From Undaria pinnatifida (taxonomy: Eukaryota; Sar; Phaeophyceae; Laminariales; Alariaceae): 64,000 nt of DNA. A program made the position numbers and the translations under genes. Within the stretch, counting starts at the first letter, position 1, and each line of letters opens with the position of its first letter. Shown one piece after another: positions 1 through 64,000 of this stretch. The notes beneath the pieces were generated by a model. It was not told the origin of the DNA. It did not search any database and saw only the letters and a program-made list of their open reading frames with translations. The DNA lies in the NCBI GenBank assembly GCA_012845835.1, contig JABAKD010000029.1:9412231-9476230 (forward strand), given 5' to 3'.

Positions 1-270
1 CGTTTTTCCCGCGAAGACACCGTCAAAACGTAAAAGCATGAAAGTTTCCACATTACAAGCAATCGATTGCGTATGGGGAGGGGGGGGGGGGGGGGTTAGG
101 AGCAGAACCTCAGCAACGTTCATAGCACCACGCATCATAGAAGAGATCGAATCGTACTGGCCCATTGACCTCATGGGTTTCGTCTCCGAGGCTCTCGCCA
201 TGTGATCGTCGGGATATACCAGACATGTCGTACCCTTTTGACGGAAGCACCTTGATTTCCCTCATCGCAG

Positions 271-378
271 ATCGACGAGAATTCGTACGACGATATGCAG
301 TGGTGCAGCGACGTGAGCGACCACGGGTCCGACCCTTACAGCGCAAGCAACATTGAGGAAGACATTGACAACTGGTAG
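271..378 (+). other. Acidic terminal-exon remnant inside repeat A copy 1
   Basis: A 35-codon open stretch follows a good 3' splice site (CTCATCGCAG) and ends in TAG. It is rich in Asp, Ser and Glu and ends IEEDIDNW. The equivalent stretch in the other copy (31127-31237) is also open, has one extra whole codon, and ends IEDDIGNW. The upstream exons were not identified. It looks like the last exon of a gene carried by, or captured by, the repeat. The protein is not recognised. Confidence 0.4.
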
Positions 379-533
379 TTGCAACAGTGGAAGCTGCAGC
401 GACGTAGTGAGAGTGCAAGCTACGTCGGCCGCGGTTGAGGCGCTGACGAGCATTCCATGGGGTCCCCTCGTCGGGGCCCGCTCCCTCTCTCCCCCGAAAC
501 GCTAAGGCGCTCACAGGGAAAGGGACGGGGGAA

Positions 534-577
<44 letters not shown>
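534..577 (+). repeat. 44-base poly-G run
   Basis: An uninterrupted run of about 44 G residues lies within repeat A copy 1. The second copy has a shorter, interrupted G run at the same place (about 31377-31397), so the run has expanded within the element. Long open frames through it are low-complexity artefacts. Confidence 0.9.
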
Positions 578-1285
578 CTAGCCCGCAGGTAGAGGCGGTC
601 CCACATGTTCTCGGGCAAGCAAGCCCCTCCACACCTGATATCATCCACTGACACCTCTTTGAGGGTGTTGCCTTGCCAACCCGCGAGTGCGGTGGAATGT
701 CGCCGCCGTTTCTTGCTTGCTGCCTCTCACGGGTTGGTTCGACCGAGGTCGTAATGCCTCTCGCCAGAACGGTACTCCTTACTGGCCGACAAGGATGTGA
801 CTGCTAACTACGACCGTAGGTGAGAGGTAGCGTAGGTCGCAGGTGATACCCGAAAAGTGCAGCAACAACCAGGATTACCCACACTTGAAGTAGATGTAAG
901 TTGGAAGTATCTCTGCGAGCATGCACAGCTCCGTTAGTACCGCAGCCCGCTTTGTCCCATATGCCATCTGCATCGATGCGACCTAAACCATGGCTCGGTC
1001 GATTCGAGCTACCTGGGCCACGTGCTGAACTAAACGTGAACGGGTTTGCGCCGCATGTGCTAGTCGCGGCGTTGGTGCTTACATGAAGGTACGTTTATGC
1101 TTGTGTTTGTTTAGTTGCTGTTGTTTCGTGTTGGGCATGGGGGGGGAGGGTGATACGCGCTCGCCAGGGCTGCTGCCAATGTTTCCTGAAGTTCGGGCGA
1201 TGGGCGATGTTGTGGTTTCAGTCTCCCTGCGGCTGTTGTCGAGTGTAGCTGTGCGCCTCGTACGCCACGCATGCGTCTTGTAGAT

Positions 1286-1869
1286 CTTGCGGGCACTAGC
1301 AGCAGTTGCGTGGAGCCGTGCTACGGTAAGTGGTTGCCATTTTGAGCCCCAATATGTATCACATACCGAGCTCCTCAACGAAGGAATTACCCAATATCCC
1401 TATCATATCCCTAACATATACTGGTAACAGAGATGGAGGGGGGGGGGTGAAACATATTTGATTCGCACTATTAACCATTGAAGACATGAATTAATCTCCG
1501 TGTTAAACGGCGAGGACATAGTTCGACCCGATGTGGACTTTGCAACGTAATTCGTTAGGTACATAGCCCATGGGCTTGTGAATTGCCTGAATTCCATGCC
1601 GACTAATTTAGTCACCATGTTTTTCCTTTAGCGATATTCAGGTACACCTGGTCCGCTTGGAGTCAAAAGCAGGCACAGCCTGAGACCAAGTAAAAAACGC
1701 CAAGAGCCCGGCAATTCGCCAAAACAAGAAGTACACCTGTTCTGCTTGGAGTCAAAAACAGGTATTGTTTGCCCATAGAGTTCTCTTGAGGTTACTGCGC
1801 AGCCATCGCCTTTTCTATGTTTGCGGGTGGACTATTCAAGTTCAGATATTGTCTACCCCATCCCACTTG
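1286..1869. other. Non-genic stretch with a short direct duplication
   Basis: No gene was recognised. A 33-base segment at 1641-1673 (GTACACCTGGTCCGCTTGG and on) recurs at 1730-1762 with a few changes. Confidence 0.6.
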
Positions 1870-2560
1870 CTGGGGTTGGCGTCGGTTGGCAACGACGCTG
1901 TAAAGCACGCCTCTCACCACGTGCGCTAGACCACCAGAGTACCGTGTTTTTTTTTTCTCCTTGCTTTTTGGATTGGGTGGTAACCTATATTGTGGTCGAG
2001 TTTATATTGTGCGGAGTGGAGAACCCCACAGCTGTCTCAAGAAGTGGCCACACCAAAAAATTAAAAAAAAACGAAGCTGTCATCCTACATGCAAGAAAGT
2101 AGTCACATCGTGCGGAAGTCCGCTTCACAAGTGGGTCTTGGTAGGATGCAGCTCACCCTTCATGCGACTCGCCGAAGACCTCACGGTGCTTCGCGCTTGG
2201 TGCGCGCGATGTCTGCCTGGTCGGTGAAAATCCAACGTTCTCCGTCCCGGCATTGTAGGGTTGCGATGGAGTCATCCCGCGCTAAGGGTGCAGCTGGAAG
2301 TTTCTGAGCTCCTAACATGAGGAGGAGGTCAACATAAACATCAACATCACCCAAAACATTACTTCGAAGGCATTCGTTCGCGCAACCCGACCGGCGTTTC
2401 GATGCGTTAGACCTATAAAGCAAATATACTCGTAAGAGTTATCAAACCCATCGATAGTTCCACACTTGAGGGCTCAACCACTCACAAACCTTTAGCCTAA
2501 CAACTGCAACTCGTACGGTGGGGTAACTCGAGGGTGAATGCTCTTAACACTACAGCTATG
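1870..2560 (+). repeat. Dispersed repeat family B, longest copy
   Basis: This copy starts near GGTTGGCGTCGGTTGGCAAC and runs through a GAGCTCCTAACATGAGGAG block to about 2560. Its first two thirds match 18415-18925 on the opposite strand. Its last third matches 21870-22140 (same strand) and about 34985-35112 (opposite strand). A small core (CACGGTGCTTCGCGCTTGG) also appears at about 32306-32325. No coding capacity or clear terminal repeats were seen, so it is probably a non-autonomous mobile element. Confidence 0.7.
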
Positions 2561-3085
2561 CATGAATTGAGAACACCCCCCCCCCACCCCTCGACAATAG
2601 GCAATGGTTGAGTATCATAGCATAAGAATCGAACATAGTGAAAAATGCTGAGCCAAAGAACGAAAGAGACCTAAGCAGCAGTGAACCAAACCCCATACTG
2701 CAGGCAAGTGATTAAGCAAAAAAAAATACGACCCAAAACAGTTGAAGCCCAGACCCATGCAACGCCACACAACAGACGATAACCCGCGCTATATGGGACG
2801 CGTCCCGCGTGTAGGAGCGGCCTGCACACAAGCCGTGCCGGTCGCGGCAGTTCATTGGGTCTGATTGGTCGAGGTTCGCCCCGTTTATTATTTACTAAAC
2901 ACCACCATAATACGCGGCGGAGCCTCGTGACTGCCCCTGCCGACATTGAGGCCCGCCAAGGGTTATGATTAGGTTTACTTAAGAGGTCAGTTTGGTCTGA
3001 GCCAACGTGCAACGTTGAACATGACCCACCGCGACCTGCACAGATGGTGCGCAGGCCACTCCAGCACGTACAGCAAGGCCGGCCG
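2561..3085. other. No gene recognised
   Basis: Only a short poly-C tract (about 2575-2588) and A-rich patches were seen. Confidence 0.5.
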
Positions 3086-3421
3086 CTACATGGGCCCGTT
3101 TGAGAACGCGGAGCGCGCAATCTCTCTGACATCACTGAGCCTACGATATGGCATGCTTCGGCGGTACCTCACTTGTCGAACGCACCGACTTCTTGAACAT
3201 ACCTTGTATTCTCGGGGCTGGAAAGAGCCCAAAGCCGCCTCGTCAGCTTCAATCCTAGCAGCGGGGCAACGTTTTTCCCACGGATCATCAAAAAGGTCGA
3301 CAGTTGCGCAGTAGTCAGGTGTAAGGACGGTGATCACACTTGTACTGTCCACTGCTGCCGTGTGGTCGTAGGGAACATCGTCCTCGCCGCTCAAAATATC
3401 GCAAAAGTGATCTGCGTGCAT
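3086..3421 (-). CDS. Unassigned coding-like fragment
   Basis: A 111-codon open frame on the minus strand has a balanced, protein-like composition, including ILSGEDDVPYD and LFDDPWEKRC. The stretch is GC-rich compared with its flanks. The plus strand is also open for 99 codons here (3015-3314), so the strand is not certain. No family was recognised. It may be an exon or a transposon remnant. Confidence 0.25.
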   Translation of the reverse strand: MHADHFCDILSGEDDVPYDHTAAVDSTSVITVLTPDYCATVDLFDDPWEKRCPAARIEADEAALGSFQPREYKVCSRSRCVRQVRYRRSMPYRRLSDVREIARSAFSNGPM

Positions 3422-5930
3422 CCGGAGCGAATTTCAGCCGAACGTCAGCATTATCAATCCAGTGATGTACTAAAGCGGCCTCTCATTGGTCCCGGAATCT
3501 GGCAGAATAAACGTTTCGTTTTGAAACCGAAACATCAATTGATCGGTCTTCGAAAAGATGGACGTGGGAACGACCGAGTACACCCCGCCATTAAAAAGAC
3601 AACTGCAAATAAACCAGTTTTCCGCTTTAGTTTCTGTTGTTGCACAAGCAACACAACTCGCTCGAACCGTTTCCAAAAGAACACACACGCTCTCGGCCCA
3701 CCAGTATCGGGGATTGAGGAAATAAATGACAACCCGTATCTGCACATAATATCATACCCGTCAAGGCGAGGCCCGTTGTCGACGCTTCCGCGCTCGCTTC
3801 CTGTGCCTCGTATGAAGCGCTTCGCCTTCGATGTTGCTTCTTGCTCTCGCTAATTCCCCGATTCGCCTTCTAGCGATGAACTCGAGAATCACGAAATCAC
3901 GAATTATCTGGTCCAGTGGGCGACCGCTGTCCAGTTGTAAACAACAGCTCTGTCTGTTCGCGTGTTCTACCAGTCTGCCATCACCGTCCCGTGCGGTATC
4001 CACTTGGTATCTCCACAAGCGCGAACAACCAAACAATGCCAACTGCTGCTGTCAAAGTAAGCTACGAACCATAACGCCGAATTCTCTCTATGAACAACAA
4101 ACTGCATATTATTCTTATCTGTTCCCGATTCCTTATAATGTTTCTCTTTTCCGGTTTGTTGTCGTCGCTTTCAATACATTGTGCTGTGGAAACAAAGCGG
4201 GTGCTCTTGCTTCTTGCGTGGAATCTCGTTGGGTTGTTGAGCGAGACCGAAGTCAGCAGCTAGCGAGAAAGCGTTAGAACGGGCGGTACGAGACAGCGAA
4301 GGCGCAAGCGGTTCAAGCGCCGCTGGGAGACATGAAGGAGCGGGGGCATAAGGAGAGGAGGCGCGAGTGGCCAGCAGTTGAAATTGGAGAGCTTAGAGCG
4401 TTTTCCGTGATAGAGAGACTACCTCAAGTGGGTTGCAGCAGCATACACACAACTACACAGCCGGCGCCAAGAGAGCCGAAACTTCGGCGCTGGTGAATCG
4501 AAGAATTGAAAGGGTAGAGTCCACACTACTAATAGAAGATGCGAATGCACACCGTAAAATTAACGCGTAGCAAGGGGCTCATCGTGCTACCACGTATCAA
4601 CCAAACAACGAGATCGCTACAATACTCGTACGAGTATATAACTGTTACAAGCTTCCCCGCCAGGATGTGGTCGGCTTGAAATCTCGGCGGTGTCGCAAGT
4701 TGAAAACGGGAAAAAAACACTTGAAAAAAAGAAAAACATAAATTTCCACCGCGCAAGTAACCCGGCAAGTGACACCGGCCAGCACAAACGAGTTTAAAGC
4801 TTAGTGTACAACGAGCAAAGCCTTCGAGTCTTAACACCTACTCCCGAGGGCCTCCATCACCTTGTTTTTTTGCGAGTCCGTCGCAGGAGATCCATAGATC
4901 AGGTTCGCAAAGACCCAATTCAGCTCCGATCTCAAGTTCTCCAGTTGCTATAGCCAGCAACGACTTCGATATGCCGACAGGCGATACATGAGAGGGATAC
5001 AAATCGTTTAACCTCGTAAACTTTTCTTTGTTCTATGAGCGGTGCTTAGAAGCACCAGGTAGGAAGGCTTCACATAACGCGCCCAAGTCAACCATACAAT
5101 TGAGTGAAATCGACAAACGGCATCTATCAAAACACGTGCAAGTGTGGTGAGCTTAAGCTTTTATTTCTCCCCATCGGCCGAGGGATAACAACAACAAAAA
5201 AAAACAACCTTATCCCCAAGGGGGACTTTGGATGCTATACGCAGCAATGTCATTCTCCCTGCCCTCGACAGACAAGGGTAAAGTAGGTGCAAAAAACAAC
5301 ATCAGCGCTAGCTGCTACCCTGAGAGCTACGGTGGTGCCTTATGCTCGTACAGCCTTCTATCCCTGTTGCAACGTGCTCTCGTGCTCCTGCACAATGCCT
5401 GCTCTTTGGCACTGCCTACAAGGGGCTAGGTCGCGATTTTGAGACTTCCATGCATACCATTTTTCTCTAGATCGAACTCTATGTTATAGCGTACACATGT
5501 AAACTTCTGTCATATCATTTTGTCGTGTATCTTTCGAAATACCCTATATTTATATCTGTGAGCCGGAAGGGAATCTCGATGGGAGGGCACGTTATCCTTC
5601 GGCCTGTCACGTATATATGCAAACCCTCTACTAGTGATTGCAGTTCTCGAGTTTCCCTTCGCAAACGGAGCCTGACATATCCAGCCTAAGACGTGGCCGA
5701 GGTTCTGCATGGTTCCTACCATTGACCTACTCCATCTCTGAGGTTATTTACAGGCTGCCACGTTTGGCTCCACGCCTTACCAAGCCCAGGCTGTTTTTGA
5801 ACTGTCTTGCCTATATGTGGTAGCTTATTGGACACGCTACGCGAATCCAGCGTGTTACTCCGAGTGTACGTACCCATTGTAGGAACCTTCGGCCCAACGA
5901 CCTCCTCGCTGAATTACTCGCTCCGGCGTA
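3422..5930. other. Mostly non-genic, with one weak minus-strand open frame
   Basis: A 93-codon minus-strand frame (3761-4042) is Arg-rich near its C-terminus (RHRKRARKRRQR) and could be an eroded coding fragment, but it has no recognised relative. Nothing else with protein-like character was found from 4280 to 5930. Confidence 0.3.
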
Positions 5931-6960
5931 TACTACCCCCCTCCCCATGCCGCTAACGTCGTGGCCGCTCCGAAACGCGAGGAGACGAGAGCTGAACTCC
6001 TTGAGGTTACCCCCAGACTGCAATGCTCATAAAGGCTTACAGATACGTCTATACTCGAAACAATACTGCCACGCCTGTACGATGACAACGGTGAAGATTC
6101 AGACGGAGTGAGGCCCAACGACATCACGTCCACCATCAACGCGATGGAACTGCCGTCCGCGCATACACCTGAACGCGGACCGATGACCTCTTTCCGTGCT
6201 CGTACAACAATGCAACTTACACACAAAACCTCGATGTGGATAACCCGGTGCCGGGGCAAATTCCAACAACTTGCTGCGAACGGGAGAGACTACACACAAA
6301 GCCATAATACTGCGCGTAAGACATAGTACTGGATGCGCGACCCGTGGTCGTTCGCAAAGAGTTCGTCTGGCCCCACCGTAAAAAAATATCGCAGCGCGAC
6401 ACACGTTCGTAATACGCGGCCTCCATCGCTCCAAAAGAGAATCACACACACCTCCCACCAACCAACACAGCCCACGAAATGTAAAGAAGATATGACATAC
6501 ATCCGCAAGCGTAGGAGTCACCTCGGCGACATGCGCGGCGGTAAGCAACCATCCGTCACAAAGTTTCCGAGGACGCTTAAAGACACATAAGAACCACCAC
6601 GTGGCACCTCACCCCGCCTGGGTTGATTCATCCATTGAACCCATGGCAGGGTTTTGCCCCCCACTTATCATAAACCTTGCGTGCATATCGCAGCTGCGAC
6701 TCCGTCTGGATGACATATACCCACGCGATGATCACCATGCCCTACAACTCGAGCAAGTAAAATACATAAGTTATCCTGGTGCTGCGCATTCGACATCACG
6801 TGGGAACGTCTTCCGAGAGAATCCCCACGATCGTGCCAACACAGCGATAACATGCCATTGTGTCCAGTGGCGGTGAACAAAACAGTTTCCGCGCCGAGAG
6901 AGTTTGGATTCCCGGAAAACGTTAAATAGGTAACAAGTACCACATATGAAAAACTAAGGC
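5931..6960. other. Coding-like fragments, unassigned
   Basis: Several overlapping frames of 70-150 codons are open on both strands (for example 6108-6326 plus, 6601-6876 plus, 6668-6943 minus). A plus-strand stretch around 6048-6250 reads like an acidic linker (LYDDNGEDSDGVRPND). No domain or splice structure could be assigned. A decayed mobile element is the simplest explanation. Confidence 0.25.
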
Positions 6961-6999
6961 AACAAACGCTTACCTGGTCATTGGATGCAAGAAGGCGGC

Positions 7000-7215
7000 C
7001 ATGGTGAGATGGCGGCAGCTCTTATCTCTTCGGTCATCCCCTCTTGGACACTGATTTCGTCCAAGAGGAGGGGACCGTAAAAAAAAGTGGTGCCACCCTC
7101 TACCACGTCCGTCCTCTGACACACAATGACCAGGGAAGCGTTTGGTGAGCTTGTTTTCCACTTTTCGGTGCCTAGTATTTACGTACCTACGGTGTAAACT
7201 ATGCGATATGTAAAT
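7000..7215 (+). pseudogene. Degenerate copy of kinase-like gene exon 1 and the start of intron 1
   Basis: On the plus strand, about 7040-7132 reads TDFVQEEGT...GATLYHVRPLTHNDQ. This parallels TDFFQ...GVATNYHGRLLTRNDK at the end of exon 1 of the gene at 15465. The similarity continues into noncoding DNA: about 7140-7215 resembles 15640-15720 (TCGGTGCC...GTACCTACG against TTGGTGCC...GCACCTACG). That indicates duplication at the DNA level, not by retroposition. The 5' splice site after NDQ is no longer GT-consensus here. Together with the exon 2 copies at 7.64-7.99 kb it forms a broken partial duplicate. Confidence 0.65.
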
Positions 7216-7637
7216 CCTACAGGTACGACTACTGTTACTAGTTTTAGTGTGAAAAGCATGCTTTCCTGTCCTTTCGTGCATACGTGAAGCCAGTGTAAAT
7301 ATTATCTCCAAAATGCCGCGTACCGTAAGTATACTGGTCATAATGGTTCGTCACTTTTCCGTCTGAAGTCGTAATATCTTTAACAATTAGGCAGGAAACG
7401 TACTATTCGTATGGTTGGACACGCGAAACTACCTTTCGTCCGCGATTCCTTTGCTACGTTGTTCAAACATATTCGAAAAGGTCAGCCAGTGAGTTCAACC
7501 GGTTGGACGGCCGATAACCAGCTTTGCAGGATACTTGATACGTCGGCCGCGCGGATTATGTGCTGCATTCACTCCTGAAAAGGATACACCAGGCAGGCCT
7601 TTCTAATTGTTCTGGGGAACCTCGCCGTCTGTTCCGG
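7216..7637. other. Presumed decayed intron between the duplicated exons
   Basis: No independent gene was seen. Its position between the exon 1-like and exon 2-like copies suggests a shortened and diverged counterpart of the 2.5-kb intron 1 at 15636-18099. Confidence 0.4.
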
Positions 7638-7806
7638 GGAGTTGCCACGTGGGCCTGGGCCAACCTTGTGTGCCCGTATGATGAGGACGTGGTCGAAACG
7701 CGCTCTGACCTACTACGGCGCGATGCTACAGGGAGACCCTGAAATAATCAAGTACTGCAAGACCCAGGCTGGGAGTTCATCGTCCTAGAGACCCCCCCCC
7801 CGACCG
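7638..7806 (+). pseudogene. Degenerate forward copy of kinase-like exon 2
   Basis: This reads ATWAWANLVCPYDEDVV, then in a shifted frame LTYYGAMLQGDPEIIKYCK, then WEFIVLE. It parallels NTWTWVTVVYPHDEDVI...CYGAMVQGG...KIVKYCKRQG...FVAME in the intact exon at 18100-18263. At least two frameshifts separate the pieces, and the 3' splice site preceding it (TTCCGGGGAG) lacks the intact gene's CTTCCAG form. It is a nonfunctional host-gene duplicate. Confidence 0.75.
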
Positions 7807-7807
7807 G

Positions 7808-7990
7808 TGAGCCTCACTCGTCGGGGACCTCGAGGACGATGAATTCTCAATCTCGGGCTTGGCAGTACTTTAGAATGTTCGAAAGTCCCTGGAGTATTCC
7901 TCCGTAGTAGGTCAGGGCGAGTTCGACAAACGACTGTACCATGGGGGCAAACAAATGCATGCCCAGGTCGACGAAATAGCCTCCTGGAAT
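7808..7990 (-). pseudogene. Degenerate inverted copy of kinase-like exon 2
   Basis: Read on the minus strand, this begins after a well-preserved 3' splice site (TATTCCAG). It continues EAISSTWAC..., then in another frame VELALTYYGGILQG...ILKYCQARD, then a stop codon, then EFIVLEVPDE followed by GTGAGG at the place of the intact gene's 5' splice site. It faces the forward copy tail to tail, with the two 3' ends a few bases apart at about 7807. The copies differ from each other by about 30 percent, so the inversion is old or brings together different paralogues. Confidence 0.75.
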
Positions 7991-8039
7991 AGACGGCAAA
8001 GTTCCTAAAAAGCAATTGAAAAATCTGCACCCTTAACCA

Positions 8040-8870
8040 GGAATTAATCTAGGATACAGCGGTACCTCGGCGTCCTGCGCGATTCAAGAATCGCTTTGTT
8101 TTCGGATCCCCGAGGTTCAGCTCCGCAATCTCCAGGCCCGGATTTTGACAACATTCGAGAACGGTGCGCTTAACATACGGATGGATGCGTAGGGATGGGT
8201 GAGACAATTGCGGGGGAAGGCGTCGGTTGTCGGTCGCAATCCGCCCAGCGTCTCTTGTGGTCTCAGTCCATGTTCGCTGCGATCGCAAAAAGCGAAGGGC
8301 CGAGCTACTCAGCTTAACAGCAACCCGTGCCTGTGCGCGGAGCTCAAGACTTGGCTCAGCTGGTCGTCCGCATCCCGGCGAGGCCTTGCCAATTTGGTTC
8401 AAAGGTCACCGTCCGTATTCGACGAGTCGTCGAACCAATGGGGCGGCGTGGTAACGATACCCTGGGGAGAGTCCTAAGCGGACGGAGGATATCGTCACGA
8501 ATGGCTACCCCACCACATCGCCGACGAACCATAGCGTCATAATCCGATTGTTCGCAATTTGCTTTGCGAAGTCAGTGCCAACTAGCCCAACAGGTGTGGT
8601 ACCTTGTAACAAACAGCCTGCCATCGCATCGATGATTTCCCACAGATACGAGAAAAGAGGAACATGGCGATTTAACATATCATGCCTAACTTGCAACTGG
8701 GTTCGGAAGTTCAACGGGGAGGGAGGTACTGCTGTTCATCTTGGATCGAGCCGAGAGCCGGACACTTTTCAGCTGTTTTCAGCACATTGGAAAGCGTCGG
8801 ACGACAAACGCAGCGAAAATCATTACATAAAACTGATTGAGAGCGCCACGGTTTAGGGAGAATTTTGGCT
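8040..8870 (+). other. Coding-like but interrupted stretch, unassigned
   Basis: A series of open pieces (8199-8477 and 8548-8856 on the plus strand, 8049-8402 on the minus strand) has higher GC and a more protein-like composition than the flanks. The pieces are in different frames with stops between them. No similarity to the kinase exons and no known domain was recognised. Confidence 0.25.
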
Positions 8871-11011
8871 CTTACCATAGGCCTGCCGTACGTAAGCAGG
8901 GTGTACTAGACATATCGGCGACAAGAACGGCAGTTTGTACCCGGACATGAAGTGAAAATCGTGCTCCGTTTTTCATGAACGCTTAAGAATACGTGACTGC
9001 AACTTGACAGCACGTGCGACCCCACCAGCAACTTGGAAGCATGAGCAAATCTTTAACACCCCGCAGCGACCACGACCACAAATTCATACGGGTATACGAA
9101 ATATTGATACGGTATACTCTTAAAGCACCTCATTGTAGACACACACCGCGTTTTTCTGGAGGGATCTCCCATGAACAGGCCAGACATGTGCAGATGCAAT
9201 AATTCCATCAGGTTGTACTTTGTAGACTTGCTGCGCAAGAGAGAAAGCATCTGTGATAGACATCAACACGCCCATGATACAGCCAACCAACCTATTCTCT
9301 CGCCCGGACAAAGCTATTCGATAGATGGAACAGATAATACCTCTCCGGCTAGTCTACTTAGGGTCAATATTATAGTATTATCAGTATTATAGTATTATAG
9401 AGGTTTTGTTTTCTTATAACGTGTGTTTTCCTGGTTTCCTTCCTGTAACTAGTCCCATATGCCTATGTAAAATACGCACTTTTTCTGACTTGCTGTTTTC
9501 CGGCGGCCGCGTTTTTTCTGCGCCTTCGAGTGCTGCGCAAGCAGGGCGCCAATCGGTACATTACGACGTATGTCTGGACCCCCGCCGAGCTCCGTGGCGG
9601 TGCTCGTGGGGATTCAACGTCGCTGAGCTGGCGCTCTTTTCGTCAAGGGCTTGCGTTCCGCCTCGCTGAGCCGAAGCGGGCCATGGAAAACCACACATTT
9701 TTTTTTATATGAATGAAATAATCTGCTTCATTATCACATGTTTTACTCGCCCGTTAGGCACTTCAATTGTTCACCCCCTCAGCAGCACAGCAGCACCAGC
9801 TGCTACAGCAGCAGCAATAGCAGCAGCAGTACACATCTGTCGAACGTCACGTCTGTTGAACCTAACCTTTTGGTGTACACCTCGCACCGAGTACTTCACA
9901 CACATCGCCCGACAAAACTACTGCCTCCGTCCGTCTTTTGGTGGATTGCTACCTGCATCCCTCACGTTGTTTTCCCGCCTGAGAGGCAATTACACCGTGC
10001 AAAGCCACCTGTCTCGCCGTGCAGACCCACACCGCCCCCTGTCTCGCTGTGCATCTGGCACCAGGCACGACCCACTCTGTGTGCCTCCGACACACTGCCT
10101 GGACGGTTATGTAGTCGTCGTAACTTTCGTATCTCCAGACATGTAAGACAGAGAGCGTGCAATCGCAAAAGTCTTCTGTATTGTTGTCGATGAGCACCTT
10201 TCTAGGAATGTTAATGTTCCCCACAAGAAACGGGTCGCGGAACCACAAACCAGGCGCTCAACACTACAGCGTAAACACTGCTGAACCAAACACACATCGT
10301 CGGACCACACACCAGGAATACGAAGCGTACAGCTGCAGCAAGTCATATACATCATCGGGAAGCCTGTGTTACCTCTTTTCGGCTTGCGACGCCCCCGGGA
10401 TATCAAGTTAACCATATCCCCGAGGAGAAGCTTGAAAAATGTATAATACCATAATAGTAGAATGGTAAGTGTTCATTTTTTTTGGACGCTGAAAGCACTA
10501 AAAACTGTTCTATCAGTTTTGCGTAAAGGGGCATTTGAGAACGCTCTTCGATAAGAAAGGCGCTTAGTCTGCGGAAGGAACGCTTGTTGGGCCATTCAGT
10601 CAGCGCTGGGTATACAAAGTAGCCCAGCAGATATCGTGCTATTCACATTCTTATGGGGGGGCAGATACAAAACCACCTAACACACGAATTGTGCGATCTT
10701 AACAGCCGTCTAGGCAGAGCGTGTCGAGTGCAAATATCACCACGCTGCGCGCGTATCGTACATCCCCCTTTGTTGTACTTTGAACGCACCCCCTGCCTCA
10801 GCAACCCCGGCTGATTCTTGTCACAGATAGATGCTGTCATCGCCATTTTTTTTTTACAGTCTTCGGCCTTGATGCCCCAACGGGGTAAGACTAAAAACGC
10901 TCCTTCAAACAGAGCCCAAGAACCATACCTGTGGAGGAGGTCACATAGTGCAGCTGCCGCTGACTGCGCAACAGGCAGGTCGGGACCCGATTCATAAGGT
11001 GCAGGATTGTC
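8871..11011. other. Non-genic with microsatellites
   Basis: There is an AGTATTAT-type repeat at about 9367-9400 and an imperfect CAG/GCAGCA repeat at about 9779-9831. Open frames around 9530-10200 are low-complexity Ala/Ser/Thr-rich sequences over the CAG tract and are not credible proteins. Confidence 0.55.
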
Positions 11012-11224
11012 TTGTCAAGGAGGAGTCAAGGCAGTGACTCCGCGTCGCGATCGTCGAAGCATTCGGATGCGTGGGAGGAGGGGCTGCTTTCAAAAATTGA
11101 TGGACTCGCGGCTCCTGGGGCTATAGCTAACGTTTCAGAGTTCCTGAGGGTGCGCGGGCGTGGCAACATCGAATGTTGTCAAAGAGCTGTTGAAGTAGCA
11201 AGAATGCTTGCATGCCGTGGTTGA
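11012..11224 (+). CDS. Possible exon, unknown product
   Basis: An open stretch of about 70 codons begins Ser/Arg-rich and continues WEEGLLSKIDGLAAPGAIAN and then VRGRGNIECCQRAVEVARML before a TGA. The alternation of hydrophobic and charged residues is typical of helical repeat proteins, but no family could be named. No matching neighbour exon was found, and the start and splice borders are undecided. It could be a single exon or a remnant. Confidence 0.3.
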   Translation: MSRRSQGSDSASRSSKHSDAWEEGLLSKIDGLAAPGAIANVSEFLRVRGRGNIECCQRAVEVARMLACRG

Positions 11225-11671
11225 GAGATCTAAGGTTAGATATAGATGTGGATGTGGTACATTGACAAGAAAATAATATATAAGCCAATCAATGGGGAAT
11301 TGCACTCCGGGTGTATATATGGACCGTGGAGGTATACATAAGAACACGCAAACAGTTATTATAGTCAAGGAAAGAGAACTATTCATAATTGTTTCGTATT
11401 TCGAGACGTTCGCCCCCACTGCCTCAACCGCGTCTAACAGACTACCAGAATGAAAGCTTTGGGATCGAGACAGAGCAACCAAAAACACGTACCTGTATTA
11501 CACAGTACTGGTGTTTTTTTTTGCCTTATCAACAATCTAAGAGTAGCAAGAGCGCGCAGCAGCACGAGTAGGATCATGCTGCGCCCGTCCTGTGTGAGTC
11601 TTTGCATTGTTGTAGTTCAGGCACCAAGTTTATCATGCCCCCAAGCATGAAATGGCCGATGCCGCGATAGT
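11225..11671. other. No gene recognised
   Basis: AT-rich sequence without a convincing open frame. Confidence 0.4.
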
Positions 11672-11944
11672 TTATTTTTTGGCCGTCGCGATTTCTCTCT
11701 CAAGTTCCAAAGGGGTTAATACGTAGCCGAGCAGGTACTCGCAGTACCTTCGAACGAACAACACTATTTGCGCGGGTTCGCTTCCTGCCAGCAACGCCTT
11801 TCGTCTTAGACGAAAAAGGGAAGATACAATGGTAGTTGGTGCAGGGGTCTGTAGGACTAGCTTGGTGATAGCTTGGCAATGGGTGCGCTCTGTGGAGTGC
11901 TGGCTCGTACTTCTATATGTTAGGAGTGATGCTTCGAGACCCAA
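11672..11944 (-). CDS. Possible terminal exon, unknown product
   Basis: A minus-strand frame ends RYCEYLLGYVLTPLELEREI...AKK followed by TAA. The last 45 residues look like a genuine helical protein C-terminus (LLAGSEPAQIVLFVRRY upstream). The N-terminal half is less convincing and may be intron. No partner exon with matching phase was found upstream on the minus strand. Confidence 0.25.
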   Translation of the reverse strand: MGLEASLLTYRSTSQHSTERTHCQAITKLVLQTPAPTTIVSSLFRLRRKALLAGSEPAQIVLFVRRYCEYLLGYVLTPLELEREIATAKK

Positions 11945-14900
11945 CGTGTATATCTTGTCCGCTACAGGGAACTACCTGTCTGATTAAATAACGGACAAGG
12001 TGGCCATGAATATGTTAATGTTCGTGCTTCCCACATGATTAACAGCCCATTGCCATAATCTAGCCCGTGGTTACGAAGAGGCACAAGGAGTCACTCCACA
12101 GGTATATAGGAAAACAAACCAAGCTAACCTCAGTCAGGCTTCTAACGAACTGGAGTTATGCCGAATTGGTGCATGAACACGAAAGAGGCCCTGCGCGTGG
12201 CGCCGACTAAGACAACGGGCAATGCATCTGCGTTCCGGCTTCACTCTCGATATCAGCGTCAAGGCCACATACAGGGGCCGACACCGTGTTATACTGCCGT
12301 GCTGCAGCTGCTGCTGCTGCTGCTGCTGCCGCTGCTTGCTGCTGCTGCTGTTGTTGATACTGTCGGCTGCCGGTGCTTCGTGCTTTGTGCTTCAACCTAC
12401 AAACATGTGACTTTGCAACGCTAACGGGCTTGCGTCTGTATACTCTGGAATGGTTGACGCGTGGCACTCGTCGCGCGATCAAACCCTCCGCGCGATCCTC
12501 TATATAGACTTACTTAATTTTGTCTTTCTCAGGGATTGCCCATCCCTGGCCTTTCAGAGCTCCAACTTCCATATTACTTGCGGAACCTTTCCAGCTTTTC
12601 TGTGCTTTCCAGCTTCGTTCGAAATACGAAACGCCAATAGTACATACCGGTACTACTACACCAGGTTTGTACATACCATCAGATACCGTACGCTGTTGGG
12701 TCACATGCACGCCCAGCTCAGATCAGTCCGGCTATATATAGCCCAGCAGCGCAGCGTAGCGCCGTGCGGAGCCGTGCGGTGCGGTGCCGTGCCCTTCGCT
12801 GTGGTGCTGTGTCGCTGCGCGCTGTGCTTTCTTTCGAAAATAGAGCAGTACCGGGTATAATGCGTGTTGTGTACGGAGTACGACTTTTCCTCTTTTTTCT
12901 TTTTCTACATAATATATTTGATCTTTTACGGCCCCCTGTTTTTTCCCCCACGCAAATTACCCCCATACTGCCGATCAGACACCGGTAACAAAAGCACACA
13001 GCACAGCTGAGCACAACAGGGCAATTTGCTTTGCACAAGCAGCTCTTGGCATTATCAAATCGCTGTTCGCACCGAATCATGGGTCTCTTCTTTCTGCCCC
13101 CTTTACATACGTTTTTAGTTGCATTCTTCCTTGCCTCGCGCGAGCGTAGCGGGTGGCGTCAGCCGCCCGCGGAGCGGAGCCCTTGTACTACATGTACTGC
13201 TGCGATCCTCAACTGCTGCTGCTGTGGTACCATGTGGTATAATGTGTTTGTTCGTACCAGGCGGCCCCTTTTCGAGCCGCATCAACGTTGTTGGGGACCA
13301 ACTCCTCTGCCAACAACTACTGCTGCAGTAATGTAGGATATTTCCGGCATCCAGTTCCGGGGTTCAGCAATCAGCAAACGTCCAACGCGTTTCAGAGCCA
13401 CTCCGGACGCGTTCGACTTCTGCACTACTACCTGTAGATGAAAACGCTTACTTGCTGCTGAACAACCTGCCACTAGCTGCTGGAGGTCACAGAAATTGCG
13501 CGACAACACATACGTTATGCGCGACTGCTACACTGTGAACTGAGAGGGTTGTGCATGTGAAGAACTCAAGAAAACGTGCCAGGTAACCTGGTACCTCGTA
13601 CGAAACACGCACCTGGGATCCAGGATCGCCGTACGATGTATGCGAGCACGAGCCCAAGTCTCCATATAAGTGATGGATTTTGAAGGAGCCGTGAATCTGC
13701 CCCAAAGGAAGTGGTCTGGATCGAGACCCACCACTACCTGCGGATAACTTGGGTAGTGCGTATCTGATACTGCTATGGTCGGAGCTGAGGTTGTGTGTGA
13801 GGTTCGGGGGTTGCTTCTACGGGGTACTACCGACACCTCGTCACCTCGTAATCGTCGACAAGGAGTTCCATGTCATGCAAATGGATTCTTACACCGTGGA
13901 TGCAAATCATGCATAAAAATGAAGAAGTTTTTGGGGCCAAGCTTTTCACGAGGGTGCGCCCCTGCTGTCTGAGCCCTGGGGTGCGAGGTCGATTATCTTG
14001 CGCTCTCGGCAGCTACTATTTGAATCGTAAGCTGCGTGAGGAGGCCTTCGTAAAAAGCCCAGAACAGCTTCTAGAAGACTTGCGTGTTCCTCGAACCTCA
14101 AAAAGTTACACTCCCAATATGTCTGCTTCTCGCAAACACCGCTGTCGCAACGGCCGGAGCTCCTTTTTTTGCGGATGAATCTGAAAAAAGCACCAGGTAA
14201 AACAAAGGTAGCCCATCGTCCGCTGAACGATAGCACGAAGCCGGTACGTGGTAAAACAGCTATAGTGGACGTCCAGACTTTTCCCCATGAACGCCCACAC
14301 ACACAATGAACGGACAGACCTGGTTGTGAGTTGTTGCTCTTTACTGCCGCGGTGGGCCGCGACTTGCTGCTGGATCTTGCAGGCGCTTCTGTACCTCGGC
14401 CGACCAGGTGCCGATGTCAAGTGGATTATCTACTCGTAACCCTTTCTACAGCAAGCATCAATACAGCACCAATGTACAAACGCTGAGACATGCAGTGCTC
14501 AGAAATAGCCGTCGCACAGAGTCAGTAGTAGTGCAGAGGGAAAGATGGTGCTTATGCGCGGCATCACACAGCTCGCTTCGTAGCGTCTTCATCGCATTTA
14601 TTTGCCGCCTGGATGCACCCACAGACCCGTGGGCAGCACCAAGAGTCGGGATACTGACTGCGTGTGACATGATCATGATGTCGCACCTTGCAATATATAG
14701 CCGACCGATTGAACTCAGGCTCGCAGCCTCCAGCCTGCAGTCTACAAAACAAACATCGCGCTACAGACACACACCGCAGTGTGCCACCACCGTACACCCG
14801 CGACTTCACGACTACCTGGTACCACGCATCGCTCACGAATGGTTGTAACCTGTACCTACCTGGTACGGCCTGACTCCGCCCGGGCATGGTGATTGATGAC

Positions 14901-15464
14901 GATGGATGATGTAGAAAAAACGTTGGGAGCCGGATTTTGTGCGAACAATCCGCCAAGCAAGGCGCCTCTCTTGGTGACAGCCCAGAACCACTCTCCACCT
15001 CGAGCACTGCTCTGCTGCTCCATGATATCATGTAGTTAATTCTCAGTAAAAACCACCGTACCCAGAGGTGAAAAGTGACAGCGCGAAGGTTTCCGTGTAT
15101 CGTTTCAGTTCGATTCGAGGAAGTTACAGACACGCCAACAAATTTGTGTACTCCCAACCAATCGATTTTTCAAACTAACGCCGAAAAACAAACAACCCTC
15201 AACCCTCCCGTCATAACCCGTTTTTGCTCTCTAACTAAGCTGGTGGGCAAATTCGCTCTCGTCACTTCTGCGACAGCCTTTGGACGGACGTGCTGTTGAC
15301 TCCCTCCCTGCTGCGACCTACTCGTGCGAGAGAGAGGGGAGAGCAAGAAGAGCAAACGAAAGATATCCTACGTGATCGCACCAGGCCTCCTGCTCACCTG
15401 GGTCTTTTCTTGCGAAAGCTGAAATATAGCTGTTCACCGCCTTTTCGATTCATAGTTTTCGGGC
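11945..15464. other. Non-genic, microsatellites and recurring short motifs
   Basis: This holds a CTG tract at 12300-12355, a GC-rich GTGCGG/GTGCC repeat at about 12740-12800, and several copies of the dispersed TACCTGGTA motif (about 13580, 14815, 14853). The long open frames here (for example 197 codons on the minus strand at 14564-15157) run through those motifs and are not credible. A plus/minus ambiguous coding-like stretch at about 13990-14170 could not be assigned. Confidence 0.45.
12300..12355 (+). repeat. CTG trinucleotide repeat
   Basis: Imperfect (CTG)n with CCG and CTT interruptions. It lies in apparently noncoding DNA. Open frames across it give poly-Leu or poly-Gln/Ala. Confidence 0.9.
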
Positions 15465-18400
15465 ATGTCTCCTTTTTTAGAGTTTCTTAGCGACAAGGAG
15501 CACACGGGTGACCCGCTGGCGATGTCGCACCAGTGGCCCCCACCCGAAGGCACCGATTTCTTCCAGGTCAGGATGGTCGAAGAGCAAGGGGTAGCTACCA
15601 ACTACCACGGCCGCCTTCTGACGCGCAATGACAAAGTGAGTACGTAGCGAGCGTTTGTTGCGATCGTTTTTTTCCATATGTTGGTGCCTTGTACTTTACG
15701 CACCTACGATGCAAATCGACAGGCAGTATGAATACTGAACCTACACCGGGACAAAGGTAAAGTCGCGCACAGGGGAGGAGAAGACATGGCATATTTGACC
15801 AAGGCTTGTCGGAAAGGTTGCTAGGAGGGCAGCTAATACCTGGTAGATCTACTACTTCAGCTAGAAACTAAAGGCAATGGCGGAAAAAAACAAACAAACG
15901 CAGAAAAACGGTATTAATAGTCGTACTGTAGTCTATGGTGTGTGTACCAAAGTTGCGGGTATATTTTAGATATTTGGAAATTGAAATTCTCTCGTCGAAG
16001 AAACCTTGCTTTAGCCTACCGCCGCTCCGATTTGCGTGCTTCCTTGAGCTGCAAGCGCGAGGGGTTGGTTGTTCTTGCCCGAGCGGACCCCGCCCGTCAC
16101 CACCACCACCACCACCACCACCCCAACCGCGGGCAAAGTGTCGCAACGGGCGGACTAACTGAGGTGTTTGGAGTAGATATAATAGTGCGACGACTGCTTC
16201 TTGTGGTTGTATAATCAAATCCTGATAAATTCGACGAAAGACGTTACTGCATCATTGATTATGCATTACACTACTACTGTAGTATCTGTGTACTCGTAAT
16301 CAAGGGGTAAAACACTATAAAAAAGAAAGATGCCCGCCAGAGGTACCACAGGTATCATGCCATGCGCTCGAACAAGCCAGGGAGGCTTAAAACCCTGTTC
16401 AGTCGTTCTTCCCGGGTACCTCGTCCCCTCCCCCCAAGCTGTGTTCCTTGTTTCCCTCTTCCTTTCTTTCCGGTTTGTATTATTCTTTCTTATTCTCTTC
16501 TTTTTTCGTTGCAGATAGTCTGGTGTGCTGGCTTGCATTGGTGTTGCCCTCGTGTTCATTGCGGTTAGCATTGCATGGCCAAACCATCTTGCGACTCGTG
16601 CTGCGACAGAGGTATAACTTTTGGTCTGAAATGGTTTCTGAATGACGGGGCTACTCAACCCAAAATCGTCGCAAATAGGCCATTTTTTTTGCATGATTCT
16701 CGCTGTATACCTGAGGCCTTGGGGAGTTTCATCCGGCAGCGCTTGGGCGGCGGGCTAATTTTCTCTCTTCCTAAATCAGTTTTCGGGTTAAGAAGGACAT
16801 GTCTTAAGCTCTGGTAAAGTGAGGAGCCTCAGGAAAAAAAAAAGTGGTGCACCTCTGTCGTAGCACGCGTCTTGCTGTATTTGCAAAATGTATCTGTCTT
16901 GTAGTGTGTGACGACACCATCATAGCTCGTATCTCTAGGAGGCATCGGCACGGACACAGGTTGTGCTGGATATAGATGGGTGGAATACCAGTTTGAGGTG
17001 AAGAATGCACACCGGTAACATGTGCGTGTATTTCTTGGTCTCTCTGACAGGCAAAACAATGCCTAAACCCCGATATGTTGAAAATACGACGATCTTTGTC
17101 GTTTTTAAAACGACGAAGATCGGCACCTGCAGGAAGAGGGGTAGCTTCTGCCCATCGACATCCAGCACACCCAGAGTCCGTGCCGATTCATCATCCCAGA
17201 GAGATGCAAGCCTGTGGTCACAATCTACGAGAAATCCACAGAGTGCAAGAAAGTTATGTGCATCGCAGCTACAGCATGGACACTTGGCCTTCTAATGCCG
17301 AACGCACTGAATACGAACAGTGGAGCATACACAAGCAAGCAAACCGGGCAAGATGAAGGAGCGAAAGAGCAAGGAAAAGTAAGAGAGAGAACGAAATCGA
17401 ATAAACAATGTAGAACACTAGATATCAGAACACACAAAAAGCAGTTACAGTATGTACCCTGCATATTAGGCCGAAAGATGCTACCCGTGGTACGAGTGCT
17501 AATGCTCGTTTCATAGAAAGGATGCCGAGGCGGGAAGGGACAAGATGCCCAAAAAAATAATTGAGATAATATACAAAACAAGGCAAAATGCAAAAAAACG
17601 TCAAAACGAAACCAAACAAAACAAAACAAAACAAAACAAATCGAATACGAACAGACAGAACCAAAGCAGACCTCAGACAAACGGCGTCGGGACAACATGT
17701 CTTACCCGCAAATGCCGGGTACAGTACACCAAATATTGTTGGTTGCATTTGTTCGTTATTTTTCCCCTCTGAAGTCACAAAATACTCAAGATACAACATA
17801 CAGTACCGGCCCTCTGACAAGAAGCTGAGCTATTGGTTTTAGATTAAGTTTTCACATCTGAGAAATGGGGTTATCTCACAAACTTCAGTATAACAGCTGT
17901 AACATTTCCCATGTAACCGTTGAGCCAGGTGTCTTTCGGGGCTCTTTCCTACGAGAAGACCGGTCGTGTACGTCCAGATGTGTATGCAGCAAAACCACTA
18001 CTCGTATGATTTGACATGTAAAACAACCTTCCGCCATCGACTTCCTTCTTACGCTTTCTTATTGTGATCGGGGACCGGGGACCTTGTCGTCTCTTCCAGG
18101 CGATTAACACATGGACCTGGGTGACCGTTGTGTACCCTCACGACGAGGACGTCATAGGGCTCGCCCTAGCCTGCTACGGGGCCATGGTCCAGGGGGGAGC
18201 GAAAATTGTCAAGTACTGCAAGCGCCAAGGCTGCGCATTCGTTGCCATGGAAGCCCCAGACGAGTGAGCCAACTTGTTTCCTGCAAATTTATTTTACGGA
18301 GTAGCATTGATGGTGGTTGCTATTATACAATGGTAGGGCCTAGTTGTGCATCCTGCGGTTCTATGGCGGGGGGGGGTGTACTCAGTTTGTGCATGGCGTA

Positions 18401-18930
18401 GTCGTATGGCCATAGACCATCGCATCCCTACTATGCCGGGACGGAGCACGTCGGGTTTCACCAACCAAGCAGATATTGTTTGCTTGCATCAAGCGCGAAG
18501 CGCCGTGAGGTGCTCGGCGAGCATGAAGGGTAAACTGCGTCCTTCCACGAACCGCCCGTAAGACGAACTTCGGCACATTGTGCCTTCTTTCTTGCTAACG
18601 CCAAGGAGTCATACTTTGTTTTCTGGTGTGGCCACTTTAGAGACAGCAATGGGTATTACTATGCAACTGCCTCTTGGGTGCCTTACCATATTCACACTAC
18701 GTGATGCGGTAACTCCCCTTGTGCGGAGTTAGGGTTCTCCACCCCACACAATATGATCTAACTCGATAACCATCATGGTGACAGCCAAAAAAATAAGAAG
18801 AAAAAAAAGGATAACCTGGCTGTCTAGCTCACGCAGTGACTGGCATGTTTTACAGCGTCGTTGCCAACCAATGCCAACCCCAGTATACGTACAACGGTTT
18901 ACAGCGTCGGTGCCAACCGAGGCCAACTGT

Positions 18931-18967
<37 letters not shown>

Positions 18968-21900
18968 TTATATTAAGGGGGAGGGTATAAGAGGTAGTTG
19001 TAGTTTGGGTAAGCAATTGGTGAATATGTTTAAGCAGTAGCACGAGTAGTCAAACGGACTATTACCCTGCAATACCTCGTCATGGTAGTGCATGGCGAGC
19101 TGAGACGTAGTTCAGGGCATATCGGAGAAAACGTACAACCTGATTGCCTGGTAAAATTCAGGCAGCTCGTAGAGAGACTACTGTAGTACTTCAAAACAAC
19201 CTAATATCCAGGCTTAAGGTCGGTAATATTCCCGCCGTGAAATTACCGCTCTCGTGGGCGGTCCCGGCAATTCCGCGGTTTACCGCCACATTGTGTAATT
19301 ACCGCTTACCGCCAAAGCGGTTACCGCCATAAACCGAAATGCCGCCTACCGCCAAAACAATACCGCCGTATTGCAATACCGCCGAAAAAATACCGCCATA
19401 ATCGTAGTTGTCCCCTACCACCGAATTAATACCGCCAACTCTCGATACCGCCCAGAAAGTACCGCCATCTCTCGATACCATCCAGAAAGTATCGCCAACT
19501 CTGGATACCGCCCGAAACATACCGGCGACACTGGATACCGCCCGAAAGGTACCGCCTGCACTGGATACCACCCGTGTTCTTTTTTTCGTATTCATCTGTA
19601 TTATGTGCTCTTTCTTTTGGTTCTGCGAGTTTCTTTCGGTAGAACCGCTTTGTGGACATCAAGGTATTCGATTGTTATGTTATTATTGGGGGTTCCGGGT
19701 GGTACAGCTTTTTTGCGCGCTCTGTTCGTGCGTTTCGCATGAGGCTGCTCAATTTCATTCATGGTGAAATGGGCAACCAAAGTTTCCCCATTGGTTTTGC
19801 CTCCGCTCTTCGTCCGAAATCGCCGTACAAACCAACCGTTCGAAGGGAACAAGAGCAACCGCCGGAGAGAGGTTCGGGCTCCAAAAGCATAGCGAGGCAT
19901 CGCAATACCGCCCAACATTCGGGTTTACGTTCACGTTACCGCCGACAAACAAAAACCACCTACCGCCAAAACAAATACTCATGTGTTGCATTACCGTCAA
20001 AAAAATATCGCCATATTTTGTATTTACCGCCGACCGCCGAAAAAATACCGCCAAAAACCGAAAACTGTCTACCACCAAAACAATTGCCGCCGTATTGCAT
20101 TGCCGCCAAAAACATTCCGCGATATTTGTACTTTCCGCTTACCGCCAAAGTCGTTTGCGCCAAAAACCGAAACCCCGCGTGCCGTCCACAAAAAAACGCC
20201 GTATTGCAATATCGCCCCGCCTTAGTCCGCCTAGAAAACCGGTATCGACCTTAACCCTATATCATCCTCTGTGAACGCCCCGGGCCTTGTGAACCCCCCA
20301 CCCCCAAAAAAACGCCAGGGACCCAAAAAAGACTTGAGAAAGCCACGGGCTAAGTTTTGTTTCTTGCGACCCCACGCCTTTGAGTTCGCCCCAGGATGTT
20401 AGTTTTCGGGTATTCTTTAGCCGTCCCACGAGGCCCTCACGTAAATCCAAGGCATTCATCCCGGCAAAACTGTTGTTGTTGTTGTTGTTGCTGTTGTTAT
20501 CGTTGCCGTTGCAGCCGTTGTTGTTTTTCATTGTTTACATTAAAAGCCTTTTCGTCGACTGAAACTCACGCACCACCTTGGTACGTACTCCTGCCGACAA
20601 ATATACGACAAAACCATCTACTAGAAAGCATTCAAGAAGCAGGAGACGCCCTTCTTCTGGCTCTTGAATGCTTTCTCGCAGATAATATTACGATATACAG
20701 TGGTGCTGCTATGAATTGCATGAGGCAGGTCGCAGATCAGTGTGTTAAAGATGTTGCTCCTTGGTCAGACAGTGTTCATCACCGGTAAATCACCCAATGT
20801 TACAACGTACTTTTGCAGTTTGGCTCGTAGTACTTCGCAATCTTGTTCGTGACGTGATGGTTATCGAAACGAAAACCAACCCGATAAGAAGCGAAAACAA
20901 TTTATCAATATCGACAGCGACAGTTAAGACGATAACATTAGCTTCAATATGGAAACCAAGTACCAGGTATACGATAGATGATACTTGCCGAGTTAAAAAC
21001 CACAAGTCAGGCCATACACCCACCTTTCTCCTCACAATGTTTTTTTTACTGCTTTGTAGCACCCGGGTTCGTGCTGGAACGCTTGAACAAGGCATACCAA
21101 TAGAGAGTTGTTGCTGTGCTGAGGCGTGTATCTGCATATACGCCTCTCACCATGGCGTATGGTGTGTCAGCGCGTGATCCCGTCAACACATTTAATAGGT
21201 GTATGGCATCATCGCCATCTTTTGTCGTAACCAAACAAGACAATATTTATAGGTATAGGTCGACACAAATCGGCATGGTACGGCAATACTGGTTGCGATT
21301 AATTGGATTATGCGACTTGTCCAGAAGGTCGCTGTCGGTAAAACCTCTTATAAGTTGAGCTGGAGAGTAAAAGGGATTGTTAAAAAAAAACACCGAAACA
21401 CGTGAATGCAATCTCTACCATTGCACCTGTAGTATTTTAATAGACTACACTGGTATCATGGTACGCGTAGGTATAATCGTTTGCCGGTCTCCGGGCTATT
21501 CACTGTCTGCGCCCTCCATCGCAAAGCAAGCTCGTATCAACAGGCTGTGTGTCGTGAGTGCCAGGGGTCTTCGGCCAAGTGACGAGCAAAAACCCGTGGG
21601 TATCTTTCAACTCCAGGACAGAAAACAACTAAGATGACCGCGCAGGCAGTGATCTCGAAACAATTGTGCATCTGCCCATCCGGTGGTCCGTCTTTCTTTG
21701 GGGTTGATGGAACGTCTTCACACGTCGGAAAGGTCACGATCTAGATCATGTAGATCCTACACCTGTCGGTATGACATGTGGTACAGCACAGATCCAACCC
21801 AGGAAATATGTGCTAGATCATGCAGATCATACCGCTCGTGCCCGGAAATACGATCAATAGATAGATCATGAGTCATCCCACGCTAGGGGTGCAGCAGATT

Positions 21901-24900
21901 CTAAGAATTTTCTGAGCTCCTAACATGAGGAGCTCAACGTCTCACCCGAAGCACGACTTCGAAGACGCTTGTTCGCGCATCCCCCACGGGTATTTCTATC
22001 CGCTTGTTCTGAAAATGGCTCACTCGTAAATTTCTCATACTAAACGATAGTTCCACACTTGAGGAGCTCAACCGCTCACAAACGTTTAGTTCAACAACTG
22101 CGACCCCTACCGTGGGATGACTCTCATGCACATGATACATACCATATACCAGGGATGCATCTACAATGAAGGGCACCGACCATGAAATGGGGTCTGATCT
22201 GCCCGATGCGTGGAAATGTTGAGAGCGCTGTCCCGATTAAATCTGTTTATCTGCCGATCCGCTGGTTCGCCCTTAGAGTCAATAGGATGTTTTCCCGAAA
22301 CCCCTTTAGAATTGAACCCATGATTTTGGGTATAATCAACTGAGAATTGTGATATTGTGCGCCGTCCGACAATGTGCAGCGGAAGCACCAACCCCAAAAA
22401 AATGATTAAGAAAAGCCCTGACTAGTCGTGGGGAAAACATAAAAAGTACGACAAACCAACAAGTTGATGCACAGATACCAACTTAGAACTACTGTAGGAT
22501 AATTTTTTCCAGTGGTAAAAAGGGGTGGCTCATGGTTCGTGCTTTGTGGTCCCCTGCTGTGATTCACTCACCTCATTTTAGGTACAAGAGCATGGGCCTC
22601 AAGCAATACATCCAGTTCAGGGCGGACGTCGGCAACCAAATCGTCGATGAAAAAGAAAGAATGGAGTCTATCGCCTACGAGGTAAGCGAGGAGAGGGGAA
22701 CAAGCGCTGCTGAGCTGTTGTTTGTTTTTGCGTGCTCGAAGGCCCTACCTTTATAGTTTAGAACAGCTGCAACGAAGCAGGGGTGCAGAGCCAGTCTGGA
22801 TTTCTTAGTTGAGAAGCCCGCCCAGCATGAATTTCTTAGTGATTTATACAGTAACATCAAGATAACCTCATCGGCGTTTTTTAATTCGTACTAAACATCG
22901 GCCTGTCTCCCTCGGTGGTCGTCGCTTTTCTAATAGTAGGTTTCCTGTGCTGTAGTTTGTAGACGTGCCAGATTGTTATTTTCACGAAGTAGTACGTGAC
23001 ACTGTTGTTGTAGAAAGCTGTCGCAACTAAGCGACGAACCGTTTACCTGCTCGGGGTGGCGGGATTTTTGAATGGGAATCTCGATACTGCTCCGTGTTCG
23101 TGTTGCCTCTAGCTTTATATTGTTTTTTTCCTAGTGTGGTTCGGATGGCTTAGGAGTCTCCCTGGAGGATGCTGACCATTTACTCAGTCCAAGCCCCTCA
23201 CTTATGTGCTTTGATTGATGGAATCAGTCTCAACTAACGGCGTGCGCTCAGACAATCAATGTTTTCAACGCAACAACGTCCGTCTGACGGCAAACGGCCT
23301 GGCCCGACGCACGAAAATATAATCCGCGCGAAAGTACACAAAGCCCTGCCGTTCTTCCTTTCGTGACTCTGCCGGCCTCTGAGACACCGCACTTATCGCT
23401 TGCGTTTCGATGACGTTCGCCGTATGTTGACGTTTTTAACCCCGCACGAAGCTCGTGCGGTCATGCTTGTCGCAAGCAGGTCGGGAGGCCTCAATAAAAA
23501 ACAAATCGACGTTTGAGAAAGTCTTTCTTCATCGCAGGCCAGGATAAAAATTTTTACAGAGGGAGCACGAGTTGCGGTGGTCCTCGCAACAGACAATAGC
23601 GATCGAGAACTTGTTCATGGAAGCACAACATCGTCCAGTGTCTAAACAAAGACCACAGCTACGTATAATACTGAGTACACGCCCCCTCTCCCTCTCTCTC
23701 CCCCTCACTCGCCCGCTCCAACGCATGCATCCGGCGGGCTTAAAGCTCTCGCGGCAAGTGGTCGGCATCCATGATATTGGCGTCTACCACAGGGACCTGG
23801 GTGTTCACAGCGTCATCCTCAACAACTTCGCCCTCAAGACCACCTTCGGAGCGGGGGACGTCCACATGGTGGGCTACGAGCGAGCCGGCACGGTGTCTGA
23901 CCGGTTTAGGAAGGAGGTGGGTTTTTAGCAGCAACATAACCCTTCGTCGACTTTTTTGACTGTTGCCGGTGGTTGTCCCCGTTCTAGGAAAAGGGGAGAG
24001 GGGCGAGTTGAGGTATTGGGAGGGGTGCAGTATGGGGCAGGAGGTAGAGCATGTCATTGGTTAACGTGCTTGGCCTCGCATCAAAGCAATCGATACGTTT
24101 CTCGGAAGATGCGCTTGGCTATGCTCGCGACGAGTACCAGTTTTTTCGTGATGGGTGTCGCTGTTCGAACAAAGGGGGAGGGGCGGGGTGATGGTGTGGT
24201 AGAGTAGCGAGAACCAAGGGGCAGAGCACTTCGCAGGGTAACGAGCTTGACCCATACCAGAGGCAATTATGACGTTTCTTAAAGATGCGCTTGACTGCTG
24301 CACTTGTCGAGTGCTGCAGTCTTGTCATAATGTGGACAATTTGTTTTGCGGTTACGGTTTTCGAGTTAACCTTTTCTCGTTGGCAGGGTTTGGTCGGGAA
24401 ATAGAGTTCAATGTTTGCATATATACTTCAGTGTAGGCTAAAAGCGAGACACCAAAACGTCGAAGAGTCCGAAAACGTGATCTTGTGGTTCTCTTACCGT
24501 GGCAAACTGGAAATCATCAACCTATTTATAGCCATCAGCCCTGAAGATAACATATTTCGGATTTGGACGCTGGAGGCGTCGTGTTGACCGTGCGTTCGGC
24601 TGTTGGATTCTGAATAAAACGACCGAAATTTCAACCCAACCTTAAATGTTTATGAACGACAGCCGTGCTTTGGGTGAAGCTCCAGTATTTGTACGACGAT
24701 CAGGCTGATGTGCCACGAGGATAGTCCGTTCAAGTGGTGGGAATTGGTTATTTTCGTGTTTGCAGCTCGAGATTTAATTTTTTTCATTGTTGGTGAGTCT
24801 TCTGTTGTGCGGCACTGTGGCACTGAGCTGATTGTGGATTCTCCAACAGAAGGGCACGTGTGATAACGAAGGAATTACAAAGTTTAAGAAGTTAAACGAG

Positions 24901-27900
24901 TCCACCGCAATCCAACCGACTAACCACGACGCAACTCGTCCGACCAGTGCTGTGGCCGCAGAGCACTATTGACAGTGCTTCAGAGCTCCTCGACAAATCA
25001 CTTGATTGCCGTGTACCCGCAGTTCAGAAGGGCAGAGGGACAACGCGAGCGGAGGTAACGGCACCAAAAAAAGAACGAGCGTTCGATACACCTTACGGAC
25101 AGAAAATTGCACAGCAGCAATCAAATTGGTGTGCCACACACACCACAACCTACCCCATTGGCCATTGTAAATACTTATTAGCTAGTGTCCGACATTGTGC
25201 CAGGTACGTTCCATTGTATTAAATGACACGGCGCAGATGTTGATGCCCTCCCCCCCCCCCCCCGCCCTTACCCCTCCCCCCCCCGCACCCTTAACACGAC
25301 AGAACATGGATAAGGAAACCCGTAGAGCAGATGGCAAAAACGGGATGTCCACTGCCGTGGAAGGTGACGAGCGGTTGTTGAGAGCCAAAGATATGCCAGG
25401 CCACAAACTGCTGCCCAAGATCGCTGATCCCCTTGCGGTGAGTGGTAACGGTGGGGGTATGGGTTATTCCGCCGCCTGACGCCCTGAGCGGCGTATTGGC
25501 CCACGCTATCCAAGACCGGTGTGTTCAGTTTGTGTTCGGCCTCGATAGCAGTTTCTTTTCAGGCTGTGAACTGGTTGTAATTCGATTTTTTTTTTGTCAG
25601 TTATTTGTAGTGTGTTTCGGAACAACCATGGGATGCTCGCGGTTATTACCGGTCGCTCCACATCCCGGTCCACCGGGTGGTTGAAGTGGTTACGCTCGAG
25701 ACTTTCCCACGGTAGGTCCTAGGTTCGATTTCACGGCGGTCTCTTTTCCCCTATGAGAGCCTATTATTCCTATGGGATGTACGTCTTGTGTGGTCATTTT
25801 CCTATAGGTGTTTTATTAAAGAGAAAGTGCATAGACTCCTACCAATATGTAGACATGTCGTAAGAAAATATAAGTCAACGTGAACCGGCACGGCGAGCGG
25901 TGGATTTTGGTGACCCCTTCGAGCGATAAAGCATAGGCTTGTACATACCATAGCGGAGACGGGAGGGGGTGGGGGGCGTTGGTACCCCTATCGATCTAAG
26001 TATTAACAAAGGGCAAGGGGAAAAGTTAAAGGCTAAAGGGATCAGCACAATCAAAACTGCAACGAATTGCGCGCCGCCCTTACACAGACTTTCCTCCAGC
26101 GGGCACAAGATGCCCCTAATCCGGGGATCCATTGATAGGAGGACGAAATAACTAACAAAAAAGGGGGAAAAAAATTTCCGCCTTTGTTTAATAACGTTTG
26201 CTCACGTTATTTTATTGGTTGGTACTGCCAGGTGTACAGAGCCTCAATCGAGTACAGTCTTAGCGTAGGAGAGCTCGCCTGAAAGCTTGGCGATGCTTTC
26301 CTACTCTGTGTGTGATTCCATCCTGTTAACAATGGATCTCCGTCGTAGTAAAGGATTCAACAGCTCTCGCACCAAGGTTAGTTTGACAAAATGTCTTTCT
26401 TTCGATATTGAAAGATTCAAGTTGTGGCAACACAGACGCGTATGGACAAGAACCACATGGCGAGGCAATGTATCTGTAGCGCTTACGTAGGGGCCAATCC
26501 GTACCGGTGTCGCGTGCATACACAAGTCCCCCCCCCCCCCCACCGCAACGATGGGCGTTTAATGCCATGGCCTGAGCAAGGCCAGGGTACCCCCCCTTTT
26601 TCACTACTTGGTGTTCACTATCATACCATACGATACTCGCACGAGTGACTCTGTACATCACGGACCAAAAACCGTCACCTGGTAAGTGGTTAGTTGGCAC
26701 ACCCCATCAAGGATTCATATCGGAACATTTAAACAGCACGGAAGCCTACGACCGCAAGGAACAGGGAGGTCACTGTCGCGAGGGACCCCGAGAAGTTCAA
26801 AAGGGACCGCCTTACCGTAGCTTCGGTCGCCTACACCTGCAAGACTAGCATCGTGCGGGCATGGTCGGTCAAACTTGTTCCGCTGGAAAAATCCTACAAG
26901 TCGTGTTCAGGTCCTATCGGGCGCCCCCCCGGCGAGTTTTCAACATTTTGAAATTTGAGAGAGGTAACGTGACGAATTGTACGGAGACATCTCCAACGTC
27001 CACCTATCACGCGTTGCCGTCCGGGATGCTCCATTACGAGATGAAAAATACAGTGTCCGAGCTGCAATGTAAGAGGTTGCACAACTCGTGCTGTCAGATG
27101 CTAAATACTACACGTATCGCTACGATCTCGCTCTAGGCAGCTGATCAGACCTATGCTTTGGACGTTTTTGGTCGTTTTTCTTGGGTTTCCAAAGGAATGT
27201 TTTCTTGTGCACAGCACACAAATCGTTTAGGCGGTGTCTGTGCCTCGGGCATCCCTTCAACCTCCCTTTAGCTGCGAAGATACGCGACAGATGTGCCAAA
27301 TCAGTCTAACAAACACCGTGTACGGTTACCCCTTCCTTCCGATATCCCTACAATTGTTCATTTGTCAGCTTGAGTTCCCCCTCGGTCTAGAGTCGCAGCC
27401 CTCCTCCAAAAATGTGGTTGGTATTGTCAACGAGAAGTTGCTGGACCGCTACCTCCTTGCGGACACCGTCTTCCGCATGTTCGGCGGCAAAATCGACGGC
27501 CTGAAGCCGGACCGCATGCCTGACGGTGAGTATAATTGTGTTTTGGGGTGTGCGTAACGCGGGCATTCATAGTACGTGACTGCTTTTAGGTTCGTTCGTT
27601 GTGGGGTGGCTCATGTCACACCGAACGTGTAATGGAGTGTGGTCCAAATATGGGCGGCTGTATTTCACGGTCGCTTTGGGATATCGGTTTGTCGTGGTTC
27701 ACGTTCTAGTATTTCAAAGGTAGTTTCTTGGGTTACCTTGTCTATAAGGTGACGCTATCGTTTGGCAAATATCCTTGGTGTTGAGGTCTTCATGGGGTAT
27801 GTTGGGAGCCTTGACCCATGAATGAACGAGGGTATGCTTCGGCGCTTCGCGGGAATTTTAGTGCAATTGCGGTCTTGGGGTCTTCGTGGGATATATGGAC

Positions 27901-30717
27901 GCTAGTCCCGTAAATGAACGAGGGTATGCTTCGGCGCTTTAAGGGAAATTAGATGCAATTGCGAACTTAGTGTTTATTTTAATACCACTGGTAGTAGTCA
28001 ATAATAAGCGCGAACATTGGCAGCAACTATCTACGTCCTATCATTTTCAAGTTAGATGGAGGGAACAGTGTGCCTCCCAGGGCAATAAACGTTTCCGCTG
28101 TATGATATAAAAATGCGTTTCTGTGGTATGGGAGCAATGCGGTGAGATTAGGGGAGGCCTCGTTCGGGAGTAACTAAATAGTCCTATTAATAGGGGAGAC
28201 ATAACGCGTACGGGAAATCGAGACGGGATACCGACCTCTTTTAGACTGGCGGTCGCCCGTGCGACTGAGCGATTCACTCGCGACCAGGAGTCGTTTTTCT
28301 CCACGTCGGCAAACAACACCTGTACAATGACCACTCTCGACGAAAGCGTGACGGTGGTTTGGTAACCATAATCACAGTCCAACGGTTCCTGTATTTTCGT
28401 TTCTGGGTGGTATGGCATAGCATTCAATCGTAAACATATTGGCTTTGGTGATGCCAGCTCTCGAAGATTTCTGCCGAACCAAAGTGCCGAGAATATTTAA
28501 TGGGTGATGATCCAGCTCGCTTGCGCTCCACTGCCATCGTGAGTCCCTGCTTTGGCGAGATAATACTTTAGTGCCTGACGTGTGGACATGCTGTTGTTTC
28601 AATCACTGCCCAGATCTGCACTCGTTTCTGGTGGGACTCTCCGCCTCGGACATGACCAAACGGTTCCACCCAGAGGCGGAGCTCAAGAAGCATGGGTGGA
28701 TGCAAGTGAGTTCTCGTGCCGCGGAGTACAGCGATGGCATCGCCCAATGCATGCCCTGTTTATGGTTTTGAAATGTAGCGCAATAACGGCCTTGTCTGCG
28801 GTAACGTTAGCAAAGACATTGTTTGGAGGATGCAGAAAAAACTTGCGAAGTGTATCGATCGGTTCACGGGGCTGCTGACACAAAAAAAACAATGCAAAGC
28901 GACCATGTACTCCTATGTTTAGCGTGCTCTTGATGCGTGGAAAACTGGCCGTGATAGGATGGCGAGCCGTTGAAATTTTTCTGGCTAACACGCCTCAAGA
29001 GATCACGCACGGGGCTCTATAGTGCATATCACGTGAGGCCGACAAACAACACAAATTACAGTTAGAGCTTCGCCTATGTTGGCCCACGAGCATCGCACCA
29101 TCGCTCGGATTGCTTAGTATTGCTACATACCGCTGTAGGACGATATATCTAGGTACCCCCCTCAAATGAAACAAAGAAATTCTGACGTCATCGGTCGGTG
29201 ACATATCCTCTCCTCATTTTAGTCAGCAAGACCGTCAGCCACGACTACAAAATAAATGCTGCTGTTCGCCTGTGCGGCGGCGTCGAGTGCGACGCACTCT
29301 TCCTGCTACCCCTAATCCCCGCTGACCAGCGGTGGCATGCCCCGATGCCGACCTAATGTAATGACAGAGGAGAGCGGCGATCGCGGCTGCAGTCTTGGAG
29401 GGCAAGAAACCCGCCAACGTAGAGTCCCCCACCGGAGAGACGATGAAGACGCTGTGGGCACCGGCACAGGCAAGCCAGGCCAGCGGCACGACGGATGTTA
29501 GGGACACAGTAAACCCCGTAGATTTGTTGGCCCGAATCGGGAAAGATGGCAGGGATTCAGGAGCAGCGGCGCCCGAAGCCAAAGCGGGGGCGGCCAGTCC
29601 TGGGCCCGTGGCTGCAGTACAACAAGTACCGTCGGGGTCGCTATCGGGGTCGGGGTCCGGGTTAGGATCATGGTCCGGGCTGGGTCTACCGACAGTCTCG
29701 GAGTCGGGGTCGAGCCCAGATTCGGGTTGTGTCTCATTGACCGAGTTACAGGAGGTTAAGAGAGAGAGCGAGAACGGCGGCGGTCGCTCCTCTCCTCCCT
29801 TCAATGAGGACAAGCGCATGGTAAGAGGGAAGGGGGCAGACATTGGCGAAGGTAAGGGTTTAGACGAGAGAAATGAGAAAGAGAGCGAACACCCTGATGA
29901 TCGATTGTCTCCTCTCTTTGGTGTGGGCAACGGCCTTTGGGTGGGGAAGGGAAAGGAGAAAGGGAGGGCATTGGAGACGGGGAAGGGCGAGGAGCTAGAG
30001 AAAGAGGGTCGAGACAGCGGTGACCGCTCGTCTCCCCCCTTCGGGTTGGGCAAGGGTTTGTGGGCGGGGAAGGGGAAAAGGATGGTGTCTGAGATGGCCG
30101 AGTACGAGGGAGACAGGAAGGACAAGACTAACGGGGCGGGGACAACTCCGACGCAATCCACTACCGCGGCAGCAAGGATCTCGGACTTGGAGGAAGCGGG
30201 CGCAGGAAGCGCGAAACCTAATGGAACCGGGTCGACTTACAAGCGCAAGCGGTGTGAAACGGACGGGGCTTCCGATATATCTGATGACACGTCGTCAAAG
30301 CGCTGCCGGTCTTGTCCCAGGAGTTGCGGAGGAAGTCCTTGGAGAAAGGCACTTTCCGTACCCAAGGCTGTAGCGGACGGGGCGATGGCGGTCCCGGATG
30401 GTTCGACATTCATCAGACCTTTCATGGGGTCGGACATTGTCGAGCCGTGCTCGCCCTCCGACCTCTACACGGTGAGTTTGTTTTTCAGCACAGCGCGTCG
30501 CCATAATACATGTAATTTGCAATGTCGACGACATATTCACATCCCGTGGACGCGAGCAATATATGGTGGTGGCGCGATCGCTTTCTGGGCCCTCTAGACG
30601 TAGATAGCTGCGCCTGACCCATGGCATGCTCGCTCATTGTTCCAGCTATTCGCTTCTCGGACGGCGCCGTGGAAATGTGGGTACTTACTGTCGGCAGTGG
30701 GTACCCAGCAGCTGTAA
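15465..30717 (+). CDS. Divergent protein kinase-like gene, probable pseudokinase with long charged tail (9 exons)
   Basis: Exons are 15465-15635, 18100-18263, 22582-22681, 23746-23916, 25303-25437, 27369-27525, 28614-28705, 29368-30471 and probably 30646-30717. All eight junctions are GT-AG and agree in phase, giving about 721 residues. Kinase landmarks appear in order: a degenerate glycine loop (EEQGVATNYHGRL, about 39-51), IVKYCKRQGCAFVAME (about 93-108, beta4, beta5 and hinge), SIAYELSRQVVGIHDIGVYH (helix E), HRDLG at 160-164, VHMVGYERAG at 184-193 in the DFG position, LADTVFRMFGG (helix F-like), and DDLHSFL...KRF...LKKHGWMQ (last helices, about 297-330). The Asn of HRDxxxxN is Ser, DFG is GYE, and no VAIK lysine is apparent. 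It is therefore probably catalytically dead (inference). The start is uncertain: the downstream Met at 15522, or an exon spliced at TTTTTTAG near 15476, are alternatives. The last exon and the acceptor of exon 8 are the weakest parts. Confidence 0.75.
15636..18099 (+). other. Intron 1 of the kinase-like gene
   Basis: It begins GTGAGT and ends CTTCCAG. Its first 85 bases resemble 7140-7215 in the broken duplicate. It contains a CCACCA-rich tract (about 16097-16125), a T-rich stretch (16440-16515), one copy of a short dispersed repeat (16937-16995, also at 44722-44778 and 46650-46700) and an A-rich AAACAAAAC tract (about 17580-17645). Confidence 0.6.
18100..18263 (+). CDS. Kinase-like gene exon 2 (N-lobe, hinge)
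   Basis: The acceptor is CTCTTCCAG, and the donor GTGAGC splits the Glu codon of the APDE motif. Reading past the donor gives a false TGA. The next exon supplies G to restore Glu, then Tyr-Lys. This is the exon duplicated in both orientations at 7.64-7.99 kb. The hinge reads FVAMEAPDE. Confidence 0.8.
18415..18925 (-). repeat. Dispersed repeat family B, inverted copy in intron 2
   Basis: Read on the minus strand it matches 1870-2290. At its minus-strand start the GTTGGC...CGACGCTGTAAA block is duplicated in tandem (18840-18925). It lies within intron 2 of the kinase-like gene. Confidence 0.7.
18926..18970. repeat. TA dinucleotide tract
   Basis: An imperfect (TA)n of about 45 bp directly abuts the end of the family B copy. 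Confidence 0.85.
19240..20245 (+). repeat. TACCGCC-motif array
   Basis: Over about 1 kb of intron 2 the heptamer TACCGCC and close variants recur dozens of times at irregular 10-30 base spacing, separated by AT-rich segments. A related longer block, ACCGCCGTATTGCAATACCGCC, includes the 12-base palindrome GTATTGCAATAC. A central section (about 19600-19900) lacks the motif. No protein is credible across it. Confidence 0.8.
19431..19574 (+). repeat. 30-bp tandem repeat, about 4.5 units
   Basis: Inside the TACCGCC array the units become regular with a 30-base period. Each has CTCTCGATACCGCCCAGAAA followed by GTACCGCCAT or a variant. Because the period is a multiple of three, the translated frame shows a 10-residue repeat (SRYRPESTAI-like), but this is a consequence of the DNA repeat. 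Confidence 0.85.
20470..20530 (+). repeat. GTT trinucleotide repeat
   Basis: Imperfect (GTT)n with CTG and CCG interruptions, in intron 2. Confidence 0.85.
21870..22140 (+). repeat. Dispersed repeat family B, 3' third
   Basis: It matches 2262-2545. Shared blocks include GAGCTCCTAACATGAGGAG, GATAGTTCCACACTTGAGG and CTCAACC(A/G)CTCACAAAC. It lies near the end of intron 2. Confidence 0.75.
23746..23916 (+). CDS. Kinase-like gene exon 4 (catalytic-loop region)
   Basis: Exactly 57 codons sit between a long pyrimidine tract with acceptor TTAAAG and donor GTGGGT. It carries GIHDIGVYHRDLGVHS and VHMVGYERAG. Starting here keeps the distance from helix E to HRD normal for kinases. A longer open frame upstream (from about 23560) would add low-complexity residues that do not fit the fold. 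Confidence 0.75.
23970..24300 (+). repeat. Diverged tandem duplication in intron 4
   Basis: About 23970-24115 and 24155-24300 share the order GGGTG-rich start, GGGGCAGAG or GGGGCAGGAGGTAGAGC, AACG(T/A)GCTTG, and AAGATGCGCTTG. Identity is roughly two thirds by eye. Confidence 0.6.
25672..25745 (+). repeat. tRNA-like SINE head
   Basis: GGTGGTTGAAGTGGTTACGC followed about 35 bases later by GGTTCGATTTC resembles RNA polymerase III A and B boxes. The acceptor and T stems do not pair well, so this is not an intact tRNA gene. It lies in intron 5 of the kinase-like gene. Confidence 0.4.
27783..27985 (+). repeat. About 100-bp tandem duplication in intron 6
   Basis: Two units share GGTCTTC(A/G)TGGG and AATGAACGAGGGTATGCTTC, then GGCGCTT and GCAATTGCG, each in the same order. 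Confidence 0.75.
28047..28570 (-). other. Antisense coding-like stretch inside intron 6
   Basis: A 126-codon minus-strand frame (28047-28427) and an overlapping 76-codon frame (28372-28602) have balanced composition, but no family was recognised. They lie wholly within an intron of the sense gene and extend up to its exon 7. A decayed mobile element is likely. Confidence 0.25.
29368..30471 (+). CDS. Kinase-like gene exon 8 (long tail with internal repeats)
   Basis: This is the largest exon, 368 codons, and it is entirely open. It is rich in Gly, Ser, Glu, Lys and Pro and probably disordered. Three diverged copies of a module of about 40-70 residues contain SSPPFNEDKRMVRGKG, LSPLFGVGNGLWVGKGKEKG and SSPPFGLGKGLWAGKGKRMV. 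A Ser/Gly/Leu repeat precedes them. Near the end lie two basic clusters, YKRKR and SSKRCR, about 15 residues apart, resembling a bipartite nuclear localisation signal. The opposite strand is open for 308 codons (29235-30161) but gives only Pro/Ser low complexity. Confidence 0.7.
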
Positions 30718-30829
30718 TGACGCTTCGACTGGAGTGTCCCTACAACAAAGCGCAATCGCGCGGCATCGCACCTCTCGTAGGAAGCTCGCGACGCCTATCG
30801 ATCCCCCGACGAGCGCATGCTATTACTTG

Positions 30830-32080
30830 TTGTGTTGCCCACGAAGACATCATCAACATGAAAAAGCATGAAAACATCGGCCATAGGATCATTCAAAGTA
30901 CGTGTTAGGGGGGGGGGGGGGGGGTAGGAGCGGAAACCCAGCGACGCTCATAGCACAACGCTTGACAGTTAGCACAACACTTCACAGAAGAGACCGCTTC
31001 GTACTGGCGCAATAACCTTGTGGGGTTCATCTCTAAGGCTTTCCTCCTCTAATCATTCGGATATATCAGGTACCGAATATATGCCGTACTCTATTGACGG
31101 AAGAACCGCGGCTTCGTTCGTCGCAGATCGATGAGACGGCGTACGATGATACGCAATGGTGCAGCAGCGACGTGAGTGACCACGGGATCGACCCGTACAG
31201 CGCAAGCGACATCGAGGACGACATTGGCAACTGGTAGTGGCGGTGGCAGAGGTATCGGCGTGGCGAGGGTGTAAGCTACGTCAATCGTGGTGAGGGCGCT
31301 GGCGAGGATTCCATGTGATGCTCTCGTTGGTGCCCTCTCTCCCGAGAGGCTGAGGCTCTCACAATGAAGGGGTGGGCGGGGGGGGGGGGAGGGGGGGTGC
31401 CAGCCCGGAGATGTAGATGATCCCACGTGTTTTCGGGGAAACAAGCTCCCCACACATTTCATCATCGATTAACGCCCCTTGGAGTTTGTTGTCTTGCCAA
31501 TTCGCGAGTGCAAGGAAATGCTGCCGCCGTTTCTTGCTTGCTATCTCTCCCCCGTCGTTTTTGGACGGCGTAACACCTCTTGCCCATATGGCACTCCTTG
31601 CCGCCAGACGAGGATGTATTAACAGCCGTAGGTGGGAGGTAACGTAGGCCGAACGTGCTGCCTGAAATGGGACAGCAACAACCCGGGTGAGCAGTCTATA
31701 ACGTGGATGTAAATTGAAGTATTCCTACGAGCATGTGCGGCTTCGATAGTACCCCGTGTCGCGTTGTCCCATACGTCATCCGCATGAATGTACCCCAAAT
31801 CACGGCTAGTCCGCCGCGAATTATCTGGGTCACGTGCGGAAGAGTGAATGGGACTGGGTCGTATGTACATGTCGTGGCGTTTTCGATTGCATGGACGTAC
31901 GTGTACATACACGTGTGCACTCTTTTGGTGTTGCCGTTGTAGTGTGCCTGGTAGTGTGCTGGGCGTGGAAGGGGTGACACAAGCTCGCTAGGGCCATGGT
32001 GAGGCCGTGGGTCCCCTCTGCCTGCGGCTGGCGGCGGGCTGTGCGTGTGTTTCGCACCCCATGCACGTCTCATGTGTGTT
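30830..32080 (+). repeat. Dispersed repeat family A, copy 2
   Basis: Aligns in the same orientation to 1-1285. The acidic exon remnant lies at 31127-31237, after the 3' splice site TTCGTCGCAG. The right end fades out near 32080. Its left end starts about 110 bases after the putative stop of the kinase-like gene, so part of that gene's 3' region may be repeat-derived. Confidence 0.75.
31127..31237 (+). other. Acidic terminal-exon remnant inside repeat A copy 2
   Basis: 36 open codons then TAG, ending SASDIEDDIGNW. Compared with copy 1 there are several synonymous third-base differences and one whole-codon length difference, and the frame and stop are conserved. Confidence 0.4.
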
Positions 32081-32634
32081 ACATGCGCTACATTTGTTTT
32101 GCTACGGCGGTAGTCGGGTGCTGTGTTTGGTCCAATTTACCCCCCTAAATGTTTGCACCCGCGCTCCCCTGTCTAGCGCCGTTGACGGTACCTTCTCACC
32201 CCGAAAACGGCCGCAGCTGTTCTTTGGGGAGACCGGCAGTTTTGTGGGTTGTGTTCGTGGCTTGCGGTGGGGTTTACCGTTCCATCGCCCGCGACTCACC
32301 GGACACCTCACGGTGCTTCGCGCTTGGTAACCCGACGTGGTCCAAAACGGCATTGAATAAATGCGGAGGTCTATGGTCCGGCGGACTGCGGCCATGCATG
32401 ATACGATTATTACCCCCCCCCCCCTCCCTGCATTCTCCCATTTTGTTGCTGCTGGTCGTTTTGTTCTAATACTGAATTCCACCAGAGTGAATTGTAATGT
32501 CTTTCTGATTGTTTTAGACGCTACGTTAGAAACGCTGAAAGCATGGGCGAGCAATTGGGTACGGGCAGCGAAGTAGGAAGTACAAGTGCACCGGATATGT
32601 GCTGCGCTACTAGCGGCCGACCGCAATAGGAGAG
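32081..32634. other. Repeat-derived, no gene
   Basis: It contains a small fragment of repeat family B (about 32286-32327) and a poly-C stretch at 32416-32427. No credible gene was seen. Confidence 0.5.
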
Positions 32635-32635
32635 C

Positions 32636-32985
32636 GAGAAGGGAGGGAGGAAGGGAGGGAGGGAGGGAGGGGGGAGGGGGGGAGGGAGGGAGGGAGGGAA
32701 CGAAGGGGGGAGGGGGGCAGGGAAGGAGAGGGGGGGGGGGGGGGGGAGGGAGGGAGGGAGGGAGGGAGGGAGGGAGGGAGGGAGGGAGGGAGGGAGGGAG
32801 GGCGGGAGGGAGGGGGGGAGGGGGGGAGGGGGGGAAGGAGGGAGGAGGGAGGGAGGCAAGGAGAGGGGGGGGGGGGAAGGGAGGGAGGGAGGGAGGGAGG
32901 GAGGGAAGAAAGGGAAGAGAGGGAGGGAGGGTGGGAGGGAGGGGGGGTGGGAGAGTGAGAGGGTGGGAGGGAGGGAGGGCGAAAC
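32636..32985 (+). repeat. GGGA/GGGAGGGA purine tract
   Basis: About 350 bp are almost purely G and A on the plus strand, mostly GGGA units with runs of up to about 15 G. Both strands are open across it (Gly/Arg/Glu one way, Pro/Ser/Leu the other), which is a composition artefact. Confidence 0.95.
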
Positions 32986-33784
32986 GGATAATGGGTGTAA
33001 AGTAATGTCACGCCTTCAATAGTCCTCGGGGTTACGATGGGGGATCCTCAGTGTGACCGCGTGAATGCCATGTCTAGGGTACTTTATAAGAGACTTATCG
33101 CCCAGGAGATGAAAGCATTGTGTAGTAACGTGGGCCGGAGGGGCAGCCGCTTGTTTTGTGCTATGTGTCGTGTACAAGCGTGTGCCTTCGCCCAGAGATC
33201 ACCTTTCCACTTGTTTGAGAAATTGTTCACGGGTTGTGCAACTACCCTCGACTTGCTGCCGACGCTCGATTTTGGTCGGCGTGGTATGAGGGTGCCTGGT
33301 GGCCCCGTCCGGAGGCTACTTGCATGCCCTGGCTAAGTTTGGAGGGCTTAGGTCGGGATAGGATCAGGTCTGGGTGGGGTCAGGGTGCGACTTAGTGTGT
33401 GTGCGTGTGTCGACCAATGGACCGTCCCAAAACATCTGCCGTTAGTTGACCAATTAAGAGGTTTCTCGATTAAGTGGTAAGCTCTACTGCTCGGCCACGG
33501 ACTGAGAGCGTGTTGGCGTTCTTGTTATTCAGGCGGTGCTTTAGTCACGACGCTTAGAACTAACAAGCGTTTTCAGAACTAAGTTTGTTATTCCGAATAC
33601 CTCGTTACCCGCCACGATGATAAAATGTAGTACGAGCTCATGTCAATTTTAGTGCTGCTGCTTTTTGCTTTTCTGTGTCTTGTTCCCACAGCGCTTGATG
33701 ATGGTATCATTAAAAGCTTGGCAGTTTTTGTTCCAGCAAGGGGCAGACGAGTACACGCATGGACTCTCCGCTACATCATTGATC
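32986..33784. other. No gene recognised
   Basis: Only short open frames and a GGGTC-type patch near 33350-33400 were seen. Confidence 0.4.
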
Positions 33785-33936
33785 CCTCAAATAGCGCCGG
33801 TATGTGCCAGCCGGCAGTAACAGCACTATAGCAGCAACCAGCACTACTCCACATACTGCCACTACAGGTTGTTCCCATGTGTGCCAAGCCATTTCACAGG
33901 CGTTACAGCGGGCAACCGGCACTGTAGGGGAACCAT
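33785..33936 (+). mobile_element. Short inverted-repeat element (MITE-like family C), copy 1
   Basis: It begins AGCGCCGGTATGTGCCAGCC and ends CAACCGGCACTGTAGGGG, so the ends are imperfect inverted repeats of TATAGTGCCGGT. The middle (CATACTGCCACTAC...TTTCACAGGCG) matches the copy at 53.2 kb. The TA next to each end would fit the TA target of the Tc1/mariner group (inference). Confidence 0.55.
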
Positions 33937-34984
33937 TGTCGTATATAGAGTACCCCAGTAACCAAACTGAGAAACGCCATTTGTAAGCGTAACATGATCC
34001 GCCGACGTAGAAAAGGAGCTCCCACCGTTCGCTCGCGCAATAAAAGCACCAGGAGGTACAGACGCATGAATGCGTGACGCAGGAGACGGAACGGCAGGGG
34101 TGCACGTGTTTGTTTCTGGCGCTCCCGGCTTGAGGAACTCCAAACCTCACCCAAGAAAGCTGACCTTCAGATAGAAAATAAATGAAGATGCAACACGACG
34201 AACCACCCCGTGGCATGGCCAGACCAATTGATAGTGAGTCATCCCTCTATAGTGCGGTATATAGTGCGGTATATAGTGCGGTAGGGGTTGCACTTTTTGG
34301 GGCTAACTTTTCTCATAAAATGTTGATGTTACGGTTGAGCTCCTCACGTGTTGAATTGTCGGGAGTCATTCTAAGGTAGCCCCCCCAAAATTTCTTCAAC
34401 GAAATCACCGGTTTTGAAACCAGCTCCCGGCGGTACCTCCTTAAACACGGTGTCCCCTGCCACCCCGACGACATTGTTCGATTATGATTTGCAAACAAGA
34501 AAAAATGTACGGAGGTGTTTCTTAGATAGCACCCTTTTTTGTCTCGAGCAGCCATAAAATGTTCGTTAAAGAAAACCACTGTTTTGGGGGGGCGGGGCTA
34601 TCGTAGAATCAGACTTGGTTCGTACTGTAACATTGTAACGTTACGGGTACGTTTGTGTTAGGACTAGCGCATAGAAATGTTGTTCGGGACCAAGGCTGCG
34701 GTATTGGGGAGGTACTCCAATTTTCACGTCCGGGTTTGGGACACTCGCGTGAGTGACTCAGCACCTCACGCGGACGAAGTTTTTTTTCAAGACTTTTTTT
34801 GCCGATTTTTATCGCGCAACATAGCTTGCCATACCATTTGCGGATTGACATCGCGATTTCAAAACACATCACGAACTCTTTCAGACCGCAAAGAAGCGCA
34901 GGGGTTACTCGCGCGAGCGACCCCAAATCACTGCAAAAAGAGGCCCCTAAAAGGGGGTACCCCCGCCCTTCCGTACGTAGCGCC
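33937..34984. other. Non-genic; 14-bp tandem repeat
   Basis: Three copies of TATAGTGCGGTA lie at about 34249-34290. No credible gene was seen. Confidence 0.5.
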
Positions 34985-35112
34985 TGGGTCTCGGGGTGCG
35001 CGAACGAATGTCGTCGAAAGTCATGTTTCGTCGAGTGAGATGTGGAGCTCCTCATGTTGGGAGCTCAGAAACTTCTTAGAATCTGCTGCACCCCTAGCAT
35101 GTGGGACGACGC
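34985..35112 (-). repeat. Dispersed repeat family B fragment
   Basis: On the minus strand it reads GCTAGGGGTGCAGCAGATTC and GAGCTCCCAACATGAGGAGC, closely matching 21880-21940. Confidence 0.7.
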
Positions 35113-36149
35113 AGGCATTGAACGAAAACAATTAATTGTAGGACACAAACACACGATACTCCGGCGTGTTTGCGTGCGTGTTTGTGTGGTTGGATCCTTC
35201 AGTCCCCAGTGGAGGAGCCTCGTCCGTCACAAATAATTCGTTCGGCCAGAAAGTGCCTCCCCTGCAGTAGCACACCTCTACCATATAGACTATAGATATA
35301 TGTTGTGTTTGTGTGTTTGGATGGACAGAAGATACGTACGCGAAAACGTGTTGTGCTCCGTCGCCGTGCTGTCCGTAGGGATAGCTAATCTCTTTGAATG
35401 GATACAGTACCGACCCGCGGATAACAAACTGATAAAACTGGCCCACGCCAGGTTTCCTATTGCAGAAAGGGTTGTTCAACGCAAATACTAGTAGTATACG
35501 CGTTCCCAAGTATCTTTCCCCCGATATTTCAGGCGGGGTTAGAGCGCGCTCTTTCTTATGAGAGGGCCGATAGTGTACAACGCAGAGCGAAGGAACATAA
35601 AAAAAAACAAAAACGGGTCATCTGTGGGTTTATCGATAAACCGATCCTCGCCGTTTAACGTTACTAAATTATTACTTCGAAGCATTGCATCATAGGCCGC
35701 CGACGTGGAGTAACTTTTTTAGCACTGCATCCACTTCCCGGGGACAAACTACTCGAAATTAGGGTGAAAACAAAAATAAGTAAATAAGCTAGCTTTGGCT
35801 TTTTCACGTTTAGCACACTGCACCCATGTTTGGGGGAAAAACACTTCGAAGAGCAGAATAAAATAAATTAAGTTACGAAGCGCTCAAGCTTTTTCAGCTA
35901 AACGAGCACCGTCGGCAGTTTGAACGCTTTCACCACGCGCTCGTTGACCGCTGATCGTACCTACTTCTGCGAATATAAGCAAGTCCATACTACAACCGCA
36001 CAGAAAATATGACACCTGGCATGCCACCTGACGGCCTAGGTTTTGGCCCGTCAAGCGGCAAGAGCAGACTAAGCCGTCAACCGATATATTTGCCCCACTG
36101 AGTAGTACTTGGGCTTCAACGTGGTTACTTCACAACCTCAACTTCAACT
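35113..36149. other. No gene recognised; one weak open frame
   Basis: A 63-codon plus-strand frame at 35300-35491 includes IQYRPADNKLIKLA. A similar IQYRPSDKKLSY occurs at about 17791-17840, so this is probably a remnant of a shared mobile element. Confidence 0.3.
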
Positions 36150-36159
36150 TGGGTACTGC

Positions 36160-36335
36160 AGAAGTGGTCTCTATAGTGCCGGTGGAGTACTGCCGGTTGC
36201 CGCTATAGCGTCTATGAAAGCGCCTGGTACAGTCGGGAATAAGCACTAGAGGCAGTATGCAGCGTGGTGCCAGTTTCCGCTTTAGTGCCGGCGTTTCCGG
36301 CTGGCACATACCGGCACTATAGGGACACAAGTATT
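36160..36335 (-). mobile_element. MITE-like family C, copy 2
   Basis: Bounded by CTCTATAGTGCCGGTGG and CATACCGGCACTATAGGG, which are near-perfect inverted ends. The interior is the reverse complement of copy 1 (GCCGGTTGCCGCTATAGCG...AAAGCGCCTGG). Confidence 0.65.
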
Positions 36336-36544
36336 CCGCACTATCTCCAGGTACTTTATACCCAAAAACGAGGGTGCCCTTCTAAACGGTACTGCCAGCC
36401 TATCGCTGACCTACTGGCTTACCTATTGGAGAATCCATCGTACATGGCCGCCGAATAGTGCGAACCTACTGGAAAAACTACTTAATGAACCACTAAACAG
36501 TACGGGTCCAACGGCTACCGCGGGGGTATAGAGTGGGGGTCTAC

Positions 36545-36718
36545 CTATAGTTCCGGTTGAATAGTACCTACTGCCGATATAGTGCCGATGAAATCGTTTG
36601 GCAAAGCTGGAACCCGCTATATGCTAATGCTAATATCGCTACTATACCTATTAGTGCCGGCTTCCGGTATACTACCGGTCTTATTGCCTGGCACACGCCG
36701 ACACTATAAGGGGGATCG
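36545..36718 (-). mobile_element. MITE-like family C, copy 3
   Basis: Same layout as the copy 210 bp upstream: CCTATAGTTCCGGTTGAA at one end, ACACGCCGACACTATAAGG at the other, and TTGGCAAAGC near the middle. It is more diverged. Confidence 0.55.
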
Positions 36719-39700
36719 CAACGAAAATATTAAGAAAAAAACGCTCATGAAAAAGATTTGGCAGAAACAGACTGACACGGCCGTAAAACAACAATTGCAC
36801 AGTAATCAGGCGTGGTGAAACAAAGGCTGGAAGAGCACTAGGACACGTTTTAAAAAGGAAGGCAACAATAGGGCGTGAGAAGGCAAGGCTAGAAATCAAC
36901 AAAAATAACCAACACCAGGGCGTGAACGACTATGAATACCAACTAGCCCAGACCGCCCAGCACCCAGGCTGTAAGGGGGTTGCTTTGGGATGAGACTAGG
37001 CGCATATACGACACGTCGGCGAAACGTGCATGGCAATGATACTAGAGAGCACAAGGGGGCAATGCAAAACGGGGCAGCGCAGTGGCCGAGCAGGCTCGAG
37101 GACACGTCTTCGTGAGCTGCCGTGCTTACAGTGGCAGCCGGCGAGCAAAAAAAAACACCGCTACTAAAAAAGTGTCCCAAATACCCATCTCAACAAAAAA
37201 AAGGAAGCCGTAAACAATAAGGAGGTGATTGTGGCCATCAGTGCACCCAGTAGCTGGGCTCCCAGGCCCACAATATCATACGGAAGGGCTTAAGCCCGAG
37301 AAATACGCTTAAACAACTGAATTACCGGGGGGGAAAACCGCCACTGCAAACAAGAATGGGCCGTTAGGCAGCCCGTGTCATCAGCACCGCAAGGACATAA
37401 CCCCCCCCCGACCGAAAAACAGCTCCCCAACCACAACACCGTCGTCAACCCATCGATATCCGACTGAAAAAAATCTGCCGGTACAAGGCGAGTTTCCGGC
37501 ACTCCCTGTAAATTAAAACCGCACGCGGAACCGTGCGGAAAATTGTACTAATTGAGGCGCCTTCCCCCCCCTCCGGCGCGCGCGCGCCAGCTCCTACCGC
37601 GCGAAACGGAGTCCTATCATACTGTGTGAGTCTCGACGGGAATGCTCTTTTAGACAAGTACTAAAGCCTTCTTGTTTGAATCTGTTTCTTGGTAGAACAC
37701 AAGACATGGTCACGCGTGTGCTGCACAACGTTCCGACAAGCATTACAATGCTTATATTTTATATACGGAGTACGTGAGCGCGTGAAGTACGGCGCTAAAA
37801 TACTACTGCTGCACTCCTGCACTCCCATCCGACCTACGCGCTATAAAATGTAACGCAAGACTGACAAAATGGTTCGAACAAACTTAGGCCATCATCATCT
37901 CTCGTCCCGGCGGGTCCCTCTTCCTCCCTCCTCAGGAGGGCGGGCAGAACGGTTGGCGAAAAGGAGAACGCAGGCCCCCATCCCACCCAGGCGCATGCTG
38001 CCACTGTTGCAGCTGCTGTTCCTGCTGCTGCTTCTATTCTTGCCTCTTGATGCTTCTATTCCGCCTGCCATTTTCACCAGAGAGGGAGGGGGCAGGGGTC
38101 CATTGAAACCTGGTATAGCGTACATACGGCAGGGGGCCATTGACACCTGGTATAGCGTACATACGACACTCCATTCGCAGGGCATGCCATCACGAAATAC
38201 TTACCGCGATCCTAGTACATTATTGCGATAATATTATACGTACCTGCGACTCTCTTTTTTCCTTGTATCTGAGCGTTTTAGTGTTAAATGCTTCCGTCGT
38301 TTTTTAACCGGTGGTCCTTGCGGAAAGCAAGAGCCTGTCTTGCGACCAACACAGGCGATAAAATACCATCAAACATGCTACTATTAATAATGCTGTGCCA
38401 GGTACCTGGTACGAGTATACCATACCTGGGATATCATACGTAGCCATGAGGTAGTGTGACAAAGCAACACCAACAAGATCTGCAACAGAAAACATCGCAT
38501 AGAGACCACGTGCGACATCAGATCAATATTTTCAAATGCAATCCCTATACGAGTACACCAGCTGCACATATGCCAACCTGCAAACAAACTGACAAAATCG
38601 CGAACGAGGGCGAAGAAACGAGCCCACACTTTACAAGAAGACAGACGAGAATACACAATCATACACCTGGTACATACATACACATTCAGTACTCGATTAT
38701 TTGTTTCCTCGGCTGGCGTCCCAAAAAAAATGCATAAAACGTAAACATAGCGGCACATCTTGCGACGGCAGAACATAAAATATCAAAACACTCGCGCGGA
38801 TACGCACAAATATATAAAATATCACACAACGTACCAAGATTTGGTCATGTTTTTAGGGCGCATTTCCAAACAACCTAGTATCGAAATAACGTATTTTGCG
38901 GGAGGAATTCAACACTACCATTAACATTACTAACAGATGGTCACCTAGGAGCGTGGTCGTCGTACTGCTATGAAGATCATCAGTGCGTCTTCTTGTATTG
39001 CTGTGACAAAAAACAACAGGCAAGACACACGGTATGGGGAAGGACAACACGAGGGGTACGGATTTACTTTTTAGTTGGCCTTTTAAGGGTGACAAGTGCA
39101 GGAAGCAGAAGAAAACAAGGAAAGCACGATGGAGACAACCAATTGGCTACTCTTTCACGCACCAGTCTCTACACGAGGCAACACAAAACGCACAACCCAC
39201 ACTGCACAAAGATAAGGACATGCACACCCCGAAGCGCGTGCGCTCGAAGCATCACACAGATTGTAAATATGAGTTCGACATAACCCGCGATCTCACAGCT
39301 GATGTGCGTTTTAATTACTAAATATCATGGCAGCTTATACCCGGTATGACAACATGATACACCATACCAGGTATAGTGTATGCAACATGTACCACATGGC
39401 GCATGCATTCATGCGAGCAGCAGCAGTGGCAGTATGGTATGTACACCATTCCCCAGGTCTGTCACCCTTCATGCTTCGAGCAGTGCATATCCTCGGGCGC
39501 GCATCACCCACCCAAAACGACACTCACACACGTAATACTGACAGAATCTGGCATATGGCATATTGCACACTCTTTTTTTCTTTTCTTTTCTTTTTCTCAC
39601 ACTTTAGCTTTCCAGCTTCTGGACAAGCCGTGGTCGCAGGTGTCGTCCCTTCTTCCCCCGGTTCTTGCCTTCAATTATTATCGCGCATAGGGTTCAGCAA

Positions 39701-40019
39701 TCCCACTGCTCGTCGTTTTTTATAGAGTTTTGCTAACTCACGCTCTCGCGCTTTCTGCAAGTCAATTTGTGCACAAGAAAAAGTCCCAACGAATTTATAC
39801 GAGTATGCACTCGGCGGGGCTCGAACTCACGAAGCTAACCTGTACCAGGCTCGAGGATAACGCCACCGGGGCGACCGGTACACTGCTACTTTCTGGCGCG
39901 TTTTTACTGCGGCACGTCATGCCTTTATATCGATACCGCAGTTTCTCGCTTGTGTCATATCATATCATATCATATCATACGATGCCCTAAACCACGCTGT
40001 CCTTTGGTTTTTGCGTACC
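36719..40019. other. Non-genic with short repeats
   Basis: It contains a 36-bp tandem duplication at 38097-38165 (ACCTGGTATAGCGTACATAC twice), a (CATAT)n tract at about 39955-39980, and a tRNA-like SINE head at 39815-39875. Open frames are short or low-complexity. Confidence 0.45.
39815..39875 (-). repeat. tRNA-like SINE head
   Basis: On the minus strand, CCGGTGGCGTTATCCTCGAG followed by GAGTTCGAGCCCC resembles A and B boxes. The stems do not form a proper cloverleaf. Confidence 0.35.
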
Positions 40020-40148
40020 GCATAAAAAATGTGTCCAAAAATAAGACTCAAAAGAGGGAAAATATACTTACGGTATGCCGCCTTGCATAAAAAAATGTGT
40101 CGAAAAGTAACACTCAAAAGGGGGAAATATACCTATGGTATGCCGCTT
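40020..40148 (+). repeat. 63-bp tandem duplication
   Basis: Two units each run GCATAAAAAATGTGTC, CACTCAAAAG or GACTCAAAAG, GGGAAA(A)TATAC, GGTATGCCGC. Confidence 0.85.
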
Positions 40149-40228
40149 GCTGCTGCAAAAATGTCCCTCCTTCAAATTCCTAGATTCCCACCCCCCAAAA
40201 CAATTGCTGCAGTTCCTAAGGGGCAGCC

Positions 40229-43200
40229 CTATATTATATTGCGTTGACGCTGCCAGTAGACTACAGTGGTAGAGCTTGCCTGGTACTTCCTGAAGGCCGC
40301 CTGGATGACCATCGCCTCCACATTGTCGTCCTTCTTCTTCTTCTTGTTCGCCCCAGGCTTATGCTTGCCTCCAGCATGGTTCGTCGGCCTCTTCTTCTTG
40401 CCAAGTCCAGTCCTGCCCGAGAGAGTGGAGGGGGAGAGAGGGTGAGGGGGCGAGGGGGAATAGGAGGGGAGGTGAGTGCGGGGAGGGGAGGGGAGGAAAG
40501 AGGCGGAGAGGGGGCGCGGGTGACGGGGGTGAGGGAGGTTGGGGTGACGGGCCAGACGGCTAGAAAGGGTGACGGGAAGGAAGCCATACTCTGCTGTACT
40601 CTGTTAGTGCTGTTGTGTCGTAGACCAGCCGAGGGGGAGGGAGGAGAGGGGAAGCGGTGCATGTGGGAAGTAGGAGTGACAAGCCACACAACAAGGAAGG
40701 GCAATGGAAACGAAGCCCTACGCTCTTTTCTCACTAGATACTTGTACACGCTGTTCGTTTCGTCAATTTTGGTGCTGTCTCTTGGCGTCAAGGTCACTTT
40801 CCACCGTACCCAACAACAGCAGTCTACCCAAAATGCACATGTAATCGTGCCGGTATAGATTACGGATTATATTGCTGTAATTTCAATTTAGATCCGCACC
40901 AAGATACCCATAAAAATATATTAGAGAAGCACCGATACTGTTACATACCGGCCAGGGATATAACACTCACGTAGGTAAATACGGGGCGATGCGCAGAAAA
41001 CAACCGAGCCATAACTTTCGACCGGGACCACTATTAGGAAGACTCAGGCACAAGTTGACATATTTAGGCCAATATTTTGTATGTAAGAAATGAATGTACA
41101 AGGTTCAGGTTTGTTCCTGCAATAATACTTGGTAGTGTAATAAGTAACAGTATTAAATAATGAGGGGGGGAACACAAGAGAGGACAGGGGACAGGGGGCA
41201 GGCTGGGGCAGAGAGCTCGCCTAACGATCTGGTCGCGCATGTTCGCGAGCTAGGAATCACTTCCTGGTGGGATCAAGGTGGTGGCGTCGACCCAACCCAA
41301 CCCCCAACCCTACACGGGCCTGGGACCAAAACGGGCGATAAACGCGGCTGCGCCGCGTTTCTGTTTTTATTTTTCCGATCTGCGGACCACCACATAGCCC
41401 TCGACCAATGAGCGAGCGTATTTTTTTTATTACGCCGATCTGCGGATCAACACAGAGCCCTTGGCCAATGAGAGCGTCCCAACTACCCTCAAGATCCGCG
41501 CGGCCATATTGTTAGGCCTACTGGGGGGCGAAAGTGAGAAGAGAATAAAAGCGTACGATATCATATCGGACATTTTCGTAGAGGGAGCATGAATATCATG
41601 TATTCAAGCCAAAAAAAACAACGTGCATTCACTGGTAGGCCGTGCCCTCTGGAGCAAAAGCCGCCAAGAAGAACGGGCGCACGTTGCAGCAGAGATAGCA
41701 GACTGCACGAGCATAAGGTATTGCCGTAGCTGTCGGACTAGCAGCTACCGATGCTGTCCGCGTACAAGCTGAGCCGGAAGTTCGAACCTTGACTTTTGAA
41801 CATCTCGAGAACATTCAAACTCCGCCGCTGCCGGCAAAACATGACACAGATATGATACGACCTACCCCAGGATATACATGATAAACTGATGCATTCTTTC
41901 CAAAACCGTCACATTTATCTCCTCAAAATAATGTATAGTTTCCACGCAGATTGAGCTGCCCCCCCCGCCCCCCCCCCCCGCCCCAACCCCCCCCCCATGA
42001 TAAACTGGTGCTTTTTTTCTTCTTTTTTTCCCAAAACCGTCAGATGTATCCCCTCAAAAGGATTTATAGCTTCCACGCACAAATTGCCCGCCCGTCCGCC
42101 CCCCCCCCTCCCCCTTCCCCCCCCCCTCCAACCCCGCTTGCTTTAGATCAAAACCAGGCCCCCACGTCCTTCAAAACTCCGCCCCCCGCTCACCGGTTAT
42201 TCGACTCACAGGATTCACTTGATAAACGGATACATTTCCCTCCACACCTGTCAGATTTTGTCCCCCTCAGAAACGGGTTTTATAGTTTCCGCGCACAGAC
42301 TGCCTAACATCACCCTGTTGACCCTGATAGCTACACTGTAGTTGTAAGTGGAGTCGCCGACCTATATCCTTAATGAGGACACACAACTCGTAATACGCGC
42401 GATCGGAGTATCACACACAGCTTGCAAAGATGAGTTTCCACGAAATCTTCGATCTCACAGCTGGAGTGTATTTTCATTTTTTATAATAAGATACAGAAGT
42501 GATGCCGCTGTACATTTGTACGGAGTACAAGCCGATTCGCCCAGGAAAGGAACATAACAAATGGAATGAACTGGACAGAGGTTCATGGTTGATTGTAGGT
42601 GCAAAACTGGCGAGTTGAAAAAGCTAAGGGACCTGCCACTAGACGCCGTCCGCTCTCGCGCAAGAAAGAATACAACAAAAGTTGATGGGGCAGAAAAAAG
42701 AGGGCCATTATTTGGTGCAGCTAGCGATTTGATAACGCCAAGAGCTACTGTGCAGAGGTGATTGCCTTGTGCTGTGCCGTGTGCTTGCTCGCGATGTCAC
42801 GTTCTGATCGGCAGAGCGGGTGAAATTTGCGGGGGGGGGGTAAAAGGACCGCAAGGGGACAATCAAGGAAGAAAACAAAAATACGAATGCGCAGCAGTAC
42901 ACACGTACGTACCGGTACATAATATGAGACTGCTGTAAGGGCTGAATGCGCTGTACTAACTCTTCTATCCTTGTGACACATGCTCGACGGCAACATGCTA
43001 CTACTGCTGTAGCTCCAAGACCTGCGGGTGGGTGCTTTTAGTGTGATTTGAGCAGAAGAAAAAGGCAGAATAAATCAAATAAACCTGTACTTGTAGTCTA
43101 CCAACAACGCCAGTATACGATGTGCCATACCTGGTATATAATACGACACGTGCAAAAAAAATGCACGAACTTCGTTAAATACTTCAAGTACTAACTAAGC

Positions 43201-45673
43201 AAAAACGCAGCAACGACGCAGGTGACACCAACCAACCGGCATAACTACTGTGGTAGTGCGGTCGTGTAGGGCGGTATGAGTACGGCGACCGTACGAAATA
43301 ATAACGCGTTCATAATCGGCTGTCACAACGAAGAATGCAAATAGGGAGGTTCGCCCTGTTCCAGGGCGGAAAAGCCTCGTACTCACGACCAATTATCGCC
43401 TCCGCATCAGCACAAAACCTCGCTCTGCTGTGTGAGGAAGACTAAAAATGTTAACAACAAATGCTACTCGAGTTATTTCCTTCTAAACTCGTTTTTCCAC
43501 CACATTCTCCCCCACTAAACCTGACATATTTCCCAAATTATGTCAGGAACCCCGATGAGGTACCCAGTATCCAATGCGACTTTTTCGGGATTGGAGTGAC
43601 TTGCAATGATCCTATACATTGCTCTCATCGTTGTTTTCAAGTGGTTGAGTTTTGCAGGTTCTTGAACGTCAGAAAATCCCTTTTTGTCCCTTGCCTGAGA
43701 AAGACGGTGAGAATCGAACCAGCGACGTCACTGTTCATAAGCTCACACCCTGTCTGCGACGCCATTGTGAGGAAGTAGACTAGAATGTTGAACAACAAAT
43801 GCTACTCGAGTTATTTCCTTCTAAGCTCGTTTTTCCACCACAGCTGCTGTGCTGCATGCGTTTGACATTATACATACGTGTGCACGTGTGTACCCTGTTC
43901 AGTACTGGTACTGCTTCAAGTGTTGTATCTTCGTTCTCCAAACGCAGTTGTTTATCCATCTCCGTTTCGCGCGCGGGATTATCGACGGGATCAGGAACAT
44001 ATCGTTGTTGTACGCTGTACCCTAAAACGCGTTCAAAAGCCCAATAATGCGATAAACCACCAAATCCGCCCTAAAATCTGCCCTGTAACCACCTGAAAAC
44101 GAAAAGGGTGGTCTTTCGCTATAGGGCGGTCAAAAATTAAATTTCGGTGCACCATCATACACCGCCATATTACTCCTGGCACATGCCTCATTGCCCGTTG
44201 CTGTATTAACGTGAAAAGCTTTGGTATTTACACTCGCCACACATCATGGAACTTGCCGAAGGATCTGCCGAAACATGGATTCGGAATGGAATGCGAAAAT
44301 TGGTCTGCGAGCGGACCTCGTTTTTTCGTTCGCAAACAGGACCAACGAAACAATTCAACAAAAATCAAGCCCACAATTTGGGCTCCCGTGAAATTGCATG
44401 TACGTGCAAGGTTTTTCAGATTTGCACGTAAATTCAATAGCGATTTATGTATCGCGGCTCCCTATGTCCAGGTCCGCACAAAACGACGGTTACGCTGCCC
44501 AGACAAACCCGACCCCAGACCCGACCCTAACCCCAACCCTAACCCTAACCCTAACCCTAACCCAACCCCTTGGGGGGCTCTCGGTCTGCTCTCGAGGTCG
44601 TACTGAGTTTACGTGCAATTCTAAAAACCTTGCACGTACGTGCAATTGAACGCCTGGTGCCACAATTTGCTTCGTTTCACTGCTTCGGGATCACGTGAAC
44701 ACAGCAGCGCTGGTCTCTATGCTCTTCAGCATCAGCACAGACACTGGTTGTGCTGGATGTAGATGGGTAGAAGTATCCAATATCATTTTAATGTGAATAA
44801 CACCACACACTGCTGGCGAGAGTGAAAATACAGCGCAAACACGAAGCGACAACACATCTAAAACATACTCCGTATATATCATGCCATCCGCTATAACATC
44901 GGTAACTTGCATGCCGCACGATGTGCGGTTGGTTGGGCGGTTCTCACTTGCGGACGATGTAGCCACGGGCGGCAGCCTGCACTTTCTTGGCCATCATGTC
45001 CTTGTAGTCCGTCATGGCTGAACGTCGAAAGCTCTGGCTCGCTGGCTCGGCAGAAAAGGAGCTGCATGCGAGAACAAGAAAATATAGATACAGCGAGAAC
45101 CAAGACAAAAAGAACATCCATCATCATGCCATATGCATACAAGTATGCTGTATGTAAAGAAACAACAAAAGGTAGACGAGCACCACATCATATCATAGCA
45201 CCAACACGTTTGTTTGTTTGTTTGTGCGCTCGATGCCGACGACACCAACATGCCACTCACCCACCCCCCTCATGTGTCCTTTGGCTAGTTGCGCTGCGCT
45301 GCTTGCCTCTCGAGTACATGCGTGGGCGTGCTTGTGGGGTGGATGGAAGACTACAGACAGACCGGGGGGGGCCCAACGACAGGGAATACCAGACGAGTTT
45401 CATTGGAGATAGGAAATAGCAGATGTGCCGGAGATGCAAACAATCTTCTTGGCAAAGACATCCCGCCCGCAGCTTGCCCCAGTGTCAAGTCATGAGATTT
45501 ATCGCGTGAGTGAACCTAGCCGCGGATCACCTTTACGACTAGCGCGTGCCGGTTCGCTCGAGAGACCGCGCGCCAGCACAGGGGTTGGGGGGATTGGAGA
45601 AGCTTTCTCACAGGTGTGGATGCGACCAGCATAGACGATGATCTCGTGCTTGAAGATTCCAAATTCATCAACT
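40229..45673 (-). CDS. IQ-motif (calmodulin-binding) protein gene, 3' portion
   Basis: Three minus-strand exons fit by phase. 45673-45531 has acceptor TTTTACGTCGCAG and donor GTGATC, and reads VDEFGIFKHEIIVYAGRIHT onward. 45017-44948 has acceptor ACGTTCAG and donor GTGAGA, and reads MTDYKDMMAKKVQAAARGYI then VR. 40412-40229 has an acceptor after a 60-base pyrimidine tract and reads TGLGKKKRPTNHAGG, a Lys-rich linker, and EAMVIQAAFRKYQA, ending TAG. Both VQAAARGYIVRK and VIQAAFRKYQ match the IQ consensus, the known binding site for calmodulin or myosin-light-chain-like proteins. A GC donor right after the second IQ (CAG/GCAAGC) could extend the gene. The 5' exons were not found. The GTGATC donor is the weakest junction, and the 4.5-kb intron may hide further exons. 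Confidence 0.5.
41366..41470 (+). repeat. Tandem duplication, about 64 bp
   Basis: CCGATCTGCGGA(C/T)CA...CACA(T/G)AGCCCT(C/T)G(A/G)CCAATGAG occurs twice in direct orientation. Confidence 0.8.
41877..42306 (+). repeat. Three-unit tandem repeat with poly-C spacers
   Basis: Units start near 41877, 41997 and 42219. Each contains GATAAAC, then CC(A)AAACCGTCA or a variant, then CCTCA(A/G)AA, then TTATAG(T/C)TTCC(A/G)CGCACA. C-rich runs of variable length separate them. Confidence 0.8.
43429..43843 (+). repeat. 75-bp direct repeats flanking a tRNA-like segment
   Basis: 43429-43505 and 43766-43843 are about 90 percent identical (CAAATGCTACTCGAGTTATT, then TCGTTTTTCCACCAC). Between them, about 43690-43765 on the minus strand resembles a tRNA-derived promoter (CTGGTTCGATTCTCACC). 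It could be a SINE tandem or another small element with terminal direct repeats. Confidence 0.55.
44389..44650. repeat. Long inverted repeats enclosing a telomere-like tract
   Basis: The left arm (44391-44434) and right arm (44605-44648) are inverted copies: AATTGCATGTACGTGCAAGG followed by TTTTT, against the reverse complement AATTGCACGTACGTGCAAGG followed by TTTTT. About 38 of 43 positions agree. The enclosed segment includes the CCCTAA tract. Confidence 0.75.
44524..44563 (+). repeat. Interstitial telomere-like repeat (CCCTAA)n
   Basis: About six units of CCCTAA with a CCCCAA variant, preceded by degenerate CCCGAC/CCCAGAC units. TTAGGG-type telomeres are established for many stramenopiles. 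Unique DNA on both sides makes this interstitial, not a chromosome end. Confidence 0.85.
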
Positions 45674-48144
45674 CTGCGACGTAAAAGGACCTGTGACCCA
45701 CTCTTTTCTCTGGTCTGCCACACCCGCCTCTCACCTCGGAAGCCGCGAGAGGCAAGAAGTGCAGACGTGCGCCAGTGACTGCTGAGGGGTAAGAGGGCTG
45801 TTGATATGTGGGACTGGTAAGATGTGGCGTCGTTGTTGAGACCTCCAGTAAAAATTTTGCCGAGAAAACAACACATCAGGGGCAATCAGGGGTTCGGGGG
45901 TGCGGAGAAAATTTGGAGTTCACGACGATTCGCAGGCGTTTTATTGCGAAGAATATTGCGAAATGTCCCCCCATATGTTGAGACTTGTGCGTGTTTAACT
46001 CGTAGCTCGTAGCAATAGGAGGGGGGCATCAGAGTAGCAGCGCTGTCCTGTTCGGCACGGCGTAGACGCACATCAGTTGCAGCCCTTGATTGGAAGGGGG
46101 AGGTAGAGATACACCGAGGGATATATTGAGACAGCGACGAATAGAGAAGAGCAATGCTTGCATCTTCCGCGAAGCGAGGAGGGCTTGATGTCGTGTTGCG
46201 GGCCGCAACATCGGGCGGCAGGAAGCAGGTAGCCGCAGGCGTTGTAGCAGCATCATCGCGAGACTCGCTGCTGGTCGGGCGATCGAGGGAGTTATCTTCC
46301 ACCCCAAACCCCGAATGTGAGTGCTTTTTGAGTAGAATGGTACTTTACGATATCATCTGGACATTGTTCGAGTCCAGCCCGCCATCACCTCCTGCCTATC
46401 TCCTCTCTTGGGTGTAGTACACACATCATACCTGTGGTACACAGCACATTCATTGCCCAAGTCATCTGTACTGCTGTGTACTCGTACGTGTGCACACCTG
46501 TTGCGTACGACCACCGTACAACCACCGTACACCCTCACCCACCAGTGGTGTTTGCGATATACCTGGTAACCTGGTATATCTCTGTCTGTGTCGAAGGTTG
46601 TGACCACGGAGCTGGTACCTACCTGGTACCTGTCTACTACTGCTGTAGGGACGGCACGAACACTGGATGTGCTCGATGTCGATTGGTAGAGAACGTTTGT
46701 GTGTTGTGACTACTGACAGTAACATAAATATAATAGGAAAAACACACACACGCACGTTCCTTCAGGCACATTTTATTTTCGTTTTTTCTGCCTTCCATGG
46801 CTGTAGGTCCGTAGTTATACAGCAGTAGTACAGCAGTAGTCGGATCTCCATGGTTCGAAAGCCTTTTTCTCTCCATTAATTAACAGTTAATGAACAGACT
46901 TTGTTCGACTGGATTCCTGTGATCCTCCTTATGTCAGTCGAGTCGATTTATAGTTTTTGTACTCTTTTCGGGGCGACTGGTGTGAGGGAGTACTGCTGTA
47001 CCTGGTAGTGGCAGTTGAAAGTCGGTTGGAAGCTCTGTGCTTCGTGCGTTCTCCCCGAGCAACGCATGCTTCGCGCGCGACGAAACCTCGTCCATGGGCT
47101 GGTGACGTTGGACTTAGCCGGAAGCCGACAAAGCTATTGTACGTTTCTTTTTCAATCCTCCGATGGATGGGGAAACAATAAAGCTTAAGCTCACCACACT
47201 TCCACGTATTTAATACACGTCGTATGTCAATTTAACTCTATTGTACTCGCAATCCAGCGTTGGCTGGCGTGTCCTTCAGTTCCTGCGAGAGCGATAGCTC
47301 GAGCTGTCCCTGCCGGTGGTCCCCGTTACTTCTCCGGCAGCGCAAGCTAAGCTGCTTTCGTGACGTTGCATTCAACCGAGAGCCGTCAAAGCTGCAGCAG
47401 GCGTAGCCGTTGTTGGCCAAATGACATCGATACCGCGCGCTGCTACCATCGCATGCTAAACGCTGCTGGCGGGCGGAGCTAGGAACTGTTGTTGCTCTCA
47501 CAATAACTCGCATAATCAAGTCCGTGGTCACAGGACAGGCTCCTGTCACTCTAGAGCTGAGGAATACCCCAGGGAAAAACACAAACAAACCAAAGGTGGT
47601 ACTCGCATATCACAGCTGACGCAATTCATGCCTCCACCAGAAACATATAAAAGTGAAATCGGGAGTCAGCCTACGATGTGCCAGGTCCATACTGGTGCAT
47701 ACGTCTCACTACTCGCGCCTGGGAAAACCGACTATACCGCTTGCCACCCAAGAAAGACTACCACGTATAGATTGCACGTAGTACATATCACTACGCATAC
47801 GCACGACAGACGCAAGTCAATTGGAAAAAAAGAAACAAAGAAGAGAAAAGAGGATAAAGGAGAGAAAGAAAAGACAAGGTTCCTAGCGAGAAAACGAAAA
47901 AGGAAAGGAAAGAAGAGAAAAGACAATAAAAGCAAAGAAAGACAAGACAAGAAGAGGAAGCAAGGAAAGGCAAAGAGAATAATATGTCATACTAGCAGAC
48001 CCTACGAACTGACCTAAGACGGCATTGGGCTCATAGAGGGTTTCAAGTGCACCGTCAATGGCACTGCGGAGAGAACGCAACATGGCGAAGAAGTCAGGGC
48101 GGTCGTACGCTATCTTGTGACGGCCATTGGAAGGCCCACAAATT
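45674..48144. other. No gene assigned; possible upstream exons of the IQ gene
   Basis: A 138-codon minus-strand frame at 45886-46302 is Ser/Thr/Ala-rich and could include an upstream exon of the IQ gene, but no phase-consistent junction was found. A purine-rich AAAG/GAAA tract fills 47820-47985. Related short segments occur at 47095-47140 and 47360-47400. TACCTGGTA motifs cluster at 46560-46640. Confidence 0.35.
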
Positions 48145-49255
48145 TCAAGACGATGATGGCCAGACCCAGACTTCAGTCTCTTGGGCATGACGCCCCCCCT
48201 TCCGCCCCCGCCCCCCTTCCTCCCCCCCCCCTTCCCCCCCTCCCCCTGGCCGCTTAGAGATGCCGACGGTGGATGGCGCTGCCGCAGCCTTTACGCGTCG
48301 CTCTGCAGCTTTACGTCTCTCCGTTTCATGCCAATTCCGCATGAACAACTCGGCTCCCTCCTCTACTCGTCGAAACCATCTGCCGGCCTTCTGAGCAGCC
48401 TTCCGCCACCCTTCAAATTTCATTCCAAAGACCGACATATCCTCCTTCAAATGAGCCATCCAGTCCTTCTCTTGCCCCCCTGAGTAGCCCTTACCCCCAA
48501 CAAGCTCCCCAAACATCACCCTCTGTGGCAGACGCTCCTCCCCCATACGTGCTACGAATCCCTCAAACAATATCCTCCGTTTGCGCACTATCGCCTCTAT
48601 GCTCTCGGAAGCTGTGTTGACAAGCGCGTCGGCGTGCGATCGGGTGTGGTCGTCGTGCTTCCGTTTCCGCCATCCGAGTCATCGGAGGAGCATGGAGTGG
48701 TGAACCCGTCGTAGCCTGTCATAGTCAGGCTTATTCGGGCTCCACGTCCTGCAATCGTAAAGCAGTGTCTCGACCACCTCAGCTTTCAGCAACCGCACCT
48801 TCAACCGTAAGCGCGCACCCAAGCGATCATAGATTTCCATCTTGTACCGCTGGAAGCACGCCCAGGCCCTCTGAAGACGCCGCGTTATTTCAATGCTCTC
48901 TGTCTGCGGTGATAGCCCCGCCCAAGTACACAAACTCGATTTTTTGTATACTTGGCCGGCTGCATTGTTTGTGGACGACACCTTCCCCCCGCCTTTGGCT
49001 TGCACGCTCTTTTTTCGCCTCGGAGACCGTAAGCCCGAACGAGGAGCACGCCGTCACGATCACCGTCATCATCCTCTCCAGCCCTTCTGATGATCGCGAT
49101 ACGATGCCCGCATCGCCCGCGTGCAGCATACCCCGCAATCTCTTCACCTCCTCCCTGTCCTTCCCCCTCCGCCCGTCGACCTTGCCTGTGCGTGAAGTGC
49201 CCTTCTCCTCGCCTTTCTCCTTTCGTTGGAGCTGCACCATGTTGTCCGTGATGGC
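48145..49255 (-). mobile_element. Decayed, 5'-truncated LINE (reverse-transcriptase 3' half)
   Basis: On the minus strand the pieces read, in order: AITDNMVQLQRKEK, LRGMLHAGDAGIVSRS (the RT YADD motif is now HAGD), SSFGLTVSEAK, EFVYLGGAITADRE, SIEITRRLQRAWACFQRY, LKVRLLKAEVVETLLYDC, WSPNKPDYDRLRRVHHSMLL, and the C-terminal RKRRILFEGFVARMGEERLP...KGYSGGQEKDW. The order and motifs are those of the C-terminal half of a non-LTR retrotransposon polyprotein. The endonuclease and fingers are missing. The coding pieces lie in at least three frames, so the copy is dead. Confidence 0.9.
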
Positions 49256-52200
49256 TGTGAGCGACGCTGACTCGCGGCGAGCAGCAGCAGCAGTGATAGC
49301 AATCAAGCCAGGGCCGGCGCTGTTGAATGATACGGCTGTGTGGTACCTGGTATGGGTGTGTGGGCGTGTGGGTGTGTGTTTTGTGGTGGGATAAGCGATG
49401 CGATGGGTTCGAAAACATTTTCGACCGGATCTGCCGGTCGAATCGCTCAGGGCCCGTTCAAACGAGGAAACAAATAAAATAAAAAAAACGAAAAACAGAA
49501 GTAAAGAATAGCCGAGTTTCATTGGTCAGATAACAGAAACTGACAGTAGGGATCCCGATACACCCGTTTTGCTTTGTTGTTGTTTTTCATCCCAAAACCA
49601 TTCAAAATGAACGAAATGGAGTTAAAAAACGAAGTATGGGATAAACAGCGCGAAGAGGAACATATGGTGACCGGCTCGCAGGCGCACGGTGGGCACGGTG
49701 GGTGGAGCAGTGCGTGAGGCTGCCACGGTGCTTGTCTACCGTCGAAGCCAGCATGAATGGGTAGGGTATGACCAAGGGGTGTCTATGCAAGAAACCAGAG
49801 GGCCAGGACGTGGCTGTGGCGATATATTTTTCGATGAGGGTGCCACCCAGTAATCCAACGGCTGCCGACGAACATGACCAAAACACAACTTCTGGAGCAC
49901 TCCCGGGGGAGCGGGTTGGACCACGAGCACCGCCTCCCTCTCAGGGGTGCCTCGGGTGTGCGAGTTGGGTGTGTTCAGCTGCGTCGTTGGGTGCGTTCGC
50001 CGCGAATCGGTGTGCTGTGGCGGTTGAATTGTTCTGTCCAGTTGCACCGCAAGTTTTAGCGTGGAAGATCAACATTTTTTCTTCAGTTTTTTTATTATGT
50101 CGTTTGGAATTAACATGCTTTTTCTATCAAAAGACGTAAAGATCTTCCCTTTTTCGTTTTTTTTTCGTTTTTTTTTCCTCGATTGGACGGGCCCCCAGCC
50201 CTCAGTAAAAAAAACGTCAAGTCGAAAATGCCGTTTTCAGACTGTGTGAATCTCGATTTGGGCTTCAGTCGAAAAGGGCCGTTTTCGACTGGCGTATTCG
50301 ACTGTGTAAGAATTGAACTTATATCCGCACTTTTACTTCCTCCATCCCCCTCCCTAGTTTTTACTCAGATCTGGGGTCACTAAGCTGGCTCTTCTCCCCC
50401 TCCCCACTACGGTATGCGCCTCCACTGTAATCGCGAGAAGAGACATCAATTTCTTCCGTCGTCGACTCGAGTCAAATTGTGCTTACCCACGCAATAAAGT
50501 GCTCTCGGCGGTTGATGTCTAAAAATCTCCATACTGAGATTTGAACCCCTGACTCCAACCGAGATTGACCACTAGCCCATCGGGGCGCACGACGTAGACC
50601 TGATGGACCGTTTCCTTCCACATATATGAATAGTTCAAAATGCAAGGGCACTCGCAGGCAGCAGGAATCAAGGAATCAGCGCCAGTATACGTAGCGCGCC
50701 TTGTTTGAGCAGGAGCACTGGTAGCATTCTGAACGCTACCATGCAGATTGCCCAGCAGTACAAGGTACCAATATTTCCCCATTCTCACGTCCTGGTGGGC
50801 TACGAGTATGTCGGCAATGTGCGGTAGGTATTTCACTTAGGGCCGGCCTGAACTGGAACAACGTTCTTGAGCTCTGTTTCCCTCTGCCTCAACAAGTTGG
50901 TGCCGTGTGAGGTACTCGTACGCCGTACGGCCACTCGAATTTTAACCAAACTGTGATACTATTCGTGCATACGAACAGCGTTGGGCCAGCAAGGCTAGGA
51001 GTTGTACTCTAAATCCTACCTACACGAATGCACAAAGTGGTTGGTCCAGCATGATTGTTCTGTTGGCCCCATCAACCGTTACCAGATACAAGAGTAACCT
51101 TTCGTGTGGGATCCAGGTATCGCGGCCTAAAAAGCAACAAGTGTGATATTACCAACCTTCAAGGAGCGCGCAACAGTACATACAAGCATCATCGCACGTG
51201 CATCATCTCCTTACGCTGCACTCCGGACGCATCCCGTACCACAACAGGCCGGGCGTGTTTGTGTGATCGATGCTGTTGTCGTCACACTTTTTTTAGATTC
51301 GTTCCGCTTCGGCTCTCAAAGGGGTTGTGGTATGCCTGCAGAGTGGCCGACCGGCGTGTGATAAGCGTACACCACACATACGTGCCGGCGATGTTGGCGT
51401 TCTGATTGCACTAAGTCCAAGCTGCGTGTTTGATCTCCAACACGCTGGTTGCTTCCATGCATCATGTATGATGCACCCGTCGGTATAATACTGGGGCTAT
51501 TTTTACTCTGACGTGCCAACCCTGGGTGCGACGGCCGTCATGTATGCATGCAAACGGCGGCCGCTCTTGAGAAAGTTGGTCGTAAGATATTGAGGCTCGT
51601 CTTCTAAAATTAAGCACGAATTTTTGGTTGAAGAAGCGGGGCTCAGGGTCTGTTTTCATACTAAATTCCACATAGTAGCCAATAGCAGTAGTAGCGTGTG
51701 TCCAATGGTGGCAACACTGTAAGAATATGATCCTCGATGCCAAGTTGACGTTTCTTCCTACATTGCAGACACCTCATGTGTGCAAACGTTGTCGTACACT
51801 CGTACGCACCGCTGTCTGTACGTAGTACCTGCGGTTCTAAGAGAATCACAATCACGAACCCGAATATCGTGCCAAATAGCTTTTTAGCTCATGATCCCAC
51901 AATAATCTGAATGATCTGGGCCGTCGTTGATTACGTGGTTTCGGGGAGACGAGCGCCAGGTCAGGTTTTGATGAAGGTGGCATCCGCGATATGATCGTTT
52001 CGCTCCGCCCCATGTATAGTCGAGTCTAGCTCTACAGTCGTAGTGAGTGTATAATAGTTATGTGCTGCTGTACGCGCTATACAGGTATACACGAAACGTG
52101 AACCAAGCGGTAGCGTAAGCCTTGATGCTGTTGGAAAGTGTTTTATGTTTTATGCAGCAGGAGCAGTCCGGGATTGCTAGCAAGACGCTAGCTCTACAGT

Positions 52201-52511
52201 AGTTTACCAGGTACAACGTGATATTAACTCCTCTGTACTTGTTCGACAATGGTCCGTCCATCCCACGACTTTAAGTCGCACCCATCACGCAGTTCACTAC
52301 ACTACTACATACTAGTATATTGCAGTTGCGCGGTGAAGCATCACACTCAGACAAGAAACAGCACGATGTACGGTTATTCGGACTGCTATCTACTTTTACG
52401 AGCGACGTGTGCACTACCCCGGAATTGCTCCGGCTCCTTCGTCTGAGTATCCTCTAACCCCCTCCCCCCCGTTTCCATCCCGACGCGTAATTCCTTCTGC
52501 TGCGTGTCCAG
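49256..52511. other. No gene assigned; region upstream of the gamma-CA gene
   Basis: The first exon(s) of the gamma-CA-like gene should lie here but were not recognised. A tRNA-like SINE head is at 50520-50600 (minus strand). Low-complexity T- and GA-rich tracts and TACCTGGTA motifs (49346, 52205) are present. Confidence 0.4.
50520..50600 (-). repeat. tRNA-like SINE head
   Basis: On the minus strand, GATGGGCTAGTGGTCAATCTC then GGGTTCAAATCTC fit the A and B boxes. The acceptor stem does not pair. Confidence 0.45.
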
Positions 52512-55046
52512 ACCTTAAGCACCGACCGGTGATGAACCTGCACGAAGAGCGAGGGTTCACGGTGTCGACGACTTTTGTGGCGCCATGCGCATCGGTGGTG
52601 GGCAACGTAAGGATCATCGACCACTCTTGCGTGTGGTACGGGGCCGTCGTTCGAGGTCAGTCGGGAGCGACCGCCGTGGTTTTGCTGTAAAATAAGGGGA
52701 TTCCAAACGGGTTGAAGAAACGCAACATTAACCACCGATGTAGAGTCCGCCCACTGACGAGTTTTTCGCCGCTCGTATGTTTTGTGCTTGATGTGATGTT
52801 TGATTTGATGTTTAATTATTACTGAACATTTGATGTTGACACGCGACAAGAACGCGGTAAAGATCGACATATGTATTATTCCAGGCACAGCATCGTAACA
52901 CCGCAGTTCTCGGTTGTTTTATCGTCAGACTTGAAAGTACAGCATGTACAACGCTACCAGAAAGGCGAAACGAGGCATTGCATAAACCGCCCTGTATACA
53001 GTATCGATGCAGCCAACGGACCATTTTTTTCGCTGCTTGCATATATTTTTTGTTGTTGTTCCACACAAAGTACTACGTTTGGTGACAACAGGCGGTAAGA
53101 ACACCGTGAAGATCCGTAGCACAAAAGCTTTCAGCTGTTTTATCTCTGTAGTTGGAAATATGTACGGCGTTCCCAAAACGGTTAGTATTAATGGAAGCGG
53201 AGCATCAGCCGCCATGTATACCGCCATGTATACTAGTGGTCCCGTGATTGTGCCGGTATATTTCAGACTGAAACGCGGGTACTGTAGCGGCAGCCGGCAC
53301 CACTCCGCATACTGCCACTACTGACTGTTGCCATCGGTGCCAAACGGTTTCACAGGCACTATATCGAGCAGCCGGCACTACTCGACCGTCACTATCGAGG
53401 GACCTCTACTTTATGTAAGAGTCAGCCGATCTTGTTTTCACCACCCGCACTTTTCGTCATGTTTTTGTTGTGTGTACCACGTTTGGGCGTCAACAGGCGA
53501 CAAGAACGCCGTCAAAATTGGCGCGCACGTGCACGTCGGCGACAAGGCTGTCATCAACACCGTGGGGAACGTGGACACGGGCTTCTCATCCGAGGTTATT
53601 ATCGATTCTTGGGTCGTCGTCGGCCCCGGGGCTGTCCTCACCTCCTGCATGATTGGCAACAGGTGACAGCGAACATTTTGTCTGGGTGAAGTGGGGGGGG
53701 TGGGGGGGGGGGAGTGGGTGGATAGGCGCAGGTGTTGGTGTGCAGTGTTCGCATGTGTGATGTGTTCATGTGCATGTGTTCGCATGTGTGAGGTGTTCGT
53801 GTGTAATTGTGCGCAATGTTTGTGCGCATGTGTGTGAGCGTGCGCCCATGCGTGGGTTCGTGACCATTGTTGTCGTCATTGACGTTTGGTATTGGTGCTT
53901 ATAACCGTGGGACAGGCATTTTGCTTTTTGGAGCCCTCCGCCGCTTCTCATTACTGAGCGTTTGCAACACCCGACGCCGCACTTTGCTAACTACAACCCC
54001 AGGTGCCGCATTGGAGCAGGGGCGGTGGTCGCTGAGGGCTCTGTGGTGGACGAGGGAGGGCAGATTGCGGCAGGAACGGTAGTGCCTCCCGGCTGCCTGG
54101 TACCCAAGAACGAGCTCTGGGCGGGCAACCCCGCGAAGTGAGTATTTGATTTCGATAAAGCGCGTGCTTAGTTGCGATCGGTATGCTGCAGCGCTGTCTC
54201 GTTCGTTGTCGAGGCACCATGTGGTTTGTGATACGGATGCTTACGTAGTGGTCTGGGTGCGCCAGTGTTGTACGACTTGAAAAGTGGTTGATAGACCACG
54301 GCCTACACTCTAATACTAGTCCTCGTAACATCTCCATTCCAAGAAATCTCCCGGGCGGTTGGGGTTAGGTTATGAGTGGGGGCTAGATTTTTAATGTCAA
54401 GTATATGCTTGAAACGCTGTGTAAACTCTGGGGCAAGGTCCTTACAGCCCTCGGGGGAGTGGTGCTCTCGATGATTGGTGTTCTGGATGGTTTATGCTGT
54501 GGAACATTAGTGCTATTAGTAGTGCTTGATTGTTACTCGTGGTGCTCTGAAGTGCTTTTGGCATTCTAGGTTATTACGTGTACTCTGGATGAGAGCTTGT
54601 TTATGCCGACAAATAGTGATACGGATGATTAATGTAAAGTGCTGTGCGTGTTGGTTGTCAATCCAGTTGGTTGCGTCTCCCTGTTTAAGCCTGCACATCG
54701 GCGAACGCGCCAGGATATGCGCAACGTTTCGACAACCCGGCCGTAAAATCTCAATTATCGGCCAAGGCCGCAGCGCCCCCTCCCCGTCCTCCTTCCCCGT
54801 CCCTCGCGCCCTGCCCTGCCAAAGTTGTTTCTAATGTTCGTCTATGTACCCGCCCGCGTGGCGCGCCCGCCCCGGCCTGTACCGATCCCCAAATCCCCCC
54901 CGTCGCGAAGGTTCGTGCGAGAGCTGAGCGAGGAAGAGGTGATGAAGGTGGAGACCGAGGCCGAGACGATGAGCAGGCTAGGAGAGCTGCACGCTGACGA
55001 ATTCAACCCTTACGGTCAGGCGTATGTCCAGGCGGAGGAGGCGTAG
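52512..55046 (+). CDS. Gamma-carbonic-anhydrase-like protein (left-handed beta-helix), N-terminus missing
   Basis: Four exons agree in phase: 52512-52655, 53497-53662, 54003-54137 and 54911-55046 (stop TAG). They give 192 residues after an unidentified first exon. The protein begins LKHRPVMNLHEERGF, then FVAPCASVVGNV, CVWYGAVVRGDKNAVKIG, VVVGPGAVLTSCMIGN, RIGAGAVVAEGSVVD, WAGNPAKFVRELSEEE. This is the established order of hexapeptide-repeat turns and the GNPAKF(L/V)R C-terminal helix of gamma-CAs. The three zinc histidines of active enzymes are replaced: Asn in AVINT, Pro in VVVGPG, Thr in AVLTSC. It therefore resembles the gamma-CA-like subunits of mitochondrial complex I, a likely but unproven role. 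The bacterial PaaY/YrdA relatives keep the histidines. Confidence 0.85.
52841..52872 (+). other. Decoy copy of gamma-CA exon 2 start (1)
   Basis: CGACAAGAACGCGGTAAAGAT lies in the intron and matches the first codons of the true exon (GACAAGAACGCCGTCAAAAT, from 53498). The preceding bases end in GACACGC, not CAG, so no acceptor remains. Confidence 0.55.
53060..53122 (+). other. Decoy copy of gamma-CA exon 2 start (2)
   Basis: It matches the true acceptor region over about 60 bases: TACGTTTGGTGACAACAGGC followed by GGTAAGAACACCGTGAAGAT. A CAG acceptor is preserved, but the coding frame runs out after about 18 codons without the rest of the exon. Confidence 0.6.
53215..53405 (+). mobile_element. 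MITE-like family C, copy 4 (in gamma-CA intron)
   Basis: It starts ATTGTGCCGGTATATTTCAG and shares CATACTGCCACTACTGACTG and TTTCACAGGCACTATATCG with copy 1. The right end is CCGGCACTACTCG. It sits between decoy 2 and the true exon. Confidence 0.55.
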
Positions 55047-56908
55047 TTTTATTTGGTTTGCCGTCGTGTTGAGTTGCCTAGTGTTGGTTTGCCTCATGCT
55101 CGTTTGTGGCGTGCGTTGTTGTAGACACTTTGGCGAGGTGTTGTAAGGCCAAGGAGTGGTCACAGCCTTCGTTTGCAGGCGAAGGGCGGGTTGTTGTGCC
55201 GGAGAGGGGTCACAAAGGGGGGAGGAGGGGGAGGGGGGGGAGTCAAGGATCACACCGCAGGGGGATGAAGGACAACACAGGGGGGGGAGGCTAGAACTCC
55301 GTTGCCAGGCGGTGTATCAGGAATAACTGGATGCTCGCGAATCACACACGTTTCGGTGATTTCATTTTGCTTCAGACCGGCGCGGGGCTATGACCTGGAC
55401 GGAATCAGCATGGGTGAATGGAACGGTCGTCAACGCGGCGGGATGTGCTGTGTTGTTTTTATCTTTTTTTGTGTTCTTCTGTTCATCTCCTCGTTAAACT
55501 GTAGGCGGTTCCGCGCTGTACGCAAACGCAGGGTGATTTTTTCACGAAAGCGTCGACTCGAGTTCTATTTTTGGCGTGCTGTCCGCCCTTTTCGTTCCGC
55601 GTTTAGCAGCGGGGGAGCGAGACAAGATATTGCCATATGAAGAGCTACGATTACGCTTCCTTTCTTTACCACGCTGAGACCTCAGGGAAAAAAATATGAC
55701 TGAAAAAAACATTACGGTCGCAGCATCGGTCAAACCAAGCAGCGTGGGCTGCTGGGGTAGTTAATGTCCGTGCTGCAATATAAGACTCTGTAAAATATGC
55801 GAGTAGCATAACACCCCGACATGGTTGATAATTCCGCTCTTATCTTGTGGTCGCCGTGCCTGCGTCCCAAAGGCGTTAAAACCAGAAACGCCTTTCTTTT
55901 GCCGTATTACTATTAGGATTACACGTGTAAACTCGTTTCGCTTTGAGCGGGCGTTCCACGAGGCGTTTCCTTCTCGACAGGGCTCCCCGTTTTTTCGTCG
56001 AGGCCTAATGTTTGCGACATTGTGTTTCCCCTGCGAAGGCCCTTAATGTGGGGGCAGCGAGCAGGCCGACCAGCGTGCGTTCCTTGGTGTTGTTTATTTA
56101 ATCATTTCGGGACCTATGTGCGGATACAAGCGATACCATAAACGAGAAGTGCGATCGTGGCGTAGTGTAAGCGTGCAGCGTACGGTACATTATTGTACGC
56201 TTGTCTCGTAGAACTGGTTGTGTTGGAGTCCAACATGAGCAGCACCGTTCCCTGCCCATGCAGCCCGCGCTGGTTCGTGTGGCAGATGCTGTAAAACGCC
56301 TTTATATTGCCTTTTTTCCCCTCTTGAGGCTCCAAAAGAGTCGACGAACATTATCGTAGCTCTGCATCCTCCGTGTTTCAAAAATTGATACCGTATCGCA
56401 CACATAACATTTTTTCGTAATAATAAAGTCTTGACATTCGTTGCCAACGTAAACTCAGCTAGCTCAGGATTTTACCGCCGCTCGCCTGCAATCGCGTTAC
56501 TAGGACATTTTGCGGCACAGAACGGCGTCGTCGTATCCTTTCACCCTCATCATTCACATTAGCTGTCCGGTACGGGCTTCGCCCCGCCCCCCCCCGCCCC
56601 CGCCTCTCCCTTCAACACTTGACCTCTCACGCTGAACACTACTGTAGACACTAGACAGCACACCGCCATTTCGCAGTGGTGCGCAGGGGCAGCGAGAACC
56701 ATCAAAAGGGAAGGCGTACAAACAACAAAGGTGACCGAAATATATTTATGATGAAAAGAAAAACACTAAAAAAAGGTGGCCCAAATGAGATACTTTGAAG
56801 TATAACCTTGAATGTAACCACAACAGGTAACACAAAAAAAGCGGAACTGAAGCGCGGCGTAGCTTTTTCCTGCCCCGTCAATCGATGTGATACGCAAATA
56901 GAGCCTGG
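55047..56908. other. Intergenic; 3' regions of convergent genes
   Basis: A 112-codon plus frame at 55302-55640 starts in a G-rich stretch and is not convincing. No other gene was seen. The gamma-CA-like and plastid-protein genes converge on this interval. Confidence 0.45.
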
Positions 56909-58929
56909 TTAGTTGACGTCAATAACGCCATCCAGCCCTGATGCGCTCGGGATGGTCGACACCCCATCGGACTTTACCACATGCTTCGCCATCTCCGGGG
57001 GGGTTATGTTTGGCCGGACGATATCCGCCCTAAACGCAGCAGTGTGCACAACGGAGCGGTTGAACAGACAGGATAACCGCCAGGGGGGGACGGGGCGGGC
57101 GTGGGAATGGTTAGTTTGGTAGCTTTGTGGCATCACTTCTACATTCTCTCTGGTACTGCGAATTTATGTTCAATTGCTATCACGTTTGGTGTCCAAATTT
57201 GTTTTCGACATTTTTTCCGACCCTCCACTCCAGTTCTAGGACTAGTTTTTCGTTTTAGTTGTGCTCACCCCATGACACCCGCCGCCTGAAAGACCACAAC
57301 GAACTCCTTCTCTGGGCGGTAGTCCTGCACGCGGCGAACGATCTGCGCTAGGTCGTCCTCCTCCCCTGCCTTCTGAGCCGCCCGCATGCTCTCGAACTCC
57401 GTCAGCGGTACGTACATAGAGGGAATCCCACCAAACTTGTCTGCCTGTTTCGCCGGTGTGCGTGATACGTGTCAGCCATAAGATTGTATTGAAATAAACG
57501 GGATGCGCGGCGGGGGGGGGGGGGGGGGAGAGGGGGGGAAGGGAGGGAGGGGGGGGGGGGAATAAACTACAACCCACAAAAGGAAAAGAGTTAAAACTAA
57601 GCGAAACAGCGAGTCAATCAGGGTATGGGGGGGTAAGGGGGCTTGACTCTACCAAAAGAAAAGCGCAAAACTCGTATCACAGATATGTCTGCAGGGGTTG
57701 AGGTTGGTTGGCGAACACCCTCTCCTCAACCTTGCGCCGTTTTAGGGAATGTATGGAGAGCGGGCGGGGGTGGAGGGGGTGGGTTGGTGTGGCGCCGTGG
57801 AATGATACCCCCCCCCGCCCTCAACAGTCATCGCCGTCATCGTCACTCACGTCGTTGAGCTTGCCGCCCGCTCGAGCGTCGTCGTAGTTCGCGAAGATCG
57901 CACCCCTCCCCATCTCCTCGTGGCCCTCCCAGCTCATGCTGCATAGGTACTGGCCGGTCCGCTTGATGTACGCCTAAAACAAGAACCACCAAAAAGTCCA
58001 CAAACACAAACTGAGCGCAACGGTATGGATGCGCAAGCACTTTTTACCCGTTGATCAATGAAGACATAGACCAGAAGGATACTATAATGGCAGTACACCA
58101 CAAGCATTTCCCAAGGACTTGGGCGTTCCTGTTGCTTTACTCCCAACAGCGTGCTGACATTGAATAAATGGGCCCATCCTGCCAGCCACAGCCGTCCCTT
58201 CTTTTCCTTCCCTCCCAAGTCGCTACCCCGGGACAGCAGCGAAATACCCCCAGCACGCCCAGCACAGAACAGCCTATCTGATACCCTCATGGTTAGCCCT
58301 CGTCTCTGTCCTAATCATGAGTTGGTTATATAGCACTACCACTAGCCTACCCAGTGAACACAGCGGCGTACCTTGTACTCCTTCTCCCACGAGCCCACCC
58401 CTCCACCCCTTGCCGCCGCCGCTCCGCCCCCCTCTCCCGACCGACCCCCGCCCTCTTTGGCACCCTTGTCCCCCACGCTCGTCGCCGGGGCAGGCTCTGC
58501 CCTCTTGCCGAAACCCTTAGCCGCCATCATCATCGTTGCCGTCGCTACCGTCATCGCCTCGGTACCCGACGCCCCCAGGCGCGGACGCCACACGCCTGTC
58601 GAAAAAGAATCGTGTTGCTTGCTCCGAGATGAGGTGACGCGGCAGTCGTATCGGCCACCGGTGGCGGTAAGGGCGGTGACGGCGGTGGTGGTGAATGTGG
58701 CCGGGGGGCGGGGTGGGGGAGGGAGGAACGCCTCGCCCACACGAGGGCCGCAACATGTCGCTATTGCGGCCAGGCACACTGCAACTGTTCTTGCGGGAAA
58801 CTTTCTGCCGATGCTAGTAGTGATGGCGGTGGTGGTGGTAGCGGTGGACGTTGGTTGCCGAGCGGTGTCCCGGCTTTGTCGTCGCGCGTACACGGGGGTT
58901 GGCAGTGTTGCCTTACCAACGGTAAACAA
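56909..58929 (-). CDS. Plastid-targeted protein of unknown function (4 exons)
   Basis: Minus-strand exons 58929-58372, 57973-57851, 57444-57269 and 57029-56909 join at GT-AG sites with phases 0, 0 and 2, giving 325 residues and a TAA stop. Residues about 47-68 (RKFPARTVAVCLAAIATC) form a signal-peptide core, followed by GEA then FLPPPP. Phe after the cleavage site, followed by a Pro/Thr-rich stretch, is the known signature of secondary-plastid import in heterokont algae. The conserved-looking mature part runs from GSWEKEYKAYIKRTGQYL through MSWEGHEEMGRGAIFANYDD, MYVPLTEFESMRAAQKAGEE, DYRPEKEFVVVFQAAGVMGA to GVSTIPSASGLDGVIDVN. The family was not recognised. The 46 residues before the signal core are unusual. 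A start after an acceptor at AGCATCGGCAG would remove them. Confidence 0.8.
57505..57560 (+). repeat. Poly-G tracts in intron 2 of the plastid-protein gene
   Basis: Two runs of 14-18 G separated by AGAGGG/AAGGGAGG lie just upstream of the exon 3 acceptor. They act as a very long C-tract on the transcribed sense. Confidence 0.8.
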
Positions 58930-59800
58930 GGTTACAGAACGATGGGAAATATAGCAGGAGGCAGCAGGACACAGCCGGGGAAGGGGGTGAGTATTAAAAG
59001 GAGAAAGTCCGCCGCTACTATAACAATAGCTACTCCATTTAGTGGCGTGGTTCTTGTACGGTATACTGCCTGCGAAAGACAGATCTTAACCCTTTGCCTA
59101 CGTGCTGCAAACTTTATACCAGGTACTGACATATTCGAAGTAGTCTGTTCCCGAAAACATGGGAGCAAGTTTCGAAGGGACTATTCTATGCGGCCAGCCA
59201 CTAACCGTCCCGAAGCGCACCCTCTTTGTTTTGGGAGCGCGGGACCCATAAACATGGTCGCCTGCGCATTCGCACGGTACTCGAACATAGCGGTAGAACA
59301 CGTACTGAAGTATCCCACACCGATATCATATTCATGTATAGGTGTGTGAAGAAAGGGCTTCCAGCATGAAGTATGTGCACCACGTACATGCTAGACATGG
59401 AAAAGGGCGTTCAATTCCTGCCTGGGCAGCTACCTTGCACTTATACGAAGCAGCAGACCGTGTGTAGTACTGGTGCTGCAATTTTCAGGTTTGATGTCTT
59501 ATTTTACTGTACGTGTAGGCAACAAAACCAACACGGGTGCTACTCGCGGACTCTGCTGTACGCTGTACTTGCAGCAATCGTTGACGTAGTGGTGCGTTTC
59601 GAGGTTCTGTTTTTGTTAGAAGCAGAGGAGGAACCAAGTGACCACGAACACTTGAATTGATGAAAGAAAAGGAGATTGGAAGGAAACCTACAGCTGTCGT
59701 ACGTATTGCTCTCGGGCTCTGCTCGTAAGAAGATAAGATAGGACAGCCGCGAGGTATAACTCGATACTGGTATGGATTTTTTCTGGTATCATACAACGAT
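58930..59800. other. Upstream region of the plastid-protein gene; nothing else seen
   Basis: The promoter should lie here, but no core element could be assigned. Plus-strand open frames across 58855-59349 and 59373-59660 lack protein-like features. Confidence 0.4.
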
Positions 59801-60460
59801 ACTGTGACATGCAGAGGAGTTGCATCTCTTACAGCTCTTATCCACCGCCTTCGGGTTTGAATGTGCCGAATTGTGGCGTTCAGTCTATCGGAATACACCA
59901 GACCCGAGAAAAGGCAACTGAGGGTGTCCTTAACTCCCTCGAAAAAGCATTGGAACGCTTGGGTCCTGGAGCGGAATTACATTGGGCTTGCTGCTGATTG
60001 GTTATCACATCGAATGGATCCCTAGCGTTCCCACCCTGACCCTGAATGTCGGAGGAAGTCCCAGAGTAGTTAATATTTTGCGGCAAAATCGAACGGCGTA
60101 CTTGAAGCGAGGTTTACGCAATTTATTGGTGCTGGGAGTGTTGCTTCATACGCTGGAGGCCCACGAGGGTATGGGCGCACATCGGAAGATATAGGGTTCA
60201 CGGGCTAGAGCATATGTGGACGCCGTAGGGCTCGCCCGCGGCAGGAGCCACGCGATATCATACCACCACGGCCTGACAAGGACGTTCACGAGACAAAGGG
60301 CCGGGTTGAGAAAGAGGCTCTGGCGATATATTCTCTGGCGAAAGAGTGGCAACGATGTTCGTTGGAGTTCCAGTGGTCCTCGTCGAGCAACGACCGCAAA
60401 ATCACAACCTCTACATTTGTCCCGAGGGTGCCACATGGATGGCTAGCACCGTCTTCAGTG
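59801..60460 (+). other. Coding-like but interrupted stretch, unassigned
   Basis: Successive plus-strand frames read TREKATEGVLNSLEKALERL, WIPSVPTLTLNVGGSPRVVN, LKRGLRNLLVLGVLLHTLEA and related pieces. They look protein-like but fall in different frames. No family was recognised; probably an eroded gene or mobile element. Confidence 0.3.
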
Positions 60461-62185
60461 AAGCTTGCATTGCAGCGTTATTGCGCGTAAAGCTGACCTC
60501 TGTGTGAGGAGCACTCGCTGCCCACGTGACGGCACCCCTGCCCTAGAGCCGAGCTGCAAGGTCCCTCCGCAAAAGTCAGTTCAGCTATTATCTGTTCGGG
60601 TTGGTTGACCAGAATTCACCAGTTCACATCGGACACAAACAGGTTGGAATGGAACGAATGAATGCGAACAGCCTCGTTTCATTCCAACCGTTCCAATGAG
60701 GTCGAAACCAGTTAAGACACACCCTATGCGCGACTATCAATAACTGACTTGCAAGAGGATAACAGGGGACATCCATACCGTACCGGGTATGGCTTTACCA
60801 ATGGCACGAGAGCAGTAACGCGCAGAAGATTTCAGCGCCTCTGACCTCAGAACCCTCTATTCCTATTCCACCACGACTATCACGTCTGTCTGCTCATAGG
60901 TTCTACCTGTAGCGTGCTAACGTTCCAACTTCCAAAGACGGGCGAGATTCGGTCAAGTGTGCGGCGGAATCAGCGCACACCATCATAGACCTAAATTTAA
61001 GGTTCATTTAGTATTCGTACTGATCAATAAGTCGACCTTATATATTCGACCATAACTGAGGCGTACAGCGCCCAACACCCAACCCCAAGTAACCACATAA
61101 ACGAGTACACAAGCACATGGCGCGCTGTAGCGTGGGTTTTGGTTACGCCAACACGGTCTAGAGCGAGGCAGCCGTGCGAGAAGCTGGAGACTACATATAA
61201 GGACAGGCACGAGCTGCTTGTGCGGTTGCACGAGCTCCCGACCATGAGGAGCACGTGTTCAACGCAAATCTACATGCGCTAGGCGGAACCACCCCAACTT
61301 GCTCCAACTTGGTGTAAATGGATACGGAAAATCGCGGCGGGATCACCTTCATTGTTTTGGTCCCGGTATCTCGATTTTTGCCTCCTTGTCACCCTGTCTC
61401 CTTCCTTAACTCTCTCTGGCTCCCCGCTTCGCTGCTCTTTGTGCTGCTGATCTTCCACTCCTCTCCCTCCCCAAGAAAGCCTCTACATATGTTTTGAAAC
61501 CCATTCAGTACTTAGCGACGGAGCTCGCCTCCTGTGTTGCGGTGTGGCGTATCTAGGTCGACTCGGGGCGTGGCGTCGATCCACTTGGTCTACTCTCTAC
61601 CGAGAAGATGCAGCCCCTGTTTCGCGAAAGAGCTGGAGGCATCGCGCTGAAGTTCACCCAGAACGCGGAAGCTTCTCAGCAGGCAAGCATTGGTGTGTGT
61701 CATGTCATTTGAAATTTGAAAACCCACAAGTTTTTGCTTTTTTTGAATTTGGGTCTCAAAAGGTCAGCAAAGCTGCTGCTGCTACACCGCTACATGCTAC
61801 TCTTGGTGTTGCTGTTGCTGCTGTGGCTGTTGTTTCTGTGGCTGCTGTCGGTGCTGCTGCTCCTGCTGCCGTTGGTGATGTTGCTGCTGCTACTGCTGGG
61901 TAAAGAAGGTGCATGTGTACACTGTGCGGCACCAATTGCATGCGAGATAACGCCGAATCTCAATGGGTCGTATGGCGGTATCTACGGCCGACATTTTGAT
62001 TTTGCGACGTTGTTACGAGCTGATCCGGTTTAGGGTCAAACGCAACAGCGGAATGAGTTTTCGCAGCTCAGTTTTGCGAATTTCGACATGAAAAATTGCA
62101 TGGAGATAAGAAGCGGGTTTACGCAAAATATTACGCGCTGACCAAAAAAGAAAAATATTACAAAAAAAGTTGGGTAATGCTATTT
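60461..62185. other. Non-genic; CTG repeat
   Basis: An imperfect CTG/TTG tract at 61770-61900 reads as poly-Leu or poly-Ala. A weak exon-like stretch at about 61557-61690 includes EKMQPLFRERAGGIALKFTQ, but no partner exon was found. Confidence 0.4.
61770..61900 (+). repeat. Imperfect CTG/TTG repeat
   Basis: About 130 bp of CTG with TTG, GTG and CTC interruptions. Confidence 0.9.
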
Positions 62186-63020
62186 TGCGACACCGGTGTC
62201 GTAATTAAGCTTTCATTTACGACACCGAGCATTGTTTGCGCCACACGCCCCGGATCACCTCGGACCTCTCACGGCTGTTTTGGCATGGTGAAGCCCCTTC
62301 GCGGAAGCTATTCTGTGCCGAAAACGGCCCAGTACTCGACGAGATTCATCGCATCCTGGTGCACCGGCAAATATTGAGACCCATGTCGCAAATAACGTTA
62401 TGTACGACACGGGTGTCGCAAATACCTTATTTACAACACCGCAGAACGTTCACGACACTGACCCCCGATCGCGTAGATTCCGTCACGGCTGGTTTGGCAT
62501 GTTGTACGGCTATGATTGAAGCTATCATGTACCCGAAACGGCCCAGAGTACTCGGCGAGATACGCCGTATCCTGGTGCACCAGCAGCACAATCAGACCGG
62601 TGTCGTAAATAAGCCCAAAGCAGACCTTACTTACGACATCGGTGTCGCAAATACCTTATTTACGACGCCGCGGCACCTTCACGGCACACATGCCGGTTCG
62701 ACCAGACACTACGACGGCTGGTATGGCATGGCGTAGAGCTATCGTTACCTGTGCCCGAAACGGTCCAGTACTCGACGAGATACGCCGCATTCGCGTGCGC
62801 CGGCAGCATCTTCAGACCGGTGTCGTAAATAACGTTATTTACGACACCGGTGTCGCACATACGTTAGTTGCGACACCTCAGCATGTCCACGGCACGGACC
62901 CCGGATCGGCTAGACGCTGTTACAGCTTCGCTGGCATAGTGTAGGGCTTCGATTGAAGCTATCATATAATACCCGAAACGGTCGAGTACCCGACGAGACA
63001 CATACATACATGGTTTCCGC
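62186..63020 (+). repeat. 218-bp tandem satellite, four units, with palindromes
   Basis: The anchor CGAGAT(T/A)C recurs near 62340, 62556, 62776 and 62994, giving steps of 216-220 bp. Each unit includes CCCGAAACGG(C/T)CCAGTA, (A/T)CGCCG(T/C)ATCCTGGTGCACC and an inverted pair GTCGTAAATAA/TTATTTACGAC. Between units 3 and 4 (about 62820-62855) the pair closes into a perfect 36-base palindrome centred on AACGTT. The 166-codon frame through it is an artefact. Confidence 0.85.
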
Positions 63021-64000
63021 TTGCACCCACAGCATAGCTGTCTTTCCACCCCGTGCTCTCCACGCTGTTTACCTCAGCACCCGGTGTGTGGTAGTTGGTC
63101 TAATGCGAGTGCTTGTAACCTTCAAAGCGTTGCATTATCCCCCCGACGGGGCAGCTATGGACGCCAAGAACGGGCACCAAAGTTGTGGTGTACGCAACAG
63201 TGCAGTGTCTACGTAGCAGTACGTAGGCCTGCAGGTGCTAGCGAAATAGGTGGGTTGACACATTGATGGCCAGACGCAAGGTATTGTATTGTCGACACCT
63301 GCTACGCTACGAATGAACTAATGTTAAGAACTTGCCATTTGTCACGGACTTTGTATTATGAATAGTGCAAATTGTTTGTGTCTATGATACAGCAGTAGTA
63401 TCGAACCTTTCATCCAGGCGAGAGTTGTGGTGTTGGACGGAAAACGCTACGGACGTACTCTCGGTAAAGGGTGTGGACGGTGAACGGATGTTCTGATCGC
63501 CGATGTCGCTTTCTACGGTGGTTGTGAAACCCACGGTAACCCACGGATGGACTGCAGGAATTGTATGTAAACACACAGCTTATAACCAAACTTGAAAAGG
63601 AGAGCCTATACGCCGTATAGGTATTGCTAGCATGCACCAATTCATGTATTTAGTGCGAGAAGAAGAGCGATTGGGTCCAGCTAATCCGTAATCAATACCA
63701 TTATATAGACTGATTCTACGATGCCCCCCCCCCCAAGATAAGCATTTTTCTTCAACGAATGTTTCTTGGCTGCTCGGCACGAGGAAGGATGCTCGTACGC
63801 AAAAACGTCTTCGTCAATCTGTACGAGTACTGATTATTTTTTACTACAACTCTACTACTGCTGCTGTACCGGATGTAGTATTTTCCAGGTATTTCATATT
63901 GCCATTAACAATGATGAATCATGACAACTTCTCTACATATTACATTATTCGTGTTTTTGATAGGACAGGGATTGACCAGGAGTTTTTTTCGTCTCGGCCT
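63021..64000. other. No gene recognised
   Basis: Short open frames only, a poly-C run at about 63725-63734, and CTACTACTGCTG-type motifs near 63845. Confidence 0.45.

Follow-up and report, generated by a model that had tools for sequence, protein, structure and literature searches.

Overall, we believe that the 64,000-nucleotide stretch of Undaria pinnatifida DNA analysed here, which we call the window, contains a nine-exon gene whose most plausible product is a catalytically dead pseudokinase, a scaffold or allosteric partner with a basic tail. To this reading, drawn from sequence, we assign a probability of about one half; that the core of the protein derives from a kinase, summed over the three readings that include such an origin, we consider quite likely, and the nine-exon gene itself is well supported in outline. 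As we picture it, a spliced nuclear brown-algal gene would encode about 720 residues, of which residues from about 30 to 330 would form a very divergent domain of the eukaryotic protein kinase type, followed C-terminally by a long basic tail that is probably disordered. With a serine in the catalytic loop, and with neither the beta-3 lysine nor the DFG aspartate seen, canonical Mg-ATP binding and phosphoryl transfer would be unlikely. The domain could then serve as a folded module for docking or allosteric control, binding partner proteins, and the repeat-bearing basic tail may supply localisation or multivalent contacts.

Exon structure and coding evidence

An earlier note on this DNA had proposed that nine short coding pieces join in phase into one protein, and this proposal was borne out. 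The nine plus-strand exons listed in Table 1, joined between positions 15465 and 30717, give 721 codons and a stop; the phase matches at 8 of 8 junctions, every one of the eight introns is bordered by GT and AG (the acceptor at 23745, before exon 4, reads aaag and is weak), and both the codon statistics and a tandem duplicate, copy A, are in accord with the model. When codon scores were computed leaving out one exon at a time, the correct frame ranked first of six in all eight of the exons tested (exons 1-8), with GC3 values of 0.60-0.82. Exon 9, which was not part of the training set, had a score of -2.1 in its own frame against 3.5 in another; it is weak by composition, yet copy A preserves its splice sites. 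A scan for exons among open AG..GT stretches on both strands found the donor end of all eight exons and, for six of the eight, both ends, but it had been trained on these same exons and is not independent. Better support comes from the tandem duplicate. Exon 8 contains internal repeats of ~39 aa, seen as self-matches offset by 117 nt.

The start of the gene is less secure. The ATG at 15465 is doubtful as a start codon, because a pyrimidine-rich stretch and an AG, together resembling a 3' splice site, lie by eye directly 5' of the conserved part of exon 1 both in copy A and in the nine-exon gene (copy C), and because copy A, also by eye, has no in-frame ATG at that place. Probably, then, exon 1 is internal and begins at about 15481, or copy A has lost its start. 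Two blocks conserved between copy A and copy C, at 13862-14018 and 14244-14434, were considered as upstream coding exons and set aside, as by eye they hold no common frame. Two candidates between exons 3 and 4 were likewise rejected. A tenth exon at 23538-23639 has a GC3 of 0.35 and a score of -9.5, and a clean helix E is obtained without it; its inclusion yielded no Pfam kinase and four PDB matches, among which the only kinase was a sensor histidine kinase. The stretch 23560-23745, taken as an exon in another frame, scored -13.4.

Elsewhere in the window, exons of a hexapeptide-repeat protein lie on the plus strand at about 52500-55050 (Hexapep, E 4.6e-10, with a hand-joined query), perhaps, judged by eye, a gamma-carbonic-anhydrase-like protein. 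On the minus strand, at about 40290-45020, are two pieces with IQ motifs (Pfam IQ, E 7.7e-06, hand-joined) that are perhaps one gene for a calmodulin-binding protein. Scanning the window for Rfam families and tRNAs gave no hit.

Table 1. Exons of the nine-exon gene and remnants of related copies (window coordinates)
Feature	Position	Strand	Remarks
Exon 1	15465..15635	+	N-terminal region; open frame, GC3 0.70, leave-one-out score 9.1; copies at L012:2902-3057 (copy A) and in L040
Exon 2	18100..18263	+	proposed beta3, alpha C, beta4 and hinge FVAMEAPDE; codon score; copy A 52% identical and open
Exon 3	22582..22681	+	proposed alpha D and helix E (first half); codon score; kinase alignments span exon 3/4 junction
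Exon 4	23746..23916	+	helix E (second half), catalytic loop with HRD, proposed GYE for DFG; codon score, motif statistics
Exon 5	25303..25437	+	activation-segment region; codon score, exon scan
Exon 6	27369..27525	+	helix F-like DRYLLADTVFRMF; codon score; diverged relic elsewhere on same contig
Exon 7	28614..28705	+	subdomain XI-like KRFHPEAELKKHGW; codon score, motif statistics
Exon 8	29368..30471	+	long basic tail of low complexity; 368-codon open frame; codon score; start conserved in L040
Exon 9	30646..30717	+	final 23 residues and stop; weak codon score; acceptor kept in copy A
Copy B palindromic relic	6947..7160	.	both arms resemble end of exon 1
Copy B palindromic relic	7593..8028	.	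both arms resemble exon 2; RNA fold z -15.4
Copy A exon 8 end, exon 9 and 3' flank	-390..1092	+	matches 30439-31900, 69.8% over 1520 nt; 3' flank at 1-1092

Kinase resemblance and the catalytic residues

Profile searches, for which exon 3 was joined directly to exon 4 so that the junction falls at residue 57/58 of a 114-aa segment, returned kinases as the best matches over helix E to the HRD loop, none of them reaching a curated cut-off. In Pfam the best match was PF00069, with an E-value of 0.026 and 14.3 bits for a 113-aa segment and 0.053 and 13.3 bits for 342 aa, short of its curated cut-off of 31.7 bits; behind it came DUF3798 (0.14) and Kdo kinase (0.16). NCBIfam gave Bud32 (0.0015), Kdo kinase (0.019), archaeal Bud32 (0.022) and MotS (0.063) for the 114-aa segment, and Kdo kinase (0.0092) and Bud32 (0.0096) for 330 aa, with scores of 14-18 bits (18.4 for Bud32) against cut-offs of 372 for Bud32 and 142 for Kdo kinase. 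From PADLOC, which states no cut-off, came MkoA (0.0011) and PD-T4-6 (0.0068), both of which we take to bear kinase domains. In all three libraries the part of the 114-aa segment covered by the kinase matches is about residues 54-83, spanning the exon 3/4 junction, which is also crossed by the five phmmer alignments to PDB entries that were examined. These matches support the kinase reading without proving it. The earlier claim that the protein diverges from any kinase family holds for the libraries searched, in that no Pfam or NCBIfam family matched at its cut-off and PHROGs matched neither half of the protein.

Against the PDB, 56 of the 57 phmmer matches to the helix E-HRD segment were kinases, including many near-identical entries for JNK or Chk1, and the other was a GTP pyrophosphokinase; the best E-value was 0.12. 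With the whole 330-aa region, four of six matches were protein kinases, all four of them MAPK11. None of ten reversed or shuffled versions had any Pfam match. Exon 4 alone found no more than Chk1 in the PDB (E 0.95 and 1.5) and Kdo kinase in NCBIfam (0.05), found no Pfam family, and when folded on its own gave a pLDDT of 48 with three strands. The C-lobe half alone had no kinase match, and the sole match of the N-terminal 145 aa was DUF3798 at 0.14.

These results bear directly on the possibility that the gene is genuine and conserved but has a core without a kinase fold, the HRD and KR..H.W motifs being chance resemblances in an orphan protein. We judge this unlikely. In its favour, the hits to profiles stay under the cut-offs and centre on some 40 residues, the N-lobe and C-lobe pieces are without kinase matches, and a false-exon version of the protein, made of exon 3 and the intronic stretch 23538-23639 translated through, shows how spurious matches can originate. 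Its match to FdhD had an E-value of 0.00076 in NCBIfam and one of 0.041 in Pfam; we take this match as chance, and because of it E-values near 0.001 cannot count as proof of a kinase. It is opposed by the agreement of three libraries and the PDB on kinases at the same residues, by two kinase motifs in the correct order in separate exons, and by shuffled versions that match nothing.

By inspection, the motifs run in the order hinge FVAMEAPDE, helix E EKERMESIAYELSRQVVGIHDIG, HRDLGVHS, VHMVGYE, DRYLLADTVFRMF and DMTKRFHPEAELKKHGW, as described earlier; a glycine loop, like an APE motif, was not recognisable by eye in the joined protein. The HRD and KR motifs, which follow the kinase order, lie in two separate exons. 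In the six frames of the window a loose HRD motif occurs once, within the nine exons, whereas 600 simulated windows together contained it 2 times; a loose KR..H.W motif also occurs once, again within the exons, against 3 times in the 600; and a two-part motif of HRD plus a DFG-like element occurs once against none in 400, all of these patterns having been written after the hits were seen. A stricter pattern from alpha E to HRD proved too strict and matched nothing, the nine-exon gene included.

At the level of single residues, two claims of the earlier note were confirmed. The HRD aspartate is present, in VYHRDL, which phmmer aligns to the HRD of MAPK11 and Chk1 in matches that are not significant, and in the loop so aligned (HRDLGVHS) the catalytic asparagine is replaced by serine. 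Two others stand in part. The best-placed beta 3 reads TWVTVVYP and is without a lysine, as had been claimed, but the placement is by inspection and uncertain, with no profile match there. The motif VHMVGYE is present, but its equation with the DFG position is ambiguous, since the hydrophobic VHMV pattern puts GYE there and the ungapped phmmer alignment GAG; neither has an aspartate, and one lies five residues before GYE, between the two. A helix F-like aspartate in DRYLLADTVFRMF and a subdomain XI-like arginine in KRFHPEAELKKHGW were placed by inspection, without profile support. In kinases, according to passages of PMC4718504, Lys72, Asn171 and Asp184 act in ATP and metal binding, and in a pseudokinase at least one of the beta-3 lysine, the HRD aspartate and the DFG aspartate is absent. 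If the domain is a kinase, canonical catalysis is therefore unlikely, because residues that bind ATP and metal appear to be changed.

Catalysis of a less canonical kind must also be weighed, and we regard as improbable a reading in which the protein is an active, atypical kinase-like phosphotransferase, with a WNK-like lysine, CASK-like use of metal, or a relationship to the small-molecule kinases of the Bud32/Kdo type. WNK takes its catalytic lysine from elsewhere, CASK uses metal in an unusual way, and small-molecule kinases have DFE at the DFG position, which the glutamate of GYE resembles. This reading gains weight because the phmmer alignment leaves the DFG position ambiguous, with an aspartate nearby; the HRD aspartate is retained, and Bud32 and Kdo kinase are the best NCBIfam models. 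It must, however, accommodate a serine in place of the catalytic-loop asparagine, a best-placed strand without the beta-3 lysine, and a glycine loop that is not seen.

Duplicates, relics and distant relatives

Copy A lies upstream in tandem with the gene and retains exons 1 and 2, each with an open frame and the second located at about L012:7885-8064, together with the 3' end given in Table 1; its exons 3-7 were not found in the window or in 100 kb on either side. Comparison of the gene with copy A across exons 1 and 2 (104 codons) gives dN 0.27 and dS 1.01 by NG86, and 0.30 and 0.93 by YN00, with differences of 29/20/45 by codon position and an excess at third positions (P 0.0024 under a uniform null). 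Exons 1-2 thus carry past coding constraint, with dN/dS of about 0.27, a value that speaks of past constraint only and of these two exons only; exon 1 alone, with dN 0.33 and dS 0.45 (YN00), shows weak constraint. The exon 8 donor and the exon 9 acceptor are retained in copy A, whose exon 9 is one codon longer, and the differences in exon 9 (7/5/8 by codon position in 23 codons) show no constraint. The 3' flank is duplicated between the gene and copy A as well, window positions 30970-31785 matching 123-973 at 73-74%.

Genome-wide searches covered 511,146,479 bases in 68 contigs, in which the window is C36:9412231-9476230. Exon 4 had a single match at E<=10, and exons 6-7 matched this gene alone at E<=0.001. 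The 330-aa query gave at least 13 matches, seven to this gene, two to copy A, one to a further relic, copy B, and three weak ones, at C36:6846420 (locus L039), C52:2855938 and C36:10966925 (locus L040). No second intact copy of exons 4, 6 and 7 was detected genome-wide, and the relatives nearby are decayed. L039 has one piece that resembles exon 6 and another that weakly resembles exon 7 and contains a stop, and the piece on C52 is a single arm of a palindrome like those of copy B. Differences between the copy B relics and the gene number 40/32/54 by codon position over 122 codons, in comparisons that overlap. Frameshifts or stops in copy B and the L039 piece, and truncation of copy A and the C52 piece, would fit a once functional kinase-like gene now in decay and drifting like its neighbours, which we think very improbable given that this copy is open over 721 codons with its splice sites intact, and given the past constraint on exons 1-2. 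Beyond this genome, no relative was confirmed in prokaryote genomes (22 pattern matches), nor in viral contigs (5 pattern matches) or phages, where the query was the false-exon protein; one plasmid match, at E=5, was taken as chance.

The copy B palindrome at 7593-8028 would, by RNA folding, form a long hairpin. Because its exon 2-like arms are just 64-66% like the gene, targeting of the gene by such a hairpin is unlikely at present. A similar exon 2 palindrome occurs on contig C52 (L027 1276-1679), beside the same dispersed repeat as the window copy; this repeat, at 8054-8519 of the window, has parts matched at 67-84% on C2, C18, C21, C22, C28, C30, C48 and C52.

In L040 (C36:10962001-10970000, minus strand) an exon 1-like piece at 5095-4922, with 35-39% identity, is followed on the same strand, 3.5 kb away, by an exon 8-like start at 1469-1335 (44%). 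By inspection the exon 8 acceptor is at the same place as in the gene, and by eye its open frame of 290 codons holds similar KR-rich clusters. Exons 1 and 8 are thus linked in a second locus. Exons 2-7, the kinase core, were not found between them; the interval contains G-rich repeats and, by eye, a possible antisense helicase-like stretch. L040 keeps exons 1 and 8 without the core, and copy A keeps exons 1 and 2 and the 3' end, and on these grounds one might go further and speculate, as a long shot, that there is a brown-algal family of pseudokinases without nucleotide- and metal-handling residues, that relatives have shed the core, which would make the kinase fold an optional module, and that the hairpin palindromes were once a source of small RNAs against the family.

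Significance and comparison with known systems

Brown algae evolved complex multicellularity independently. In the open-licence PMC literature, little was found on brown-algal pseudokinases and, among the papers listed, apparently no dedicated study, although an oomycete kinome was among them. A degenerate kinase under constraint would be a candidate scaffold in brown-algal signalling, and the case suggests that genes of this kind can sit beneath the cut-offs of curated profiles.

With the protein kinases of PF00069, the predicted protein shares the stretch from helix E to the HRD loop and, as placed by inspection, apparently also the order of motifs, a helix F-like aspartate and a subdomain XI-like arginine; it differs from them in a score of 14.3 bits against the 31.7 expected of a member, in the change of asparagine to serine, and in a VAIK lysine, DFG and APE that are not recognised. 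Bud32 (NF011461) and Kdo kinase (NF002475) are the NCBIfam families that it matches best in the HRD region; unlike them, it has a KR..H.W motif that resembles the end of the C-lobe in eukaryotic kinases. Among the pseudokinases described in passages of PMC4718504, ILK likewise has serine for the catalytic-loop asparagine, and, if GYE is the DFG position, STRADalpha (GLR) likewise has glycine for the DFG aspartate and TRIB1 (SLE) glutamate at the third DFG position. The likeness to ILK, STRADalpha and TRIB1 is one of functional class, by residues alone, in a protein where the beta-3 lysine is not seen and a basic repeat tail is present at the C-terminus.
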